64,000 nucleotides of DNA from the NCBI RefSeq assembly GCF_027486195.1, contig NZ_JAIXPP010000020.1:1-64000 (forward strand), written 5' to 3'. Origin of the DNA: Novosphingobium sp. GTDB lineage: Bacteria > Pseudomonadota > Alphaproteobacteria > Sphingomonadales > Sphingomonadaceae. The translations under genes and the position numbers were made by a program. Below the pieces are notes generated by a model. That model did no database searches. It saw only the letters and a list, made by a program, of their open reading frames with translations, and was not told where the DNA came from. Of this stretch, positions 1 to 64,000 are shown piece after piece (positions within the stretch are counted from its first letter, which is position 1; each line of letters starts with the position of its first letter).

Positions 1-894
1 AAAGTGGAAGCGATCGGCCACGAAACCGAACTCATGCGCGTGACACTGACGGCAGAGGCTGTGCAGCGGCTTGGTTTGGCGACTGAGGCCATCGGCACCG
101 GCCAGCAGGCCACTCTCTCTCGCACCGTGCCCGGCGAGATCGTTGCCGCGCCGCGTGGCGGTGGTCTGCCCGTGGCAGCAGGAACCGATCTGGCAGCGCT
201 GGCGGGATTGCAGGCGCGCGCCGATGCCGATGCGCAGCGCGCGATGGCCGATCTGAAGCTGGCCGAGGCCAATTTGCGGCGCGCCAGCGGCCTTGTGGAA
301 GCGGAAGCAGGCAGCATCCGGGCACGCGATGAGGCGACCCAGCAGGTCGCCGCTGCCAAGGCCGCGCTCGCCGGCGCGGCCGGGCAGAGGCGGGCGCTGG
401 GGCCAGCCGTTGCAGCCATGGCCGATGGCGGGGCACTATGGGTGCGCGCGCAAGTGCCCGCTGCTGATCTAGGGCGGCTTGATCGCGGGGCCTCCGTTTC
501 CGTCAGGCCGGTGGGCGGCACTGGCGGCATCATGGCAAGGCCCGTGCGTGGGCCAGCCACGGCCACGCCCGGCGCGGCCACCGTTGATCTCTACTATGCT
601 CCGGCAATGCGGGCCGACCTCAGGGTGGGCGAACGGGTGCTCGTCGATCTGCCCGAGCAGACTGGTTCTGGAGCGGCTGCGCTGGATGTGCCCGCCTCTG
701 CGATTCTTATCGACATCAACGGCGGCGAATGGGTCTATGTCGAGACCGCGCCGCGCCAGTATGAGCGGCGGCGGGTGGAAGTTGCCCGCATCGTGGGCGG
801 GCGGGCCATGCTGGCGCGCGGCCTCGCTTCTGGCGTTCGGGTCGTGACGGCTGGGGCTGCGGAGCTGTTCGGCACCGAGTTCGGCACCAAGTGA
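1..894 (+). CDS. RND efflux periplasmic adaptor (membrane fusion protein), 5' partial
   Basis: The reading frame is open from the first base, so the true start and any signal peptide lie outside the window. The visible protein has the adaptor layout: a short lipoyl/barrel-like lead, an Ala-rich alpha-helical hairpin (about residues 60-125, rich in ADADAQRA-type heptads), then beta-barrel and membrane-proximal domains with a 'WVYVETAPRQYERRRVEV' segment typical of HlyD/CusB-type adaptors. It should bridge the inner-membrane permease and the outer-membrane channel encoded next. Its TGA overlaps the permease start (GTG 891 or ATG 894), so translation is coupled. Substrate is not readable; the permease looks more like the heavy-metal (HME) class than the drug class, which is inference. 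Confidence 0.85.
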   Translation, partial: KVEAIGHETELMRVTLTAEAVQRLGLATEAIGTGQQATLSRTVPGEIVAAPRGGGLPVAAGTDLAALAGLQARADADAQRAMADLKLAEANLRRASGLVEAEAGSIRARDEATQQVAAAKAALAGAAGQRRALGPAVAAMADGGALWVRAQVPAADLGRLDRGASVSVRPVGGTGGIMARPVRGPATATPGAATVDLYYAPAMRADLRVGERVLVDLPEQTGSGAAALDVPASAILIDINGGEWVYVETAPRQYERRRVEVARIVGGRAMLARGLASGVRVVTAGAAELFGTEFGTK

Positions 895-3800
895 TGCTGG
901 CCGCGCTGATCGGATCGTCGCTGCGCCAGCGGGCACTTGTACTGGCAATTGCGGCGGTACTGACTGTGCTGGGCCTGCGCTCCGCCATGAGCGCCAAGTT
1001 CGATGTCTTCCCCGAGTTCGCGCCGCCCATCGTTGAGGTGCAGACCGAAGCGCCGGGTCTCGCCACCGAGGACGTGGAGGCGCTGGTCACGGTGCCCATC
1101 GAGACGGCGGTAAACGGCGTGCCGGGCCTTGCCACGCTGCGCTCCAAGTCGGTGCTGGGCCTGTCATCGGTGGTGCTGGTGATGGACCGCACCGCCGATC
1201 CGGTCCGCACGCGCCAGATGGTGCAGGAACGGTTGGCAACGGTTATCCCGCGCCTGCCCGCAGCGGTGCGCCCACCGGTCATGCTCGCGCCCCTTTCTGC
1301 CACCAGCCGCGCGATGAAGATCGGCCTGTGGTCCGACAAGCTCGACCAGATGACGATGACCGAGATGGCGCGCTGGACGATCCGCCCGCGCCTCATGGCG
1401 GTGCCCGGTGTCGCCAATGTCGCGATGTGGGGCGCGCGGGACCGGCAGTTGCAGGTGCTGGTCGATCCGGTGCGGCTCGCTGCTGCCGGGGTGACCGTGG
1501 CCGATGTGCAGCGCGCGGCTGGCGATGCGGTGGTGATTGCGGGCGGCGGCTTCGTCGATAGCCCCAACCAGCGGCTGGCTGTGCGGCAGGTGGTCGGCGT
1601 CAAGACCGGCAGCGATCTGGCGAGCGCCGTCATCCGCACGGTTGGCGGTGCGCCCGTGCGCATCGGGGATGTCGCCAAGGTGACCGAAGGCTTTGCGCAG
1701 CCCATCGGCGATGCGATTATCAATGGCCGCCCCGGCCTGCTGCTGATCGTGGAGAAGCAGCTCGGCGCCAACACGCTGGAAGTGACGCGCGGCATCGACA
1801 AGGCGCTGGCCGAACTGCGGCCCGGCCTCAAGGGCATGAACGTCGACGGCACCATCTTCCGCCCTGCGACCTTCATCGAACGCGCTTTGGCCAATTTGGG
1901 TGAGGCGATGGGTATCGGCGTTCTGCTGGTGGCTGCGGTGCTCATCCTGTTCACGCGCAATTGGCGCACTGCGCTGATCAGCATGACCGCGATCCCGCTT
2001 TCGCTGGTGGGGGCCGTGCTGGCGCTCACTGCATTCGGGGTCGGCATGAACACCATGGTGATCGCCGGGCTGGTGATCGCGCTGGGCGAGATCGTCGATG
2101 ATGCGATTATCGATGTCGAGAACATCGGGCGGCGGCTCCGGCTCAAAGCAGCGCGAGAACAGCCGCGCTCGCCGTTCGCTGTGGTGCTGGCCGCCAGCCT
2201 GGAAGTGCGCAGCGCGGTGGTCTTCGCCAGCGCCATAGTCATGCTGGTCTTCCTGCCGGTTTTCTTCCTCGGCGGCGTGTCCGGCAGCTTCTTCCGGCCG
2301 CTCGCGATGGCCTACATTGCGGCCATCGCTGCCTCGCTGCTCGTAGCGCTGACGGTCACCCCGGCGATGTGCCTCATGCTGCTACCGGGCGCGGCGGAAC
2401 GAGCAGAACCGCGCTGGGTCATCGGCCTGCGCACCCGCTATGCCCGCTTGCTAGAACGGTTGGCCCCTCGGAGCGGAATCGCAGTCGCCGTTGTCGCGGG
2501 TGGCATCTTGCTCTCGGTTGGCGGAATGGGCCTGCTGCGCCAGCAGTTCCTGCCCGATTTCCGCGAAACCGATTTCCTCATGCACTTTGTGGAAAAGCCC
2601 GGCACCTCGCTAGAGGCGATGGACCGGATCACCATCCGCGCGTCGAAAGAACTCACCGCGATCCCCGGCGTGCGCAACTTCGGCTCGCACATTGGCCGCG
2701 CCGAACAGGGCGATGAAGTCTACGGGCCCAATTTCACCGAACTGTGGATCAGCCTCGATGAAACGGCCGATCACGACGCGGCGGTGAAACGGATCGAGAC
2801 TGCCATTGCCGGTTATCCCGGCCTGCAGCGCGATGTGCTGACCTACTTGCGCGAACGCATCAAGGAGGTGCTGACCGGAGCCGGCGCAACCGTGGTGGTT
2901 CGGCTCTGCGGCCCCGATCTGGCCGAGCTGCGCAGCCTTGCCGAAAAGGTGCGCGGCGCACTCGATGGCACCGAGGGCGTCAAGGATCTGAAAGTGGAGC
3001 AGCAGAGCCTTATCCCGCAGATCCAGATTGCGCCGAGGCCCGATGTTCTGGCGCTGGCCGGTGTGACCGCAGGCGATGTGCGCCGCACGGCGGCCACACT
3101 CATCGGCGGCACGCGGGTCGGCGAAATCTACCGCGACCAGAAGAGCTTCGATGTTGCGGTGTGGGCAGTGCCGGAGGCGCGCAGCGATCTCGGCGCGCTA
3201 CGACGGCTAGTCGTTCCCAGCCAGACGGGATCGGCACTTCGTCTCGGCGATCTGGCCCGCGTCGGCGTGGCTCCGGCGGCGGGCGAAATCAAGCGCGAGG
3301 CAGGTTCGCGGCGCATCGATGTTACCCTCAACATCAAGGACGGCGCCGATCTCGCCAGCGTAGCGCAGGCCGTCGAGCGCAAGGTGAAAGCCATGACCAT
3401 GCCCGCCGGATACTATCCCCAGTTCCTCGGCGAGTGGAAGACGCTGCAGGAATCGAAGGCGCAGCTGAGCTGGCTTTCGCTCGTTTGTCTTGTCGGCATC
3501 CTGTTCCTCGTCTGGCTGGAGTTCCGTTCGGGGCGCATCGTTGCGCTCGTCGCGCTGAGCCTGCCGTTTGCGCTGGTCGGCGGCGTCGCGGCGGCGGCGC
3601 TGGGAGGCGGGGTGCTGTCGATGGGTGCATTGGTCGGCTTCGTTACCGTGCTCGGCATCTCTGCGCGCAACGGTATCATGCTGCTTAGCCATTTCCGCCA
3701 TCTGGAGCGCGAGGAGGATCAGCCCTTCGGCCTTGCGCTGGTGCAGCGGGGCGCCGCCGAACGGCTGGTGCCGATCCTGATGACCGCAGGCACGGCGGCG

Positions 3801-3962
3801 CTGGCGCTGCTCCCGCTGGTGGTGCGCGGCAACGTGCCCGGCCACGAGATCGAATACCCCATGGCGCTCGTGATCCTGGGCGGGCTGGTAAGCTCCACCG
3901 TGCTCAACCTCATCTGGATGCCCGCACTCTATCTGCGCTTCGGCAAGGGGCTGCAGGCATGA
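894..3962 (+). CDS. RND efflux transporter permease, CusA/CzcA-like
   Basis: A protein of about 1022 residues, the usual length for an RND pump. It starts with a membrane helix, followed by 'FPEFAPPIVEVQTEAPG', a signature of the CusA/CzcA (HME) group, then the periplasmic porter domain, the 'GEIVDDAIIDVENI' segment in the transmembrane core, a second porter domain and a second membrane block. It is expected to be the proton-driven inner-membrane pump of the adaptor-permease-channel complex. ATG 894 overlaps the adaptor stop (TGATG); GTG 891 is an alternative one codon earlier. The 3' end overlaps the next gene by four bases (ATGA). Metal ion export is plausible from the family, but no metal-binding residues were verified, so the substrate stays open. 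Confidence 0.9.
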   Translation: MLAALIGSSLRQRALVLAIAAVLTVLGLRSAMSAKFDVFPEFAPPIVEVQTEAPGLATEDVEALVTVPIETAVNGVPGLATLRSKSVLGLSSVVLVMDRTADPVRTRQMVQERLATVIPRLPAAVRPPVMLAPLSATSRAMKIGLWSDKLDQMTMTEMARWTIRPRLMAVPGVANVAMWGARDRQLQVLVDPVRLAAAGVTVADVQRAAGDAVVIAGGGFVDSPNQRLAVRQVVGVKTGSDLASAVIRTVGGAPVRIGDVAKVTEGFAQPIGDAIINGRPGLLLIVEKQLGANTLEVTRGIDKALAELRPGLKGMNVDGTIFRPATFIERALANLGEAMGIGVLLVAAVLILFTRNWRTALISMTAIPLSLVGAVLALTAFGVGMNTMVIAGLVIALGEIVDDAIIDVENIGRRLRLKAAREQPRSPFAVVLAASLEVRSAVVFASAIVMLVFLPVFFLGGVSGSFFRPLAMAYIAAIAASLLVALTVTPAMCLMLLPGAAERAEPRWVIGLRTRYARLLERLAPRSGIAVAVVAGGILLSVGGMGLLRQQFLPDFRETDFLMHFVEKPGTSLEAMDRITIRASKELTAIPGVRNFGSHIGRAEQGDEVYGPNFTELWISLDETADHDAAVKRIETAIAGYPGLQRDVLTYLRERIKEVLTGAGATVVVRLCGPDLAELRSLAEKVRGALDGTEGVKDLKVEQQSLIPQIQIAPRPDVLALAGVTAGDVRRTAATLIGGTRVGEIYRDQKSFDVAVWAVPEARSDLGALRRLVVPSQTGSALRLGDLARVGVAPAAGEIKREAGSRRIDVTLNIKDGADLASVAQAVERKVKAMTMPAGYYPQFLGEWKTLQESKAQLSWLSLVCLVGILFLVWLEFRSGRIVALVALSLPFALVGGVAAAALGGGVLSMGALVGFVTVLGISARNGIMLLSHFRHLEREEDQPFGLALVQRGAAERLVPILMTAGTAALALLPLVVRGNVPGHEIEYPMALVILGGLVSSTVLNLIWMPALYLRFGKGLQA

Positions 3963-5320
3963 AGCGCGCGCTGGTCATGACGCTGATGCTGGCAGGATGC
4001 ATGGCGAAATCGCCGCCGCCCGCCGCCCCGTCACCGCCGCCTGCCGCAACCGCGCCGTTTGTGGGTGCGGCAAACGCTGCGCCGCTGCCGGGCGAATGGT
4101 GGCAGCTATACGGCGATGCTGCGCTGAATGAACACGTTGCCCGCGCCCTTGCCGTCAACCGCGATGTGCGCTTGGCGGTCGCGAACCTCGATGCAGCGCG
4201 CGCCAATTCCCGGCTGGCAGGCGCGACTCGCTCGCCGGACGTGGTGCTGGAAAGCGGAGCCAGCCCGACGACGCGCGGAGCCAACCAGCCGAGCACGACC
4301 GGCGTACCCAAATCGAGCTACGAACTCGGCGCGGAAGCAGTCTGGGAGGCCGATCTTTTCGGCCGCCTCCGCAATCAATCGTCAGCCGCCAGTGCCGATG
4401 CCGAGGCGGCAGCGGCAGCTCGCGACGGTGTGCGTCTGGCGGTAGCTGCCGATGTGGTAGGGGCATGGCTCGATCTCTGCTGGGCTGGCGAACTCACCCG
4501 TGTGGCGAAGCGCCAGATTGCAACGCAGCGCGCGCTGGCGGAGACCGTGTCGCGTCAGGTGAAGGTGGGTGAAGTGTCCCCGCTCGAACTGGCGCAGGCC
4601 CGCCAACTGCTGGGCAGGCTGGAGGCTGGCCTGCCCACCTTCGAGGCTGACGCGCAGCGCGCCCGCTATCTCCTCGCCAATCTGGAGGGCCTGCCGCCTG
4701 CCGAAGCTGAAAAGTTCCAGTGTGAGCACCCCCCTTCACTGGAGGCCGTTTTGCCCGTCGGCGATGGCGCAGGCCTGCTCGCCCGCCGCCCTGATATCCG
4801 CGAGGCAGAGCGACGGCTCGCGGCCGCTGGCGCGCGGGTGAAAGTGGCGAAAGCCGAGATGTACCCCCGCGTGACGCTGGGTGCATCGGGTGGCCTCATC
4901 CGCGGCTCGCTGGACGCTTTCATCACGCCGCTGATCAGCTGGTCGTTCATCAATCCTGCCCGCATCAAGGCCCGGATCGCACTGGCCGAGGCCAATCAGG
5001 AAGGCGCGCTCGCCCAATATGACGCCGCATGGCTCAGGGCCCTGCGCGAAGTGGAAACAGCGCTGGCAGAAACGGATGCCGAACGTCGCGCCAACCAGTC
5101 GTTTGCGGCCGCCTTGGTGGACGCACAGACCGCCGCGCGCCGAGCCGAAGCGCGCGACCGCCTCGGCGATGCAAATCCGCTTGTTGCTCTTGACGCCCGC
5201 CGCACGGCTTACGAGACCGAACTCCTCGGCACACTCGCGGGCCGCCGCCTTGCCCAACGCCAAGTCTTCCTGTTTCGCAGTCTCGGCGGTGGTTGGGAGG
5301 ACGCAGCAGCCCCTCGTTGA
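3959..5320 (+). CDS. Outer-membrane efflux lipoprotein, NodT/OprM family
   Basis: 453 residues. The N terminus MKRALVMTLMLAGC is a lipoprotein signal with lipobox LAGC (Cys14). A Pro-rich linker follows, then the OEP architecture: a 'WWQLYGDAALNEHVARAL' opening typical of NodT-type channels and two repeated long helical halves (ANLDAARANSRLAGA, ETALAETDAERRANQ). It should form the outer-membrane exit duct for the pump encoded immediately upstream, with which it overlaps by ATGA. The gene closes the operon; no T-tract terminator is evident afterwards. Confidence 0.92.
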   Translation: MKRALVMTLMLAGCMAKSPPPAAPSPPPAATAPFVGAANAAPLPGEWWQLYGDAALNEHVARALAVNRDVRLAVANLDAARANSRLAGATRSPDVVLESGASPTTRGANQPSTTGVPKSSYELGAEAVWEADLFGRLRNQSSAASADAEAAAAARDGVRLAVAADVVGAWLDLCWAGELTRVAKRQIATQRALAETVSRQVKVGEVSPLELAQARQLLGRLEAGLPTFEADAQRARYLLANLEGLPPAEAEKFQCEHPPSLEAVLPVGDGAGLLARRPDIREAERRLAAAGARVKVAKAEMYPRVTLGASGGLIRGSLDAFITPLISWSFINPARIKARIALAEANQEGALAQYDAAWLRALREVETALAETDAERRANQSFAAALVDAQTAARRAEARDRLGDANPLVALDARRTAYETELLGTLAGRRLAQRQVFLFRSLGGGWEDAAAPR

Positions 5321-5753
5321 GCGGGCGACCTTGAAGGCTTGAGACTGCGGAATAGCTACAAGGCATGTGGAGACCGGCTGCTGCGGGGAATCCATGCCGG
5401 TCGAAAGCAAGATGGCTTTTGGCTTTTGGCAAATGGAGACATTCGAAATGGCGGTACGGAAGGGCGGCTTCGTCCCAAAGTCAGCCTGCCGCCGCCGAAA
5501 GGAAACCAACGCTCAGAATTGTGTTGTTCGGTGTGGACACAGACCGCTCTCCACCTTTGGCGGGATCCAATCATGGCAGCACGTCATTTGAGCTGAGCAA
5601 ACTTAGCTCATCTTATCGCCGAAACATGTGGTCGTATCATCGAGAGTGCCGGGGGTATTGATGGAGGCATCCGGAGTTTGGATCGAAAAATAAGAAATAA
5701 TATCAGATATTTGAGGTGAATTTCCAGATCCCTCCTCCGGGACGCTTCCTGCC
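5321..5753. other. 433-bp gene-free stretch between efflux operon and btaB
   Basis: This stretch lies between the stop of the outer-membrane lipoprotein gene and the convergent stop of btaB. Short open frames occur but none has recognisable protein composition or a ribosome site. The distal third (about 5670-5730) is markedly AT-rich compared with its surroundings. I see no convincing terminator hairpin or RNA gene. Confidence 0.6.
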
Positions 5754-6467
5754 TTAATGCCTTTTGTGAGCCCGTAAACTCGGCGTCATTCCCGAGCGAC
5801 GATCTTGGGGGAGGTCACCAGGTTTTCGCAGGACGGCAATGCTGTAGTAACCGAGCGGTCCGCGACCGAGCGAGAGACTGAGACCTCCCGCGTCCGCGAC
5901 ATGCGCCGCTACATCAAGAAGTTGCCCCCGAACCGACACATGAAAGGCGCCGAGCCAGGCCTGCAAGGCCCTGCGCAGCGGGCGCGCCATGCCATCCAGA
6001 TCACCGAAATCAACGATATGTAGCGATCCGCCCTCGGCTAGCAGGCCAGCGGCATGGGCCAGCGCCGCTTCCCAGCAGGGGATCATCGACAGGGCGTAGG
6101 AAATCGTCACCCGGTCGAAGGTGCCGCGGCCAAGCAGCGCCTGTGCATCGAACCCACCCGCATCGCCGCGCGCAAGCCGCGCATTCGAACCCAGCCGCCG
6201 CCGTGCCTGATCAAGCATTTCGCGCGAGATATCGATCCCGTAAAGCTGCGTGCCCGGCCAGTGGCGCCCGATTAGGTCGAGGTTCCGTCCGGTTCCGCAG
6301 CCGATCTCAAGCACGCTCATGCCAGCGGAGCAGCCCAGACCCGCGATCATGGTATCGCGCCCGAACAGGAAGAACTTCCGGGTCGCATCGTAGATATGCT
6401 TCTGGCGGCGATAGACACCGTCCATCAGCTTGCCGTGGGCCGGATCGGTAGCGGGCGACGCAGTCAT
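5754..6467 (-). CDS. btaB: BtaB: SAM-dependent methyltransferase of betaine lipid (DGTS) synthesis
   Basis: 237 residues from the ATG at 6467, which overlaps the btaA stop by four bases (ATGA). A longer upstream open frame is a shadow inside btaA. The class I methyltransferase fold is clear: motif I 'VLEIGCGTGRNLDL', the acidic 'YGIDIS' after beta-2, and 'TFDRVTISYALSMIP' as motif IV/post-I. In Rhodobacter sphaeroides BtaB performs the three N-methylations that turn diacylglyceryl-homoserine into diacylglyceryl-N,N,N-trimethylhomoserine. The methyltransferase alone would be ambiguous; the coupled DUF3419 gene upstream fixes the assignment. It should act at the cytoplasmic face of the inner membrane. 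Confidence 0.9.
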   Translation of the reverse strand: MTASPATDPAHGKLMDGVYRRQKHIYDATRKFFLFGRDTMIAGLGCSAGMSVLEIGCGTGRNLDLIGRHWPGTQLYGIDISREMLDQARRRLGSNARLARGDAGGFDAQALLGRGTFDRVTISYALSMIPCWEAALAHAAGLLAEGGSLHIVDFGDLDGMARPLRRALQAWLGAFHVSVRGQLLDVAAHVADAGGLSLSLGRGPLGYYSIAVLRKPGDLPQDRRSGMTPSLRAHKRH

Positions 6468-7687
6468 CCCTTCAGCTCGTAGAGATGCACGCCGCCATAG
6501 ATCGCGGAGCGGTCCCGCCGGGTGAAATCGAGGCTGGGCTCCGCATGGTAAGTCCACCGCGCGAGCAGCGCGTCGTCGAGGCGGCCCGGCAGCAGGCTCG
6601 GCTCGGCAGCAGTGCGGAACAATACGCGCGAGCCCGGGCGCGCGGTGCGGACGATCTCGCGCCACAAGTCATCGAGCTGCGCATCGGTCATCCAATCCTG
6701 CGCATCGAGCAGAGCGTAGCGATCGAGCGACGCCGCGGGCAGGGTGCGCAGATGTTCGGTAAGATTGGCGTGGCGCACGTCGATCCGGCCTGCGCGGCTT
6801 CGCACAGCGTCCCAGTTGGCTTCCTGCAGGTAGGGCGGCAAGGCGCTCGCAGCCGATTTGCCATAGCCGCGCGAGAAAGCCTGCCAGGCGAAATAGTTGT
6901 CGTCGACCGAGAAATCGCAGGCGAGCTTTTCCAGCCGACGGCGCAGCACTTCGGCCATGCGCTGGTCTCCCGCCAGAGCCTCGAACTGCGCAGGCGGAAT
7001 GCCGAGCCCGAACAGCGATGCAGGCTGGTTCGTCAGCCAGCGCACGAACTTCTTGTCGAACACGGGCGCAAGCTCGCGCTCGAATATCTGCCGTTGCTCT
7101 TCAAGCGCTTCGGCAGCGAGGATCGCCTTGAGGTCGATTCGGTAGATCTTGGCCATGAGATGCGCGATGCCGATGAACCCGCCCAGCAGACCGCGCTTGT
7201 AGATCCCCTTGCGGAAGCCCCCGATCCGGCGCCGGAACATGAGATCGCGGCCTTCCCAATAGCGCCGGGTCGTTTCATCGAGATGCGGCGCGACATGGTC
7301 GCGATAGGCCGTGATGTTGGAAGCCTCGTCAGCATCGGCAAAGAAACGCCGGAATGCTTCGTAGCCGGGCAAGTGCTGCGCCGAGGCGATCTTGAGCTTG
7401 CCCAGTGCGACATGCGCCGTGTTGAGATCGACCGCGGTGATCGCGGCAGGATCGGCGACTAGATAGGACAGGACATTGCAGCCGCCGCTCGCGATCGCGA
7501 CCATGCGGCTGTCCGGCCGGATCTGCAGCGCTTCCATGTCGACGTCGGGATCCTCCCAGATCTGGGCATAGACGAGGCCGCGAAAGGCTGCGGCAAACGC
7601 ATGATCGAGCAGCTTGTTAGCCACCCCTGCGCCCTTGCGCACAACAGAGCGGGTAAGCGGATGTGCGCGCCGTTTTGGTGAATGCAT
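6464..7687 (-). CDS. btaA: BtaA: SAM:diacylglycerol 3-amino-3-carboxypropyltransferase (DUF3419)
   Basis: 407 residues from the ATG at 7687, chosen because AGAAGGAA sits six bases upstream; the frame is open further 5' but lacks a ribosome site. DUF3419/BtaA hallmarks are visible: 'VYAQIWEDPDVDMEAL', the SAM-binding 'IASGGCNVLSYL' with 'AVDLN' after it, 'FRRRIGGFRKGIYKRG' in the middle and 'LLDAQDWM' late. BtaA moves the aminocarboxypropyl group of AdoMet onto diacylglycerol, the first committed step to the phosphorus-free membrane lipid DGTS. The gene is coupled to btaB. A Pho-box-like repeat 44 bases upstream suggests induction by phosphate limitation, as known for Sinorhizobium meliloti. 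Confidence in family is high. Confidence 0.92.
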   Translation of the reverse strand: MHSPKRRAHPLTRSVVRKGAGVANKLLDHAFAAAFRGLVYAQIWEDPDVDMEALQIRPDSRMVAIASGGCNVLSYLVADPAAITAVDLNTAHVALGKLKIASAQHLPGYEAFRRFFADADEASNITAYRDHVAPHLDETTRRYWEGRDLMFRRRIGGFRKGIYKRGLLGGFIGIAHLMAKIYRIDLKAILAAEALEEQRQIFERELAPVFDKKFVRWLTNQPASLFGLGIPPAQFEALAGDQRMAEVLRRRLEKLACDFSVDDNYFAWQAFSRGYGKSAASALPPYLQEANWDAVRSRAGRIDVRHANLTEHLRTLPAASLDRYALLDAQDWMTDAQLDDLWREIVRTARPGSRVLFRTAAEPSLLPGRLDDALLARWTYHAEPSLDFTRRDRSAIYGGVHLYELKG

Positions 7688-7730
7688 GACATTTCCTTCT
7701 GGAAGCATGCTTTTTCGATATGAACTATCG

Positions 7731-7748
7731 ATGACCGGGACATGACAG
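7731..7748 (-). promoter_or_regulatory. Pho-box-like PhoB site upstream of btaA
   Basis: On the minus strand this reads CTGTCAT, four bases (GTCC), CGGTCAT. That is the 7-4-7 direct repeat of the PhoB box (CTGTCAT repeats), with one mismatch in the second half. It ends about 44 bases before the btaA start codon, and an AT-containing candidate -10 (TATCGA) lies about 10 bases past the second repeat. Position, orientation and the target gene all agree with PhoB activation. Confidence 0.75.
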
Positions 7749-7899
7749 CCGCATGGCCCAAGCCGGACCGGAACTGCGTTAACTATCAGCGATGCCATTT
7801 GCCCGCTCTACCGTCGCCGCTCTGACTTAATCGGCTGCCACTAAGCCCGCCGAGCGAAAGGGATCGCTCGCCGTGTGGACATGAGGAACGATAAAGCCC

Positions 7900-10281
7900 A
7901 TGAAGTACAATCACATGCTTGCCCTGCTTCTGGCCGGCGCAGCGACGATCGCAATGACGCCTATCGCCAATGCGCAGGCCGGGACTCCGGCCATTAACGC
8001 AGCGGCTCCGGTCGAAGCTGGGGCTGAAGCAGGTATTGATCAGTCGGGGCCGATCGTTGTGACGGCGCAGCGCCGCTCAGAGAACACGCTTGCCGTGCCG
8101 GTGTCGGTGTCGGTGCTCCGGTCGGACGCGCTGTCGGACTTTCAGGCCGCCGGTGCCGATACATTGCTGTCGCTGTCTGGCCGCGTGCCCGGGCTCTATG
8201 TCGAATCGACCACCGGCCGCATCTTTCCGCGCTTTTACATTCGCGGGCTGGGAAACATCGATTTTTACCTCGGTGCATCGCAGCCTGTTTCGATCATTCA
8301 GGATGATGTGATCGGTGAGCACGTTGTGCTCAAATCCAACCCGGCATACGATATTGCGCAGGTAGAGGTCCTGAAAGGGCCGCAAGGCTCGCTGTTCGGC
8401 CGCAACACGACCGCCGGCATCGTCAAGTTCGACACAGAGCAGCCGAGCCAGAGCTGGCGCGGGCAGGGTTCGTTCAGCTGGGGTACGTACAACAGCATCA
8501 ACGCAGATGCCGGGGTCGGTGGTCCCCTCAACAGCAGCGGCAGCCTCAGCTTCCGCCTCTCCGGGCTTTACCAGCACCGCGATGACTGGATCAGCAATGT
8601 CTACACCGGCCCTTCGGACGACGGCACGAAGCCGGGGCGCAACGTGATGGGCGGCTTCACCGAGCGCGATGCGCGGCTGCAGATCCTCGCCAAGCCGAGC
8701 GATACGGTCACGCTTCGCCTTTCCGGGCACGTGCGCGACTACGACGGTACCGCCTCAATCTTCTACCGTGGCTCGATCCAGCAGGGCACAAGCGCCGTTC
8801 CTGCCTCGTTCAGCCGCCGGATCGTCTCCTACGACGAAGCCAACAACAACCCGCAGGCCTACAAGACGCACGGCATATCCCTGAAGGCAGACATTGATCT
8901 CGGATTTGCGACGCTGACCTCGATCACGGCATGGGAGCAGGCGTCCGGATATAGCCGCGGCGATACCGACGGCGGCGCGGCCGCGGATTTCGGCGGCACA
9001 CCGCCCAACATATGCGCGGCCGGGTGCGGCCAGTCGCAGGGCCGCCTGCGCGGGCTCGACCAATGGAGCGAGGAAGTGCGCCTCGCCAGCCCGAATGAAG
9101 GGCCATTCAAATGGCAGATTGGCGGGATCTACTTCGATTCGCGCGACCGTACGGAGTTTGCGCAGCGCTCGTTCTTCCTCACAAGCAATGTGCTGGGGAC
9201 CGCGCCGAACCCCAATAACTTCGTGGTCTTGCGCAATGCGAACACCAGCTGGGCGGTGTTCGGGCAGGCCAGCTATGACCTGACCGACAAACTGATCGTG
9301 ACCGGCGGCGTGCGGGTCACCAACGATATCCGCAACACCCGGCTGCTGCAAAACCCCAACTTCACGCGCCTGGCGGTGCCGGCGACCGCGCCGACCTCAT
9401 CCTATGCCTGTGGCGCCGCGACCGACTGCCGCCTCTCCGACACGCAGCCGAGCTGGGACGCCAGCCTGCTCTACCGCATCTCGCCCGATGCCAGCGTCTT
9501 CGCGCGCTATGCGAGGGGTTTCCGCGGGCCGACGATCCAGGGTCGATCGGCGGTGTTTGCCTCGGCCTATTCGACGGCCAATTCGGAAAGGAACACCAGC
9601 TACGAAATCGGCTTCAAGGCCGCGCCGCTGGGTGACCGGTTCAGCTTCAGCGTCGCCGGGTTTTACTACACGGTCGATGACATCCAGCTGAACGGCAACG
9701 ACAGCAACGGCAACGGCGTGCTCTTCAACGGCGACAAGGGGAAGGGTTACGGCATCGAGACCGAGTTCTCGGCGCGCCCCGTACCCAATCTGCAGCTCAA
9801 TGCCGGGCTCTCCATCCTTCACACCGAAATCGAGGCGCCGAACATCTACGCGCAGGTCGGCGCGGCGCGCGGTGTGCTCTCGCAGACCGTGCTTAATCCG
9901 ACCGTCCGCGTGGGGAACAACTTCTATGCGCTGATCGACGGCAATCCGTTCCCCAACGCGCCTGCCTACAACGTCAACCTGAGCGCGCGGTACGACTTCC
10001 CGCTCGGGGGCCGGAGCAAGCTGTTTGTCGCGAGCGACTTCAATCTGCAGGGACCGACGAACTTTGTGCTTTACCGTACGGTGGAATACCGGGCGGACGG
10101 CAACTATGAACTGGGCGGCAAGGTCGGCTACGCGTTTGGGCGTTACGAGATCGCCGCTTTTGCCCGCAACCTCACCAACCGGAAGAACCTGATCGGCGTG
10201 ATCGATACCTCGAACTACCGGGCGGGCATCTACAACGATCCGCGCATCATCGGCGTGATGCTGACCGGCTCGTTCCGCTGA
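7900..10281 (+). CDS. TonB-dependent outer-membrane receptor
   Basis: 793 residues. A signal peptide (MKYNHMLALLLAGAATIA..., cleavage likely after 'ANAQA') is followed by a TonB-box-like 'PIVVTAQRR' and a plug domain ('LSGRVPGLYVESTTGRIFPRFYIRGLG', 'VEVLKGPQGSLFGRNTTAGIV'). A 22-strand barrel follows, ending '...PRIIGVMLTGSFR' with a terminal aromatic/Arg. This layout is the CirA/FecA-like sphingomonad group, whose members take up many plant or aromatic compounds besides iron chelates, so the ligand cannot be named. The gene is divergent from btaA with about 212 bp between starts; the Pho-box-like site there faces btaA. The ribosome site is weak (AGGAACG, long spacing). Confidence 0.9.
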   Translation: MKYNHMLALLLAGAATIAMTPIANAQAGTPAINAAAPVEAGAEAGIDQSGPIVVTAQRRSENTLAVPVSVSVLRSDALSDFQAAGADTLLSLSGRVPGLYVESTTGRIFPRFYIRGLGNIDFYLGASQPVSIIQDDVIGEHVVLKSNPAYDIAQVEVLKGPQGSLFGRNTTAGIVKFDTEQPSQSWRGQGSFSWGTYNSINADAGVGGPLNSSGSLSFRLSGLYQHRDDWISNVYTGPSDDGTKPGRNVMGGFTERDARLQILAKPSDTVTLRLSGHVRDYDGTASIFYRGSIQQGTSAVPASFSRRIVSYDEANNNPQAYKTHGISLKADIDLGFATLTSITAWEQASGYSRGDTDGGAAADFGGTPPNICAAGCGQSQGRLRGLDQWSEEVRLASPNEGPFKWQIGGIYFDSRDRTEFAQRSFFLTSNVLGTAPNPNNFVVLRNANTSWAVFGQASYDLTDKLIVTGGVRVTNDIRNTRLLQNPNFTRLAVPATAPTSSYACGAATDCRLSDTQPSWDASLLYRISPDASVFARYARGFRGPTIQGRSAVFASAYSTANSERNTSYEIGFKAAPLGDRFSFSVAGFYYTVDDIQLNGNDSNGNGVLFNGDKGKGYGIETEFSARPVPNLQLNAGLSILHTEIEAPNIYAQVGAARGVLSQTVLNPTVRVGNNFYALIDGNPFPNAPAYNVNLSARYDFPLGGRSKLFVASDFNLQGPTNFVLYRTVEYRADGNYELGGKVGYAFGRYEIAAFARNLTNRKNLIGVIDTSNYRAGIYNDPRIIGVMLTGSFR

Positions 10282-10309
10282 CTGAAAGGCGGACCGATAA
10301 GGCCCAGAG

Positions 10310-10348
10310 CGGCATGGCTACGGCGCAGCCCGATCCGTAGCCATGCCG
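10310..10348 (+). terminator. Strong hairpin after the TonB receptor gene
   Basis: CGGCATGGCTACGG at 10310-10323 pairs perfectly with CCGTAGCCATGCCG at 10335-10348 across an 11-base loop, 29 bases after the receptor stop. There is no T-tract, so it may act as a 3' end stabiliser or a factor-assisted terminator and not a classic intrinsic one. Confidence 0.55.
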
Positions 10349-11942
10349 TACGGGTGCGCTGGTGCGAGCGAGTTCGTCCACCGGCGGTCACTCTCCGCCA
10401 GCCCATCATTGTCCGATCGTTGCGCCGGTTTTGAAGCGGCCTGCTGGCTCGGCGATTGCCTCCTGCGCCTGTTGCCTAGCCGCGTTCCGGACGCAACCTC
10501 ATCAGCGCGCCAGGGCGCCGCTGTCGGCTGCAATAGCCGCAATTTTCGCGCGGACAGCGACGCACGCCGGAAATATCATGTAGCAATCCTCCAGACAGCC
10601 GGTCATCATCGAGGCCTCTCGCGGCGCCCGGCACCAATGCAGGGCGACAAGCAGGCAGAGCGTGGCATTGAGCCGGTCCTGGTCCGCCTTCGCCGGGGCA
10701 GCACGCTCTGTTTCGGCAGTGCACCAGCGGGCTACCTCGACTGCGCCGAACGCATCGAACGCCTTGCCGCGGCCGCAGCCACGGCCTGCCAATCCGAGTT
10801 GCGGCACGTTTTCCGGCGAGCGGGATTGTAGCGGTGCGCCGCCAGCCGAGCGAGGAACGTGAGATCAGCTGGGTAGTGCGCCGCATTTCGGCGCATCCGC
10901 GACGCCCGAATACGATCACGACTATAACCGACAGATCTATTCGCTTAACGGCCTGACCTACTACTGAGTGCACGCGGCGTGGGGCGGAAGCGCGTCAGGC
11001 TACCTTGGCGGTCGGGGCGCATTCCGTCCACTTCAACCGGACAGAGAATTGCGGCAGGTCCCCAGCAGTTCAGCCCATGGTTCACGAGTATGCCTTGCCC
11101 GGCGAAGAGCATCGATGGGGTCTCTAAGGCAGCGTAAATAGACAGATAAAATCTAAAACTGCTACTATCGCCCGCATACTTTAGTAAATTTAAATATTAT
11201 ATATTGCATTTCTTGTAAAAAGTATTTTCAATATTTTTCCAGCGGCTTTAAAACGTTCGTCATTGTATTAGTAAAGTTACTAAAATTTAGAGCGCGCGCT
11301 ACACAGTCTGATCGACCCTTAATTGTGAGGGTACTGCTGAAATGAGCTACGCTTGTGAAAAGCGCCGTTGTCGTATCCTCACTCCCCGCAAGCCGCAAGT
11401 CCGCTATCGGCTCACGCTCGCCGATCCTAGGTTACTATCTTCCGCCTCGCGGACGACCGGTTTATCCGATACCCGTCATTGGCAGACTGGCAAGGAAATG
11501 ACCGCATTGTCCCAATCTTTGCCATTCCTATTGCGCCGTCGGCACACGAGCGTGTCGCAAGATTCAACCAGCGCGATTCGTGCAGGGCAAGACGGCAGTA
11601 GGGGGACTTCTTCCCGACCGCACGGAACATAGAAAAATGTTTTGGGGGCATAAATGGGGGCACAAAGCAATTATTGAAGAATTTTTACTATTATTATCAG
11701 ATATTTAGATCAATAAATTGAGTCCTCTTCTGGCACCACTACCCCCTTAAGCGGCTGAAGAGCCAGGGGAGTTCGCGCGAGAGCGCTTGATCTCGCTCAA
11801 CAATCGTGTCCGAAAAATCGGCGTCCGGTCCCTTCATTCCTGTGGGATCGCCGTGTCCGCAGGAATCGGCACCTCAAGCCTAGGCTCTTCTCGTCGATTG
11901 TCTGGGCGCACCTGATCGACACCCCCAGCCTCTTGCGCAATC
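10349..11942. other. Gene-poor 1.6-kb stretch with an AT-rich core
   Basis: No open frame here has convincing composition, a ribosome site or recognisable domains. A short open stretch on the plus strand ending at the TGA 10965-10967 (last residues DYNRQIYSLNGLTYY) is rich in Tyr/Asp and looks like a possible decayed gene end, but nothing upstream continues it. About 11130-11310 and 11640-11720 are strongly AT-rich against a GC-rich background. This may be eroded DNA or old inserted DNA; no transposase, integrase or tRNA is visible. Confidence 0.5.
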
Positions 11943-11963
11943 CCGTATACTTGTAATCGACAA
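11943..11963 (+). promoter_or_regulatory. Weak composite GntR operator-like site before the SDR gene
   Basis: CCGTATACTT, one base, then TAATCGACAA. The layout matches the composite sites at 13760, 21241 and 24282 (a GNATNC-centred decamer, one base, then a TTGTCGACAA-like decamer), here with several mismatches. It lies about 37 bases before the SDR start. Tentative, supported mainly by the three better sites. Confidence 0.4.
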
Positions 11964-12002
11964 TCTTCTACCGACCATGCGTTTGCTCGGTGGAGAGGTA
12001 TG

Positions 12003-12779
12003 ATGGCGCTGACGGATAATGTACCCGGTCTCCTCAGCGGAGAAGTGGCCGTTGTAACGGGTGGGGGCCAAGGAAATGGAAGGGCAATTGCGAGGGGACT
12101 CGCAAAATCCGGTGCGTTCGTGTGGGTCGGGGATATTGATCTGGCGATGGCGCAGGAGACGGTAGCGTTGATCCAGCAAGACGGACAACATGGCGCCGCG
12201 CTTGCATGGGACATCAGCGATCCTGACCAATCAATCAAGGCGGCAAAGTCAATCCGAGCGGCTGGATCGCCAGTGTCCATTCTGGTGAACAATGCCGGGA
12301 TCGAAGCGCGCGGAAGTTCGGGCGAAGGCGATTATCAGGAAGTCTGGGCCAAGGTGCTGGATGTCAACCTCAATGGCACGATGCGGGTAACCGAGGCGCT
12401 TGGCGATCAGCTCGCCGAGCGGCGGGGGAGCATCATCAATATCGTTTCAGTGCAGGCGTTTGTGGCCTTGCAGGCGCATGCGTCGGCCTATGCCGTATCG
12501 AAGGGTGCGATTGCGCAATATACCCGATCACTTGCGATCGAGCTCGCGCCATCAGGCATTCGGGTCAATGCGATTGCGCCTGGCTTTTTTGAGACCCGGA
12601 TGACCGCGGGCGCCCGGTCAAATCCGGAAGCGATGTCGAAATTTCTGGCGCGGATACCCATGCAGCGGTTTGCTGATCCGGCTGAGCTGGCAGGCCCGGT
12701 GCTGTTTTTGGCCTCCGCTCTATCCAGCTACATGACCGGCACAGTGCTCGCTGTGGACGGCGGGTTGCTGGCAAATTGA
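12003..12779 (+). CDS. SDR-family NAD(P)-dependent oxidoreductase
   Basis: 258 residues from ATG 12003 (259 from the adjacent ATG 12000); GGAGAGG ending at 11997 favours the second ATG. Classical short-chain dehydrogenase: nucleotide motif TGGGQGNG, 'NNAG', catalytic Ser in 'NIVSVQ', then YAVSK (Tyr about 163, Lys about 167) and a C-terminal 'MTGTVLAVDGGLLAN'. It should oxidise or reduce a hydroxyl/keto group on a small substrate in the cytoplasm; specificity cannot be read. It is the first gene of the regulated catabolic locus, followed by the GntR gene 126 bp downstream. Confidence 0.88.
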   Translation: MALTDNVPGLLSGEVAVVTGGGQGNGRAIARGLAKSGAFVWVGDIDLAMAQETVALIQQDGQHGAALAWDISDPDQSIKAAKSIRAAGSPVSILVNNAGIEARGSSGEGDYQEVWAKVLDVNLNGTMRVTEALGDQLAERRGSIINIVSVQAFVALQAHASAYAVSKGAIAQYTRSLAIELAPSGIRVNAIAPGFFETRMTAGARSNPEAMSKFLARIPMQRFADPAELAGPVLFLASALSSYMTGTVLAVDGGLLAN

Positions 12780-12806
12780 GGGCATGATGCCGCCAATGCC
12801 CTGACC

Positions 12807-12819
12807 GCCAATGATTGGC
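12807..12819. repeat. Short perfect palindrome between SDR and gntR genes
   Basis: GCCAATGATTGGC, six-base arms around a central G, about 30 bases after the SDR stop and 87 bases before the regulator start. It could be a weak terminator stem or an operator; nothing decides between them. Confidence 0.3.
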
Positions 12820-12905
12820 AGACCTATCCGAAAACAGTCCGGTGTGGTTATCCTGCGTAACAGTCCGTTGCGAGCGGATTCGTCCATGAAGAAAGGGAAG
12901 CAGCC

Positions 12906-13664
12906 TTGGCCAACGTAACGCGGGAACCGAAAGGATCGAAGCCCCGCTCCGCCCCGCGATCCGCAACGACGCCTGGCGACGGGCCTTCACGCGGCTTTAG
13001 TTCGGTCAAGGTCTACGAGGCTTTGCGCAAGGATATCCTTGAGCTGAACATCCAGCCAGGCACCCTGCTTGACGAGACCGAGCTTGCGGAACGTTTCGGC
13101 TTGTCGCGCTCACCGGTGCGCGAGGCGCTGGTGCGGCTTTCGGCCGAAGGTCTGGTCAAGGTCCTGCGCAATCGCAGTTCGATTGTGGCACCGTTCGATA
13201 TCACCACCGTGCAGCATCACCTGACCGCCATCGACCTGCTCTATCGCGCTACGGCGCGGCTTGCAGCACTCAATCGCACGCAGGCTCAACTCGAAGCCTT
13301 GCAGGCGATGATCAAGCGGCATGCAACCGGCTTTGGCAGCTCCGATGGCCTGCAGCTTGTTCAAAACAATCGGGAGTTTCATGTCGCAATCGCGGAAGCC
13401 GGCGGCAATTCCATCTTCGTCACCTGGATCGCAACGCTGCTGGACCAGGGGCAGCGCCTGATGGGAATGTACGCGACCGATGTCGGGCCTGAGCGCCCGG
13501 ATGCCCTGCTGGACGATCACAGAGCTATCGTTGCGGCAATCGCGGCCGGCGATGCCGATGGCGCGGAAGGCGCCGCGCGCCAGGATGCGGCCGTCCTTTC
13601 AAGCCAGCTGAAGGCGCATATGTTCCGCCAGCAATTGGCCGAACTCGACGTCGGCAAGCGCTAG
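12906..13664 (+). CDS. GntR-family transcriptional regulator (FadR/FCD subfamily)
   Basis: 252 residues from a TTG at 12906, chosen because AAAGGGAAG lies five bases upstream; the nearby ATG 12886 is out of frame. A basic, disordered lead of about 35 residues precedes the winged helix-turn-helix (LDETELAERFGLSRSPVREALVRLSAEGLV, about residues 57-85), followed by an all-helical FCD ligand domain ('LVQNNREFHVAIAEAGGNSIFV', 'DDHRAIVAAIAAGDADGAEGAARQD'). Such proteins are usually ligand-released repressors of catabolic genes. Composite TTGNATNCAA-containing sites before neighbouring transcription units suggest it controls the whole 12-30 kb locus. Confidence 0.9.
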   Translation: MANVTREPKGSKPRSAPRSATTPGDGPSRGFSSVKVYEALRKDILELNIQPGTLLDETELAERFGLSRSPVREALVRLSAEGLVKVLRNRSSIVAPFDITTVQHHLTAIDLLYRATARLAALNRTQAQLEALQAMIKRHATGFGSSDGLQLVQNNREFHVAIAEAGGNSIFVTWIATLLDQGQRLMGMYATDVGPERPDALLDDHRAIVAAIAAGDADGAEGAARQDAAVLSSQLKAHMFRQQLAELDVGKR

Positions 13665-13759
13665 CCGCACCTCCAAAGGAACCGCTTGGCCGACTGCGGC
13701 CGCGTCGCAATTTTTTGCGAATTGGCCCTATCCATAACGCATCCAGAATTGTATTTATG

Positions 13760-13780
13760 TTGGATGCAAGTTGTCGACAA
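13760..13780 (+). promoter_or_regulatory. Composite operator-like site between gntR and flavoprotein genes
   Basis: TTGGATGCAA (13760-13769), one base, then the perfect palindrome TTGTCGACAA (13771-13780). The first decamer fits TTGNATNCAA, close to known FadR/VanR-type operators. A second inverted repeat, GCATCCA at 13739-13745 with TGGATGC at 13761-13767, overlaps it. It lies 63 bases before the flavoprotein start. The same composite recurs at 21241 and, inverted, at 24282. Confidence 0.65.
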
Positions 13781-13842
13781 ATGCTCAGAGACCAGTGAAT
13801 CTGCCACGTCGGATCGCTCGCTCCGGGGCCGGGTGAACTGCC

Positions 13843-15561
13843 ATGGATGAGGCGTTCGACGTCCTTGTGGTGGGATCGGGCGCTGGCGGGCTGGCGGCCG
13901 CTGCCACCGCCGCGCTGATGGGTGCGCGCGTGCTTGTGCTCGAAAAGGGAGACCGGATCGGGGGAACATCAGCGACATCCGGTGGGGAAATCTGGATACC
14001 CCGCAGCCGACAGGCCATCGCAGCCGGCATCGCGGACGGCGCGGACGCCGTGGAGACCTATATCCGGTCGGTAGCGGGAGACGACTTCAATGTCGCGCGC
14101 GCGCGCCGCTTCATCGACGCCGCGCCCGATGCCTTGGCCTTCTTCGAGCGCCATGCCGATCTCCGCTATGCCCTGATGCCCGGCTCGCCCGACTATCATT
14201 CCGAACGCCCTGGCGCATGTCCTGGCGGGCGCTCGCTCGCGGCGGAGCCGTTCGATGGGCGGCGGCTGGGCGCATCGTTCGAACTGGTACGCAGGCCGCT
14301 CGAGAACGCCTTGATCGCTGGCGGAACATCCGTCTGCACGCGGCTCGATGTTCCGCGCCTGCTCATGGCCGGCAAACGGCCACGCGATGCGGTCTATGCG
14401 GCGGGGCTTGTCGCACGCAGCTGGCGTGATCGATTGGCGGGCTACAGTCGCGGCACCCGGATGACCAATGGCAATGCGCTGGTAGGCCGATTGCTGCTGA
14501 GCTTGCTGGAAACCGGCGTCGAAATCCGGCTCGGCCATGAAGTGACAGGCTTGCACATGGTGGACGGCCGCGTGGATGGCGTGGACGTCAGCGCAGGCGG
14601 GCGCATGGCAAGGCTGCGCGCCAAGCGGGGTGTGATCCTCGCTGCCGGTGGCTTTTCCCATAGCGACGTGCTGAAAACGCAGCTCTTTCTCCATGTTGCG
14701 CGGGGGCAGGACCATGAGTCCCTCCCCCCCGCGACCAACACCGGCGATTCCATCAGGATCGCAAAGCGTGTCGGAGCGGGCGATCCTGCCAGCATGAAGC
14801 AACCGGCGGCGTGGGCCCCCGTTTCCCGCGTTCCCACTGCCGAAGGCCGCACCGCGCCATGGCCGCACTTCGGCGACAAGGGCAAACCCGGTGTGATCGC
14901 GGTAGACTGGCAAGGTCGGCGCTTCGTCAACGAAGCGGATTCCTACCACGCCTTTGTCGCCGCCATGCTCGCTGCAAGTAACGCATCATACGCCCCCGCC
15001 GCGTGGCTGATCGCCGATCACCGGGCCTTGCGCGCCTATGGGCTTGGCGCGGTCAGGCCCTACCCCTGGCGCCTTCAGCCTCACCTCCGGTCCGGCTATC
15101 TGCAGCAGGGCGGAACGATCGCGGAGCTCGCGTCGCGGATCGGTATCGATGCCGCCGCGCTCGGGAGAACGATTGCCGATTTCAATCGCCATGCCGCCGA
15201 TGGTCGCGATCCGCAGTTCGGGCGCGGAGAAAGCCTGTTCAATCGTCGCAGCGGTGATCCTGCGTGGACCCCGAACCCGTCCCTCGCCCCCCTGGACAAG
15301 GCACCCTTCTACGCGCTGCGGGTCTTGCCTGCCGATATCGGAACCTTTGCGGGCTTGCCGACCGACGAACATGCCCGCGTTCTGGGCACTTCGGGCGCAC
15401 CGGTCGATGGCCTTTACGCAGTCGGCAACGATGCGGCGACGCTGTTCGGCGGTGATTATCCCGCCGCCGGGATCACGCTGGGGCCAGCCCTGACATTCGG
15501 CTATGTCGCCGCACGCCATGCGCTCGGGGCCGGTTGGCCGGCGAACGACGATTGGGGCTGA
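13843..15561 (+). CDS. FAD-dependent oxidoreductase, 3-ketosteroid-delta1-dehydrogenase-like
   Basis: 572 residues. N-terminal dinucleotide fold 'VLVVGSGAGGLAAAATAALMG' with the acidic 'VLVLEKG', then 'GGTSATSGGEIWIP', which is diagnostic for the flavocytochrome c/KstD superfamily. The C terminus 'GLYAVGNDAATLFGGDYPAAGITLGPALTFGYVAARHA' is very close to the KstD FAD-closing motif. KstD enzymes introduce a double bond next to a ring ketone; related enzymes desaturate other cyclic ketones. With no other steroid-degradation gene in the window, a steroid substrate is not established. An operator-like site precedes the gene, tying it to the neighbouring regulon. Confidence 0.82.
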   Translation: MDEAFDVLVVGSGAGGLAAAATAALMGARVLVLEKGDRIGGTSATSGGEIWIPRSRQAIAAGIADGADAVETYIRSVAGDDFNVARARRFIDAAPDALAFFERHADLRYALMPGSPDYHSERPGACPGGRSLAAEPFDGRRLGASFELVRRPLENALIAGGTSVCTRLDVPRLLMAGKRPRDAVYAAGLVARSWRDRLAGYSRGTRMTNGNALVGRLLLSLLETGVEIRLGHEVTGLHMVDGRVDGVDVSAGGRMARLRAKRGVILAAGGFSHSDVLKTQLFLHVARGQDHESLPPATNTGDSIRIAKRVGAGDPASMKQPAAWAPVSRVPTAEGRTAPWPHFGDKGKPGVIAVDWQGRRFVNEADSYHAFVAAMLAASNASYAPAAWLIADHRALRAYGLGAVRPYPWRLQPHLRSGYLQQGGTIAELASRIGIDAAALGRTIADFNRHAADGRDPQFGRGESLFNRRSGDPAWTPNPSLAPLDKAPFYALRVLPADIGTFAGLPTDEHARVLGTSGAPVDGLYAVGNDAATLFGGDYPAAGITLGPALTFGYVAARHALGAGWPANDDWG

Positions 15562-15571
15562 TCGGGGCCCT

Positions 15572-17281
15572 TCAGGCGGTCTGACCGGCAACCCAGCGAT
15601 CAACACTGGCGGCGAGGACTGCAAGCGGGGCGGGCCCGACTGCCATGAGGCAATCATGGAAATCACGCAGGCGAAACCGCGATCCCAGCCGCCGCGCGGC
15701 ATCATCGCGCATCTGGCGGATCGACATATTGCCGATCTGGTACGACAGCGCCTGCCCCGGATAGCCGATATAGCGATCCACTTCTGTGGCGAGCGTTTCC
15801 TCCGGCAAGTTCAGATGACCCATCATGTAGGCGACCGCCACCTCGCGGCTCCAGCCTTTCCAATGAATGCCCGTATCCACGACCAGCCGCACGGCGCGCC
15901 ACAGCTCTGACTCGTAGACGCCGTAGCGCCGCGCGGGTGTGTCATAGAGATCGATATCGTGGCCAAGGCTCTCACTATAGACCGCCCAGCCCTCGACCGA
16001 GGCCATATTGCGGTATGCGCCGTGGCGGCGGAACGCGGGCAGTCCCGGAATTTCCTGCGCCAGCGCCACGTGCATGAGATGGCCGGGCCACGCCTCATGC
16101 AGCGCCAGCGGAATGTGCATATAGGCCGGCAGGCGCTCCGGCAGCGAGGTCACCCAATGGATACCCGGTGCGGACCGGTCCGCGGGCGCGGGCTGCGCAT
16201 AAGCAGGCGGGAGGCGCACCGAGAGCGCCTCGGGAATGCTCTTCACACCGTAAGTGGAGCGGGGCACTCGCCCGAACAAGTCCGGAATTCGGCCGTCGAT
16301 CTGCTTCGAGAGGCATTCGATCCGCTCCCTCAGCGCGTCGGCGCTCGGCGCGATCTGGGCCGGGTCTGCCGAAAGCGCCTGTCGAAACCCGGCGAGGTCA
16401 TCCGCAAACCCTGCATCGCTGGCGGCCTCAGTGCAAAGTGCGGTCAGGCGGGCGACTTCCTCCAGCCCCATCGCATGGATCGCGTCAGGTTCGGCATCGG
16501 TCGAAGCGAAATGCTCGATCAGATAGCGATACCAGCCTTCACCCGCAGGCGCGTCGGTGCAGGCGATCGTCTCGCGCGCGGAATCGCCGCCAAGCTCGTC
16601 CGCCATGAACCGCGCGAGGTTGGCCAGCGCCGGGTGAACGCCATCCTCAACCGCCGCGAGCGCCTGCGCTGCTTGCGACGTGCAGGGGTCTGGCCGGCGT
16701 TCAATCCGGCGAAACGGGGCCATGTAGCTACTGTCACCCGGCGCGGCGGAAATGGTGCCCGCAATCTGGGCCATGGCCCGGTCGATCACGATGCGCGGCC
16801 AGCGAATGCCGAGGTCCCGTCCCGCCCGGAGCGACTCCTTGATCCCCTCCAGCGCCGCTTCCACGCCCAGCAGGCGGTCCGCGTACCGCTCGGCGCTGTC
16901 ACTGTCCGAAAGCGAGGTGGCGCCCAGCGCAGACCCCAGCGTAAATTCGATGCCGAGAGGATAGAGCGAGGGCCTGAGATCGGCATGAACGGCGAGCGCA
17001 TCGTCCAGCGCTTTGAGATCGCGGGCCAGCATGTCGCGCGTGGCCAGTTGGGTCGGATCGAGCTCGTCCTGCGGAATGGCGGCCAGTTCGGCTAGCATCC
17101 CTCGCGCCGTAGCGGCGCGGCGCACATGATCGGCAGGAGCCTCGCGGAAGACGATGTCGCTTTCGACCGTCGCGCCGCCCATCACAGCGGCGAGCGGGCG
17201 TTCCTCGCACTGGAAATCCCAGTAGCGCGCGCAGAGGCTGTCGAGCGCCTGCGCGGCGTCGGTTTGCTGGGAATCAGGCAA
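15572..17281 (-). CDS. DUF885-family putative metallopeptidase
   Basis: 569 residues from a TTG at 17281 preceded by GGAGGAC; this start overlaps the end of the upstream gamma-glutamyltransferase-like gene by eight bases. The frame is open further 5' but only as a shadow. DUF885 signature: HEAWPGHLMH (His395, His401) and downstream EGWAVYSE (Glu about 430), a gluzincin-like zinc-binding pattern. No signal peptide is seen, so it is probably cytoplasmic. DUF885 members are mostly uncharacterised; hydrolysis of a peptide or amide bond is inferred from fold and from the operon partners (S9 peptidase, gamma-glutamyltransferase-like). Confidence 0.8.
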   Translation of the reverse strand: MPDSQQTDAAQALDSLCARYWDFQCEERPLAAVMGGATVESDIVFREAPADHVRRAATARGMLAELAAIPQDELDPTQLATRDMLARDLKALDDALAVHADLRPSLYPLGIEFTLGSALGATSLSDSDSAERYADRLLGVEAALEGIKESLRAGRDLGIRWPRIVIDRAMAQIAGTISAAPGDSSYMAPFRRIERRPDPCTSQAAQALAAVEDGVHPALANLARFMADELGGDSARETIACTDAPAGEGWYRYLIEHFASTDAEPDAIHAMGLEEVARLTALCTEAASDAGFADDLAGFRQALSADPAQIAPSADALRERIECLSKQIDGRIPDLFGRVPRSTYGVKSIPEALSVRLPPAYAQPAPADRSAPGIHWVTSLPERLPAYMHIPLALHEAWPGHLMHVALAQEIPGLPAFRRHGAYRNMASVEGWAVYSESLGHDIDLYDTPARRYGVYESELWRAVRLVVDTGIHWKGWSREVAVAYMMGHLNLPEETLATEVDRYIGYPGQALSYQIGNMSIRQMRDDAARRLGSRFRLRDFHDCLMAVGPAPLAVLAASVDRWVAGQTA

Positions 17282-18944
17282 GATGTCCTCCGGCGACCCC
17301 GGTCCGGCGCGGGTCGGTTGTCGCGGCCAGCCTGTCGCCTTCGCGCCAGCAGGCTTGAATCGACCCGGTGTGCCATTCGAGCCCCGCCATGGCGCGCATC
17401 CGCACGCCCATCGCTGCCAGCCCCGAAACCGCATCGCTACTGATCCGGTCTTCGGCCACGAAGCTCTCCTGATCGTCCATCATCGAACAGCGCGGAGCAT
17501 CGATCGCGGCCTGCGGATCGAGCCCGAAATCGAGCATGTTGGAGAGGATCTGCGGCACCACCAGGCAAGGCGCACCCGGCGTGCCGAGTCCCATGCGGGG
17601 TTTGCCATCCTCCAGGATGAAGGTGTGACCGACAACCCCGCGCGCCCGCACCCCGCTCACGAACTTGGCATGGAAAACGGGCTGCAGCGCGCTGAAGCCA
17701 TAAGCCGAGCCATGCATCGGTACGCCGCCGATAACCTGCCCGGGAATGCCGCCCGCCGCGCAAGTGGTCATCAGTTGAAGCCAGTTACCTTGCGCATCCA
17801 CGATCGAGAGCTCGCAGCTGCCGGAACGGGGGCCGAAGGCCGCCGCATCATGGGGCGTCGGTTCACCGATTGCGTTGGTGAAACCCAGCGGCAGATCGCC
17901 GACAGGTCCGCGCAGCGCGGTATGGCGGGTGAGGTCGATCTTTGGCCGCAGCCCGTTCAGCAGGCGCGCGAACTGGGCCTGCATCGCGTCATCCAGAAGG
18001 GGCGCCCAATCGTAGCCGCACACATCGGGATCGCCGATGTAAACGCATTGCTGAAAGGCATGCCGCAAAGCGTGCGACAGGTGAAAGAGATGGTCGGCGG
18101 TGAGGTAGCCGCCCGATTCGACCTGCTGGTGCCGCATGATCCCCAGCGCCAGAGCCGACATGACCCCGCTCATCTGCGGCGGCGCAGGCGCGACGATCTC
18201 GTGGCCGCGATGGTTGAAACGCAGCGGTTGCAGCCAGCGCGCGGGCACCGCCATATCGGCAAGCGTGATGCGCCAGCCGATGCGGTTGGCCTGCTCCACA
18301 AATGCGCGCGCCCAATCGCCGCTGATCATGTGCTCGGGGCCGATCTCGGCGAGTTGGCACAGTGTCTGAGCGAAGGCGGGATTGCGCAGCCGCTCGCCAA
18401 CATTGACCGGCAGCCCACCCGGACGGAACAGCGCGCGCCCCGCAGGCGATGCGGTAATGACGCTCTGATATTCGACCAGGACGCCATATTCGAAGCTGGA
18501 GACGAGATGCCCCTCCTCGCTCCAGGCAATCGCATCGGCGCACAGTTCCGCCCAAGGCAGCGTGCCGAACCGCTCGTGCAGCGCTTGCAGACCGGCAATC
18601 GAACCCGGAATCGAGGCGACCGAGCGCGCCCCTTGCGACGGCAAGGGGCTGAACGCGGGCAACCCTTCCGGCATGGTGCCGGTCGATTCCAGCTGGTGGT
18701 ATTCACCGGTGCGGGCAACGTAGAGCAGCCCGGTCAGCGCACCGGCAAGACAGGTCAGGTGCGGGCTCACCGCGCATTCGGTCAGCGCGCCGGCGACGCC
18801 AGCATCAAATGCATTGCCGCCCATGTCCAGTATGCGCCGGACTGTAGCGCCGACCGCGCTATGGTCGACGCTCCACGCGGCTGTCAGCCCGGTGACCGGC
18901 CGGCGCGGGCCGGGATTGATGATCTGTTCCGCACCCGGCACCAT
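17274..18944 (-). CDS. Gamma-glutamyltransferase-family (Ntn hydrolase) protein
   Basis: 556 residues. Family features: 'GGNAFDAGVAGALTECAVSPHLTCLAGALTGLLYV' near the N terminus, 'SIPGSIAGLQALHERFGTLPW' mid, and 'LGTPGAPCLVVPQILSNMLDFGLDPQAAIDAPR' in the small subunit. In classical enzymes the autocleaving nucleophile is the Thr of TTHxSVVD. Here the aligned stretch is SCELSIVD, so Ser376 replaces it. Ser is chemically possible, but the usual substrate-contact residues around it also differ. There is no signal peptide, unlike most gamma-glutamyltransferases. Middle gene of the minus-strand operon S9-GGT-DUF885. It could cleave a gamma-glutamyl or other amide conjugate. Confidence 0.8.
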   Translation of the reverse strand: MVPGAEQIINPGPRRPVTGLTAAWSVDHSAVGATVRRILDMGGNAFDAGVAGALTECAVSPHLTCLAGALTGLLYVARTGEYHQLESTGTMPEGLPAFSPLPSQGARSVASIPGSIAGLQALHERFGTLPWAELCADAIAWSEEGHLVSSFEYGVLVEYQSVITASPAGRALFRPGGLPVNVGERLRNPAFAQTLCQLAEIGPEHMISGDWARAFVEQANRIGWRITLADMAVPARWLQPLRFNHRGHEIVAPAPPQMSGVMSALALGIMRHQQVESGGYLTADHLFHLSHALRHAFQQCVYIGDPDVCGYDWAPLLDDAMQAQFARLLNGLRPKIDLTRHTALRGPVGDLPLGFTNAIGEPTPHDAAAFGPRSGSCELSIVDAQGNWLQLMTTCAAGGIPGQVIGGVPMHGSAYGFSALQPVFHAKFVSGVRARGVVGHTFILEDGKPRMGLGTPGAPCLVVPQILSNMLDFGLDPQAAIDAPRCSMMDDQESFVAEDRISSDAVSGLAAMGVRMRAMAGLEWHTGSIQACWREGDRLAATTDPRRTGVAGGHLA

Positions 18945-18985
18945 ACGCCTGCTCCCCAGCCTCTTGTCCGCTGCGCCGCGCGATA

Positions 18986-21106
18986 TCAGTTCGCGGGAGC
19001 GGCGGGCGCCACATCTTCGGGACCGTAGCGCGGGCTTTCGACTTGCGCACCGTGCGCCTTGAACCAGTCGATCATGGCGACCGTCACCTGTGCCTGATGG
19101 CTGGGATGCACTTCCAGCCCGTGCGGCTCGTTGGGGAATGTGACCAGCCTTGCATCGACGCCGTTCATCTTGAGCGACGAATAGAAGGCGACAGCCTGAT
19201 CCGGCGGAGTGATGCGATCATTGTCGCCCACCATCACGATCGTTGGCGTGTGCACGTTTCCGGCGAAGGTCAGCGGCGAGCGTCGGGCATAATCCTCCCG
19301 ATCTTCCCACACCGGTTTGTCAAACAGGAACGGGCGCATGTACGAGATGCTGGTGACATAGTATGTCCCCCAGTCGATCACCGGATAGAGCACAGCCGCC
19401 GCCTTGAACCGGTCCGAGTGCCCCACGGTCCAGGCGGTCAGAGTGCCGCCCGCGCTGCCGCCCGCCAGATAGACCTGATCCGGATCGGCCTCGCCAGCCG
19501 CGACCATCGCATCGATGGCGGCCACGGGATCGGCCTCCACCCCGATCGGGAACTTGCGATTGACGATATTGGAGAATGGCTCGCCATAGCTGCCGCTGCC
19601 GCGATAGTTGATGTAGGTCACGATGAAGCCGTGGGCGGCGAGCGTCTGGTAGCCCAGATCGAACCCCGGCCCGAAATCGCTGCTCACGCCGCCATGCACA
19701 TCCACGATCATCGGATAGCGCTTGCCCTTCTGGAAATTGGGCGGGCGGACAACCCAGCCCGCAATGTCCATGCCATCGGCCGCCTTGAAGCTGATCGGCT
19801 GCACGCTGCCCAATTGGCGCTGCGCGAGGAAGGCGGTATTCAGGTTCGAGACGACCCGCACCGGCTTGCCGGGTTCGGCAATCGCGATCTCGCTAGGCTG
19901 GTCGCCTTTCGACTGGGTGAAGGCCACCGTGCCGTTGGCGGCAACCGAGAAGCCGCCCTCATCGGCATAGGCAGTGAGCCTGCCGCCCATGGTATCCGCC
20001 AGGATCCTGCGCGAGCCATCAAGGCCGAACAGGCCAAGCTTGTGGGCACCGCGATCGACATAGGAGGCCACCACCGCCTTGTTGCCGCTCCACGCTACAT
20101 GCGAGAATGGCCGGTCCAGATCGGCGCCGAGCACACGGACATTGCCGCCCTCGCGGTCGCTGATGGTCAGTTCCTGCCGGAAATACCACTGCGCTTTGCG
20201 CACCTGATCGGAAATATAGGCAAGTTTGGTCCCGTCCGGCGAAATGCTCATACCATAATCCGAGCCATTGGGCGCGGTGAGCGCGCGGATGGCCCCGGTG
20301 TCGATGCGGATCTCGTAGAGCGTATACTGCCAGATGTTGCGCCAGAATTCGGTCGCGCGGTTGGCTGAAACGATTAGCGAGGCCCCGTCCCGCGACCACT
20401 GCACGCCCGCACCACGCGGCGGAATCGCGTCCTGGCTGAAGGCGATGCCGGCAGGATCGCCCACCGTGGGCTTCGCCGCATCGATAACCAGTGCCTCGAG
20501 ATGGGCGGGCCGGTTCTGGCCATCGGAGGGGCCCTGAAAGTCCAGCCGGTCAGAAATCCTGGCGGGCGGTTGCCGTTCGGCTCCGGCCGGACCCTTCAGC
20601 ACGACAGTCTTCTTTTCGAAGACCTGACGCACCGCCGCAAGGCGCGAACCATCGGGCGCCCAAGATAGTGCCATCAGCGGCATCCTGCTTGTGCGCAAGG
20701 TGCGCTCCGTGCCGTCAGCCAGATTGCGCACGATCAGCGAAAAGCCCTCGGCCCCGGCGGCCTGATAAGCGAGCTGCTTGCCGTCGGGCGACCACCGCGG
20801 CAACGAATCGTTGCGCGAACCGGTCGTCAGTTCGCTTTCGCGCCCTTGCTTCAGGTCGATCAGCTTCAGGCTCGAATGGCGCGTGTCGGTCTTCGCATCG
20901 GCCGTCTCAGCCACATAGACCACGCGCGATGCATCGGCGGAAATCTGTGGGTCGGATGCAAATGCGATTTGATACACGTCGGTAATGCGCAAGTTTTCAC
21001 GCGCCGCCAGTGGTCCTGCGAAAACCATGGCCGCCACCACGAGGGTAGCTCCGCCGATGCGGCCGGCGCTGGCGATCCCGCGGCCCCAAACCAATCCTGC
21101 CTTCAT
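18986..21106 (-). CDS. S9-family serine peptidase (prolyl oligopeptidase/acylaminoacyl peptidase-like), exported
   Basis: 706 residues from the ATG at 21106, preceded by AGGGAG at good spacing. N-terminal signal peptide (about residues 1-35, 'GGATLVVAAMVFAGPLAA'), then a WD-like beta-propeller with repeated 'SPDGKQLAY', 'APDGSRLAAV' and 'SPDGTKLAYISD' blades. The C-terminal alpha/beta hydrolase carries GGSAGG (Ser551), GDNDR (Asp about 630) and NEPHG (His about 662). It should cleave small peptides or N-acylated/amide substrates in the periplasm. First gene of the minus-strand operon, divergent from the M20/transporter operon, with a shared intergenic operator-like site. Confidence 0.88.
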   Translation of the reverse strand: MKAGLVWGRGIASAGRIGGATLVVAAMVFAGPLAARENLRITDVYQIAFASDPQISADASRVVYVAETADAKTDTRHSSLKLIDLKQGRESELTTGSRNDSLPRWSPDGKQLAYQAAGAEGFSLIVRNLADGTERTLRTSRMPLMALSWAPDGSRLAAVRQVFEKKTVVLKGPAGAERQPPARISDRLDFQGPSDGQNRPAHLEALVIDAAKPTVGDPAGIAFSQDAIPPRGAGVQWSRDGASLIVSANRATEFWRNIWQYTLYEIRIDTGAIRALTAPNGSDYGMSISPDGTKLAYISDQVRKAQWYFRQELTISDREGGNVRVLGADLDRPFSHVAWSGNKAVVASYVDRGAHKLGLFGLDGSRRILADTMGGRLTAYADEGGFSVAANGTVAFTQSKGDQPSEIAIAEPGKPVRVVSNLNTAFLAQRQLGSVQPISFKAADGMDIAGWVVRPPNFQKGKRYPMIVDVHGGVSSDFGPGFDLGYQTLAAHGFIVTYINYRGSGSYGEPFSNIVNRKFPIGVEADPVAAIDAMVAAGEADPDQVYLAGGSAGGTLTAWTVGHSDRFKAAAVLYPVIDWGTYYVTSISYMRPFLFDKPVWEDREDYARRSPLTFAGNVHTPTIVMVGDNDRITPPDQAVAFYSSLKMNGVDARLVTFPNEPHGLEVHPSHQAQVTVAMIDWFKAHGAQVESPRYGPEDVAPAAPAN

Positions 21107-21240
21107 CTTGATCTCCCTATCCAGCCAGCGCGTCATTCAGCGAAGGAAATGCGACGGCTTCTGCGTCCGCCCCGTCCGGAGCGAGTCGGGAAGCCGCTGC
21201 ACCAAACCCTTATTTTCCTTCTTGAACTTTGCCTCGATAT

Positions 21241-21261
21241 TTGCATACAACTTGTCGGCAA
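21241..21261 (+). promoter_or_regulatory. Composite operator-like site in divergent S9/M20 promoter region
   Basis: TTGCATACAA (21241-21250), one base, then TTGTCGGCAA (21252-21261). The order and the one-base spacing equal those of the site at 13760. It sits between the S9 start (21106) and the M20 start (21339), so it could control both directions. Confidence 0.65.
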
Positions 21262-21338
21262 GTTTCGCAATCCCTGCGAAAGATGGCGCCTGAAATGTGT
21301 TGCCACCCGCGCGCAACAGGCTCTTTGCAGGAGATTTC

Positions 21339-22526
21339 GTGACCGATCAGATTGACCGGATCCTCTCGGACACCGAATTGCGGCAGGATATGCAAGCCTG
21401 GCGCCACGATCTGCATCGCCACCCGGAGCTTGGCTTCGAGGAATCCAGAACGGCGGACCGGGTCGCGGACCTGATGCAGCAATGGGGCATCGAAGTGCAT
21501 CGTGGGCTTGGCGGGACCGGGGTTGTCGGGGTCATTCGCGGAGAGCAGGGCTTTGGGCGCCGAATCGGGATCAGGGCTGAGCTCGATGCCCTGCCGCTCG
21601 AGGAAGCCAACGGCTTTACGCACGCCTCGATCCATCCCGGGGTGATGCACGCTTGCGGCCATGATGGCCACGCCGCGATGCTGCTAGGCGCGGCCCGCTG
21701 CCTTGCGGCGGATCGCCGGTTCAGTGGCACGGTCCATGTGATTTTCCAGCCAGCCGAAGAACTGCTGGCAAGCGGTGCGCGGCGCATGCTGGCCGATGGC
21801 TTGCTCGATCACTTTCCTTGTGACGCCATCTATGCCGTCCACAATTTCCCCAGCCTCGCGCCCGGCACTGCCGGCATCCGGACAGGGCCGATCACCGCGG
21901 CGGTAGACAACTTCGAGATCCTGATCCGGGGGCGCGGCGGCCATGGCGGGATGCCGCATTTGTGCATCGATCCAGTCATTCCGGCCTGCGAATGCGTGCT
22001 AGCGCTGCAACGGATCGTATCGCGCTCGATCGATGCGACCGACGCCTGCGTGCTCAGCGCAACCATGCTGCAAGGCGGCGATGCGCCCAATGTCGTGCCC
22101 GATATGGTACGGATCGGCGGGACAGTGCGGACGCTGCGCGAGGAAGTGCGCGATCACGCGGAAACTGAACTGCGCCGCATCGCAGGCGCAGTGGCGCTGG
22201 CGCATCGGTGCGAGGCGGAAGTCCGCTATGTGCGAGGCCACCCGGCAACCACCAACAGCCCCCGCGAAGCCTCGCTCGCCGCCGCCGCGCTTGAACGGGT
22301 GCTGGGGCATGGCCAGGTCGACACCCAGTTCGGGCCGGTCATGGGCGGGGAGGACTTTTCCTACTTCCTGCAGCAGATGCCGGGCGCTTATGCGGTGCTG
22401 GGCCAGGGTGGCAGCGCGATGATTCACAATCCATCTTATGATTTCAACGACGCCATTCTCCCCCTTGGCGCAGCCTTCTTCGTGGCCGTCGTTCACGCGG
22501 AACTGAGCGGAACGCACGCCCCATGA
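21339..22526 (+). CDS. M20-family amidohydrolase (hippurate hydrolase-like)
   Basis: 395 residues from the GTG at 21339, preceded by CAGGAG at six bases; an upstream GTG (21297) lacks a ribosome site. Family motifs: 'WRHDLHRHPELGFEE', the metal-binding 'MHACGHDGHAAMLLGAA' (Cys106, His108), 'FQPAEE' (Glu140/141), 'GGHGGMPH' and 'MGGEDFSYFLQQMPGAY'. These are the marks of the M20D aminoacylase/hippurate/IAA-conjugate hydrolases, which release an acid from its amino acid. Cytoplasmic, no signal. It overlaps the transporter gene by ATGA, so hydrolysis of an imported N-acyl amino acid or amide is a reasonable inference. Confidence 0.9.
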   Translation: MTDQIDRILSDTELRQDMQAWRHDLHRHPELGFEESRTADRVADLMQQWGIEVHRGLGGTGVVGVIRGEQGFGRRIGIRAELDALPLEEANGFTHASIHPGVMHACGHDGHAAMLLGAARCLAADRRFSGTVHVIFQPAEELLASGARRMLADGLLDHFPCDAIYAVHNFPSLAPGTAGIRTGPITAAVDNFEILIRGRGGHGGMPHLCIDPVIPACECVLALQRIVSRSIDATDACVLSATMLQGGDAPNVVPDMVRIGGTVRTLREEVRDHAETELRRIAGAVALAHRCEAEVRYVRGHPATTNSPREASLAAAALERVLGHGQVDTQFGPVMGGEDFSYFLQQMPGAYAVLGQGGSAMIHNPSYDFNDAILPLGAAFFVAVVHAELSGTHAP

Positions 22527-23881
22527 CCCAGCACGCCACTAACACGACCACCAGCGCAGCCGGGCGGCTGGCCATCGGCACGCTTGTCCTTTTCGCCCTG
22601 CCCTCGATGACCCTGCAACTGATGCGAGGCCCGGCATTTGGGATTCTGCCGTCGCTCTATGCCGAAAAGTTCGGTCTCTCGCTCACCTCGATTGCAGGTC
22701 TCCTGCTGATTTTGCGACTGATCGACGGGGTTACCGACATCGGGATAGGCTATGCCTCCGATCGCACGCAGGACGGCTTTTTCGGACGCAAGGCCTGGAT
22801 GCTGATCGGCACGCTGCTGACAGCTGCCTCGATCTTCATGCTCTATGTGCCGCCCGCCGGCGCAACGCTCACGTACCTCTCGGTCTGGTTCTTCCTCGCT
22901 TACCTCGCGTGGACACTGATCGAGGTGCCCTATAGCGCCTGGGGCACCGAACTGACCCGCGATTACCGCGAGCGGTCTCGCCTTGCAGTTGCCCGCCAGG
23001 TGTTCACGGTCGGCGGGTCGGTGCTGCTTATCGTCATCCCGCTGCTGCCGTTTCTGCCCAGCCGCAGGATCACGTTCGAGACGCTGCATGTGGTCGCGTG
23101 GACCGTCGCCATCATCCTGCCGCTGTCGGTTCTGGCGGCTGCCCGGTTCGTCCCGCGCGGGCAATCGCTGGAACGCAACCATTCCCACACTCTGCGGGAG
23201 CTGTGGCTCAGTGCGCGCGAAAGCCCCGCTTTCCAGCGCTATCTGGCTGCCTACGCAATTCAGGAGTTCGGTGTCGGCGCGTTCGGCGCGCTGGCCTTCA
23301 TCTATATCGATTCCTACCTGGGGATCGGAATCTACATATCGGCTGCCTATGCCATCACGATCATCGGCGGATGGGCCGGTCTGGCCTGGTGGGGGCGCGC
23401 GCTCGGCAAAGGAGAGAAGCACCGGATCTGGGCGCTCACCGCCTTTGCGGCGGGCGGACTGCATATGCTCAATGCGCTGCTGACCCCGGGCACGGCGCTC
23501 ATGTTCCTGGCTATCAGCCTGGTCTTCCAGTTCTTCGTCATGGCCTGCGAGGCGGTGCCGATGGCGATCATCGGTGATCTGGTCGATCACAATCTGATGC
23601 GGCGCGGTGCAAACCGGGCAGGGCAATACGCGGCGCTGGCCATGGCCGCGCGCAAGGCCTTCCTCGGTCTTGGCGCTGCGGCAGGCCTCGCGATCGCGGG
23701 TTGGTTTCATTTCGCGCCCGGCCAGAAGCTCTACTCGCCCGAAGCCGTGATCGGCGTCAAGCTTGCCTATGTAGCCCTGCCTGCCCTCAGTCTGTTCGCT
23801 ACCGGGCTGATCATGTGGAACTTCCCCCTCAACGCTCGGCGGCAGGACATCATTCGGCGCCGCATCGCGCGGAGGGGATGA
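22523..23881 (+). CDS. MFS transporter, GPH (glycoside-pentoside-hexuronide:cation symporter) type
   Basis: 452 residues, twelve predicted membrane spans. The segment 'LLLILRLIDGVTDIGIGYASDRTQDGFFGRKAWMLIG' matches the MelB/GPH signature (Asp pair in helix 2, then D-R-T and GRK in the loop), as does 'IEVPYSAWGTELTRDYRERSRL'. GPH members bring glycosides, uronides or other polar catabolites through the inner membrane with H+ or Na+. It is coupled to the M20 gene, suggesting import of that enzyme's substrate. In this locus it would follow TonB-dependent outer-membrane uptake. Confidence 0.87.
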   Translation: MTQHATNTTTSAAGRLAIGTLVLFALPSMTLQLMRGPAFGILPSLYAEKFGLSLTSIAGLLLILRLIDGVTDIGIGYASDRTQDGFFGRKAWMLIGTLLTAASIFMLYVPPAGATLTYLSVWFFLAYLAWTLIEVPYSAWGTELTRDYRERSRLAVARQVFTVGGSVLLIVIPLLPFLPSRRITFETLHVVAWTVAIILPLSVLAAARFVPRGQSLERNHSHTLRELWLSARESPAFQRYLAAYAIQEFGVGAFGALAFIYIDSYLGIGIYISAAYAITIIGGWAGLAWWGRALGKGEKHRIWALTAFAAGGLHMLNALLTPGTALMFLAISLVFQFFVMACEAVPMAIIGDLVDHNLMRRGANRAGQYAALAMAARKAFLGLGAAAGLAIAGWFHFAPGQKLYSPEAVIGVKLAYVALPALSLFATGLIMWNFPLNARRQDIIRRRIARRG

Positions 23882-23901
23882 CTTGGCGGTTGGTCGCCTC
23901 G

Positions 23902-24246
23902 TCAGGCCGGGTTGACGACCGCGATTTCGATTTCCCGCACGATCAGCCGTTCCAGCCGTGAAACGTGGGCCAGCGTATCCTGCCGCACACTGCCTGCCAC
24001 GGGGCGGCTATAGGCCGCGTTGAGATCGTCCTCATTGGCAAACCACTGCTCGGCCACACCATCCCATTCCGTGTCGCCTGCAGGCTTGCCTGCGAGCAGA
24101 TCGGGCTTCTGCGCGATGTTGACGACATAGCGGACCAGCCGGGGCGCCGCTGCTGCGATGGGCGCGTGGCTTTCCAGCCACCAGCGCTGGAACTCTGCAT
24201 CGCTCAGATGCTCCGCCTTCCGCAAGAGCCAGACGATCTTGACCAT
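23902..24246 (-). CDS. EthD-domain small protein
   Basis: 114 residues: 'MVKIVWLLRKAEHLSDAEFQRWW', 'ESHAPIAAAAPRLVRYVVN', then 'AEQWFANEDDLNAAY'. This is the ferredoxin-like alpha+beta barrel of EthD/dabb proteins, which often occur beside catabolic oxygenases or dehydrogenases. Some family members are cyclases or dehydratases, others only accessory proteins; the role here is unknown. The gene is divergent from the TonB receptor operon with the operator region between, and convergent with the transporter gene. Confidence 0.85.
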   Translation of the reverse strand: MVKIVWLLRKAEHLSDAEFQRWWLESHAPIAAAAPRLVRYVVNIAQKPDLLAGKPAGDTEWDGVAEQWFANEDDLNAAYSRPVAGSVRQDTLAHVSRLERLIVREIEIAVVNPA

Positions 24247-24281
24247 TTTCTACCCCTGTACAGCTTCCCGGATGCAATACG

Positions 24282-24302
24282 ATGTCGACAATTTGAATGC
24301 AA
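24282..24302 (-). promoter_or_regulatory. Composite operator-like site before TonB receptor/EthD genes
   Basis: On the minus strand this reads TTGCATTCAA, one base, TTGTCGACAT. This is the same composite as at 13760 and 21241, inverted. It lies 36 bases upstream of the EthD start and 180 bases upstream of the TonB receptor start. Confidence 0.62.
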
Positions 24303-24399
24303 TGACATCCATACCCTCGAGGATTGACCGCCAGGAACAGCCATATAGCTGGAAAATGGCAGGACATAAGGTCGTAGCTTGTTTTATTTTGCACACAGC

Positions 24400-24409
24400 T
24401 TGCATCCAA
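24400..24409. promoter_or_regulatory. Single TTGNATNCAA half of the operator
   Basis: TTGCATCCAA. Its complement, with flanks, shares the 11 bases TTGGATGCAAG with the site at 13760. It lies 73 bases before the TonB receptor start, in a position suited to repression. The second decamer is not recognisable. Confidence 0.4.
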
Positions 24410-24481
24410 GATGAACAATCAGCACTATGGGGCAATGAGGGAAGTCGCTTCGGCAAAAGCCGGCGATTCGAACGGAGAAGC

Positions 24482-26662
24482 ATGATGCAGAACATCAGGG
24501 GGCAACAACGCAGCCGGCTCGCAGGTCTTTTCGGGTCTACCGCTGCGGCAGTGGCAGTGCTCGGCGGAGTTCCGGCCTACGCACAAGATCGACCTGCAAC
24601 GGCCAGCGCGACGTCTGCGGCGGCAGGAGAAGGCCAGGACGCGGCTATCGTGGTGACAGCGCGCCGGCGTGAGGAAAGCCTTCTGGCGGTTCCCATCGCG
24701 ATCAGCGTCGTCGGCGGAGCCCAGCTGGACCAGGACCGCATCACCCGCGCTGAGGACATTCAGTTCCTGGTCCCCGGCCTCAGCGTCGTCTCATTCCTTG
24801 GCGGCGCGAATCCGTCGCTGCGCGGTGTCGGCACCGGCCAGAACGTCAGCGGCACCGACGAATCGGTCGGCGTCTATCTCGACGAAATCTATCAGGGCGT
24901 CGGCAGCTCTGCCTTCAGCCGCGTGTTCGACGTGTCGCGGGTCGAAGTGCTGAAGGGTCCGCAGGGCACGCTTTACGGTCGCAACGTCACCGCCGGCGCC
25001 CTCAGCGTCGTCACGAACGCGCCCGTTCTGGGCAAGCTCACCGGTAACGCCGATCTCTCCTACGGCACTTATGAAACGGTGCGCGCCAACGGAGCGATCA
25101 ATGTGCCGGTCGGCGAAAAGGCAGCGCTGCGTCTTTCCGGCACGTTCGGCAACAGCCGCGGCTTTGTCAAAAACGTCGATACGGGCCAGTATCTCAACGG
25201 CGACGATTTCTACGGCCTGCGCGCACGCCTGCTGGTCGAGCCCAGCAGCGACCTGACGATCGACGCCGGCATCCAGTACATGAAGGACAACACGCCCTTC
25301 GTGTGGGAAGCGATGGACAACAGCCAGTTCTTCCTCGGCTATGGCAAGGTGATCACGCCGAAGGGATTTTTCTATTCCAACGACGAAACCATCAACGCCA
25401 ATGTGCGCATCACCGCGCGCCTGAGCGACACGCTTTCGCTGCGCTCGATCACCGGCTATTTCCGCCAGAAGGGTGAGACGGGGCAAGGCGGCCCCCCGGA
25501 AACGCGCGATCCGCTGAACGCCGGGTTCGTTCAGGTCGACATGACCAACTACAAGCAGTTCTCGCAGGAAATGCAGCTGCAGTGGCAGAGCGGCGGGAAC
25601 AACGCGGTTCTCGGGGCCTATTACCTTGACGCCAAGAGCCGCAGCCAGCGCCCGACGAGCGCCAATATCTTCGGCATTCCGGTCTATCAGAACGGGATTT
25701 ACCGCGACACCAACAAAGCCGTGGCCGTGTTCGGGGAAACCCAGATCGGCCTGACCGACCGGCTGTCGGTGATCGCAGGCCTGCGCTACAATCACGAAAA
25801 GCGCGGTCTGGCCGGACGGGCTGGCGATCCGCCGGGGCTGATCGATCCGGTCGCACCCTATTTCGGCGAGCGGAACTTCTCGGCGGTTTCGGGGCGCTTT
25901 GGCCTCACCTACAAGGCCAGCGCGGACACATTCCTGTTCGCCACCGTTTCCAAGGGCTTCAAGTCCGGCGGCCTGCAAAGCCTGAGCGACGGGACAGTCG
26001 GATCGTTCGAGCCGGAAACCTTGTGGTCCTATGAAGTGGGCGCGAAGCAGGCCCTTCCCAAGGGCGGCAGCCTTGAGCTGTCCTTGTTCAACTACAACTA
26101 CAACGCGCTGCAGGTTCTGCAGGTCATCAACATCGCCGACTTCCAGGTAGTGAACGCGGCCAAAGCCCGGATCCGGGGTGCAGACCTGAATGTCCGCCTG
26201 CGCGCAGGCAACAATTTCGGTTTCAATTTTGCCGCGACCTACCTCGATGCCAAGTACCGGAACTTCAACTTCCGCGGGCTCGGCGGAGCAGATGTCAATC
26301 TGAAGGGCTTCCGGCTGGCGCGCGCACCGGAACTGAGCCTGACGACGCAGCTCGTCTATGACCGCTGGGCGGTGGGCAGTCGCTGGGAGGGCTCTGCGCG
26401 GGCCGAACTCAACTATCGCACCAGCCAGCTGACCACGGTCGGTGCGCCGGCTGACATGCTGCAAGGCCAGTTGGCGGCACAGGCGCTGGCCAATTTTGTC
26501 CTCGATTTCACCCCGGTCGACAAGAAGGGCTTCGGGCTGTTCCTCAACGCCCGCAACCTGTTCGACAAGCGCTACTACGAATACCGGGGTGACGGCGGGC
26601 TGCTGGGCGGCACCATCGCGCGGGGGCGGACCTTTGAGGTTGGCATCCGTGCCAGCTTCTGA
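24482..26662 (+). CDS. TonB-dependent outer-membrane receptor of the catabolic locus
   Basis: 726 residues from ATG 24482 (or the adjacent ATG 24485, better spaced from GGAGAAG). Signal peptide 'GLFGSTAAAVAVLGGVPAYA', TonB-box-like 'AAIVVTARRREESLL', plug with 'VSRVEVLKGPQGTLYGRNVTAGAL', then the barrel, ending '...GRTFEVGIRASF' with terminal Phe. Substrate unknown; by context it takes up the compound handled by the periplasmic DUF1080 protein and GMC dehydrogenase encoded in the same operon. The stop overlaps the next gene. Confidence 0.9.
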   Translation: MMQNIRGQQRSRLAGLFGSTAAAVAVLGGVPAYAQDRPATASATSAAAGEGQDAAIVVTARRREESLLAVPIAISVVGGAQLDQDRITRAEDIQFLVPGLSVVSFLGGANPSLRGVGTGQNVSGTDESVGVYLDEIYQGVGSSAFSRVFDVSRVEVLKGPQGTLYGRNVTAGALSVVTNAPVLGKLTGNADLSYGTYETVRANGAINVPVGEKAALRLSGTFGNSRGFVKNVDTGQYLNGDDFYGLRARLLVEPSSDLTIDAGIQYMKDNTPFVWEAMDNSQFFLGYGKVITPKGFFYSNDETINANVRITARLSDTLSLRSITGYFRQKGETGQGGPPETRDPLNAGFVQVDMTNYKQFSQEMQLQWQSGGNNAVLGAYYLDAKSRSQRPTSANIFGIPVYQNGIYRDTNKAVAVFGETQIGLTDRLSVIAGLRYNHEKRGLAGRAGDPPGLIDPVAPYFGERNFSAVSGRFGLTYKASADTFLFATVSKGFKSGGLQSLSDGTVGSFEPETLWSYEVGAKQALPKGGSLELSLFNYNYNALQVLQVINIADFQVVNAAKARIRGADLNVRLRAGNNFGFNFAATYLDAKYRNFNFRGLGGADVNLKGFRLARAPELSLTTQLVYDRWAVGSRWEGSARAELNYRTSQLTTVGAPADMLQGQLAAQALANFVLDFTPVDKKGFGLFLNARNLFDKRYYEYRGDGGLLGGTIARGRTFEVGIRASF

Positions 26663-27596
26663 GGTTGGCAGCTCCCTTACCGGCCATACGGCCACGCATC
26701 GCAGGCCGCGGGGTTTTCCCCTGCGGCCTGTCGCGTTCGCGGCCGTGCTGGCCTGCGCGCAATCGGCCATAGCCGCCGACAAGCCAATCCGGCCGGATAT
26801 CCTCGCGGTCAGAGCGCAGCACCCGGGCCTTGCCGCCCAGATCGACAGCCCCGCCTATCGCGAGGCGATCCCCAATCTGCCCCGCCGCCCGCATGCGCGC
26901 TGGACGGTCCACGATTTCGCCCGGCCACAACCACCGATCGTGACGCCCCCCGCTGCAGCCTGCGCCGAGCCGCTGGCCGCCCCCTCCGATGCCATCGATC
27001 TGCTGGCAGGCGGGCTCAAGGATTGGACCGGCGAGCGCATCGCAGACTGGACGTTTGCGGGCGGCATCCTGCAATCGGGCGGCAAGGCGCTCAACATGAT
27101 CGCCACGCGCGCCGCGTTCGGCGATATCCAGCTGCATATCCGTTTCCGGACGCCCGATGGCCCGGACAAACCCTATGGCCAGCACCGCGGCAACAGCGGC
27201 GTCTTGTTCATGGGGCTCTACGAACTGCAGATCCTCGATTCCTTCGACAACCCCACTTATCCAGACGGCATGGCCGCCGCGATCTATGGCCAGACGCCGC
27301 CCCGCGCCAATGCCGCGCGCCCGCCGGGCCAATGGCAGTGCTATGATGCCGTGTTCCGCGCACCGCGCTTTTCTGGCGGCAAACTCAGGAGCCCTGCCCG
27401 TATCACCGTGTTCTGGAACGGCGTGCTGGTCCAGGATGCGCAGCCCATCTTTGGACCGACAGCAGCCGCCGCGATCCTGCCTTACAAGCCGCATGCCGCG
27501 CAGGCGCCGTTGCTCTTGCAGGATCACGGCGATCCCACTGGACGAGTGGCGTTCAGCAGCCTGTGGGTTCGCCGATTGAAGCCGGAGCCCAAGTGA
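26649..27596 (+). CDS. Exported DUF1080 protein (3-keto-glycoside hydrolase/lyase family)
   Basis: About 315 residues if GTG 26649 is used (GAGG ten bases upstream), overlapping the receptor gene by 14 bases; an earlier frame is a shadow. A signal sequence 'FAAVLACAQSAIAA' suggests export. The C-terminal domain has all DUF1080 marks: 'LLAGGLKDW', 'GNSGVLFMGLYELQILDS', 'YPDGMAAAIYGQTPP', 'PPGQWQCYDAVFRAPRF', 'ITVFWNGVLVQD' and 'LLLQDHGDP'. Characterised family members act on 3-keto-glycosides made by a dehydrogenase. The GMC dehydrogenase gene follows at once, so a two-step oxidise-then-cleave pathway is likely (inference). Confidence 0.85.
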   Translation: MPASEVGSSLTGHTATHRRPRGFPLRPVAFAAVLACAQSAIAADKPIRPDILAVRAQHPGLAAQIDSPAYREAIPNLPRRPHARWTVHDFARPQPPIVTPPAAACAEPLAAPSDAIDLLAGGLKDWTGERIADWTFAGGILQSGGKALNMIATRAAFGDIQLHIRFRTPDGPDKPYGQHRGNSGVLFMGLYELQILDSFDNPTYPDGMAAAIYGQTPPRANAARPPGQWQCYDAVFRAPRFSGGKLRSPARITVFWNGVLVQDAQPIFGPTAAAAILPYKPHAAQAPLLLQDHGDPTGRVAFSSLWVRRLKPEPK

Positions 27597-29299
27597 CCGC
27601 CAACGACAGATTGCTGATGAGCGAGCACGACGTGATCGTCGTGGGGTCCGGGGCCGCTGGCGGCATGGCGGCCTATGCGCTGACCCATGCCGGCGCCAGA
27701 GTGCTCATGCTTGAGGCCGGGCGCGATTACGATCCGCTGACCGAAACCCCGATGTTCAACCTTCCCAGCGATGCACCGCTGCGCGGCGAGGCGACGCCAG
27801 ACAAGGAGTTCGGCTTCCACGATGCAACCGTGGGCGGGGGCTGGGAGGTCCCGGGCGAGCCCTATGTCGTGGCCAGCGATGCCAAATTCAAATGGTGGCG
27901 CGCGCGCATGCTGGGGGGGCGGACCAACCATTGGGGCCGCCTCGCGTTCCGCTTCGGGCCGCATGATTTCAAGGGCTACTCCGCCGACGGTCGGGGGGTC
28001 GATTGGCCGGTCACTTACGAGGACATGGCACCGTGGTATGACCGGGTGGAGCGGTTGATCGGCGTGTTCGGAGCGGCCGAGGGCATCGAGAACTCGCCCG
28101 ACAGCCCGCCCGGCATTCTCCAGCCGCCACCAAAGCCGCGCGCCTATGAAGCGTGGATGCAGATGGCGATGGGCAAGCTGAGCGGCATTCCCGTCGTGCC
28201 CGCCCATGCCGCCGTGCTGACCAGGCCCTTGGGCGATAGACCGGCCTGCTTCTATGCCACCGACTGCTGGCGCGGCTGCGCGATCCGGGCCAATTTCCAA
28301 TCGACCACCGTTCTGATCCCGCCCGCGCGCGCGACCGGGCGGCTGACCGTGCGAACTGACGCCATGGTGTTCAAGGTGCTGCGCGATAGCCGGGGCAAAG
28401 CGGCAGGCGTTCAGTTTGTCGATCGCAAGACGGGTGCCATCCATCAAGTCCGCGCCCGCGCGGTCGTGCTGGGCGCCAGCACGGGCGAGACGGCCCGCAT
28501 CCTCTTGCAGTCTGCCGATGGCGGGCTGGCAAATGGCAGCGGACAAGTGGGCCGCAACCTGATGGACACTGTGGCGGCCGTTGTCGGGGCGGAAGTACCG
28601 CAGCTTCACGATCTGCCGCCGTTCAACGATGACGGGGTGTCCATATCCCATGTTTATGCGCCGTGGTGGCTGCACCGCGAACAAGTGGCGGGGAAGTTGC
28701 CTTTCGCGCGGGGCTACCACATCGAATTTGGCGGCGGACGCGGCATGCCCTCCATCGGGAGCATGAGCGAGCTGGTTTCGCTTTCGCAAAAGCGGGGTGC
28801 CGACCTGCATGAAGACATGCGGCGCAAGTTCGGCTCCACCGTCTACATGGGCGGACGCGGCGCGATGTTGCCCAATGCGCAGAGCTTCTGCGAACTGGAC
28901 AAGGACGTAAGGGATCGCTGGGGGCTACCTGTCCTCAAGTTTCACTTCCGCTGGGGCGCCGAGGAGATTGCGCAGGCGGCCCATCAGCGCGACATGTTCC
29001 ACGATGTGTTCGAGGCGATGGGCGGGCGCGTCCTGACCGACCGATCGGTCCCGATCGAGGATGCCATGGGCAAGGGCGGCGAGACGAACCATGAAGTCGG
29101 CACGGCACGGATGGGGTCGTCGCCAGCCGTTTCGGTGCTCGATCCGTGGTGCCAGACCTGGGAGGTGCCCAATCTCTACGTTGTCGACGGCGCGGCCTTC
29201 GCGACCAGCCCGGACAAAAACCCGACCCTCACGATCCTTGCGCTGGCCATGCGGGCGATGGACCATCTGGCAAACCGCCTGAAGCGCGGTGACGCATGA
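27593..29299 (+). CDS. GMC-family FAD dehydrogenase, large catalytic subunit
   Basis: 568 residues from GTG 27593 (GGAG five bases upstream; GTGA overlap with the DUF1080 stop). ATG 27617 is an alternative with a poorer site. FAD motif 'VIVVGSGAAGGMAAYALTHAG', then 'GRTNHWG' typical of gluconate 2-dehydrogenase/glucoside 3-dehydrogenase large subunits. C-terminal 'NHEVGTARMG' (His500) and 'DKNPTLTILALAMRAMDHL' (Asn543) form the catalytic pair. It has no signal peptide; in this family the folded subunit is carried out by the Tat signal of the small subunit, encoded next. No cytochrome c subunit is nearby, so the electron acceptor is open. Confidence 0.9.
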   Translation: MTANDRLLMSEHDVIVVGSGAAGGMAAYALTHAGARVLMLEAGRDYDPLTETPMFNLPSDAPLRGEATPDKEFGFHDATVGGGWEVPGEPYVVASDAKFKWWRARMLGGRTNHWGRLAFRFGPHDFKGYSADGRGVDWPVTYEDMAPWYDRVERLIGVFGAAEGIENSPDSPPGILQPPPKPRAYEAWMQMAMGKLSGIPVVPAHAAVLTRPLGDRPACFYATDCWRGCAIRANFQSTTVLIPPARATGRLTVRTDAMVFKVLRDSRGKAAGVQFVDRKTGAIHQVRARAVVLGASTGETARILLQSADGGLANGSGQVGRNLMDTVAAVVGAEVPQLHDLPPFNDDGVSISHVYAPWWLHREQVAGKLPFARGYHIEFGGGRGMPSIGSMSELVSLSQKRGADLHEDMRRKFGSTVYMGGRGAMLPNAQSFCELDKDVRDRWGLPVLKFHFRWGAEEIAQAAHQRDMFHDVFEAMGGRVLTDRSVPIEDAMGKGGETNHEVGTARMGSSPAVSVLDPWCQTWEVPNLYVVDGAAFATSPDKNPTLTILALAMRAMDHLANRLKRGDA

Positions 29300-29919
29300 G
29301 CAGGACGCCCGACTTGACAGAAACGGACCGGCGCGGCGCGATGCGCCTTGCGGCGATCACAGCGGTTGGCGGTGCAACCGGGCTGGGTCCGATCGGCTCG
29401 GCGCACGCGGCCGAGATTCGCGGCTACGGCAAGGATCCGGACTTGCTGAAGCCGGCCCGCTATTGGCCGCCGACGTTGACCACGCAGGAGCGCGAGGGCC
29501 TTGCCTTGCTGGCTGACCTCCTGCTGCCAGCACAAGCCAACCTCGCTGCGCCCTCCGCCCTTGGATTTGCCGATTTCATCGATGAATGGATGAGCGCGCC
29601 CTATCCCGCACAGCAGAATGATGCCCGCCGGTTTCGCGCTCTGCTCGCGGCGCTCGGCAGCGAAGTGGGCCAAAGCGGCTGGCTCGGTGCCGATCCCGTG
29701 GTCAGGGCCCAGGCATTGCTGCGGATCGAGCAGCGCGAGCCAGCCAACGAAGCACTGAACGATCTGCGCAAGCTGGTGGTCGGTGCCGTCTACACGACAC
29801 CGGAGGGCATGGCCGCCATCGGCTATCGCGGCAACGAGGCGTTGGAAAGCTTCGCGGGGCCTCCCGACGAGGTACTCGCCCGGTTCGCCGCAGAACTCGC
29901 CAAGCTGACCAGCGCATAG
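29296..29919 (+). CDS. Gluconate 2-dehydrogenase subunit 3-family protein, Tat signal
   Basis: 207 residues, coupled to the large subunit by ATGA. N terminus 'TDRRGAMRLAAITAVGGATGL...AHAAE' is a twin-arginine-type leader (RRGAMRL). The body contains 'LTTQEREGLALLADLLLPA' and 'ALGFADFIDEWMSAPYP', as in the Gluconate_2-dh3 family. It should be the small, non-catalytic subunit needed for export and stability of the GMC dehydrogenase. Last gene of the receptor operon. Confidence 0.87.
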   Translation: MSRTPDLTETDRRGAMRLAAITAVGGATGLGPIGSAHAAEIRGYGKDPDLLKPARYWPPTLTTQEREGLALLADLLLPAQANLAAPSALGFADFIDEWMSAPYPAQQNDARRFRALLAALGSEVGQSGWLGADPVVRAQALLRIEQREPANEALNDLRKLVVGAVYTTPEGMAAIGYRGNEALESFAGPPDEVLARFAAELAKLTSA

Positions 29920-30042
29920 CTCCGGTATGCTGGCACCCGGTTTACTGGGCGGGCCACCTGGGGCGGCGCATTGGGCGCGCTGCGCGATCTTTAGGAGTTC
30001 TGAGTCCCCCGAAAAGGCATCGAACCAACATCTTAACTGCGG

Positions 30043-30420
30043 CTAGCGGGCATTTTTGCGGGCCTGGTCCGCCCCGAGCCGCGCGATCCGGTGGAGCCGG
30101 GTCACTTCCGCGCCGAATGCGGCAACGATCGCTGCGAGCCCGGCTTCGGCATCGACATCCTGTCCGCACACGAACAGATCCACTGCGGCCACGGCGGTTT
30201 CAGGCCAAGTGTGGATGGAGATATGCGATTCGGCGAGCAGCGCCACGCCCGTTACGCCCATGCCCTCGCCAAAGCCGTAGACGTTGACGCTCAGCAGCCG
30301 CGCGCCCGCCGCTTCTGCCGCATGCCGCAGCGCCCCCTCGACCCGCGCGACATCGTCGAGTCCGATCCCGCCTTGGAGATCGGCGATGAGGTGGATGCTG
30401 GTGCCGGGAAGGTGCGCCAT
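30043..30420 (-). CDS. speD: S-adenosylmethionine decarboxylase (SpeD, class 1b type)
   Basis: 125 residues. The autoprocessing segment 'LLAESHISIHTWPE' gives Ser65 as the future pyruvoyl group, with His70 and Cys85 ('VDLFVCG') as the proton-donor partners, matching the short Bacillus/Thermotoga type. It makes decarboxylated AdoMet, the aminopropyl donor. The ATG directly abuts the TGA of the upstream flavoprotein gene, and a membrane aminopropyltransferase gene lies in the same operon, so the two should work together. Some SpeD paralogues in such clusters decarboxylate ornithine or arginine instead; the sequence alone does not exclude this. Confidence 0.88.
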   Translation of the reverse strand: MAHLPGTSIHLIADLQGGIGLDDVARVEGALRHAAEAAGARLLSVNVYGFGEGMGVTGVALLAESHISIHTWPETAVAAVDLFVCGQDVDAEAGLAAIVAAFGAEVTRLHRIARLGADQARKNAR

Positions 30421-32037
30421 TCAAACAAGGCTTTCGAAACGGTGGCCAAGGTGGGCGAGCGCCGCCTCTGCCGCCACGACGCCGCGATAATGCGCTTCCT
30501 CGAACAGCGACAGGCCCGAAAGATCGGAATGCGCGAAGAGCACCGGGGGCTTCGCCGCAATCGCTGCCAGCCGCGCCGGATCGCTCAGGAAACCGGGCAC
30601 CGGGCTCACCATCGCATGGCCCCAGCGCCACACGTCGATGCGCTCGATCGCGCCCGCAAGATCGGGGTTCATCGTGAGGAGATCATCCGCCACGATGCGC
30701 TGCCACTCTGCCAGCGGCCGCGTCGCCATGAGCTTGCGCGCGGCCACGGGTTCCTCCCGCGAAAGGGCCATGTACCATGTGAGTACCGTAGGCCCTTCGC
30801 CCGCGCTTGCGCTTTGGTGCGTGGCCACGACATAGCCGAGGCTGTCGCTTCCGGTGGAAACGTTGTCCCACGCCAGCGCCGATCCGCGCCCGCGCGGCTG
30901 GCGATTGACCGTCACGTTGGCGACGACCCACGGCGCATAGCGCAGCGCTCCCTTGATCGTCTCCACCGGCGCAACGCGCGCCGCCACGAAATGCGGCATG
31001 GCCATGATCACGGTGCGCGCACGCCACTGCCGGCTCGCTCCCGCGCCGTGATCGAAGGCCGACACCAGCGCGCCCGCATCCCCCTCGCGCGCCACGCCGA
31101 ACACGGTGTGGCCAGAGCGGACATGCGGCGCGACCGCCTTGCCCATCAGCGTGACGAGGCGGCCATTGCCTTCGGGCCAGGTCAGTTCGCGGTCGCCGTC
31201 GCCGTGCGCCGCCCAGCCGCGACGGCCGGCGAAGTAGTGCACCCCGGCCCAGGCCGAGATATGCTCCGGCTCGGTGCCGTAATCGTCGCGGCAGCAATAG
31301 CGCAGGTAGGCCCGCAGCACCGGCGAGGTAAAACCGCGCCCATCGAGCCAGCGCGCGAAGGACTGGCCATCGAGCGCGGTAAAGCGGGGATCGGCGCTCG
31401 ATCCGGCGCGCGGGATGGCAAAGGCAGGCTTGCCGTCGGCACCCACCGCGCCGCGATACTCAGCCATCTCGCGAAAGAAGCGGTCGCGCTGCATGATGTC
31501 CGCCGCGCCCAGACCACTCGAGGGATAGAGCCCTTCCTGCCAGCTGCCACGCCACAGCAGGCGTTCCTCAAGATCGGCGCAGAGCTGGTAGGGATCGTAG
31601 ACCGGGACGCCGTCCTCCTCGCCCATGATCATGCCGAAGCCCTGCAGCATGTGGCGCAGCGCCCGCGCTTCGCGGTTTGGCACGGGCAGATAGTGCGCGC
31701 CGAGCGGATAGGCGCTCACCGCGTTGCGGCCTGATCGTGCGTTGCCGCCTACCGTGTCCTCAAGCTCAAGCAGCACGAAATCCTCGAACCCCGCGTCCTT
31801 CAGCCGCCAGGCCGCTGCGAGCCCCGCCGCGCCGCCGCCAGCAATCACGATCGCCGCTTCCTCGGCCCTCCCCTGCGGTGCCGGAAACCCGCCGTCGCGC
31901 ACGCGGTGGCCGCGCTGCCAGTCTGCACCGCCGAGCGTGCCGGGAAAGCTCTGCGCCGCGCAGCCCGGCAACGCCAGCGCCCCTGCACTGGCGGCAGCAG
32001 CGCCTTTCAGCACCTCGCGCCGGGTCGGCTCAGCCAT
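30421..32037 (-). CDS. Tat-exported FAD-dependent (amine oxidase-like) oxidoreductase, putative lipoprotein
   Basis: 538 residues from ATG 32037, which overlaps the aminopropyltransferase stop by eight bases. The N terminus 'TRREVLKGAAAASAG' is a Tat leader, and 'LALPGC' next to it is a lipobox, so the mature protein is probably a periplasmic lipoprotein. FAD fold: 'IVIAGGGAAGLAAAWRLKDAG' and 'LLELEDTVGGNARSG', as in flavin amine oxidases/protoporphyrinogen-oxidase-like proteins; 'HYLPVPN' follows. No substrate pocket can be read. Lying between a membrane aminopropyltransferase and SpeD, it may oxidise a polyamine or a polyamine-modified product outside the cytoplasm (inference). Confidence 0.8.
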   Translation of the reverse strand: MAEPTRREVLKGAAAASAGALALPGCAAQSFPGTLGGADWQRGHRVRDGGFPAPQGRAEEAAIVIAGGGAAGLAAAWRLKDAGFEDFVLLELEDTVGGNARSGRNAVSAYPLGAHYLPVPNREARALRHMLQGFGMIMGEEDGVPVYDPYQLCADLEERLLWRGSWQEGLYPSSGLGAADIMQRDRFFREMAEYRGAVGADGKPAFAIPRAGSSADPRFTALDGQSFARWLDGRGFTSPVLRAYLRYCCRDDYGTEPEHISAWAGVHYFAGRRGWAAHGDGDRELTWPEGNGRLVTLMGKAVAPHVRSGHTVFGVAREGDAGALVSAFDHGAGASRQWRARTVIMAMPHFVAARVAPVETIKGALRYAPWVVANVTVNRQPRGRGSALAWDNVSTGSDSLGYVVATHQSASAGEGPTVLTWYMALSREEPVAARKLMATRPLAEWQRIVADDLLTMNPDLAGAIERIDVWRWGHAMVSPVPGFLSDPARLAAIAAKPPVLFAHSDLSGLSLFEEAHYRGVVAAEAALAHLGHRFESLV

Positions 32038-33589
32038 CGTAGCGGCCCCACTCCTCGGCAAAGCTGCGCACCAGCGCCTGGTTGTCGAGCCGGTTCACCG
32101 GCGTCGGCCGCCGCGCCATGTCGGGCGGGAAATCGAACATCGCCCGCTCGCTCGCCTGGCTGAGGAAGCGCAGCCCCGCCGGCAGCCGCACCGCATCGCC
32201 CGGCGGCTGATGCGCGGCCATGGTAAAGCCCCATTCGCCAAAGCTCGGCACATAGGCATGATACCCGCGCGCCTTCAGCCCCGCGGCCTCCAGCGTGCTC
32301 GCCACCGTCCAGTACGAGCGCGGCGCAACCAGCGGCGAAGTGCTCTGCACCGTCAGCACGCCAGCCGGCCCCAGCAGCCGCGCCACCTCGCGGTAGAAGC
32401 TTTCGGTATAGAGCTTGCCGAGCGAGAACTCGGTCGGATCGGGAAAGTCGATCAGAATCGCATCATAGCGCCCCCGCGCCTGCCGCACCCAGCGGAAGGC
32501 ATCGCCGTTCACCACCGTCATCCGCCGCGAACCGAGCGAGCCGCCATTGAGACGGGCGAGCGAGGGCTCGTCGCGGAACAGGTGGGTCATCTCCGGATCG
32601 AGATCGACCAGCGTGACATGCGCGACGCGGGGGTCTTTCAGCACCTCGCGCGCGGCCAGCCCGTCACCCCCGCCCAGGATCAGCACCTCGCGCGGGTTCG
32701 CCACCCGGCCCAGCACCGGCCACACCAGCGCTTCGTGATAGCGATACTCGTCGCGGGTCGAGAACTGGAGGTTGCCGTTGAGATAGAGCCGCAAATCCTC
32801 GCCGCGCCGGGTGATGACAATGCGCTGATAGGGCGTGGAGCGCGCATAGATCACCGGCTCGCCATAAAAGGCGACCTCGGACCAGCGCTGGATATGGTCC
32901 GCCCCGGCCAGCCCCGCGACGAGCGAGAGCATCACCGCCAGCGCCGCCGCCAGATCGGCGCCAATCTTTTGCCGCCCGCGCAGCACCAGCAGCAACGCTA
33001 TGGCCACCGCCACATTGGCGAGGCCAAAGGCGAACCCGGTGCGGATCATGCCCAGCCGCGGCACCAGCACGAGCGGAAACAGCAGCGAAGCGATCAGCGC
33101 ACCGATGTAATCATAAGTCAGCACATTGGAGACGAGATCGCGGAAGGCGAAGCGGTAGCGCAAGATGCGGATCAGCAGCGGGATCTCGAGCCCCACCAGC
33201 ACGCCGATGGCCACCACCAGCCCATAGAGCGCGATGCGGAAATCCTCGACCAGCGGGAACAGCAGAAACAGCCCGGCTGCCGACCAGCCGCCCAGCGCCG
33301 CGATCAGGATTTCCACCCGCACGAACACGCCGATCTCGTTCGAACGCACGTGGCGCGAAAGGTAGCTGCCCACGCCCATCGCGAAGAGATAAGTGCCGAT
33401 GACAGTCGAGAACTGGGTGACGCTGTCACCGAGGAGATAGCTGGCAAGAGTTCCGGCCAGCAGTTCATAGACCAGCCCGCAGGTGGCGACGACCAGCACC
33501 GAGACCAGCAGGATCACCGCCAGCGATGCGGGCGCGCCGTCCTCACCGCCGCTGACCGGGACGCCCTGCACGCCTTCGGGTTCAACCAT
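32030..33589 (-). CDS. Membrane-anchored polyamine aminopropyltransferase (spermidine synthase-like)
   Basis: 519 residues. About seven membrane helices fill residues 20-230, then a spermidine synthase domain: 'YQRIVIT' (about 254), 'EYRYHEALVWP', the nucleotide motif 'LILGGGDG' (306-310), 'VTLVDLDPEM', and the catalytic 'IDFPDPTE' (Asp381, Asp384). It should transfer aminopropyl from decarboxylated AdoMet to an amine, at the membrane. The coding region overlaps DUF350 upstream by eight bases and the flavoprotein gene downstream by eight. Such multi-helix versions are distinct from soluble SpeE; their acceptor is not established. Confidence 0.88.
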   Translation of the reverse strand: MVEPEGVQGVPVSGGEDGAPASLAVILLVSVLVVATCGLVYELLAGTLASYLLGDSVTQFSTVIGTYLFAMGVGSYLSRHVRSNEIGVFVRVEILIAALGGWSAAGLFLLFPLVEDFRIALYGLVVAIGVLVGLEIPLLIRILRYRFAFRDLVSNVLTYDYIGALIASLLFPLVLVPRLGMIRTGFAFGLANVAVAIALLLVLRGRQKIGADLAAALAVMLSLVAGLAGADHIQRWSEVAFYGEPVIYARSTPYQRIVITRRGEDLRLYLNGNLQFSTRDEYRYHEALVWPVLGRVANPREVLILGGGDGLAAREVLKDPRVAHVTLVDLDPEMTHLFRDEPSLARLNGGSLGSRRMTVVNGDAFRWVRQARGRYDAILIDFPDPTEFSLGKLYTESFYREVARLLGPAGVLTVQSTSPLVAPRSYWTVASTLEAAGLKARGYHAYVPSFGEWGFTMAAHQPPGDAVRLPAGLRFLSQASERAMFDFPPDMARRPTPVNRLDNQALVRSFAEEWGRYDG

Positions 33590-33791
33590 GCACGGCAGCG
33601 GCGATGATATTGGAAATGCCGATCGCGACCGCGCCCGCCAGCAGCGCCACCGCCACGTTCTTGCGCTCGATGATCTCGCGCCACAGCTCGCCCGGAGTCA
33701 GCCGGTCGACCAGCACGAAGCTGAGGATGAAGATGACAATGCCAAGGCCCGCATAGAGCACGGTGGCAAGGAAGACATCGAGGGTGATCAT
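33582..33791 (-). CDS. DUF350 small membrane protein
   Basis: 69 residues with two membrane helices ('VFLATVLYAGLGIVIFILSFVLVD' and 'VAVALLAGAVAIGISNIIAAA') around 'RLTPGELWREIIERKNVAVAL', the DUF350/YjfL core. Many DUF350 proteins carry two such units; this has one. Homologues occur with aminopropyltransferase and DUF4178 genes in several proteobacteria. Function unknown; a small membrane channel or scaffold has been suggested for the family on structural grounds. Confidence 0.85.
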   Translation of the reverse strand: MITLDVFLATVLYAGLGIVIFILSFVLVDRLTPGELWREIIERKNVAVALLAGAVAIGISNIIAAAVHG

Positions 33792-33853
33792 GGGCGGAAC
33801 TCCTGCGGAAGCGGTGGGATCGTTCGGTCAGCAAAGGCAATCATTGGCGGACG

Positions 33854-33997
33854 TCATTTGTGGGTTGGTCCGCGATAGGACGTGGATGAGGAACGCTCCT
33901 CGTCGGAGAACGGCGTCCAGGCAAACCACGTCGAGACGGCGGAGGTCATCACCAGCAGCATGCACCAGGCTGCAAACAGGATCAGGCGCTTGGTCAT
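33854..33997 (-). CDS. 47-residue single-pass membrane protein of the SPFH/polyamine operon
   Basis: Begins MTKRLILFAAWCMLLVM: a short basic head, one membrane helix (about residues 4-22, could also be a signal anchor), then a Ser-rich acidic/basic tail ending in GPTHK. The ATG follows the upstream TGA by one base, so it is translationally coupled, and the downstream DUF350 gene starts 62 bases later. No family recognised. Its conserved position would be the best evidence that it is a real component. Confidence 0.65.
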   Translation of the reverse strand: MTKRLILFAAWCMLLVMTSAVSTWFAWTPFSDEERSSSTSYRGPTHK

Positions 33998-33998
33998 G

Positions 33999-35267
33999 TC
34001 AGCCCTCGTGCCTCCACCAGACGATGATGACCGGCACACTGAACAGCAGCGCAGCCATCAGCCAGAACATGCCCCATGAGAAGCCGCCGGTGCAGGAGCG
34101 AAACCACAGCGCCACCGTATCGGTATTGCCCCAGGGGTTCGCGGGGTCGATCGATCCCGGCTGGGGGTCGCTGGGCCAGCCATGGGCTCCCACGTCGACG
34201 AAGACGTCATAGGTACCCTGCGGCACGCTAGAAAACAGCGTATCGGTGTGGTGGCTGCCTTCGCTCCACGGGCCGTCGCTGTCCGTGCCAGTGTAGAACT
34301 CGACGATCCCGTAGGCATCGATCGATTGCTGCGTCTTGCGGTTGACGAGGCTGTAGTCGAGATCGACCCAGCGGTTGTGAAAACTGTCGCTGTCCACCGC
34401 GATCGTGACGAACTGCCAGGGGCGCCGCACCTCGATCGTGCCGATGGGCTGCGTGCTGGTCGGTGCCCCCACCTCCACGGTGGCCCTGCCGTCGGCGCAG
34501 ACCTGAGGGCCGCTCAGAAAGGTTTGCACCGCCATGATCATCAGCAGCGCAGCGAGCGCCATGAGCAGCATGGCTGGCAAGTCGCCCTCGTCCATGGTCG
34601 GAGCCTTGATGAAGCCTTGCTTCAGGCCCTGCCCGCGCAGGCGCGGCGGTCGCGACCGGTGCTTCTGCTTGACCACGAACGCGTCGCTGATCCACTCCGC
34701 GCTGACCGCGATGAGCTGGGTCCAGGTCACTTCATCAGCGCTCGTCTCGCGCGAGAGCGCTTCCCGGCCGCGCATGAACGTGGCGCCCTGTACCTTGTCC
34801 CCCCGCCCGGCGCGCCAGTAGAATTCGCCGAGCACCGTCGTCGTCTCGATCTGGACATCTTCATCCAGCGCAAAGGACTGGCCGCGCCATGTCACCGAAA
34901 GACCGTCATCCTCCGGCCGGTCGAGCAGCATCGTGCCGAACTGCCACTCGCCCTCCGCCTCCACCAGCCAGCGATAGCCGGCATAGGGATTGAACAGCAG
35001 GAACTCCTGCCAGACGGCGCTGCCGCTGCGCCGCCGCATCGCCCCGAGAACTTCCCACTCGACATCGAACAATGTCCCGCGCGTGCCGAGCGCAATCGCG
35101 AAGTCCTTCGCAACGCGGCGATAGGCCTTGATCAGCCGCACATCCTCGTGCGCGACATTGAGCACCGAGCCGCAGTAGCGACACGCCAGTGTGACGGTAT
35201 AGCCCGCCGCGCGGATCTCGATCGATCCGCCGCAAGAGGGACAAGTGACCGCGCGCGGCTGCGTCAC
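33999..35267 (-). CDS. Zinc-ribbon DUF4178 membrane protein, large
   Basis: 422 residues from GTG 35267, four-base overlap (GTGA) with the smaller DUF4178 gene. Zinc ribbon at the N terminus (Cys9-x2-Cys12, Cys29-x2-Cys32), then the DUF4178 beta-rich domain ('WQEFLLFNPYAGYRWLVEAEGEWQF', 'VLGEFYWRAGRGDKV'). A membrane helix near residues 240-262 ('LPAMLLMALAALLMIMAV'), a second beta-rich region of about 150 residues, and a C-terminal helix ('FWLMAALLFSVPVIIVWW') follow. The layout recalls zinc-ribbon partners of SPFH/PspA membrane systems such as Bacillus YdjG. Molecular role unknown. Confidence 0.82.
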   Translation of the reverse strand: MTQPRAVTCPSCGGSIEIRAAGYTVTLACRYCGSVLNVAHEDVRLIKAYRRVAKDFAIALGTRGTLFDVEWEVLGAMRRRSGSAVWQEFLLFNPYAGYRWLVEAEGEWQFGTMLLDRPEDDGLSVTWRGQSFALDEDVQIETTTVLGEFYWRAGRGDKVQGATFMRGREALSRETSADEVTWTQLIAVSAEWISDAFVVKQKHRSRPPRLRGQGLKQGFIKAPTMDEGDLPAMLLMALAALLMIMAVQTFLSGPQVCADGRATVEVGAPTSTQPIGTIEVRRPWQFVTIAVDSDSFHNRWVDLDYSLVNRKTQQSIDAYGIVEFYTGTDSDGPWSEGSHHTDTLFSSVPQGTYDVFVDVGAHGWPSDPQPGSIDPANPWGNTDTVALWFRSCTGGFSWGMFWLMAALLFSVPVIIVWWRHEG

Positions 35268-35932
35268 GCGAGCGCACCCGGCTTGGTCCAGCCTTCGATC
35301 TGCCGCAGGTTTCCGGGCTTGAGACCGGCGAGATCGCTCCACTCACCGAGCCACGCGGTGGTGCCATCGGCATCGCGCTGGACGGACAGGGCATCCCCGG
35401 CGGCGTTGCGGAAATCGACGTTGGTCATCGTCCAGCTGGGCAGCGTCGGGAACGGCAGATCACCTTCACTGCCGAGGCATGCGGCCTCCTTGATGTCGGT
35501 CGCCGTCAGCCATTTGCCCCCGGCCTTTACGGTGCAGTCCCTCGCCATCGGGTTGCCATCGGCAAAGTTGCGGACAGCTGGCACGGCAAGCACCGCCGGA
35601 TACGCGCTGGTGAGCATGAACATGCCCATCGCCTCGCCCAGCCAGAACGCCCGCCCGTCCGCCGCGCGCAAAAACCATTCGTTCCACGATCCATCGGACC
35701 AGCCCCAGCGCACCCGCCCGACCACGGTGGCCGCAATCCCGCCGCGGTCCAAGGTGGTGCCGATCTGGATGGGCGAAACGTCGGCCGGCAGCGCCGCAAC
35801 CGTTCCCACGGCCTCCACGCTGCCCGCCGCGCGCCGCACCAGGGTCTGGCAATAAGCGCAGGTCGAATAGGGCAAGCCCGGATCGCGCACAGGCAGCGCT
35901 GCCCCGCACGAAGGACACGTCAGACTCTCCAT
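35264..35932 (-). CDS. Zinc-ribbon DUF4178 protein, small
   Basis: 222 residues. Zinc ribbon Cys6-x2-Cys9 and Cys25-x2-Cys28, followed by one DUF4178 unit ('IQIGTTLDRGGIAATVVGRVRWGWSDGSWNEWFLRAADGRAFWLGE') and a tail with 'LTATDIKEAACLGSEGDLPF'. No membrane span, unlike its larger neighbour with which it overlaps; probably its soluble partner at the membrane. It starts 19 bases after the SPFH gene stop. Confidence 0.82.
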   Translation of the reverse strand: MESLTCPSCGAALPVRDPGLPYSTCAYCQTLVRRAAGSVEAVGTVAALPADVSPIQIGTTLDRGGIAATVVGRVRWGWSDGSWNEWFLRAADGRAFWLGEAMGMFMLTSAYPAVLAVPAVRNFADGNPMARDCTVKAGGKWLTATDIKEAACLGSEGDLPFPTLPSWTMTNVDFRNAAGDALSVQRDADGTTAWLGEWSDLAGLKPGNLRQIEGWTKPGALA

Positions 35933-35951
35933 GGCCCCGATCCGCGCGCGA

Positions 35952-36959
35952 TCAGCGGATGCGGCCGAGCAATTCGGCTTTCTTGGCGTCGAACTCTTCC
36001 TGACTGAGCGCGCCGATCGTCACCAGCTTGTGCAGCTTCTCGATCATCGCCACCGGATCCTCGGCGGGCGTGGCTGCCGGGGCTGCTCCCAATCCCTGTG
36101 CCCCCAAACCCTGCGTCCCCAATCCCTGCGCCATCGCGCCACCCAGGGCAGTCGCTGCGGCCATGCCCGCGCCAATGCCCGCCATGCCGCCATCGTTGCC
36201 CGCCGCCTGTTCGATCGCCTCGGCCGCCTGAAAGCGGGTGTAGGTGCCAAGATCGCCCAGCACGCGCATCGAGCTGGCCTTGTCGAGGTGCGCCTGCACT
36301 TCATCCGGCAGCGAAATGCTCTCGACGTAGAATGACAGGCAGGTGAGGCCCCACTGCGCAAAGGCCTTGTCGACCTCAGCCTTGATGCGGTCAGACAGTG
36401 CCTGCTGGTTCGCCGCCAGATCAAGAAACGCGATCCCGCTGCTACCCAGCGCTGCCGCCAGCGAGGTCTGGATCGCGGCGCGCAGCTGCGGCTCGAGCGA
36501 GGCGGCCGTCACGCCCGGCATGGTGCCCAGCACGCGTGAAGCGAACGGTGCCACCTCGTTCAAGCGATACGAGCACGAACCGAACGCCCTCAGCCGCAGC
36601 GCCCCGAATTCGGCATCGCGCACAGTGACCGGCTGCGCGGTGCCCCACTTCAGCCCCGGCTGCTCCTTGAGCGAGAAGAACACGACATCGGACTTGAAGG
36701 GAGACCGGAAACCCTTGTCCCAGTTCATCAGGTTGGTCAGCAGCGGCAGGTTCGCGGTCTCGATCGTGTGCAGCCCCGGCCCGAAATAGTCCGCCAGCGT
36801 GCCTTCGTTGAGGAACGCCGCGATCTGCCCCTCGCGCACCGTCAGCTGCGCGCCGTGCTGAATCTCGTGATCGGCGAAGGGCACCCGCCACGCGATGTCG
36901 CCCGGCTGCTCCAGCCATTCGATGACATCGACGAACTGCTTCCTCAGAAAATCGAACAT
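35952..36959 (-). CDS. SPFH-domain protein with C-terminal SHOCT-like motif (YdjI-like)
   Basis: 335 residues from ATG 36959 (GGGAGG ten bases upstream). It starts 'MFDFLRKQFVDVIEWLE', then 'IAWRVPFADHEIQHGAQLTVREGQIAAFLNEG', the opening of the SPFH 'virion core protein/YdjI' family. It continues through the SPFH body to 'SFYVESISLPDEVQAHLDK', a Gly/Ala/Met-rich linker with three GLG(T/A)QGLG-type repeats, and ends 'IEKLHKLVTIGALSQEEFDAKKAELLGRI', a SHOCT-like motif. In Bacillus, YdjI belongs to a membrane complex that recruits a PspA protein. No PspA gene is in the window. First gene of the eight-gene operon. Confidence 0.85.
   Translation of the reverse strand: MFDFLRKQFVDVIEWLEQPGDIAWRVPFADHEIQHGAQLTVREGQIAAFLNEGTLADYFGPGLHTIETANLPLLTNLMNWDKGFRSPFKSDVVFFSLKEQPGLKWGTAQPVTVRDAEFGALRLRAFGSCSYRLNEVAPFASRVLGTMPGVTAASLEPQLRAAIQTSLAAALGSSGIAFLDLAANQQALSDRIKAEVDKAFAQWGLTCLSFYVESISLPDEVQAHLDKASSMRVLGDLGTYTRFQAAEAIEQAAGNDGGMAGIGAGMAAATALGGAMAQGLGTQGLGAQGLGAAPAATPAEDPVAMIEKLHKLVTIGALSQEEFDAKKAELLGRIR
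36090..36135 (-). repeat. 15-bp in-frame tandem repeat in the SPFH gene linker
   Basis: About three copies of a 15-base unit (plus strand form CCCAATCCCTGCGCC with variants) encode the Gly-Leu-Gly-x-Gln repeats between the SPFH body and the C-terminal motif. In-frame units make copy number variation harmless to the frame. Confidence 0.6.
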
Positions 36960-37044
36960 GGCTGCAAGCCTCCCCGCGAAGGAATGCACACTACTACAAT
37001 CAGCGCCGGCAACAACGCCTTGGGGCCGATGTGGCCGGAAAGCG

Positions 37045-38391
37045 TCAGGGGCCCGAGGGGATCAGGGTCAGGCTGGTCTGGCGTCCATCGATGAAGCGCA
37101 CGGTTTTGCCATCGAAGAAAGCATTCTCCTCCGCCCGGAAATCGACGCGCTGGCCGCCCCATTCGGGCACGGCGGCATAGGACGTCAGCTCGATCGACCA
37201 CGCCGTGTTCGCATGGATCGCCGCATCGCCGCGCGGATCGGCGTTCTGGTTGTCCCAGAAGCCAATCGACGGCCCCGCGCCGTGGCCATGCAGGCCGATG
37301 GGATGCGAGTAGATCGAGGGATCGAGGCCCGCAGCCTTGGCCCCCGCGCGCGCGCGCGCCAGTGCCTCGTTGCCACTGCGACCGACCACGAACTGGCGGG
37401 TCAGGAAATCCTGCACGCGGTTGGTGTTCGCAAGGCCCTGCCTGAGGCCCGCCGGTGCCTCCGTCTCGCCCGGCTTCAGCACATAGGCCAGATGCTGGGT
37501 ATCGGTGTTGAGCCTGAGGTAGGTGATCCCGAAATCGGTCCACAGCAGATCACCGGGCCGGATCACTTCGGCGCCTTCGAGCATGCCCTTCGCGCCCTGC
37601 CGCTGGATGGCGATTGAGGGGTGGAACCACGCATCGAGGCCAAGCTGCAGCAGCCGGTCGCGGTACCACCACTGCACCTCCTCGGCGGTGGTGACGCCGG
37701 GGTTGATGACCTTGCGCGAAAACGCCTCGCCGATAACGGCATGGGCGATGCGCTCGATCGTCGGGTAGAGCGTCATCTCCGTGGGGGTGCGCGTCTCCAG
37801 CCAGCGGATGGCGAGCCCTTCGCCGCTGACCACGCGCTGGCGCAGGGCAGCCGGCAGCGCGGCGGTGAACTTGTCGTACTGGCTCACCGTCATGCCATCG
37901 GCGAACTGGTGGAGATCGGACACGTTGACCGCGATCTTTGCCGGATTGCGGGCCGCCACGATATCCGCCGCCGCCTGCCACTGATCGGGCTGCTTTGCCG
38001 GATCCCAGGCCGGCTCGAACAGTCCACCGAGGCCGTAGCGGCTGACGGTGAGCCGCTCGACCGGCTTGCCGCCGCCCGGATCGTGGAAGATCAGGATCGT
38101 CCGCCGCCGCGCATGCATGTTCTCGGCATCGAGCATCGAGGCGACCACCGGCTCCTCGAAATACTCGCGCGCCACCAGCAGCCACAGGTCGATGCCTTCC
38201 GCGCGCATGATTGCTGGGATCACCGTATCGAGCCGCTCGGCGAGAATGCGGTTCTCGGCCTCCGCCCGCTCGCGCGCCGAGAGAATGGGCGGCACGGCAG
38301 GCGCCTGCTGCTCGGTCTCGCTCATGCCGATGGGCGCGGCTGCTGCCGGTGCCGCACATAGCGCCGCCGCAGCGGCAAGCAGATACCTCAT
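37045..38391 (-). CDS. M24-family metallopeptidase (Xaa-Pro aminopeptidase-like), exported
   Basis: 448 residues from ATG 38391, overlapping the aminotransferase stop (ATGA). Signal peptide 'MRYLLAAAAALCAAPAAAA'. A creatinase-N-like region precedes the pita-bread domain, with 'PGDLLWTDFGITYLRLNTD' (metal Asp), 'HPIGLHGHGAGPSIGFWDN' (metal/catalytic His) and 'WSIELTSYAAVPEWGGQRVDFRAEENAF' (metal Glu). It should remove an N-terminal residue before proline, or a related bond, in the periplasm. The complete metal set was not checked residue by residue. Eighty-five bases separate it from the SPFH operon. Confidence 0.85.
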   Translation of the reverse strand: MRYLLAAAAALCAAPAAAAPIGMSETEQQAPAVPPILSARERAEAENRILAERLDTVIPAIMRAEGIDLWLLVAREYFEEPVVASMLDAENMHARRRTILIFHDPGGGKPVERLTVSRYGLGGLFEPAWDPAKQPDQWQAAADIVAARNPAKIAVNVSDLHQFADGMTVSQYDKFTAALPAALRQRVVSGEGLAIRWLETRTPTEMTLYPTIERIAHAVIGEAFSRKVINPGVTTAEEVQWWYRDRLLQLGLDAWFHPSIAIQRQGAKGMLEGAEVIRPGDLLWTDFGITYLRLNTDTQHLAYVLKPGETEAPAGLRQGLANTNRVQDFLTRQFVVGRSGNEALARARAGAKAAGLDPSIYSHPIGLHGHGAGPSIGFWDNQNADPRGDAAIHANTAWSIELTSYAAVPEWGGQRVDFRAEENAFFDGKTVRFIDGRQTSLTLIPSGP

Positions 38392-39695
38392 CCCGCCCGT
38401 TCCAACGCAGCGCGGATCGTTTCGGCAATGCGGCCCATATGGTCGGGCTCGATGATCAGCGGCGGAGAGAGCGCGATGATGTCGCCCGTCACGCGGATCA
38501 GCAGGCCGGACCGGAAGCAATCGGTGAACACGTCATAGGCCCGCGCGCCCGGTGCGCCATCGCGCGAAGCGAGCTCGATCGCGCCGACGAGGCCGATGGT
38601 GCGCACGTCGATCACATGCGGCGCATCGCGCAAGGCATGCAGCGTATCGGCCCAGAGCGGCGCAAGGTCGGCCCCGCGCGTCAGCAGCCCCTCGCGGGCA
38701 TAGATATCGAGCGTGGCGAGGCCCGCCGCGCAGGCGACGGGGTGGCCGGAATAGGTATAGCCGTGGAACAGTTCGATGAGGTTTTCCGGCCCCTGCACGA
38801 TACCATCATGCACCGCGCGGCTGGCGAAGACTGCGCCCATCGGCAGGGTGCCGTTGGTGATGCCCTTGGCGGTGGTGATGAGATCGGGGGTGACGCCGAA
38901 GTAATCCGCGCCGAACGGTGTGCCGAGGCGGCCAAAGCCGGTGATCACTTCGTCGAAGATCAGCAGGATGCCATGCCGCGTCGCGATTTCGCGCAGGCGT
39001 TCGAGGTAGCCCTTGGGCGGCGGCAGCACGCCGGTGGAGCCCGCAACCGGCTCGACGATCACCGCCGCGATGGTCTCCGCGCCGTGGAGCTGGACCAGCC
39101 GTTCGAGATCGTCGGCCAGCTCCGCGCCGTGCTCCGGCATGTCGCGGGTGAAGCGGTTGCGTGCCGGATCGTGGGTGTGGCGCATGTGATCGGTGCCGGG
39201 CAGGCTGGTGAACACGCGCCGGTTGTTGAGGATGCCGCCCACCGAAACGCCGCCGAAGCCGACGCCGTGATAGCCCCGCTCGCGCCCGATGAAGCGAGTG
39301 CGCGTGCCCTGGCCGATGGCGCGCTGGTAGGCGAGCGCGATCTTGAGCGCGGTATCGACCGATTCCGAACCCGAGCCGGTGAAGAACACCCGGTCAAGCC
39401 CGGCGGGCGCGATCTCGGCAAGGCGGGTCGCGAAATCGAAGCCGATGGGGTGGCCCATCTGGAAGGCGGGCGCGAAGTCCATCGTGCGGATCTGGTGCGA
39501 GACGGCGTCGGCAATCTCCTCGCGCCCGTGTCCGGCATTGACGCACCACAGGCCCGCGGTGCCGTCCAGAATCTCGCGGTCGTCCGCCGAGCGGTAGAAC
39601 ATCCCGCGCGCTTCGGCGAGGAGGCGGGGCTGCGATTTGAACTGGCGGTTGGCGGTGAACGGCATCCACCAGGCGGCAAGATCGGGCGTATTCAT
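38388..39695 (-). CDS. Class III PLP-dependent aminotransferase (omega-amino acid:pyruvate type)
   Basis: 435 residues. 'LDGTAGLWCVNAGHGREEIADA', 'VFFTGSGSESVDTALKIALAYQR' (phosphate-binding GSGSES), 'GRERGYHGVGFGGVSVGG', 'LIFDEVITGFGRLGTPFGA' (cofactor Asp) and 'LITTAKGITNGTLPMGAV' (Schiff-base Lys) give a clear beta-alanine:pyruvate/omega-transaminase profile. It moves an amino group from an omega-amino acid or amine to a keto acid such as pyruvate. Sitting beside the polyamine operon on the same strand it might act on aminated breakdown products, but the gap and different partners make that speculative. Confidence 0.9.
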   Translation of the reverse strand: MNTPDLAAWWMPFTANRQFKSQPRLLAEARGMFYRSADDREILDGTAGLWCVNAGHGREEIADAVSHQIRTMDFAPAFQMGHPIGFDFATRLAEIAPAGLDRVFFTGSGSESVDTALKIALAYQRAIGQGTRTRFIGRERGYHGVGFGGVSVGGILNNRRVFTSLPGTDHMRHTHDPARNRFTRDMPEHGAELADDLERLVQLHGAETIAAVIVEPVAGSTGVLPPPKGYLERLREIATRHGILLIFDEVITGFGRLGTPFGADYFGVTPDLITTAKGITNGTLPMGAVFASRAVHDGIVQGPENLIELFHGYTYSGHPVACAAGLATLDIYAREGLLTRGADLAPLWADTLHALRDAPHVIDVRTIGLVGAIELASRDGAPGARAYDVFTDCFRSGLLIRVTGDIIALSPPLIIEPDHMGRIAETIRAALERAG

Positions 39696-39766
39696 CGGGC
39701 GAGGCTTTCCGGACGCGGTAAAACGGACGTGTGCAGCGTGGCACGTTCGGCGCGCTGGGGAAAGCC

Positions 39767-40285
39767 TCAGACCAGCTTGAAGATCCCGAGCCTGACCGAA
39801 GGCGTCTTGCCATCCCCCGGAGCCACCGTTCCGGCGAAGATCAGCTGGTTGAGCCAGCCGTACTTGCCCAACGGCGCCTCGAAGCGCGGCGTGGTCATTG
39901 CATAGCGCTTGCCGTCTGCGCCCGGCACGGTCTGGACAAGGCCGCGGTTGTTGACCTTGATCAGCACCTTGTCGTCGGTTTCCATGTAGTAATCGGCGAC
40001 GAGTTCGAGATAGCCATCAGCGCGCAGGAGCTGCCAGTCCGCGCCGCCGGGAAGGATGCGGCCCTTGATGTCCGGCCCATCGAAACTGCCACCGATGATC
40101 GGGACGCGGAACCGCTCGCCATAAGGCGTGGTGCCGTGGGGGACGCGTTCTTCCAGCAAGGCAACGGCGGAATAGACAAGGACCGAGCGCGGGCCGGCGG
40201 GCGGTTCGGCAGCGGAGGCCGGAGCGTTCGCCGCCAGCGCTGCTCCCCCTGCCGCCAGCGTGCCAAGCAAACCGCGCCGATCCAT
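39767..40285 (-). CDS. DUF3237 protein with signal sequence
   Basis: 172 residues from ATG 40285, overlapping the CMD gene stop by one base (TGATG). N terminus 'MDRRGLLGTLAAGGAALAANAPASAA' is a Tat-like/Sec leader. The mature part fits DUF3237: 'VPIIGGSFDGPDIKGRILPGGADWQLLRADGYLELVADYYMETDDKVLIKVNNRG' and 'FEAPLGKYGWLNQLIFAGT'. DUF3237 is common beside aromatic and lignin-related catabolic genes, but no reaction is firmly assigned. Coupled to the AhpD/CMD-like gene, so both probably serve one pathway. Confidence 0.83.
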   Translation of the reverse strand: MDRRGLLGTLAAGGAALAANAPASAAEPPAGPRSVLVYSAVALLEERVPHGTTPYGERFRVPIIGGSFDGPDIKGRILPGGADWQLLRADGYLELVADYYMETDDKVLIKVNNRGLVQTVPGADGKRYAMTTPRFEAPLGKYGWLNQLIFAGTVAPGDGKTPSVRLGIFKLV

Positions 40286-40812
40286 CAGGCCACTTCGCGC
40301 AGCGCCGGCAAAGCGCAGACCGCATCGAGGCCAAGGACGTGGGCAACGCGCCCGAGCCCCATCCACACCGCGACGCAGAAGGCGAGATCGACGATCTCCT
40401 CATCCGTGAGCGCGGCCTTGTAGCGCGCCCAGAAGTCCTCATCCGCCGCGAGGCCCTGCGGATCGAGGCCGACCTTCTCGGCGTATTCGATAGCCAGCTT
40501 CTCGCGCTCCGAGAGGACGGACGAGGTGCGCCATTCGTGGACGGCGGCGTAGAACGCCTCGTCCGGCGCGGGGCCATTGTTGTGCTCGATATCGGGCCGA
40601 TCGCGCAGCACGCGGAAGTTCTGGCAGAGCTGGCATCCGTTGATCAGCGCGGTGCGCATCCGCGCGCCTTCGAACAGGCGAGTGGGCAGCTTCGACATGC
40701 GGTAGGTCACATCGGAAAAGCCGAAAGCGGCGTTCACGATCTCGGGCGCATAATGCTCGGACAAATGGCCGAGCGGGTTCTGGTGATGGGCCTCTGGCAG
40801 AGCAACACGCAT
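40285..40812 (-). CDS. Carboxymuconolactone decarboxylase/AhpD-like protein
   Basis: 175 residues, all-helical. 'RTALINGCQLCQNFRVLRD' carries a CxxC pair (Cys60, Cys63) as in AhpD-like members, followed by 'VLSEREKLAIEYAEKV' and 'ALTDEEIVDLAFCVAVWMGLGRVAHVLGLD', standard CMD elements. AhpD-type proteins use the CxxC for peroxide or disulfide chemistry; decarboxylase members lack it. The redox version is therefore more likely here. First gene of a two-gene unit with DUF3237. Confidence 0.82.
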   Translation of the reverse strand: MRVALPEAHHQNPLGHLSEHYAPEIVNAAFGFSDVTYRMSKLPTRLFEGARMRTALINGCQLCQNFRVLRDRPDIEHNNGPAPDEAFYAAVHEWRTSSVLSEREKLAIEYAEKVGLDPQGLAADEDFWARYKAALTDEEIVDLAFCVAVWMGLGRVAHVLGLDAVCALPALREVA

Positions 40813-41420
40813 GGCATTCTCCCTATCTTATCCCGCTCATGAAACGCGCGGGGGCGCGGCTTGCCCACTCCTCAATCTGACAGTCGGCGCGGGGTGAAGT
40901 TGACACAGTTGACAGTGTCCTGGGGAATAATTGCAATCGATCAATGAAGCGGATTTGATCGACTACAGCGATCAATGGGTGGCATGGTTGGGCGAAGGAG
41001 TGCGGTAAAACGGGCGATTCCGGCTGGGGAGTGGACGCGCTGCATCATGCTGCATGGAGGTGGCTGTAGGACAGCGATTTATAAATAACAGACGCGTCTG
41101 TTATTTAAAGGTGGGAGACTGGTGCGTTTTGCGACGTGACTGCGATGTAGGTCAGGTGTGGCAGGTTTACCTGACAGGGAAGAGTTTGTGATCTTGCGAA
41201 ATTCCACCATAAGCTTTTTCGCAATCCTTTACATGGACTTAGTCGACAATGCCTCCGTATTCGCGCTACACGAACAGTCATCTTGATGTACCTGCTTCAT
41301 ACCTCTTTAATTTCCTGATTATGCAGAACTGTAAATCTTTCAGTATATCCAGCTAGAGTTTGCATGCATGAACGATCTAGTGGCATACCGGTGATCGCGG
41401 GAAAGACGCGGAGGATGGTG
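40813..41420. other. 608-bp regulatory/gene-free region
   Basis: It holds no gene. Visible elements are three TGACA-type direct repeats (40878, 40901, 40910, two of them inside TTGACA boxes nine bases apart, with GACAC/GTGTC arms at 40902-40906 and 40915-40919) and the large palindrome at 41082-41107. The DNA is less GC-rich than its flanks, as are the two genes that follow. Confidence 0.6.
41082..41107. promoter_or_regulatory. Perfect 26-bp palindrome, likely dimeric-repressor operator
   Basis: TAAATAACAGACG followed directly by its reverse complement, 13 bp per arm with no spacer; the symmetry continues past one mismatch pair to 41080/41109. Size and symmetry suit a TetR/AcrR- or MarR-type operator. 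No such regulator gene is in the window. It is about 314 bp before the YiiX-like gene and about 270 bp upstream of the CMD gene on the other strand. Confidence 0.6.
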
Positions 41421-42002
41421 ATGTTTGATTTCGAGAAGCCGATTACACTGGCTCCGGCAGCGGGGGGAAACTGCCTTGTTCCCTCTGCACTGAGGACAGC
41501 CGATCTCATCGTTTCAACGACCGGTTCGTGGGTTTCTGGGGCCATACGGATTGGCACTAAGGCCGTCGTCAGCCACGCGCTGCTCTGCATAAACAGTTCT
41601 GAAGTTGTTGAAGCAATTGGCGAAGGTGTCGTGCGGCGGTCCATCGACGCGGCAGTTGAACACGGTTCACTGGCTGTCGCATATCGCGTGCCGAACCTTG
41701 ATATCGGGACAGCTAGCAAGGTCGTGAACTGGGCAGTCTCCAGAGTCGGGACGCGCTATTCCGAAAAAGGTGCGCTTGTATCGGCTGACAAATTGTTGTG
41801 CAGAGTGGTCGGCCCCCAGCCCGGCGGTTTCTTTTGCTCGCAACTGGTGATCGAAGCCTTCAAGCAGGCAGGCGTAAACTTGACCGAATTGCCTTCCCAA
41901 TGCGTCACGCCCGGCGACGTTTCGAAAATTGCCATCGAACGGCTAAAATACGTCGGCCACCTAAAGGGCGATCCGGCTTGGTTTCCGATTATATCGCCGT
42001 GA
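41421..42002 (+). CDS. YiiX/YebB-like permuted NlpC/P60 amidase-fold protein
   Basis: 193 residues from ATG 41421 with GGAGG seven bases upstream; an earlier in-frame ATG (41364) lacks one. 'TADLIVSTTGSWVSGAIRIGTKAVVSHALLCI' supplies the catalytic His (His52), 'EVVEAIGEGVVRRSID' follows, and 'GPQPGGFFCSQLVIEAFKQAGV' carries the nucleophile Cys139. This His-before-Cys order is the circularly permuted papain-like arrangement. Such enzymes cleave amide or ester bonds in peptidoglycan or lipids. No signal peptide. Its convergent neighbour is unrecognised, and both lie in a less GC-rich patch suggesting transfer. Confidence 0.78.
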   Translation: MFDFEKPITLAPAAGGNCLVPSALRTADLIVSTTGSWVSGAIRIGTKAVVSHALLCINSSEVVEAIGEGVVRRSIDAAVEHGSLAVAYRVPNLDIGTASKVVNWAVSRVGTRYSEKGALVSADKLLCRVVGPQPGGFFCSQLVIEAFKQAGVNLTELPSQCVTPGDVSKIAIERLKYVGHLKGDPAWFPIISP

Positions 42003-42034
42003 CGCAGACAAGGTCTGAATCAGCTAGATCGATA

Positions 42035-42622
42035 TCAAGACTGGACTGACATGCCGCCGTCGAACACGCCGTTGTTTTCGGTCAGGCTGCCCTTCTCATC
42101 CCATCTGTTGAGAACCTTGAGCAGCGCATTGCGCTTTTTGTTCGACATGCCCGATTCCAGTGTGGGCCGCTGGCGCAAGTGCATTTCCACCAAGGTCAGA
42201 TTCGACTTGAGCAGGCCGTGGTTCGCACCTGCACCGCCGCCGCCCTGGTTTGTCTCCGGAATATGTTCGTTCGGCGCACCGACCCAGTACCAGGTTCTGG
42301 TGGTTGGGTTTCTATGCAGAGTATAGTGCCAGTAGTGCGAGCAGGCCTTGCCAAACTCTGCCTTGAAGTGAAAGTTCTTGGATCGGGTCGAATTGCGATC
42401 ATCTTGCGGGCTCATCATGGTCAGATGCCAGTTTGGCGGCGTGCCACCGCCCGATGCATGTTCGTGATCCTTCCAGACGTCCTGGACAAGAATGGCCACG
42501 ATCTGGAACGGATTAGCCGAGTCAATGCTCTTCGCGCCGCACGCTTTCATCCACTTCTTGAACAATTCGCCGGTGATCTGAACGAGAGCGGCACCTTGCG
42601 GTGCAGCAGGATTGTCGAGCAT
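42035..42622 (-). CDS. Hypothetical protein, no family recognised
   Basis: 195 residues from ATG 42622; GAGGGG eight bases upstream decides this over the TTG at 42628. No signal peptide or membrane span. Soluble, rich in Trp/His/Asn in the middle ('GTPPNWHLTMMSPQDD', 'CSHYWHYTLHRNPTTRTWYWVG'), with a Gly/Asn-rich loop ('NQGGGGAGANHG') and a basic patch late ('SNKKRNALLKVLNRW'). It is convergent with the YiiX-like gene, 32 bases between stops. A half-site resembling the palindrome at 41082 lies 45 bases upstream of its start, so the pair may share a regulator. Confidence 0.6.
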   Translation of the reverse strand: MLDNPAAPQGAALVQITGELFKKWMKACGAKSIDSANPFQIVAILVQDVWKDHEHASGGGTPPNWHLTMMSPQDDRNSTRSKNFHFKAEFGKACSHYWHYTLHRNPTTRTWYWVGAPNEHIPETNQGGGGAGANHGLLKSNLTLVEMHLRQRPTLESGMSNKKRNALLKVLNRWDEKGSLTENNGVFDGGMSVQS

Positions 42623-42665
42623 CGTCAAATCCCCTCTTCAAAACAATGCAGTCAGCCGTTCATCA

Positions 42666-42689
42666 GAACAGACTCGTATTTTTCTGTTC
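42666..42689. promoter_or_regulatory. Inverted repeat sharing a half-site with the 41082 palindrome
   Basis: GAACAG (42666-42671) and CTGTTC (42684-42689) with 12 bases between. The left side, AACAGACTCGT, matches AACAGACGCGT of the 41082 palindrome at 10 of 11 positions. It lies 44 bp upstream of the hypothetical protein start on the minus strand. Confidence 0.4.
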
Positions 42690-42839
42690 GAGAGTACTGG
42701 ACGCCGAGATACGGTCGCAAGCGAAATAATCATGGGGCGCTGCGGAAAAGGCACCATAGTCGTTTATATTTACTTGTCTCTACCCTGCCAGAGCGCAGGC
42801 CGAAGCGATACGCAGATGGGCTGCGTTAACCGCTCTGGC

Positions 42840-42857
42840 TTCCCGCCTTCGCGGGAA
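42840..42857. repeat. REP-like palindrome
   Basis: TTCCCGC, loop CTTC, GCGGGAA, followed by TGACGAAG. It belongs to the same family as the elements at 51664-51744 and 53440-53459. Confidence 0.75.
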
Positions 42858-42968
42858 TGACGAAGAGTGGAGGGAGGTGCGGGGCCGGCAATGCAAGGGC
42901 TGTGGCCCCTGCCCGCTGGACGCGCTTTTTTCCGAGGGGTTGGCTCGGGATGCGAACCCCTCTCCCAA

Positions 42969-42992
42969 CCCTCTCCCCTCAAGGGGAGAGGG
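42969..42992. terminator. GC-rich hairpin after the SDR gene, terminator/REP-like
   Basis: CCCTCTCCCCT (42969-42979), two bases, AGGGGAGAGGG (42982-42992), then CTTTTG on the plus strand. It lies 24 bases past the SDR stop on the minus strand and could end that transcript. The flanking repeat of the CCCTCTCCCAACC type makes it resemble dispersed extragenic elements as well. Confidence 0.5.
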
Positions 42993-43015
42993 CTTTTGTT
43001 TGTGCGGACCGCCCG

Positions 43016-43774
43016 TCACCGCGTCTTGAGGCGCAGGCTGTCCCAGCTGATGTCGCCGGTCCAGCCGCCGTCTACGGGGAGGCTGACGCCGTTGATGAAG
43101 GAGGCGGCGTCGGAGGCGAGGAAGGTGATCGCTTCGGCGATGTCTTCGGGCTGGGCGAAGCGGGCCATCGGCACGCGGTTCACGATATCGGTATCGTCGT
43201 AGGCGCCCGAGCCCATGTCCTTCACGTCCATCTCGGTCTTGATCCAGCCGGGACAGACGGCGTTCACGCGCACGCCGCGGCCACCCCATTCGCCCGCGAG
43301 CGTGCGGGTGAGGCCGACGAGGCCGTGCTTCGAGGTGTTGTAGGCCGAGCGATGGATCACCCCGCCGAGGCCCGCGACCGAGGCGACGTTGACAATGGAG
43401 CCCTTGCCCGCGCCTAGCATCTGGCGGCCGAAGGCGCGGCAGAGGAGGAAGGGCCCTTGCAGGTTGACGGCCATCATGCGCTGCCACTGATCTAGCGTGG
43501 TATCTTCGGCGGGCTGGATCAGGCTGATGCCGGCGTTGTTGACGAGAACCTGCGCGCCGCCGAAGTCGCTGGCGATCCGGGTGGCCATGTCTTCGACGAA
43601 GGCTTCGCTGGATACGTCGCCGCTGATGCCGATGGCCCCCGCGCCGATGGCGGCGGCTTGTTCGGTCACGTCCTGCATATCGGTGAGGACGACGCGGTAG
43701 CCGGCGGCGGCGAGGCGGCGGGCGGTGACGAGGCCGAGGCCCTGCGCGGCGCCGGTGACGATTGCGGTGTTCAT
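43016..43774 (-). CDS. SDR-family oxidoreductase
   Basis: 252 residues from ATG 43774, overlapping the carboxylesterase stop (ATGA). TGAAQGLG nucleotide motif, 'VLVNNAGIS', 'NVASVAGLGG' (Ser132), YNTSK (Tyr145, Lys149), 'VNAVCPGWIKTEMD' and C-terminal 'INGVSLPVDGGWTGDISWDS'. Classical NAD(P)-dependent alcohol/ketone dehydrogenase; substrate unknown. Forms an operon with the esterase, a combination suited to hydrolysing an ester and oxidising the released alcohol (inference). Confidence 0.9.
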   Translation of the reverse strand: MNTAIVTGAAQGLGLVTARRLAAAGYRVVLTDMQDVTEQAAAIGAGAIGISGDVSSEAFVEDMATRIASDFGGAQVLVNNAGISLIQPAEDTTLDQWQRMMAVNLQGPFLLCRAFGRQMLGAGKGSIVNVASVAGLGGVIHRSAYNTSKHGLVGLTRTLAGEWGGRGVRVNAVCPGWIKTEMDVKDMGSGAYDDTDIVNRVPMARFAQPEDIAEAITFLASDAASFINGVSLPVDGGWTGDISWDSLRLKTR

Positions 43775-45381
43775 TTGGGGTCCTTTGCGGATTGGCCGAA
43801 GAAGGCCGGATATTCTGCCCGCCAGAAATCGCAATGGTACTCGGCCCAGGCGTCGACAGGGCGGATGCCGGCGGGTTCGAAACGCATCACGGAACCGGGC
43901 CGGGTGGCGGGCCATTCCTGCGCGGTAGGATTACTACGCATGAAGGCGGCCCATGTGGTGACGATGACGTCTGCCAGAGCCTGCGAGGCAGGGGCGAGAT
44001 CGGGCGCGGTCATCGCGGCGGTGTTGGAGAAATTGGGGAACAGGGCGTTGAGCTCTGCCGAATGGACTGCGCCGAGATTGAAGCCGGGTTCGGGGCTGAT
44101 GGGGATCGAGACACCGCGTGATGGCGCGGTGCGGTCCGCATATTCCCACTGGAAGACCGGCGTGTGGGCAGCGAGGAGGCGGCCGCTTTCGATTTCGAGG
44201 CAGTGGGTGATGCCGAGGCCGGGCATGAAGTCCGTCATCAGCGAACCGAGCGTTTCAGCGGGGTGTTCGCCGGGTTTGAGGGGGTAGCGGGCGAGCACCT
44301 TGTCGGCCTTGTCGCCATAGAGGGCGCGGACGGCGGTGGGGTAGGTTTCGGGGGTGACCTTCGCGCCGCCCTGCACATCATATCCGACGTAGAGGCGCAT
44401 TTCATCGCGCGTGAAGCCGTTGAGCACGGGGACGCGGAGGAACTGGCCGGATTGCAGCGCAGCCATGGTGGCGCTCGGCTGCGTCGGGCCTCCTGTAAAG
44501 GGCGCGAAGGCCACGAGTTCGCCGCTAGCGGCTTTGGCTCCCGCGGCGATCAGGGCTTGCGGATCGATGGCTTTGAGGCAGGCGAGATCGGGACAGCCGG
44601 CTTCCCTGGCGACTTTGGCGGCGAAGGCCTCCGCCTGCGGGAGGGTGCGCAGGGGGGTGCTGCAGGAGGCGCTCTGGATGATCGCGCGGTGGAACAGGCC
44701 CTTGGTTTGCTCGGGAGCCTGGAGGTGCATGCAGACCGAGGCGGCACCGGCGGATTCGCCCGCGAGGGTGATGTTCTCCGGATCACCGCCAAAGGCCGCG
44801 ATGTTGGCCTTGACCCAGCGCAGGGCGAGGCGCTGGTCTTCGAGGCCGAGGACGTGGCCTGCACCGGTGGTGCCAGCCGGCGGGGCCATGAAGCCGAACA
44901 CGCCGAGGCGGTAGTTCACGCTGACGATGACGGCATCGAGACCCTGCGCGAGGCGGTCCAGCCGGTAGAGCGAGGCCGCGCCGCCGACGAAGGCGCCGCC
45001 GTGGAGCCAGACGAGGACGGGGCGCTTGGTGGCGGTTTTGGCGGTGGGGCGGCTGATGTTGAGCGTGAGGCAGTTCTCCTCGTCGCTGCGTTCGGTGAGG
45101 CCGTAGCGCGCGGCCTGCGGGCAGGCGCCGCCGAAGTGCATGGCGGGCAGGACGCCAGTCCACACGGCGGCGGGCTGCGGCATGCTCCAGCGCGCGTCGC
45201 CAGCGACGGGGGCGGCATAGGGGATGCCGCGAAATTCGAGCGCGCCATTGCGGACAAAGCCTTCGACCTTGCCCGAGGCGGTGGTGACGACCTCACCCTG
45301 CGGTGCGGACTGGGCGGCGAGGGGAGCGCCGAAAAGGAGTGCGGCGGCGGCGAGGAAGGCGCGCCAGATGGTCCGGTTCAT
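43771..45381 (-). CDS. Type-B carboxylesterase, exported
   Basis: 536 residues from ATG 45381 with GGGGGA upstream. Signal peptide 'MNRTIWRAFLAAAALLFGAPLAAQ'. 'EFRGIPYAAP', 'SDEENCLTLNI', oxyanion 'VWLHGGAFVGG' and nucleophile elbow 'LAGESAGAASVC' (Ser210) are standard for the family. It should hydrolyse carboxylic esters in the periplasm. First gene of the minus-strand pair, divergent from the P450/Rieske genes with a 194-bp intergenic region. Confidence 0.9.
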   Translation of the reverse strand: MNRTIWRAFLAAAALLFGAPLAAQSAPQGEVVTTASGKVEGFVRNGALEFRGIPYAAPVAGDARWSMPQPAAVWTGVLPAMHFGGACPQAARYGLTERSDEENCLTLNISRPTAKTATKRPVLVWLHGGAFVGGAASLYRLDRLAQGLDAVIVSVNYRLGVFGFMAPPAGTTGAGHVLGLEDQRLALRWVKANIAAFGGDPENITLAGESAGAASVCMHLQAPEQTKGLFHRAIIQSASCSTPLRTLPQAEAFAAKVAREAGCPDLACLKAIDPQALIAAGAKAASGELVAFAPFTGGPTQPSATMAALQSGQFLRVPVLNGFTRDEMRLYVGYDVQGGAKVTPETYPTAVRALYGDKADKVLARYPLKPGEHPAETLGSLMTDFMPGLGITHCLEIESGRLLAAHTPVFQWEYADRTAPSRGVSIPISPEPGFNLGAVHSAELNALFPNFSNTAAMTAPDLAPASQALADVIVTTWAAFMRSNPTAQEWPATRPGSVMRFEPAGIRPVDAWAEYHCDFWRAEYPAFFGQSAKDPK

Positions 45382-45575
45382 GTGCTGCAGTTCCCCCTTG
45401 GCGCGGCCTGGCCTGTTCGTACGCGAGGGGGCCGGAGTTGCAAGCCTTGGCGGTTTCGCCAGCAGACGTGCTCTCATTTTTGAGGGCCGCAAAATTGAGG
45501 CAGGTCAAAGCCCGCGCGGGGTGTGCTGCTTCATCATCCATATCGGATGAAGATGGGCTGATGGGAGACCCCGCA

Positions 45576-46829
45576 ATGGAAGCGCTGGAACGGATCGACG
45601 CGACGAGCCCGGAGACTCTCCAGAACCCCTACCCCTACTACGACCGGCTGCGGCGCGAGGCGCCGGTGTTTCGCGATCCCAAGACGGGGATCGTCTCGGT
45701 ATCGACCTACGAGCTGGTGCTGGAGGTCAACAAGAAGCCCAAGGTCTTCTCGAGCGACTTTTCGACGCTGCTGAGTTCGGGCGGTTCAGGCGCGTTCGAT
45801 GCAGAGGAGACCGCGATCCTCAATCAGGGGATGCCGCGCCGGAACACGATGCTGACCGCCGATCCGCCGCAACACACGCGCTACAAGCGGATCGCGATGC
45901 ATGCGCTGCCGCTGAGCCGGGTCAATGCAATGGCGCCCTATGTGGCGGAAGTGACCAATGGCCTGATCGACCGGTTCATCAAGGACGGAGCGGTCGAGTT
46001 CAAATCGCAGTTTGCCGAGATGCTGCCGGGTATCGTGATCGCCGACGTGCTGGGCGTGCCGCGCGATGATATTCCGATGTTCCAAAACTGGGTGCGCGCG
46101 GCGATCCTGCGGCTGAACGGCAACGCGAAGCCTGAGCAGCGCGCGGACCTCGCTCGCAGCGAGATCGCGATGCAGGGCTATTTCCGCAATATCATGGCGG
46201 AGAGGCGGGCGGAGCCGGGGACGGATGTGATTTCCGACCTCCTCGCCGCTCGGCTGCCGGAGGATGACGGCTCGGAACGGCCCCTGGACGATGCCGAAAT
46301 CTATTCGATCGTGCAGCAGATCTTCACCGCCGGGCAGGAAGCGACCGCCCATGCGCTGGCCTATGCGCTGGCGCAGCTCCTCGCCAATCCGGAGCAGATG
46401 CGCGCGATCATGGCGGACGAAAGCCTCGTGCCGAATTGGGTGGAGGAGACCGCGCGGCACCTCTCACCGTCCCACAACATGTGGCGGGTGGTGAAGGAAG
46501 ACACGGTGCTGGGCGGGGTGGCGCTGAAGGCAGGCGAGCCGATGCTGCTGCGCTATGGCTCGGCCAACCGCGATCCGGCAGTGTTCGAGAGCCCCGACCG
46601 GTTCGACGTGGCGCGGCCCAATGCGAGCAAGCATGTCGGCTTCGGCGCGGGGGTGCATACCTGCCTTGGCATGCATCTGGCGCGGGTGGAGATGGTGACG
46701 GCGCTGCCGATCATCCTGCGGCGGTTGAAGAACCTGCGCTTCGCCAATCCGGACAATCCGTTTCAGTTCGCCGCCAGCAATATCCTGCGCGGGATGCAAT
46801 CGCTGCCGCTGCGCTTTGATCCCGCCTGA
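45576..46829 (+). CDS. Cytochrome P450 (bacterial class I, CYP-type unknown)
   Basis: 417 residues from ATG 45576, chosen for GGGAGA seven bases upstream; ATG 45561 is possible. I-helix 'FTAGQEATAHAL' (with AGQEAT), K-helix 'EETARHL' (Glu291, Arg294), and heme ligand loop 'HVGFGAGVHTCLGMHLAR' (Cys363). It monooxygenates a small hydrophobic compound and needs a ferredoxin and reductase; none is encoded nearby. Two Rieske oxygenase subunits follow directly, suggesting one oxidative pathway. Confidence 0.92.
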   Translation: MEALERIDATSPETLQNPYPYYDRLRREAPVFRDPKTGIVSVSTYELVLEVNKKPKVFSSDFSTLLSSGGSGAFDAEETAILNQGMPRRNTMLTADPPQHTRYKRIAMHALPLSRVNAMAPYVAEVTNGLIDRFIKDGAVEFKSQFAEMLPGIVIADVLGVPRDDIPMFQNWVRAAILRLNGNAKPEQRADLARSEIAMQGYFRNIMAERRAEPGTDVISDLLAARLPEDDGSERPLDDAEIYSIVQQIFTAGQEATAHALAYALAQLLANPEQMRAIMADESLVPNWVEETARHLSPSHNMWRVVKEDTVLGGVALKAGEPMLLRYGSANRDPAVFESPDRFDVARPNASKHVGFGAGVHTCLGMHLARVEMVTALPIILRRLKNLRFANPDNPFQFAASNILRGMQSLPLRFDPA

Positions 46830-46850
46830 GCAGACACAGGGAGAAGACCC

Positions 46851-48389
46851 ATGGTCGAGACACTTACCGGCACCAACCGGTCCAAAGGCATTACCTATGA
46901 CGCACTGCTGGACATGGATACGCACCGCGTGCCGCCGCGTCTGCGCGAGGAGTGCCCGCTACCGCCGGGGCCGACGATCGTCGATCCGAGCATCTACCAT
47001 TCGCGCGATTTCTTCGATCTGGAGGTCGAGCGGCTGTGGAAGCGGGTGTGGCAGATGGCCTGCCATGAGGACGATATCCCGAACGTGGGGGACAGCCATG
47101 TCTATGACATTGCGCACCTTTCCTACATCATCGTGCGCACTGCGCCGGACGAGATCAAGGCCTTTCCCAACGCCTGCCTCCACCGCGGGCGCGCGTTGCT
47201 GACCGAGGACAGCAAGGGTCTTCACGGGTTCCGCTGCCCGTTCCACGGCTGGAACTGGGGCATCGACGGGGCGCTGAAGGAAGTGCCGTGCCAGTGGGAT
47301 TTCCCCTCTGTCAGCGCAAAGACGCACAGCCTGCCACCAGTGCGCACGGGGCGCTGGGGCGGCTGGGTGTTCATCAATCCGGATGACAACGCCGAACCCT
47401 TCGAGGACTTCCTCGGCGATATCGACCGGCACTTCCAGCCGATCCCGTTCGAGCGGCGCTACAAGGCGGTGCATGTGGCGAAGAAGCTGCGCTGCAACTG
47501 GAAGGTGGCGCAGGAAGCCTTCATGGAGGCCTATCACGTGGTGGCGACGCACCCCACGCTGCTCGATGTGATGGGCGATGCCAATTCGAAGTATGACGTG
47601 TTCGGCAACATGTCGCGCGCGATTTCGCCAAATGGGCTGCTCAGTCCGCATGTGAACCCGGCGTTTGTGGCCGAGCCGCTGGAAGGCGCGAAGACTTATG
47701 CCAAAGTGCGCCACGCGCTTTCGGGCAATGTCTATGAGCGTCTGGGCGAGGACCGCGTGAAAGTGACCGCGCGCGATGGGCAGACGGGGATCTTCGATCA
47801 CCAGGCGCACCATATCGAGGGCGCGCTCGATCATGCCGATGTGCAGCTGTGCGACTGGGTTGGCGGGCGGCTACCCGAAGGATGGGAGCTGGAGGAAGAC
47901 CACACCTCCACCGGCCCGGTGCAGGACCGCCGCAAGGCCATGGCGAACGAGGCGCGCGAGCGCTGGCGCAAGGTGCTGGGCGACGAGGTAGACGGCATGT
48001 CCGACGCCGAATTCGTCGACACGATCTACTACAACCTCTTCCCCAACATCAGCCCGTGGGGGTGCCTCAACCCGATCTTCTACCGGTTCCGCCCGCTGGG
48101 CGACAATCCGGAGGAGTGCATCCACGAGACGATGTTCATGATGCCGGTGCGGAAAGGTGAGCAGCGCCCTGCCCCGGCCAAGGTCCACTGGCTCGATTTC
48201 GACGACGACTACTGCGACGCCGAGGAGCTGGGCATGCTGGCCAAGGTGTTCAACCAGGACGTGGTGAACCTGCCGCACGTGCAGAAGGGCATGAAATCGA
48301 TCAAATCGAAGGAGATCGTGTTCGCCAACTATGGCGAGACGAAGATCCGGCATTTCCATATGCTGCTCAACGCGCAATTGTCGCGTTAG
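46851..48389 (+). CDS. Rieske aromatic ring-hydroxylating oxygenase, alpha subunit (first)
   Basis: 512 residues; AGGGAGAA lies before the ATG. Rieske cluster ligands in 'NACLHRG' (Cys109, His111) and 'CPFHGWNWG' (Cys129, His132). Mononuclear iron site in 'EAFMEAYHVVATHP' (His229, His234). The length exceeds the usual 430-460 because of long loops in the catalytic half. It begins 21 bases after the P450 stop. No beta subunit, ferredoxin or reductase gene is adjacent, so it is either an alpha-only oxygenase or uses partners elsewhere. Confidence 0.9.
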   Translation: MVETLTGTNRSKGITYDALLDMDTHRVPPRLREECPLPPGPTIVDPSIYHSRDFFDLEVERLWKRVWQMACHEDDIPNVGDSHVYDIAHLSYIIVRTAPDEIKAFPNACLHRGRALLTEDSKGLHGFRCPFHGWNWGIDGALKEVPCQWDFPSVSAKTHSLPPVRTGRWGGWVFINPDDNAEPFEDFLGDIDRHFQPIPFERRYKAVHVAKKLRCNWKVAQEAFMEAYHVVATHPTLLDVMGDANSKYDVFGNMSRAISPNGLLSPHVNPAFVAEPLEGAKTYAKVRHALSGNVYERLGEDRVKVTARDGQTGIFDHQAHHIEGALDHADVQLCDWVGGRLPEGWELEEDHTSTGPVQDRRKAMANEARERWRKVLGDEVDGMSDAEFVDTIYYNLFPNISPWGCLNPIFYRFRPLGDNPEECIHETMFMMPVRKGEQRPAPAKVHWLDFDDDYCDAEELGMLAKVFNQDVVNLPHVQKGMKSIKSKEIVFANYGETKIRHFHMLLNAQLSR

Positions 48390-48481
48390 GCCGCACCAAG
48401 CAAAAATGACAATTGCAGGCAGGGCTGCCGGGGATCACTGTTGGCCGGAAAAGCCCTGCACCGGGAACCGAGGATACAACC

Positions 48482-49714
48482 ATGTCACGTGAACAGCTGA
48501 TCGAAATGACCCGTTCGCTTATCGCCCATGGCGATGCCGGGACGATGGAACTCGCGGACGAAGTCGTGCGCATTCCCGCCTCGACCTATACCGACGAGGC
48601 GCTGTTCGAGCGCGAGAAGAAGCAGATCTTCCGCCGCCTGCCGCTGATGGTTGCGCCTTCGTGCGAGATTCCGCAGCCGGGCGATTACAAGGCGATGGAC
48701 ATTGCCGGCGTGCCGCTGCTGCTCACCCGCCAGCGCGATGGCTCGGTCGGCGCGTTCCTCAACATGTGCACGCACCGCGGCAACCCGGTCGCCTCCGGCA
48801 GCGGCAATGCCAGCCGGTTTACTTGCGGCTATCACGGCTGGACCTTCAAGAACGACGGCGACCTGATCGGCGTGGCGAGCCCGCAGGATTTCGGCGCGGT
48901 GGACAAGGCCGCACTCTGCCTGACGCGCTTCCCGGTCTATGAAAGCGCCGGGCTGATCTGGGCGACGCTGGACCCCAATTCCAAGCTTTCGATCGCGGAT
49001 TACCTGTGCGGCTATGACAGCCTGCTGGAGGCCTTCGGGTTCAAGGACTGGTATCTCTTCAGCCAGCGCACGCTTTCGGGGCCGAACTGGAAGACGGCCT
49101 ATGACGGCTACCTCGATTTCTACCACCTGCCGGTGCTCCACGCGAACACCTTCGGTTCGGATTTCTACAACCGCGCCAACTACTTCGAGTTCGGGCCGCA
49201 CCAGCGCCTGTCCACGCCTTCGAAGTTTGCGATCAAGGTTTCCTCGGGCGATGACCGCCAGATCGACCTCAGTCAGCTGAACGACGACGAGATTTCCGAC
49301 GACGTGCTGGTGCAGGGCGTGTGGACGATCTTCCCGCACATCTCGATCGCCAGCTTCTACGGCGGCGGCCTGCGCGGGGCGATGATCAGCCAGCTTTTCC
49401 CCGGCGACAAGGTGGGCGAAAGCTATACCACCCAGTTCTACGTGATGGAGAAGAAGCCCTCGGACGAAGTGGCGATCAAGGCCGCGCACGAGCAGTTCGA
49501 CTTCCTCGAGATCGTGGTGCGCGACGAGGACTACAAGACCGGCAAGCGCCAGCACGTGGCGCTGCAGAGCGGACTGATGAAGGACGTGCTGTTTGGCCGC
49601 AACGAGCGCGGCGGACAGGTCTTCCACACCTGGGCGGCCAAGCTTCTCGAAGCCACCGACGACGAACTGGTCGAGATGTTCGCCCGCGAGGCGCAGCGCG
49701 AAGCAGCGGAATGA
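48482..49714 (+). CDS. Rieske aromatic ring-hydroxylating oxygenase, alpha subunit (second)
   Basis: 410 residues from ATG 48482 (GAGGAT upstream; 92 bases after the first Rieske gene). 'NMCTHRG' (Cys96, His98), 'CGYHGWTFKNDG' (Cys115, His118), and 'DGYLDFYHLPVLH' (His215, His220) for the catalytic iron. It is clearly different from the first Rieske protein, so the two are paralogous oxygenases and not subunits duplicated recently. Substrate not readable. Confidence 0.9.
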   Translation: MSREQLIEMTRSLIAHGDAGTMELADEVVRIPASTYTDEALFEREKKQIFRRLPLMVAPSCEIPQPGDYKAMDIAGVPLLLTRQRDGSVGAFLNMCTHRGNPVASGSGNASRFTCGYHGWTFKNDGDLIGVASPQDFGAVDKAALCLTRFPVYESAGLIWATLDPNSKLSIADYLCGYDSLLEAFGFKDWYLFSQRTLSGPNWKTAYDGYLDFYHLPVLHANTFGSDFYNRANYFEFGPHQRLSTPSKFAIKVSSGDDRQIDLSQLNDDEISDDVLVQGVWTIFPHISIASFYGGGLRGAMISQLFPGDKVGESYTTQFYVMEKKPSDEVAIKAAHEQFDFLEIVVRDEDYKTGKRQHVALQSGLMKDVLFGRNERGGQVFHTWAAKLLEATDDELVEMFAREAQREAAE

Positions 49715-49793
49715 TCCTGACGGCTGCGGCGTGATTGCGCCGCAGCCGATGCAGGCATAGGCTGCCCCTCCTCGGCGGACGAGGGGGGACATC

Positions 49794-51578
49794 ATGCGCA
49801 TCTATCGAGTGCTGGGGCTGGCGTTGCTGGCAGGCGGAGCCGCGACGGCGGCGACCACGCTGCACCGCGCGCCTTCATCCGATGTGGCGGCGCTGGCCAT
49901 GCTCGATCCCTCGCGGCTGGCGGCGGCGGCCTGTGCGGAGAAGGCGCGTACCAGCACGCCGATCCTGCTGCGGCGCTTGGCTCAGGCTGCGGCGCTGATG
50001 GGGCCGGTGGTGCCGGGCAAGTTCCCGCTTTATGGCGGCGTGCCGCGTTCGGCGCTGGAGCCGGGCGGGCTGACCGCAGAGGCGCGGCCCTGGTTCGATC
50101 AGGGCATCGAGATGGCCTACAACTTCAACCATGCGGCAGCGGTCGCCTCGTTCCGCAAGGCGCAGGCGCTTGCGCCGGGATGTGCGCTATGCTTCTGGGG
50201 TGAGGCCTTGGTGCAGGGGCCCAATATCAACGCGCCGATGGAAGCGAAGGCGCTGGCGCCGACTTTGACCGCGCTGGAGAAGGCGCAGGCTTTGGCGGGG
50301 AATGCGCCCCCGCTCGACCGGGCGCTGATCGGGGCGCTGGCGGCGCGCTATTCGGCTGATCCCACGGCGGACAGGGCGGCGATGGATGCGGCTTATGCCG
50401 ATGCGATGCTGGGGCTGGCGGCGGCGCATCCGGGCAATGACGAGCTGGCCGTGCTGGCCGCCGAGGCCGCGATGGACACGAGCCCGTGGAACTACTGGCA
50501 ACCGGGCCGCAGCGAACCGCGCGCGCGGATCGACAAGGCGGTGGCGCTGGTCGAAGACGTGCTGGCGCGGCATCCCGGTCACCAGCAAGCAGCGCATCTC
50601 TATATCCACCTGATGGAAAACTACGTCAGCCCGGAGCGCGCGGAAAAGGCGGCGGATGCGCTGGCGCTGAGCGCGCTGCCCGAGGCGGGGCATCTCGTCC
50701 ACATGCCGGGGCACATCTATTACCGCATCGGGCGCTACAAGGATTCGATCCGGGCCAATGTGGCCGCGGCGAAATCGGACGAGGCCTATCTGGCGCGCGT
50801 GCCGGACGACGGGATGTATCGCTACGGATACTATCCGCACAACGTCCACTTCATCGTGACATCGGCGCAGCAGGCGGGCGATCTGGGGCTGGCAGTGGCG
50901 CAGGCGCGCAAGCTGATGCGGATCATCCCCGAGGACAAGGCGGTGGAGCTGGGCTGGATTCAGGCCGTGGTCGCCGCGCCTTCGTTCGCTTTTGCGCAAG
51001 GGGGAACACCGGCGCAGATCCTGGCCCTGCCGAAGCCGACGGCGCGGCTGCCCTATGTGCTGGCGATGTGGCACTATGCGCGCGGGGTGGCCTTTGCGCG
51101 GATCAACCGGCCCGCCGCATTGGAAGCTGAGTTGAAGGCGATGGACCAGCTGACCGCCGATCCGGGGATCAAGGTGCTGGAGGGCACGGGCGTGCCGGGG
51201 ACGGACCTCATCCATCTCGCGCAGCACGTGATGCGCGGGCGGATGGCCTTTGTGCGTGGGGACTTTACGGCGGCGGCAGAGGCCTATCGCAAGGCGCAGG
51301 CGATCGAGGGGACGATCCCTTATCAGGAGCCGCCCTATTGGTACTACCCGGTGGGCCAATCGCTGGGCGCGGCGCTGCTGGCAGGCGGCAAGGCGGCGGA
51401 GGCGCGCGATGCGTTTCATCAGGCGCTGCTGGTGGCGCCGGGCAATGGCTGGGCGCTGTGGGGGCTGGCGCAGAGCGAGGCCGCGCTAGGACACAAGCTG
51501 GAAGCGCGCGCGGCAGAGGCGGCGCTTGGGCGGGCCTGGCTGGGGGATCGGCGGTTGTTGACGCTGGAGCGGTTGTAA
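49794..51578 (+). CDS. Exported TPR-repeat protein
   Basis: 594 residues; GAGGGGGG precedes the ATG. Signal peptide 'MRIYRVLGLALLAGGAATAA'. TPR-like helices: 'FNHAAAVASFRKAQALAPGCALCFWGEALV', 'RYKDSIRANVAAAKSDEAYL', 'FTAAAEAYRKAQAIEG', 'AEARDAFHQALLVAPGNGWALWGLAQSEAALG'. 'HLVHMPGHIYYRIGRY' is a conserved centre of this protein group. Probably a periplasmic scaffold; no enzyme motif. It is on the same strand as the oxygenases after an 79-base gap; a link is not proven. Confidence 0.8.
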   Translation: MRIYRVLGLALLAGGAATAATTLHRAPSSDVAALAMLDPSRLAAAACAEKARTSTPILLRRLAQAAALMGPVVPGKFPLYGGVPRSALEPGGLTAEARPWFDQGIEMAYNFNHAAAVASFRKAQALAPGCALCFWGEALVQGPNINAPMEAKALAPTLTALEKAQALAGNAPPLDRALIGALAARYSADPTADRAAMDAAYADAMLGLAAAHPGNDELAVLAAEAAMDTSPWNYWQPGRSEPRARIDKAVALVEDVLARHPGHQQAAHLYIHLMENYVSPERAEKAADALALSALPEAGHLVHMPGHIYYRIGRYKDSIRANVAAAKSDEAYLARVPDDGMYRYGYYPHNVHFIVTSAQQAGDLGLAVAQARKLMRIIPEDKAVELGWIQAVVAAPSFAFAQGGTPAQILALPKPTARLPYVLAMWHYARGVAFARINRPAALEAELKAMDQLTADPGIKVLEGTGVPGTDLIHLAQHVMRGRMAFVRGDFTAAAEAYRKAQAIEGTIPYQEPPYWYYPVGQSLGAALLAGGKAAEARDAFHQALLVAPGNGWALWGLAQSEAALGHKLEARAAEAALGRAWLGDRRLLTLERL

Positions 51579-51606
51579 GCCCCTCCGACCCGCCTGCGGC
51601 GGGCCA

Positions 51607-51639
51607 CCTCCCCATTTGGGCTTCGCCAAAATGGGGAGG
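51607..51639. repeat. REP-like imperfect hairpin after the TPR gene
   Basis: CCTCCCCATTT pairs with AAATGGGGAGG around a GGGCTTCGCCA core. It lies 29 bases after the TPR stop and may also terminate the transcript. Confidence 0.6.
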
Positions 51640-51663
51640 GCCTGATCACACCAAATTTTCGTC

Positions 51664-51744
51664 ACCCCCGCGAAGGCGGGGGTCCAGAGCGGACAGGCGT
51701 GGGCGCCGCCTTTTGGCGCTCTGGATTCCCGCCTGCGCGGGAAT
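51664..51744. repeat. Inverted REP pair
   Basis: Left element ACCCCCGC, GAAG, GCGGGGGT, then CCAGAGC (51664-51690). Right element CTCTGG then ATTCCCGC, CTGC, GCGGGAAT (to 51744). The right is the reverse complement of the left apart from a few bases. Between the TPR and acdS genes, which converge. This is the two-REP (BIME-like) arrangement. Confidence 0.75.
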
Positions 51745-51780
51745 GACGAAGTTTATGGGGTTTTGCCGGGGCGCTTGGGC

Positions 51781-52800
51781 CTAACCGTCCTTGTAGTAGT
51801 AGCTGTAGCCGTTGATCGCGGGCGCGCCGCCGAGGTGGGCGTAGAGGACGCGGGCGCCTTCGGGGAAGAAGCCCTTGCGGGTGAGATCGATCATGCCCTG
51901 CATCGATTTGCCCTCATAGACCGGATCGGTGATCATCGCCTCGGTGCGGGCGGCGAGGCGGATGGCTTCGTTGGTTTCCTCGGAGGGCACGCCATAGGCT
52001 GGGTAGGCGTAGTCCGGGTTGATGACGATCTCGTCCTCGCGGATCTTGCGGCCGAGGCCGACGAGTTCGGCGGTGTTGTCGACGATCATGCGCACCTGAT
52101 CGCGGGTCTGATCGAGCGTGCCGGAAGCATCGATGCCGATCACGGTGTGGGCGCGGTCCTGCGCGGCGAAGCCGACGATCATGCCGCCCTGCGTGGAGCC
52201 GGTGACGACGCAGACGACGATGTAATCGAACTTGAAGCCGAGTTGCTCTTCCTGCTGCGCGACTTCTTCCGCGAAACCGACGTAGCCCAGCGCGCCGAAC
52301 TTGTGGACCGAGGCGCCGGCGGGGATCGGATAGGGCTTGCCGCCCGCCGCCTTGACGCTCTCGATCGCGTCTTCCCAGCTCTGGCGGATGCCGATGTCGA
52401 AGCCGTCTTCCACGAGGCGGCTGTCTGCGCCCATCAGGCGGGTGAGCAGGATGTTGCCGACGCGGTCATACACGGCGTCATAATGCGGCACCCACTTTTC
52501 CTGCACGACGACGCACTTCATGCCGAGCTTGGCGGCGGTGGCGGCGACCATGCGGGTGTGGTTGGACTGCACCCCGCCGATGGAAACCAGCGTATCCGCG
52601 CCCGAGGCGATCGCATCGGGGACGATGTATTCGAGCTTGCGCAGCTTGTTGCCGCCGAACGCGAGGCCCGAGTTGCAATCATCGCGCTTGGCCCAGATCT
52701 CGACCTTGCCGCCCAGCGCCTCGCTGAGGCGGGGGAGATGCTCGATTGGGGTGGGGCCATAGGTGAGCGGGTAGCGTTCGAACGGGGTGAGGAGGGACAT
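51781..52800 (-). CDS. acdS: 1-aminocyclopropane-1-carboxylate (ACC) deaminase
   Basis: 339 residues, the family length. PLP Lys in '[11 protein letters not shown]' (Lys52) and '[11 protein letters not shown]' (Ser79). The residues that separate true ACC deaminase from D-cysteine desulfhydrase are present: Tyr269, Tyr295, Glu296 and Leu323, one higher than the reference numbering (Tyr268, Tyr294, Glu295, Leu322). It converts ACC, the ethylene precursor of plants, to 2-oxobutyrate and ammonia in the cytoplasm. This implies contact with plants. Divergent from an Lrp-type regulator, the usual acdR arrangement. Confidence 0.95.
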
Positions 52801-52840
52801 GCGGGCTCCGGCTTCGGGTGTGATTCGCTGCGGAGGCTAA

Positions 52841-52866
52841 TGCAAACTGTGTGGAAGGTGTTTGCA
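52841..52866. promoter_or_regulatory. Inverted repeat in acdS/acdR promoter region
   Basis: TGCAAAC (52841-52847) and GTTTGCA (52860-52866), 12 bases between, 41 bp upstream of the acdS start on the minus strand. A good candidate for binding of the Lrp-type regulator. Confidence 0.5.
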
Positions 52867-52896
52867 ATCTTGGGGGCCTGCCTGACTTTGATCGGT

Positions 52897-52913
52897 ACTG
52901 AATGCCTTTCAGT
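52897..52913. promoter_or_regulatory. Second inverted repeat, near acdR start
   Basis: ACTGAA, five bases (TGCCT), TTCAGT: a perfect 6-5-6 repeat typical of Lrp/AsnC sites, 30 bp before the acdR start. It may mediate autoregulation. Confidence 0.5.
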
Positions 52914-52943
52914 TTCATTTATCATCCGGTAGATCGATGTTCT

Positions 52944-53417
52944 ATGAAAGAACCTTCCATCGAGCTTGACCGCATCGACCGCAATCTGCTGCGTCTGCTG
53001 CAGGCGGACGGGCGGCGGTCCAACCAGGAACTGGCCGAGGCCGCGAACGTGAGCCCGGCGACTTGCCACAGGCGCGTGGCGCGACTGGTGGAGCTGGGCG
53101 CGATCACCGGGTTTCGGGGGGCGGTCGATCCGGGCGTGGTGGGGCTCGGCACGCTAGTGATGGTGGGCGTGGTGCTGGATCGGTCCACGCCCGAAAGCTT
53201 CGCCGCGTTCGAGGGCGCGGTGGTGGGGATGAAGGAAGTGCTCGATTGCAATCTGGTCGCGGGGGACTTCGATTACCTGCTGAAGATCCGCGTGCGCGAC
53301 ATTGCCGATTTCAACGCGCTCCACGGCCAGCGGCTGCTGACTTTGCCGGGGGTGCGGCAGACGCGGACGTTCTTCGTGATGAAGGAAGTGAAGGAGAACG
53401 CACCGCTGGGGTTTTGA
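52944..53417 (+). CDS. acdR: Lrp/AsnC-family regulator, AcdR-like
   Basis: 157 residues from ATG 52944; an upstream in-frame start is possible but would pass through the inverted repeat at 52897. Helix-turn-helix 'LDRIDRNLLRLLQADGRRSNQELAEAANVSPATCHRRVARL', then the RAM ligand domain ('GTLVMVGVVLD', 'VLDCNLVAGDFDYLLKIRVRDIADFNAL'). Divergent from acdS, which in many proteobacteria is activated by AcdR. It probably senses ACC or a branched amino acid; the name rests on context. Confidence 0.85.
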   Translation: MKEPSIELDRIDRNLLRLLQADGRRSNQELAEAANVSPATCHRRVARLVELGAITGFRGAVDPGVVGLGTLVMVGVVLDRSTPESFAAFEGAVVGMKEVLDCNLVAGDFDYLLKIRVRDIADFNALHGQRLLTLPGVRQTRTFFVMKEVKENAPLGF

Positions 53418-53439
53418 AGGGGGTGCCTAGCTGCTCGGG

Positions 53440-53459
53440 ATTCCCGCCTTCGCGGGAAT
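53440..53459. repeat. REP-like palindrome
   Basis: ATTCCCGC, CTTC, GCGGGAAT, followed by GACGAAG, 23 bases after the acdR stop. Same family as 42840 and 51725. Confidence 0.75.
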
Positions 53460-53502
53460 GACGAAGGTAGGAACGGGAACGAGGAGTAACCTGTCCTCTG
53501 CT

Positions 53503-53581
53503 CGTCCTTGCGAGCGTAGCGAAGCAATCCAGAGCGTTGGTGCAAGGCGCTCTGGATTGCTTCGCTACGCTCGCAATGACG
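53503..53581. repeat. 34-bp near-perfect inverted repeat, REP/MITE-like
   Basis: Left arm 53503-53536 begins CGTCCTTGCGAGCGTAGC; right arm 53548-53581 ends GCTCGCAATGACG. The arms pair over 34 bases with one mismatch around an 11-base loop. No coding content. It lies between acdR and the permease gene. Confidence 0.8.
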
Positions 53582-53680
53582 ATGTTTGGCGGCGGTTGGG
53601 CGCAGTGAGCTGCCAACGCGGCATTTGACACGCCCGCGCTGCCGCTTATCCCTACGCGGGGTCAAGCAAAGGGGAATGGC

Positions 53681-55063
53681 GTGGGCGCAGTGGGGATCGC
53701 AGAAGCAGGACAGGCGGGCGGCGTGGAGCTGAGCCGGACGCTGCTGCCGCGCCATGTTTCGATGATCGCGATCGGGGGCATCATCGGCGCGGGGCTGTTT
53801 GTCGGTTCTTCGACGACGATTTCGCTGACCGGGCCGGCGGCGGTGATTTCCTATCTTATTGCGGGGCTGCTGATCCTGCTCGTCATGCGGATGATCGCCG
53901 AAATGGCCATCGTGCTGGAAGGCGTTTCAAGCTTTCCGGACTTTGCGCGCGCAGGGCTGGGGCATCTGGCCGGATTCCTTTCGGGCTGGCTCTACTGGTA
54001 TTTCTGGGTCGTGGTGGTTGCGGTGGAGGCGATTGCCGGAGCCAAGATCATCGGCGGCTGGCTGCCGGGCGTGCCGGAGTGGGCCATCGGCGGGGCGCTG
54101 ACGGCGCTGATGACCGGGGTGAACCTGCTATCGACGCGCAGCTACGGCGAATTCGAGTTCTGGTTTTCCTCGATCAAGGTGGCCGCGATCCTCGTGTTCA
54201 GCCTGATCTGCGGGCTGTGGGTGTTTGGCATCACGGCGCCGCAGGGTTTCTCCATCGGCAACCTGACCGCGCATGGCGGGTTTGCGCCGCATGGCTGGGG
54301 GCCAGTGCTGGCGGGCGTCGCCTCGACCATCTTCTCGCTCTGCGGGGCGGAAATCGCGACGATTGCGGCGGCGGAATCGCCTGATCCGGCCAAAGTGATC
54401 GCGCGGATGACCGTTTCGGTCGCACTGCGCATCGTGATTTTCTACGTGCTCGCCATCGGGCTGATCGTGGCGGTGGTGCCGTGGACGCAAATCGTGCCGG
54501 GGCATTCGCCCTTCGCCACGACGCTGGCGGCCATGCATATTCCGGGCGGCGAGACGATCATGAGCGCGGTGGTGCTGGTGGCGGTGCTCTCGTGCCTCAA
54601 CAGCGGCCTCTACGTGACGAGCCGTGCGCTGTTCGGCCTCGCGCGGTTTGGCGATGCGCCGGACTGGCTGGTGCATGTGAACGGACGCGGGGTGCCGGCG
54701 CGGGCGATCATTGCCGCGAGCCTCTTCGCCTATGGCGCGCTGGCGGCGCAGTGGCTTTCGCCGGGGACGGTGTTCAGCTTCCTCGTCAATTCCTCGGGCG
54801 TGACGATGATCCTGCTCTACATGCTGGTCGGCATCGCGCAGCTGAGGGAGCGCAACCGGGCGGAGCGCGAGGCCCCGGAGAAGCTGACGCTGAAGATGTG
54901 GTTCCACCCCTATGGCACGCTGGTGGCGCTGGCGGCGATGCTGGCTGTGCTGGTGTTCATGGCGCTGCAGCCGGACCTTGCCTCGCAGCTGTGGATGAGC
55001 CTGCTGGTGGCGGGCTTGTTTGCGGTGGCCTTCTGGCTGCTGCGGACGGGAAAGCGCGCCTGA
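53681..55063 (+). CDS. APC-family amino acid permease
   Basis: 460 residues from GTG 53681 (AAAGGGGAA upstream). Twelve membrane helices; 'HVSMIAIGGIIGAGLFVGSSTTISLTGPAAVISYLIAG' is the GABA/amino acid permease helix 1 signature (IGGIIGAGLFVG), and 'LFGLARFGDAPDWLVHVNGRGVPARAI' a later family element. It imports an amino acid by proton symport. Placed between acdR and a CoA-transferase, it may bring in ACC or a related amino acid (inference). Confidence 0.9.
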   Translation: MGAVGIAEAGQAGGVELSRTLLPRHVSMIAIGGIIGAGLFVGSSTTISLTGPAAVISYLIAGLLILLVMRMIAEMAIVLEGVSSFPDFARAGLGHLAGFLSGWLYWYFWVVVVAVEAIAGAKIIGGWLPGVPEWAIGGALTALMTGVNLLSTRSYGEFEFWFSSIKVAAILVFSLICGLWVFGITAPQGFSIGNLTAHGGFAPHGWGPVLAGVASTIFSLCGAEIATIAAAESPDPAKVIARMTVSVALRIVIFYVLAIGLIVAVVPWTQIVPGHSPFATTLAAMHIPGGETIMSAVVLVAVLSCLNSGLYVTSRALFGLARFGDAPDWLVHVNGRGVPARAIIAASLFAYGALAAQWLSPGTVFSFLVNSSGVTMILLYMLVGIAQLRERNRAEREAPEKLTLKMWFHPYGTLVALAAMLAVLVFMALQPDLASQLWMSLLVAGLFAVAFWLLRTGKRA

Positions 55064-55064
55064 T

Positions 55065-56375
55065 ATGCCGCAACTGATTACGGCAGAGGAAGCCGCCAGG
55101 CTGGTCAAGTCCGGCATGTGGCTCGATTACGGATTTGGCGCGACGCAGACCGAGGCGTTCGACAAGGCGCTGGCTGGGCGGGTGCACGAGCTATCGGGCG
55201 TGAAAGTGCGCAGTTGCCTGACGACGCGGCCGCGCGCGTTTCAGGAGGCCGATCCCGAAGGCGCGCACATGCTTTCGGCGAGCTGGCACTTCAGCGGATA
55301 CGACCGGCGGCAGTTCGATGCGGGGCGCTGCACTTATATCCCGCTCAATCTGGGCGAGTGGCCCGATCTCTATCGCCGCTTTGTGGAACGCGTGGATATC
55401 GCGGTGTTCCAGGTCTGCCCGAAGGATGCGGACGGCAATTACAACTTCTCGATTTCTGCCTCCTATTTGCGTTCACTGGTGGAACGCGCGGATGTGGTGA
55501 TCGTCGAGGTCAATCCGGCGCTGCCATACTGCTTCGGGCCGGATAACGCGGTGCACGAGAGCGAAGTGGACTTCGTGATCGATGTGCCTGCCCTCCCCGC
55601 TCCCGAACTGCCGAGCGCGATTTCGAACGAGGTGGACCTTGCCATCGCGCAGCTGGTGGCGGCGGAAATCCGCGACGGGGACTGCCTGCAGCTGGGCATC
55701 GGCGGACTGCCCAATGCAGTGGGGCGCGCAATTGCCGGTGCCGGGGTGAAGGACCTTGGCGTCCACACCGAGATGATGGTCGAGGGCCTCGTCGAACTGG
55801 TGAAATCAGGCGCGGCAACGGGCGCACGCAAGCAGATCGATCCGGGCAAGGCGGTCTATGCTTTCGCCATCGGCACGGCGGATATCTACGCGGCGCTCGA
55901 CCGCAATCCGGCGTTCGAGGCACGGCAGGTGGACTATACCAACCTGCCGAAATTCGTGGCGCGCAACGACAACGTGTTCTCGGTCAACAGCACCGGGCAG
56001 ATGGACCTGCAGGGGCAGGCGGCATCCGAAGCCGACGGCTACCGGCATTTCAGCGGCACAGGCGGCCAACTGGGTTTCGTGCGGGCGGCCTATGAATCGG
56101 AAGGCGGGCGCGGCTTCCTGTGCATGCCATCGACCTATGAGAAGCACGGGGTGCGCAAGAGCCGTGTGGTTGCGGGGCTGGCGCCGGGGACAACCGTGAC
56201 GGTGCCGCGCACCGACGTGATGCATGTGGCGACCGAGTACGGGATGGTCTGCCTCAAGGGTCTGCCGGTGGCAGAGCGGGCCAAAGCGATGATCTCCATC
56301 GCGCACCCCGATTTCCGCGAGGAGCTGGAGCGCGAAGCCTATGCAAACGGACTGATTCCGAAGCATTATTTCTGA
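55065..56375 (+). CDS. Acetyl-CoA hydrolase/CoA-transferase family protein
   Basis: 436 residues from ATG 55065, one base after the permease TGA. 'YNFSISASYLRSLVERADVVIVEVNPALPYCFG', 'LQLGIGGLPNAV', and 'LGVHTEMMVEGLVEL', where Glu236 corresponds to the catalytic glutamate that forms the glutamyl-CoA intermediate in 4-hydroxybutyrate/butyrate CoA-transferases. It moves CoA between short acyl groups. As 2-oxobutyrate from ACC goes to propionyl units, propionate/acetate:CoA transfer is plausible here. Confidence 0.87.
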   Translation: MPQLITAEEAARLVKSGMWLDYGFGATQTEAFDKALAGRVHELSGVKVRSCLTTRPRAFQEADPEGAHMLSASWHFSGYDRRQFDAGRCTYIPLNLGEWPDLYRRFVERVDIAVFQVCPKDADGNYNFSISASYLRSLVERADVVIVEVNPALPYCFGPDNAVHESEVDFVIDVPALPAPELPSAISNEVDLAIAQLVAAEIRDGDCLQLGIGGLPNAVGRAIAGAGVKDLGVHTEMMVEGLVELVKSGAATGARKQIDPGKAVYAFAIGTADIYAALDRNPAFEARQVDYTNLPKFVARNDNVFSVNSTGQMDLQGQAASEADGYRHFSGTGGQLGFVRAAYESEGGRGFLCMPSTYEKHGVRKSRVVAGLAPGTTVTVPRTDVMHVATEYGMVCLKGLPVAERAKAMISIAHPDFREELEREAYANGLIPKHYF

Positions 56376-56377
56376 GT

Positions 56378-56968
56378 GTGAGGCTACGCGTGAAAGCGGT
56401 GTTCAAATGGACCGGCCTGTTGGTGCTCGGCCTTGTGCTGGGGATCGCGCTTGCCGTCTGGCAGATCAGGAACAGCGGCCTCGGCAACGATGTGCGCGTG
56501 GGGCCATGGACCACCGGCCGCGACATCGGCACCGCCCATGCGGACATGAAGACGCGCGCGGTTGTCGCGCTGCGCGGCTTGCTGGCGCTGCCGGCGCAGG
56601 AGGCCCGCTATTTCACCGCAGCGACAGATAGCGCCGGTGCGCCGCTTTCAGGCAAATGCCGCTATGCCTTGACCGGCGGCATGATAGAGGCGCGTTGGTG
56701 GAGCGTGACCCTGTATGATCCGGGCGGCTGGCTGATCCCCAATCGGTGGAACCGGCATTCGATCGGCAGCGGGCGCATTCCGGTGGGTAGGGCGGGCGGC
56801 TGGACAGTGCTGATCGGCCCGGAGGAGCAGCCCGGTCTGTGGATACCGACCGGCACGGACGGTGCGTTCGAGCTCACGCTTCGCACCTATCGTCCGCATG
56901 GGACACTGGCGCGCGATCCCGCGCGAATCAGCCTGCCGACAATCACAAGAGGGGAGTGCCGCCCATGA
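56378..56968 (+). CDS. DUF1214-domain membrane-anchored protein
   Basis: 196 residues from GTG 56378 (GTG 56390 is an alternative). One N-terminal anchor helix 'WTGLLVLGLVLGIALAVWQI', then the DUF1214 domain: 'ARYFTAATDSAGAPLSGKCRYAL', 'ARWWSVTLYDPGGWLIPN', 'WTVLIGPEEQPGLWIPT' and 'ELTLRTYRP'. Many bacteria have DUF1254 and DUF1214 in one protein; here they are separate, adjacent genes with DUF1214 first. Function unknown. It begins directly after the CoA-transferase stop. Confidence 0.82.
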   Translation: MRLRVKAVFKWTGLLVLGLVLGIALAVWQIRNSGLGNDVRVGPWTTGRDIGTAHADMKTRAVVALRGLLALPAQEARYFTAATDSAGAPLSGKCRYALTGGMIEARWWSVTLYDPGGWLIPNRWNRHSIGSGRIPVGRAGGWTVLIGPEEQPGLWIPTGTDGAFELTLRTYRPHGTLARDPARISLPTITRGECRP

Positions 56969-57489
56969 TCCGCCGCCTCGCCTCCCTCGCCGTGGTCGTC
57001 GCGGCAGCCCTCGGCAGCTACTACGGGACGCTGGCGACGGCGCCCTACGGCCTGATGTGGCTTGCCGAAGCGAAGCTGGCGAAATCCGGGCCCGTCAACC
57101 ACTTCACCCACACGCCGCCCGTACGCGCCGAGCGGCAGTTCGTCGTGCGCCCCAGCCCGGACCTGCTCTATTCCGTATGTCCTTACGACCTGACTGCGGG
57201 GCCGCTGGAAGTGACCGCAGTGCCGGTACCCGGGCGTTACAGCTCGATCAGCGTGTTCGATGCGCGAACCGATGTCGCCTTCGTTCGCAACGACGAGCAG
57301 ATGGGCGGTGAGCCGATGCGGGTGGTGTTGGCGCTGGAGGGGCAGCAGACGCCGGCAGGGATCGACACCGTGCGGGTACGCTATGCGACGGGGATCGTGC
57401 TGCAGCGCGTCCTGCTGGCCGATCCATCCGAGGCGGCCGCGATCGATCCGATCCGCAGCAAAGCGCGGTGCCGGACGCTGACCGGGTAG
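56965..57489 (+). CDS. DUF1254-domain protein
   Basis: 174 residues from ATG 56965, ATGA overlap with the DUF1214 gene. N-terminal anchor/signal 'RRLASLAVVVAAALGSYYGTLA', then 'NHFTHTPPVRAERQFVVRPSPDLLYSVCPYDLTAGPLEV' and 'PGRYSSISVFDARTDVAFVRND', the DUF1254 core. Together with the upstream gene it equals the two halves of the common fused protein in reversed order; the products probably associate. Role unknown. Confidence 0.82.
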   Translation: MIRRLASLAVVVAAALGSYYGTLATAPYGLMWLAEAKLAKSGPVNHFTHTPPVRAERQFVVRPSPDLLYSVCPYDLTAGPLEVTAVPVPGRYSSISVFDARTDVAFVRNDEQMGGEPMRVVLALEGQQTPAGIDTVRVRYATGIVLQRVLLADPSEAAAIDPIRSKARCRTLTG

Positions 57490-57620
57490 AACCGCGCGCT
57501 GGTGCTGGCCCCGACCCGGGCCGGCGGCCTTGGCGGTGATCGCGGCGCGGCGGAGATCCTCATGATGCCGGGGATTTCATCACGTCGGAGCGCGCGGGAA
57601 CCCGCAAAGTCCTGCGCAGT

Positions 57621-58451
57621 TCAGCAAGCGGGCTTGCGCGCCTTGTAGAACACCGTCCGGAAGGGAGAGCGGCCGGGCATTCGCAGCAGGAGCTGGCCGC
57701 GCAGGGCGTGTTTCACCGCTTTCTTGAGGCACCAGACCAGCCCATCGACCGGCTGTTCCTCATAGCGTTCAAGGTTGAGGCCGATCTTCTCGAAGGTCAT
57801 GCGCATCTGGGGCGGGGCGGCGAAGACCAGGTGATCCGGAAGGTAAAGCATGTCCGGAAACGCATCCCGGCTGGCAAGATCGGCTGCGTTGCCGGTCTCC
57901 AGAAACAGCACGCCGCCGGGCCGCAGCCGGGCCGCCAGCGCGGCGCCGAAGCCTAGGAAATCGGGCACGTGGGAGTAGACGTTGATGAGCGAGATCACGT
58001 CGAATTGCCCCGGAATGTCGTCCAGCGACTGGCTCGTGACGGGCAGGCCCAGCTCCTGCGCCTTGCGGACCTTAGGCTGCATCGGTTCGATGCCGTGGAC
58101 CTTGCTGCCGGCTGGTGCGGTCTGGCGAACGGCGGCCACCACCTCCCCGTAGCCGGCGCCGACATCAAGCCAGTGGATCGGCTTGCCATCGGCCCAGTCC
58201 GCGCCGAAGAGTTCGCGTATAACTTTCGAGTAGTGGGCAGTCTTCGACGCCTTGTACCGCGTCCGGACGTCGAGCGCACCATCTTCACCACGGTGGACAC
58301 CGACCTTGTTGGCATCGCTGATATCGGCATCCGAGGGCCGGGGATTTACATAGAGGAGCCCGCAACCGCGGCATTTTCCCATCGCGAAGCCATTCTCGCG
58401 CGCCCAGGGGGCGGCGTCATCGTTTCCACATAGCGGGCATGGCGTCTGCAT
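57621..58451 (-). CDS. Class I SAM-dependent methyltransferase with N-terminal zinc ribbon
   Basis: 276 residues. N-terminal 'CPLCGNDD...CRGCGLLYVNPRP' is a CxxC...CxxC ribbon, followed by the methyltransferase domain: 'IHWLDVGAGYGEVVAAVRQ' (motif I), 'GIEPMQPKV', 'FDVISLINVYSHVPDF' and 'LRPGGVLFLETGN'. This arrangement is common in sugar and cell-surface glycan C/N-methyltransferases. The C-terminal basic tail 'GRSPFRTVFYKARKPAC' is usual too. Acceptor unknown; monocistronic. Confidence 0.85.
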   Translation of the reverse strand: MQTPCPLCGNDDAAPWARENGFAMGKCRGCGLLYVNPRPSDADISDANKVGVHRGEDGALDVRTRYKASKTAHYSKVIRELFGADWADGKPIHWLDVGAGYGEVVAAVRQTAPAGSKVHGIEPMQPKVRKAQELGLPVTSQSLDDIPGQFDVISLINVYSHVPDFLGFGAALAARLRPGGVLFLETGNAADLASRDAFPDMLYLPDHLVFAAPPQMRMTFEKIGLNLERYEEQPVDGLVWCLKKAVKHALRGQLLLRMPGRSPFRTVFYKARKPAC

Positions 58452-58822
58452 CGCGGCTTACCTTCGTGACTGAGAGATAGGATAATGTTGGTTAGGCCAC
58501 AAATCTGATCTGAAGTATGACTGAAACGACTTACTTTATCCTCATTCGCAACGTTTTGATACATTCTTCTCTGGCAGATCGAGGCCGCAATGCGCGGTGC
58601 CAAGGAGTGAGACAGGGTCTTGCGGAAGTGTATCGAGCGGGGGAGGCGCATTCTGGGCACCCTGCGCCTGGCGAGTCGCCGCATGGGCAAGGCGGCAGGT
58701 AGGGTGCGAGTTTGACAACGCCCTCAGAACACGGAAAACGTCGCGCGCCGCTGTTTGCCGAACTGGCACGCTGCGGCGTGGATGGTGGCGCTGGTCAGCG
58801 CGCGGTCTTGGGAACGCGGTTC
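58452..58822. other. 371-bp divergent intergenic region
   Basis: It separates the minus-strand methyltransferase from the plus-strand response regulator. The frame of the regulator is open upstream to a TTG at 58712, but without family resemblance or a ribosome site. I see no clear operator or hairpin; promoters for both directions must lie here. Confidence 0.5.
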
Positions 58823-59530
58823 GTGAAAGTGCTTGTTGTCGAAGATGACACTGCCTTGGGCGAGGCCTTGCAAGCGGCCTTCGCCGGCGCGAACTTCAAT
58901 GCCGAAATCTGCGCATCGGGGCGCAGTGCCGCCGAATTGCTGGCGCTCTATCCCTTCGACGCCGCAGTCATCGATCGCGGGTTGCCGGACATGGACGGCC
59001 TTGATCTCGTCAGCAGCCTGCGCCGTAGCGGGAACCGCATTCCCGTCATCATCCTCACGGCCCAATCAGACGTAGGCTCGCGGATCGACGGGCTGGATGC
59101 GGGTGCCGATGACTATCTGGGCAAGCCCTTCCTCTTCGCCGAACTGAAGTCCCGCCTCAACGCCGTGGTGCGGCGGGCGGAGCACCGCATTTCGAACACG
59201 CTGGACTGCGGGAACCTGTCCTACGACGTGACCAGCCATGTCGTGAGCATCGATGCGGCGCCCATCAGCCTTTCGCCGCGCGAGCGCAGCCTGCTCGAGA
59301 TCTTTCTGCGCTCGCGCGGGCGGCCGATCGATACGGCCCGCATGGAGGACCTGCTCTGCGCAGCGTCACAGGCGCTTTCGGCCAATGCGCTGGAGGTGAG
59401 CATTCACCGGCTACGGCGCAAACTGGCGGCAGCGGGCAGCACGGCCGAGATCGTGTGGCTGCGCGGACAGGGCTATTGCATGAAGGCCGACACCATGAAG
59501 GCGGGCAGCATGAAGGAAGGGCGGGCGTGA
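58823..59530 (+). CDS. OmpR-family response regulator
   Basis: 235 residues from GTG 58823. Receiver: 'VKVLVVEDDTALG' (acidic pair), phosphoacceptor Asp51 in 'VIDRGLPDMDG', 'IILTAQS' (Thr), 'LGKPF' (Lys). Winged-helix effector from about residue 125 ('LSPRERSLLEIFLRSRGRP', 'ALEVSIHRLRRKLAAAGS', 'VWLRGQGYCM'). The C terminus carries three five-residue repeats starting MK, encoded by 15-base repeats. It overlaps the kinase gene by GTGA. Probable target: the neighbouring RND efflux operon, by analogy with similar loci. Confidence 0.9.
   Translation: MKVLVVEDDTALGEALQAAFAGANFNAEICASGRSAAELLALYPFDAAVIDRGLPDMDGLDLVSSLRRSGNRIPVIILTAQSDVGSRIDGLDAGADDYLGKPFLFAELKSRLNAVVRRAEHRISNTLDCGNLSYDVTSHVVSIDAAPISLSPRERSLLEIFLRSRGRPIDTARMEDLLCAASQALSANALEVSIHRLRRKLAAAGSTAEIVWLRGQGYCMKADTMKAGSMKEGRA
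59478..59522 (+). repeat. 15-bp tandem repeats at the response regulator 3' end
   Basis: Three units beginning ATGAAGG (59478, 59493, 59508), the last followed by GAAGGGCGG, which also provides the ribosome site of the kinase start at 59527. They encode MKADT, MKAGS, MKEGR. Confidence 0.65.
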
Positions 59531-60837
59531 TACGCAGCCTGTGGCTGCGGCTGGTCCTCGCGCAGGTTGCCATCGCGTTCGTTCTGGCGCTTGGCCTGCC
59601 CTTCATTGTCAATCGCACGATCCGCGAGATCGGCGATGACCTGACCCAGCGCCTGCTGAGCGGCGAGGCGGCGGAATACCTTGCCGCGCAAAGGGCGGGT
59701 ACTGTGCAGACGGCGAACAGCCCGAAGGCGGGCGCGATCGCGCTTTACATGGCGCAAGGCCATCACTTGCGCAGGCTTTCCGGGCCGGACATTACGGACC
59801 TCTCCGCACTGACACCGGCACGGCTATCGCGGGAGGGGTTCTACCATGGCCCGCATTCCGATTTCCTGACGCGGCCGATCGGGCCCGGCCAGACGCTGGT
59901 TGTCGCGGAAGACCGGCAGCATCCGGCTGTCCTGCACGACGATATCGTCGCGTATTTCCTCGATCGCTTCATCGTGATCGTGCCGATTGCGCTGGTCTGC
60001 TCGACCCTGGCGAGCCTGTGGGCGCTGGCGCGGGCGATCAGGCCGATCAAGCAAGCGGCGAGGGATGCGCGGGCGCTCGATCCGATCCGCCCCGGGACGG
60101 CGCGCCTGCGCGAGGATATCGTGCCGACCGAGATCGAGCCGCTGGTGCACACGGCCAACGAACTGCTGGACCGCGCCGTATCCGGCTACGAGCGCGAACG
60201 CGTGTTTGCGGCGACGGTTGTCCACGAACTGCGCACCGCGCTTTCGACGATCAGCCTGCGGACCGAGCTGCTGCCGGGCGGAGAACCGCGCGACAAGGTG
60301 GTCGAGGCCGTGGCGCACGCCAACGAGGTGGTGACCCAGATGCTGGGGCTCCACGGGCGCGAGGAAGAACTGATCCGGGGGAAGCCGCGCGCGGTCTCGG
60401 CCGCGGCGCAGGATGTAATCGACGATCTTGGCGGGCTGATCCGGTCTTCCGGCCATGGCCCGGTCAGCCTGCGCTGCGTGGACAGCGGACCGGCCCGCCT
60501 CGCACCGGACGCGCTGGTCCGGATCACGGTTGCCAACATTGTCGAGAACGCGTTGCGGCACACGCCGGCGGGCGCCGGGATCACGATCCTGTGCGATGAT
60601 GCGGCGGCGACGGTGGTTGTGGCCGATAGCGGCCCCGGCATCCGGATGCGCAGCGGATCGGACGGGCGCAAGATCTATTCCCGCGCCGACGGATCGCCAT
60701 CGCGCGGTTCGGGTCTGGGCATCGCGATTGTCACGCGGCTGATCGAAACGGCGGGCGGCTCGATCGCATTCGGGACGAGCGAAGCAGGCGGAGCGGCGGT
60801 TACCCTGTGCTATCCGGCGGCGCAGGAGCGAGGCTAG
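59527..60837 (+). CDS. Sensor histidine kinase
   Basis: 436 residues from GTG 59527. Membrane helix 1 at about 7-28, a periplasmic loop of about 115 residues, helix 2 at about 146-168, HAMP-like linker, then HisKA with 'VVHELRTALSTISLRTELL' (His233; the usual Pro after RT is Ala), N-box 'NIVENALRHTPAG', 'VADSGPGIRM' and 'GSGLGIAIVTRLIE'. It should phosphorylate the coupled OmpR-type regulator in response to an envelope signal. Its stop overlaps the convergent outer-membrane lipoprotein stop by four bases. Confidence 0.9.
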   Translation: MIRSLWLRLVLAQVAIAFVLALGLPFIVNRTIREIGDDLTQRLLSGEAAEYLAAQRAGTVQTANSPKAGAIALYMAQGHHLRRLSGPDITDLSALTPARLSREGFYHGPHSDFLTRPIGPGQTLVVAEDRQHPAVLHDDIVAYFLDRFIVIVPIALVCSTLASLWALARAIRPIKQAARDARALDPIRPGTARLREDIVPTEIEPLVHTANELLDRAVSGYERERVFAATVVHELRTALSTISLRTELLPGGEPRDKVVEAVAHANEVVTQMLGLHGREEELIRGKPRAVSAAAQDVIDDLGGLIRSSGHGPVSLRCVDSGPARLAPDALVRITVANIVENALRHTPAGAGITILCDDAAATVVVADSGPGIRMRSGSDGRKIYSRADGSPSRGSGLGIAIVTRLIETAGGSIAFGTSEAGGAAVTLCYPAAQERG

Positions 60838-62294
60838 CGGACCTCTTGTCCCTGCCCATCATCGGATTGGCCATTGGCCTGATAGAGCGCAACCGTATCG
60901 ACCAGCCGCGATGCCCACGCCGCCGTGCGCTGCAGGCGGGCCTGCTGGAGCGCCGCCTGCGCCTGCAGGAGCGCGAAGGAACCGACCTCGCCAAGCTGCT
61001 GCTGGCGCTGCGTGAAGACATAGGACTGTTCGGCTGCGGCAAGCGCCCGCACCGATGCGTCTTCGGTCCGCGCATCGGCCTGCAGGCCGTTGATCGCATC
61101 CGACACATCGACAAAGGCCTGCAACACCACCGAGCGGTATTGCGCCTTGCTTTCCTCGAGCAGGGCCTCGGCAGCCTGCTGCTGCCGGCGCAGCGCTCCG
61201 GCATGGAACACCGGCGCCGTCACCCCGCCGACCAGCGACCAGAAGGCGTTCCCATCCTGGAACATATTGGAAAAGGTCTGCGCGGCGCCGCCGGCGCTCG
61301 CCGTCAGCAGGAACGAGGGAAACCTTGCGGCGACCGCGGCGCGGGCATCTGCGGCGGCGCCTTCCACGGCGGCAGCGGCGGCCTGCACATCGGGCCGGGC
61401 GCGCACGACAGCAGCAGGCAGGGCGACGGGCACGTGCGCGGGCAGCACGAAGCAGGTGCTGGAGGGCAGCGCGGGCAGATCCTCGCCCGGGGCGCGGCCG
61501 AGCAGCGCGGCGACCAGCGCGCGCTGGTGCGCTTCGCTGCGCTGCAAGGCCGGAAGCGCGGCCTCGGCAGCGGCGAGCGCGGCTTCCTGCGCGGCGACAT
61601 CCGCATCACCGGCTTCCCCCAGCGCGCGGCGCTTGCGCGTCATCTCCAGCATCTGCCGGGCCGAACCGATCGAGGCCTCGGTCGCCGCGATCTGATCGGC
61701 AAGGGCCGCGCGGCTGACCACAGCGACCACGAGATTGGCGGCAAGGCTCTGGCGCGCAGCGAGGAGGTGCGCGGCGGCGACCTTGGCCGTAGCCCGCGCC
61801 GATTGCCGCCGCGCGCGCAGACCGCCGAACAGATCGAGCGGGTAGCTCACTGTCACTTGCGCAGTGTGCAGCGAATAGAGCAGCTGCGAGCCGTCTGCGA
61901 GGGGGGACTGCAGCGCGGCGGGGCTGCGCGCGCGCTGTGCGGAGTAGGACACGTCGACGCCGGGGGCGAGCGCCGCGCCGGCCACCCCGGCCTGCGCCTG
62001 CGCCGCGCGTAAGGCGGCATCGGCGGCCGCGATGTCGTTGCTGCCCGCTAGGCCCTGATCGACCAGCTGGTCCAGATCGGAGCAGCCGAATGCCTGCCAC
62101 CATGCGCGCGGGGTTGTCTCGCCCACGGTGAAGGTCTGGGCTGGAACCGCATTGCCGACCGTGGCCGACGTGGGCGCGCCGGCACCGGCCACCGCAGGCA
62201 GGCGGGCGTGGGGATCAGCATCACCGATCCCCGTGCAGCCTGCCACCAGCGCGCAGACGGCAACAGGTAGGGCAAATCGCAAGCGAGCGTTCAT
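60834..62294 (-). CDS. Outer-membrane efflux lipoprotein, NodT family (second RND system)
   Basis: 486 residues from ATG 62294, ATGA overlap with the permease gene. Lipoprotein signal 'MNARLRFALPVAVCALVAGC' with lipobox VAGC. 'WWQAFGCSDLDQLVDQGLAGSNDIAAADAALRAAQAQAG' is the standard NodT opening, followed by two OEP halves ('DVAAQEAALAAAEAALPALQ', 'LLEESKAQYRSVVLQAFVDVSDAINGL'). It should be the outer-membrane channel of the second pump. Confidence 0.92.
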   Translation of the reverse strand: MNARLRFALPVAVCALVAGCTGIGDADPHARLPAVAGAGAPTSATVGNAVPAQTFTVGETTPRAWWQAFGCSDLDQLVDQGLAGSNDIAAADAALRAAQAQAGVAGAALAPGVDVSYSAQRARSPAALQSPLADGSQLLYSLHTAQVTVSYPLDLFGGLRARRQSARATAKVAAAHLLAARQSLAANLVVAVVSRAALADQIAATEASIGSARQMLEMTRKRRALGEAGDADVAAQEAALAAAEAALPALQRSEAHQRALVAALLGRAPGEDLPALPSSTCFVLPAHVPVALPAAVVRARPDVQAAAAAVEGAAADARAAVAARFPSFLLTASAGGAAQTFSNMFQDGNAFWSLVGGVTAPVFHAGALRRQQQAAEALLEESKAQYRSVVLQAFVDVSDAINGLQADARTEDASVRALAAAEQSYVFTQRQQQLGEVGSFALLQAQAALQQARLQRTAAWASRLVDTVALYQANGQSDDGQGQEVR

Positions 62295-64000
62295 GCCGGC
62301 TCCCCTTGTTCGGAGTAGTGGCCGATATCGCGCCCGTGAGGCCCGCGATCTTCGGGCGGCAGGTGGAGCGAGAAGCGCTCGACGAGGGCGGGCAGGACCA
62401 GCAGGATCAGCAGCGGTGCAAGCGCCATGCCGCCGACGACCACCAGCGCCAGCGGTTTCTGCACCTGGCTGCCGATCCCGTTCGACAGGGCCGCCGGCAG
62501 CAGCCCGATGGCCGCGACAAGGCAAGTCATCAGGACAGGCCGCATGGCGTTTGCCGTGGCGCGGCGGACCGCGACGTGCCGTGTCGCGCCATCATCGACG
62601 ACCTGGTTGAAGGTCGTGACGATGAGGATCCCGTCCATCACCGCGATCCCGAACAGCGCGACGAAGCCGATCGCCGCTGAGATGCTGAAGGCGGTTCCCG
62701 TGAGCGCCAGCGCGAGGACGCCGCCAACGATCGCCATGGGGATGGCGGAAAAGGCGAGCAGCGTATCGCGGATCGAGCCGAAGTTGGCGTAGAGCAGGAT
62801 CAGGATGAGGATCAGGCTGATCGGCACCACGATTTCGAGCCGGGCAATCGCGTTCTGCAGATTGTCGAGCTCGCCTGCCCATTCGAGGTGGTAGCCCGGC
62901 GGGATCGTGACATGCGCCTTGATCCGCGCCTTCGCCTCCGCAACCACGCTGCCGAGATCGCGTCCGCGCACGCTGAACTTGATCGGGATGTAGCGTTCCT
63001 GATGCTCGCGGTAGATGAACGAAGCGCCGGTGGTGAGGTGGATGTTCGCTACTTCCGACAGGGGAACCTGGATCATGCCTTTCCCATCAGGCGATGGTGC
63101 GCCCACGGTGATCTGGCGGATGGCTTCGAGCGAATTGCGCTGATCGGCACGCAGGCGGACGACGATCGGGAAATGCCGGTCGGTTCCGGGCTCGTAGAGC
63201 TGGGCGGTGCTGCTTCCGCCGATGGCGGCGGCCACGGTCTGGTTGATATCGTCGGGCGTCAGGCCATAGCGCGAGGCGCGGGCAAGATCGACGTCGATCC
63301 GGACCGTAGGCTGGCCGAGGGACTCGAACACGCCGAGATCGGCGATGCCCTGGACCTTCGCCATTTCGGCCTTGATCGCCCCCGCCGTCTTTTCGAGCGT
63401 GGCGAGATCGGGGCCATAGAGCTTGATCGAATTTGCGCCCTTCACGCCGGAGGCGGCCTCTTCCACGTTGTCTTCGATGACCTGCGAGAACGAGAAATCG
63501 ACCCCCGGAAAGCGGCTGTGGAGATGGCCCGACATATCGTCGACCAGCTTTTCCTTGGTCATGCCTGCCGGCCATTCGCTGCTCGGCTTGAGCGGCACGA
63601 AGTACTCGGCGTTGAAGAAGCCGGTGGCGTCGGTGCCATCGTCAGGCCGGCCATGGGCCGAGAGAACCGATTCGATTTCAGGATAGCGCGCAAGATCGCG
63701 CCGGATGGCGTTGACGACCGGCTGCCCCGCCTCAAGGCTGATCGAGGCAGGCAGGCTGGCGCGGATGTAGAGGTTGCCTTCCTCCAGATGCGGCAGGAAC
63801 TCGACGCCGAGTGCCCTGACGCCAAACCCGGCCAGCACCAGCGCGATGGCCGCACCGCCGAAGGTGAGCACGCGGTTGGCCTGGGCAAAGGCCGCAGCCG
63901 GTTCGTAGATTCGCCGCAGCCACGCGACCAGCTTCGTCTCGACCTCGGACAGGCGGTCCGGCAGCAGGATGGCGGCGAGGACCGGGGTGACCGTGAACGT
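62291..64000 (-). CDS. RND efflux permease, CzcA/CusA-like, 5' partial
   Basis: C-terminal part of the pump. The frame stays open to the window edge, so the start lies beyond 64000; an internal Met at 63871 is not the start. Seen: 'VEFLPHLEEGNLYIRASLPASISLEAG' (HME-type: the EEG of CzcA-like proteins), 'YGLTPDDINQTVAAAIGG', 'YREHQERYIPIKFSVRGRDLGS', and the C-terminal six-helix block with 'FVALFGIAVMDGILIVTTFNQ'. The heavy-metal efflux class is favoured over drug efflux. The adaptor gene is not in view and is probably upstream, off the window. Confidence 0.9.
   Translation of the reverse strand, partial: TFTVTPVLAAILLPDRLSEVETKLVAWLRRIYEPAAAFAQANRVLTFGGAAIALVLAGFGVRALGVEFLPHLEEGNLYIRASLPASISLEAGQPVVNAIRRDLARYPEIESVLSAHGRPDDGTDATGFFNAEYFVPLKPSSEWPAGMTKEKLVDDMSGHLHSRFPGVDFSFSQVIEDNVEEAASGVKGANSIKLYGPDLATLEKTAGAIKAEMAKVQGIADLGVFESLGQPTVRIDVDLARASRYGLTPDDINQTVAAAIGGSSTAQLYEPGTDRHFPIVVRLRADQRNSLEAIRQITVGAPSPDGKGMIQVPLSEVANIHLTTGASFIYREHQERYIPIKFSVRGRDLGSVVAEAKARIKAHVTIPPGYHLEWAGELDNLQNAIARLEIVVPISLILILILLYANFGSIRDTLLAFSAIPMAIVGGVLALALTGTAFSISAAIGFVALFGIAVMDGILIVTTFNQVVDDGATRHVAVRRATANAMRPVLMTCLVAAIGLLPAALSNGIGSQVQKPLALVVVGGMALAPLLILLVLPALVERFSLHLPPEDRGPHGRDIGHYSEQGEPA

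Follow-up and report, generated by a model that had tools for sequence, protein, structure and literature searches.

Gene organisation of the cluster

The window, i.e. the whole stretch of 64,000 nucleotides of Novosphingobium sp. DNA that was analysed, contains a predicted catabolic gene cluster that falls by gene order into six units, SDR-gntR, flavoprotein, S9-GGT-DUF885, M20-MFS, EthD and TonB receptor, all with Pfam assignments. On the plus strand an SDR dehydrogenase (12000-12779), 62% identical to an SDR of the relative locus L039, precedes a GntR/FCD regulator (12906-13664). The next gene on this strand encodes a FAD_binding_2 flavoprotein (13843-15561), for which a PDB sequence search gave the 3-oxosteroid 1-dehydrogenase 7p18 as the nearest solved relative. 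It is followed on the minus strand by a run of genes for an S9 peptidase, a gamma-glutamyltranspeptidase-like protein (GGT) and a DUF885 protein (15572-21136), and on the plus strand by an M20 amidohydrolase gene, with a GTG start and AGGAG in front of it, and an MFS_2 transporter gene (21339-23881). The ORF of an EthD-domain protein (23902-24246, minus strand; Pfam EthD 4.2e-11) is divergent from a TonB-dependent receptor gene (24482-26662, plus strand), whose ORF opens at 24158 and for which the start at 24482 was chosen. Downstream on the plus strand lie genes for a 3-keto-disaccharide hydrolase, a GMC oxidoreductase and a gluconate-2-dehydrogenase subunit 3-like protein (26442-29919, first start provisional), which possibly belong to the receptor operon.

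A 21-bp composite in the promoter regions

The composite pattern, TTGNATNCAA-N-TTGTCGNCAA, against which mismatches were counted, consists of two 10-bp palindromes, the left one AT-centred and the right one CG-centred, with their centres 11 bp apart. Three copies, put forward here as operators 1 to 3, were present where the original prediction had placed them. Operator 1 (TTGGATGCAAGTTGTCGACAA, 13760-13780, plus strand, no mismatches) lies 62 bp from the start of the flavoprotein gene. Operator 2 (TTGCATACAACTTGTCGGCAA, 21241-21261, plus strand, no mismatches) lies between the divergent S9-GGT-DUF885 and M20-MFS units, 77 bp from the M20 start and 104 bp from the S9 start (134 bp with an internal start). 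Operator 3 (TTGCATTCAAATTGTCGACAT, 24282-24302, minus strand, one mismatch) is located in the EthD/TonB-receptor divergon, 35 bp from the EthD start and 179 bp from the receptor start. The right box, TTGTCGACAA, has a GT-2-AC spacing and, judged by its letters only, fits the palindrome of the FadR/VanR group, in which GT and AC are separated by two or three bases (PMC4494728). At each of the four sites of the window (operators 1 to 3 and the degenerate copy described below) the left box reads TTGNATNCAA, and it is therefore more than a weaker half-site.

At up to three mismatches the window contained four composites, compared with 0.03 in dinucleotide shuffles. When the genome itself was scanned (4,731,322 bases, 4.73 Mb, in 130 contigs, 91.67% complete), seven matches at this threshold were found, four of them in the cluster, and the pattern read backwards gave two. 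The original prediction had named many equally good matches elsewhere as evidence against it. At up to one mismatch only operators 1-3 were found in the genome, all in the cluster and none in the rest of the genome, and 396 other genomes of the family gave a single composite match. The right decamer TTGTCGNCAA alone occurred 62+66 times, thus specificity is carried by the pairing. Short degenerate palindromes of this kind are common, and the composites could in principle be chance matches or a dispersed repeat. No common sequence was visible in the flanks of the copies, and the site recurs before orthologous genes, which speaks against a repeat. We consider this reading to have practically no probability left, as it was ruled out by the shuffles, the uniqueness in the genome, and the permuted matrices and pattern-free TTG offset described below.

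The fourth copy, operator 4 (24389-24409, minus strand, three mismatches), is degenerate and lies 72 bp before the receptor start, in the same divergon as operator 3 and 107 bp from it centre to centre. The "lone half" noted earlier at 24400-24409 actually belongs to this composite. With a matrix of the other three sites operator 4 scored 20.1 bits and was the fourth best place in the window (mean of 0.00 for column-permuted matrices); with the matrix of the sister clade described below it scored 5.8 bits, and 11 places were as good, compared with 1.61 in permuted matrices. The further copy claimed at 11943-11963 (plus strand, 36 bp before the SDR start of the SDR-gntR unit) is indeed weaker, but it is marginal, with six mismatches, and is absent from the set at up to three. 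The sister-clade matrix gave it 10.9 bits, a score matched by 6 places in the window (0.31 with permuted matrices), and the window matrix 9.0 bits, matched by 29 places (13.4 with permuted matrices), and these low scores together with the mismatches ruled it out as a clear additional copy. The "four transcription units" first described as sharing the operator are six by gene order; the last five are preceded by clear sites, whereas the site of SDR-gntR is marginal. A possible third box, TTGTATTTAT (13749-13758, plus strand), adjoins operator 1 in the same 11-bp register, and as a pair with the next box it scored 14.2 bits (0.11 in permuted matrices). Sigma-70-like promoters were not enriched: 3 matches stood against 2.4 in shuffles, and one of the 3 overlaps operator 1 from the minus strand. 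There was no excess of terminators (7, compared with 8.2 in shuffles).

The regulator and its relatives

The regulator consists of an N-terminal GntR winged helix (8.5e-18) and a C-terminal FCD domain (3.6e-21), both above the Pfam cut-offs. Its predicted fold, modelled as a monomer, is near the structures of Atu1419, McbR and AlkR, and it carries an N-terminal tail of 35 residues modelled with low confidence. HypR is described as the GntR regulator of hydroxyproline catabolism in Sinorhizobium meliloti and other proteobacteria (PMC5343134). A phylogenetic tree placed the window protein in the sister clade of HypR; the regulator clade had an SH-aLRT support of 99. The tree contained 82 of 83 rows (L089 was dropped for a stop in the match) and was built quickly and has long branches, that of the window being among the flagged ones. 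Hydroxyproline genes (DHDPS-family, Ldh, aldehyde dehydrogenase) were not found among 20 proteins scanned. On this ground and that of the tree the reading as HypR proper was rejected. Tails of the window-clade regulators were longer and more basic than those of the sister, HypR-like clade, with starts guessed throughout the 80 loci compared, four of which lacked a motif match (L071, L081, L093, L115).

Close orthologues of the regulator are rare. At E<=1e-40 relatives occurred in 3 of 397 genomes of its own family and in 2 of 250 genomes of the family of L040, in each case including the genome of origin, and the L045 protein as query found at E<=1e-50 only L045's own genome among 349 of its order. 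The best-scoring relative among the matches listed (60 relatives) was 35% identical. Regulators that are 84-70% identical are encoded on metagenome contigs. No relative was found on viral contigs, and those on plasmids were below 60% identity, none covering 80% of the query.

Conservation of spacing and sites

In 80 loci around regulator relatives a gap of 1 bp between the two boxes gave 53 matches at up to three mismatches, distributed over 46 loci, compared with 1-15 matches for gaps of 0 and 2-8 bp; with a cruder ORF caller 23 of the 53 lay outside ORFs. For a pattern-free count, TGTCGACA sites lying no more than 300 bp from gntR were taken from 69 loci of the sister clade. TTG was found 11 bp before 35 of 64 such sites, on one side, while the other offsets from 6 to 25 reached at most 3. 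The second box thus holds a conserved position, 11 bp from the palindrome centre, across the relatives.

A matrix built from 31 distinct sister-clade sites, which had been picked using the pattern of the original prediction, ranked the three window sites 1-3 of about 128,000 positions, with operator 3 at 32.4 bits, operator 2 at 30.0 and operator 1 at 27.2. The operator core is therefore common to the window and the HypR-like clade. On pSymB of S. meliloti, in a locus that we read from its gene order as the hyp cluster, the site TTGTATTTTATTTGTCGACAA (39.9 bits) lies between gntR and a DHDPS-family gene. The same matrix found 25 sites of at least 12 bits in 11 stretches, compared with 0.76 for column-permuted matrices, and 20 of the 25 were upstream of genes (16.7% expected by area). 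The window-clade loci L043 and L048 were left out of this count; L048 is a near copy of L046, and L043 contains of the window's genes just gntR and a 32% identical SDR, its best place scoring 12.8 bits. ORFs were called mechanically; three of the five sites counted as not upstream do precede genes, two for EthD and one for DUF2817, as placed by tblastn or inspection, and the count was kept unchanged.

Genes with a site in front of them in alpha-, beta- and gammaproteobacteria include those for TonB receptors and for EthD, SDR and flavoprotein. Sites were found in 6 of 7 TonB-receptor promoters of relatives and in 4 of 5 EthD or SDR-EthD promoters checked. The conservation in orthologous loci that had been proposed as a check was thus observed, both near gntR relatives with the 1-bp gap and before orthologous targets. 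In Rubrivivax (L040) genes of units that are separate here, TonB receptor, EthD, flavoprotein and SDR, run together behind a single composite, which supports the earlier claim of one pathway. No site of at least 12 bits was detected in 16 of 33 relatives' promoters checked. Among these 16 are the promoter of the EthD-FAD-SDR run in L039, the two that were checked in L042, and those of the flavoprotein (10.8 bits) and the TonB receptor (5.4) in L045. They also include the stand-alone gntR promoters of relatives, none of the six reaching 12 bits; because of this and of the marginal place at 11943, autoregulation of gntR through that place is doubtful. Operator 2 is without a conserved counterpart, since the ten nearest relative loci (L039-L048) yielded no S9, GGT, DUF885 or M20 gene. 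In eight window-clade genomes there were 11 composites at up to two mismatches, three of them outside the cluster and inside called ORFs.

Discussion

Since matches of this quality are exclusive to the cluster within the genome and similar pairs recur in promoters of related clusters in other bacteria, the composites are likely the switch by which a single GntR-type regulator would control the whole pathway. We consider it very probable that the 21-bp composite is the operator of the regulator encoded at 12906-13664, and propose the following scheme for its working. The protein would bind as two dimers side by side, on palindromes one helical turn apart. It would act as a repressor, by the family norm and the papers cited below. 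An intermediate, presumably of the pathway itself, would free the dimers from the operators, so that a single ligand would induce all five units (flavoprotein, S9-GGT-DUF885, M20-MFS, EthD and TonB receptor) at once. A loop of the kind reported for Atu1419 may connect operators 3 and 4, which lie 107 bp from each other in the EthD/TonB-receptor divergon, operator 4 being weak.

Repression is the norm for the GntR/FCD family. Atu1419 of Agrobacterium fabrum is described as a VanR-type FCD repressor with 10-bp palindromic operators and looping (PMC7797058). Common to Atu1419 and our regulator are the FCD fold, 10-bp palindromic operators and a distance of about 107-109 bp between a good operator and a degenerate one, but the operators described there are single palindromes with no one-turn pair, and a tetramer is reported. 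For NanR of E. coli, PMC8012715 describes a (GGTATA)3 operator of three tandem repeats with several dimers on adjacent boxes and cooperativity between dimers mediated by an N-terminal extension. The window protein is likewise an FCD-type GntR with an N-terminal extension, and several dimers on adjacent boxes are predicted for it, so that a NanR-like cooperativity through the tail may be supposed by analogy; the NanR boxes differ in being direct repeats with dimers about half a turn apart instead of palindromes one turn apart. Compared with HypR, the right box TTGTCGACAA and the TTG 11 bp before it are common to both clades, while targets, left box and tails differ, and the layout resembles a HypR-type operator in strengthened form. 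The double-decamer layout had been called unusual for the family, which holds, yet FadR-type extra half-sites (PMC4494728) and the NanR repeats (PMC8012715) are precedents. What is new is the conserved one-turn palindrome pair; tandem and extra half-sites were already known for GntR proteins.

The main competing explanation is that only one dimer binds, with TTGTCGACAA as the operator and the left box as an auxiliary half-site that aids one extra subunit. Most left boxes of the sister clade are the half-site TTGYATTTTA, next to a nearly invariant right box, and for FadR-, HutC- and YtrA-type GntR proteins PMC4494728 describes weaker additional half-sites at 7-12 nt from the centre of the palindrome, a range that includes the 11 bp found here. 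In the window and at the majority of strong sites in its clade the left box forms a palindrome of its own around GNATNC, complete and with a centre unlike that of the right box, and we therefore hold the single-dimer explanation to be possible but the less probable one. Activation, with the composite as upstream activating site, appears rather improbable: the distance from site to start codon is 35-134 bp, with no promoter placed relative to the sites, and FCD regulators are described to act either way depending on position (PMC6608401), but the nearest characterised relatives, HypR (PMC5343134) and Atu1419 (PMC7797058), are reported to repress.

We regard it as very unlikely that the composite serves a different, unlinked regulator, with gntR as a mere bystander. 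The marginal site before gntR and the site-free stand-alone gntR promoters of relatives would be in line with it; against it, the pair accompanies gntR relatives in three classes of proteobacteria and in two distinct pathways, and the 20 proteins scanned included no further HTH protein.

The substrate can be guessed at only tentatively, and we give the following idea a low probability: a HypR-related regulator was re-tuned to paired palindromes, and its scattered, sporadic regulon degrades cyanobacterial non-ribosomal peptides, with aeruginosins as the best fit. The aeruginosin core, Choi (2-carboxy-6-hydroxyoctahydroindole), is a hydroxylated proline analogue. The peptides would be taken up through the TonB receptor and cleaved by proline-type or other peptidases or amidases (S9, S15, S33-like, M20, M81), and the SDR and the 3-oxosteroid-dehydrogenase-like flavoprotein would oxidise and desaturate the hydroxycyclohexane ring; single relatives with an arginase-family gene or HPPD might deal with the agmatine and the hydroxyphenyl end, respectively. 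Relatives are present in Sphingosinicella microcystinivorans and Paucibacter toxinivorans. Steroid-like, cyclohexanecarboxylate-like and glycoside substrates were also considered, a hint for the second being an NCBIfam ChcC2 match of 484.6 bits, below the cut-off of 900. A 2025 review reports no explicit studies of microorganisms degrading aeruginosins (PMC12116083), and if our guess is right the cluster would name genes for their microbial breakdown.

If the proposed scheme is true, the 21-bp word would give practical access to a catabolic regulon not described before, showing which operons belong together where they are scattered in some genomes and form one run in others, and a ligand screen would be possible via derepression of any of the promoters. 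Because the second box is mostly a half-site in the sister clade and mostly a full palindrome in the window's clade, the two would also offer a clean system for the role of a second box beside a GntR palindrome, a question that PMC4494728 left to experiment.

Paired decamers in the cluster and in the genome

The composite TTGNATNCAA-N-TTGTCGNCAA, two palindromic decamers separated by one base pair, was found without mismatch at 13760-13780 and 21241-21261 and with one mismatch on the minus strand at 24282-24302, and thus all three near-intact copies of the original prediction were recovered. A half-site thought to stand alone near 24400 is present, but it belongs to a degenerate fourth composite with three mismatches (24389-24409, minus strand). 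Shuffled windows contained 0.03 matches at up to three mismatches. The prediction could have failed on equally good matches elsewhere; in the genome (4.73 Mb, 130 contigs, 91.67% complete) the composites at 13760, 21241 and 24282 were the only places with at most one mismatch, and among 397 family genomes this threshold gave these three and one in a single other genome. At up to three mismatches seven places were found in the genome, four of them inside the window cluster, and the pattern read backwards gave two. The right decamer on its own was frequent (62+66 matches). A looser pattern, which needs only a half-site on the left of the right box, occurred at 21 places with up to two mismatches versus 8 in the control.

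By Pfam, the cluster comprises an SDR (12000-12779), the GntR/FCD regulator (12906-13664), a FAD_binding_2 flavoprotein (13843-15561), the leftward S9-GGT-DUF885 genes (21136 to 15572), the rightward M20-MFS genes (21339 to 23881), the leftward EthD gene (24246 to 23902) and the rightward TonB receptor (24482-26662). Behind the receptor follow 3-keto-disaccharide hydrolase, GMC oxidoreductase and gluconate-2-dehydrogenase-subunit-3-like genes (26442-29919), which resemble a glycoside 3-dehydrogenase module adjoining a TonB receptor. The distance from site to start codon was 62 bp for the flavoprotein, 77 for M20, 104-134 for S9, 35 for EthD and 72 for the TonB receptor. No further HTH protein was detected among the 20 proteins scanned with Pfam, in line with the claim that the GntR/FCD protein is the only regulator of the locus. 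A terminator-like hairpin lies 3' of gntR (13695-13709), at a hairpin frequency not above that of shuffles. The SDR is separated from the first TonB receptor by approx. 1.6 kb (10300-11950) that hold only short ORFs and AT-rich patches and might be the boundary of an acquired cluster.

Pairing among relatives of the regulator

The best 120 relatives from the protein search showed 84-46% identity, many on short contigs, and a scan of species genomes gave 80 relative loci (60-37%). In a quick-search tree, in which long branches including that of the window were flagged, the window protein fell into one clade with L039-L046, L048 and L129 (SH-aLRT 99). The opposite, large sister clade holds mostly proteins of Rhizobiales, Rhodobacterales, Devosia and Burkholderiales, and includes a Sinorhizobium meliloti pSymB protein. 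There the gene order is GntR, dihydrodipicolinate-synthase (DHDPS) family, Ldh family, aldehyde dehydrogenase, amino-acid ABC transporter and FAD oxidoreductase, which we read as the hydroxyproline (hyp) cluster; the HypR regulon has been described with hypD, hypH, hypS and hypO (PMC5343134). Families of the hyp type were also found in four proteins scanned from L055, L079 and L099. The column of window residue D227 is an invariant Asp in 25 of 25 aligned relatives. In many FCD regulators this column holds the third metal-binding His, and metal use of the window-type regulators may differ from theirs.

Over the 80 loci, a gap of 1 bp gave 53 matches in 46 loci at up to three mismatches and 34 at up to two, while gaps of 0 and 2-8 gave 1-15 and 0-3. 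In a pattern-free count within 300 bp of gntR (L050-L118), the commonest 8-mer was GTCGACAA, present in 53 of 69 loci. There TGTCGACA had 64 sites across 48 loci; 35 of these sites had a TTG starting 11 bp ahead of the box on one flank (at most 3 at any other offset from 6 to 25), and 30 had TTGNAT there (at most 2 at other offsets). In sister-clade sites chosen with the originally predicted pattern, the left box is mostly a half-site, TTGYATTTTA, and the right box, TTGTCGACAA, is nearly invariant. Most strong sites of the window clade have a left box that is itself a palindrome, centred on GNATNC. Sister-clade loci can have two composites (L055 at 9850 and 14115; L130 at 7968 and 8726), flanking gntR on both sides or beside the DHDPS-family gene.

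A position-weight matrix was trained on 31 distinct sites, all taken from L050-L118, with no contribution of the window or its clade. It ranked the three window composites 1-3 of approx. 128,000 positions (32.4, 30.0 and 27.2 bits), a cross-prediction that is only partly independent because the training sites were chosen with the earlier pattern; the TTG-offset count is fully so. The next window scores were 15.4, 14.2 and 10.9 bits, the last at the 11943 place. The 15.4 bits belong to TTACATGGACTTAGTCGACAA (41229-41249), the top-scoring place outside the cluster with the nearest called start more than 400 bp away, possibly an additional site or chance. Over 11 stretches (the window, L039, L040, L041, L042, L044, L045, L046, L119, L120 and L129) 25 places reached at least 12 bits, and 20 of them lay upstream of called genes versus 16.7% by area (P 6e-12); column-permuted matrices gave a mean of 0.76 and a maximum of 4 in 100 trials. 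At least 22 bits was reached at 10 places, versus 0 with permuted matrices. Scanning the gap gave 10 places for gap 1 versus 0-2 for gaps 0 and 2-10 at this threshold, and 26 versus 3-16 for other gaps at 12 bits.

Putative target promoters in related loci

TonB-receptor promoters scored 17.4 (L039), 28.8 (L040), 27.5 (L041), 18.3 (L044), 23.5 (L046) and 24.2 bits (L129), and EthD or SDR-EthD promoters 24.6 (L119), 20.1 (L120), 20.8 (L045) and 29.0 bits (L046). The L119 EthD-side site is shared with a divergent flavoprotein. In L044 and L119, which lie on one contig and make up the Sphingosinicella microcystinivorans cluster, sites also stand before a transporter, an S33-like hydrolase and an S15 peptidase. 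Below 12 bits remained the TonB-receptor promoter of L045 (5.4) and the EthD-FAD-SDR run of L039 (8.6). Conservation in orthologous loci, proposed as a support, was found: 17 of 33 promoters checked singly reached 12 bits, two rows being the same site, and 16 did not, including 6/6 stand-alone gntR promoters and 2/2 of L042. No S9, GGT, DUF885 or M20 gene was detected in L039-L048, and therefore the operator at 21241-21261 has no counterpart for comparison. In L046 a third box, AAGTATACAA, precedes the TonB-receptor pair with a 2-bp gap (14393-14425; compare window 13749).

With up to two mismatches, the genomes of eight window-clade relatives contained 11 composites, eight in the cluster; the other three were all within called ORFs of the Rhodoferax genome of L039, and the genomes of L042 and L045 had none. 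The best argument that the scattered units of the window would form one pathway, as originally predicted, is Rubrivivax L040, in which TonB receptor, EthD, flavoprotein and SDR are consecutive on one strand (13503-18635) behind a single composite.

Proposed mechanism

Each decamer is, by its sequence, a putative normal FCD-type operator, the ideal form of which is GT, two bases, AC. Centres 11 bp apart would place two dimers on one helix face, about one turn apart. Atu1419 has been reported to bind single 10-bp palindromes, to be able to loop between sites 190 bp apart and to have a good and a degenerate palindrome at a distance of 109 bp (PMC7797058); in the window the region between EthD and the TonB receptor holds two putative operators, one weak, at a spacing of 107 bp. 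NanR is described to bind three repeats cooperatively via a 32-residue N-terminal tail (PMC8012715). In the window GntR, 35 residues come ahead of the first conserved helix motif, and the model gives residues 1-3 and 5-26 a pLDDT <50. With starts guessed, the tails are 21-47 residues long and carry a net charge of +4 to +10 in nine clade members, versus a median of 20 residues and +2 in 67 other relatives. Because of the spacing, the Atu1419 and NanR precedents and the long basic tails, we prefer a model in which two dimers would bind cooperatively and repress, and a pathway intermediate would release repression; binding, stoichiometry, sign and ligand are all inferred.

Extra half-sites beside GntR palindromes have been reported (PMC4494728) and NanR is a precedent for a tandem GntR operator, so this kind of operator is already known. 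No publication was found on TTGTCGACAA as a GntR operator, none of the string matches listed being on GntR by title. No paired-palindrome operator was found among the publications listed; RegPrecise motif pages may hold the sister-clade motif.

Possible substrate of the pathway

The core genes are the flavoprotein, SDR, EthD and TonB receptor. Near them S15 genes were found in L039, L044 and L045, and in L129 by likeness of the first residues; S33-like genes occur in L046 and L119. M81/MlrC-type metallopeptidase genes lie near the gntR relatives of L039 (5119-6636) and L040 (10963-12516). L039 and L119 have an enolase-superfamily gene (MR_MLE), perhaps a dipeptide epimerase. Among the hosts of the relative loci are S. 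microcystinivorans and Paucibacter toxinivorans, and for P. toxinivorans degradation of several cyanopeptides has been reported (PMC8068134).

The nearest solved relative of the flavoprotein is a 3-oxosteroid 1-dehydrogenase (7p18), and in NCBIfam the flavoprotein is near cyclic-ketone desaturases, below their cut-offs. The substrate could possibly be steroid-like or glycosidic. In L045 neither the S15 nor the arginase-family gene has a site in front, and the HPPD of L120 may be ordinary tyrosine breakdown; both points count against a cyanopeptide. By title or abstract start, no aeruginosin catabolic gene cluster was among the publications listed in the literature search, and one source states that explicit studies of microorganism degraders are lacking for aeruginosins (PMC12116083). 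From the core genes, the recurring hydrolases and the hosts comes our boldest proposal, that the pathway would break down cyanobacterial peptides containing a hydroxylated analogue of proline, e.g. the Choi of aeruginosins.
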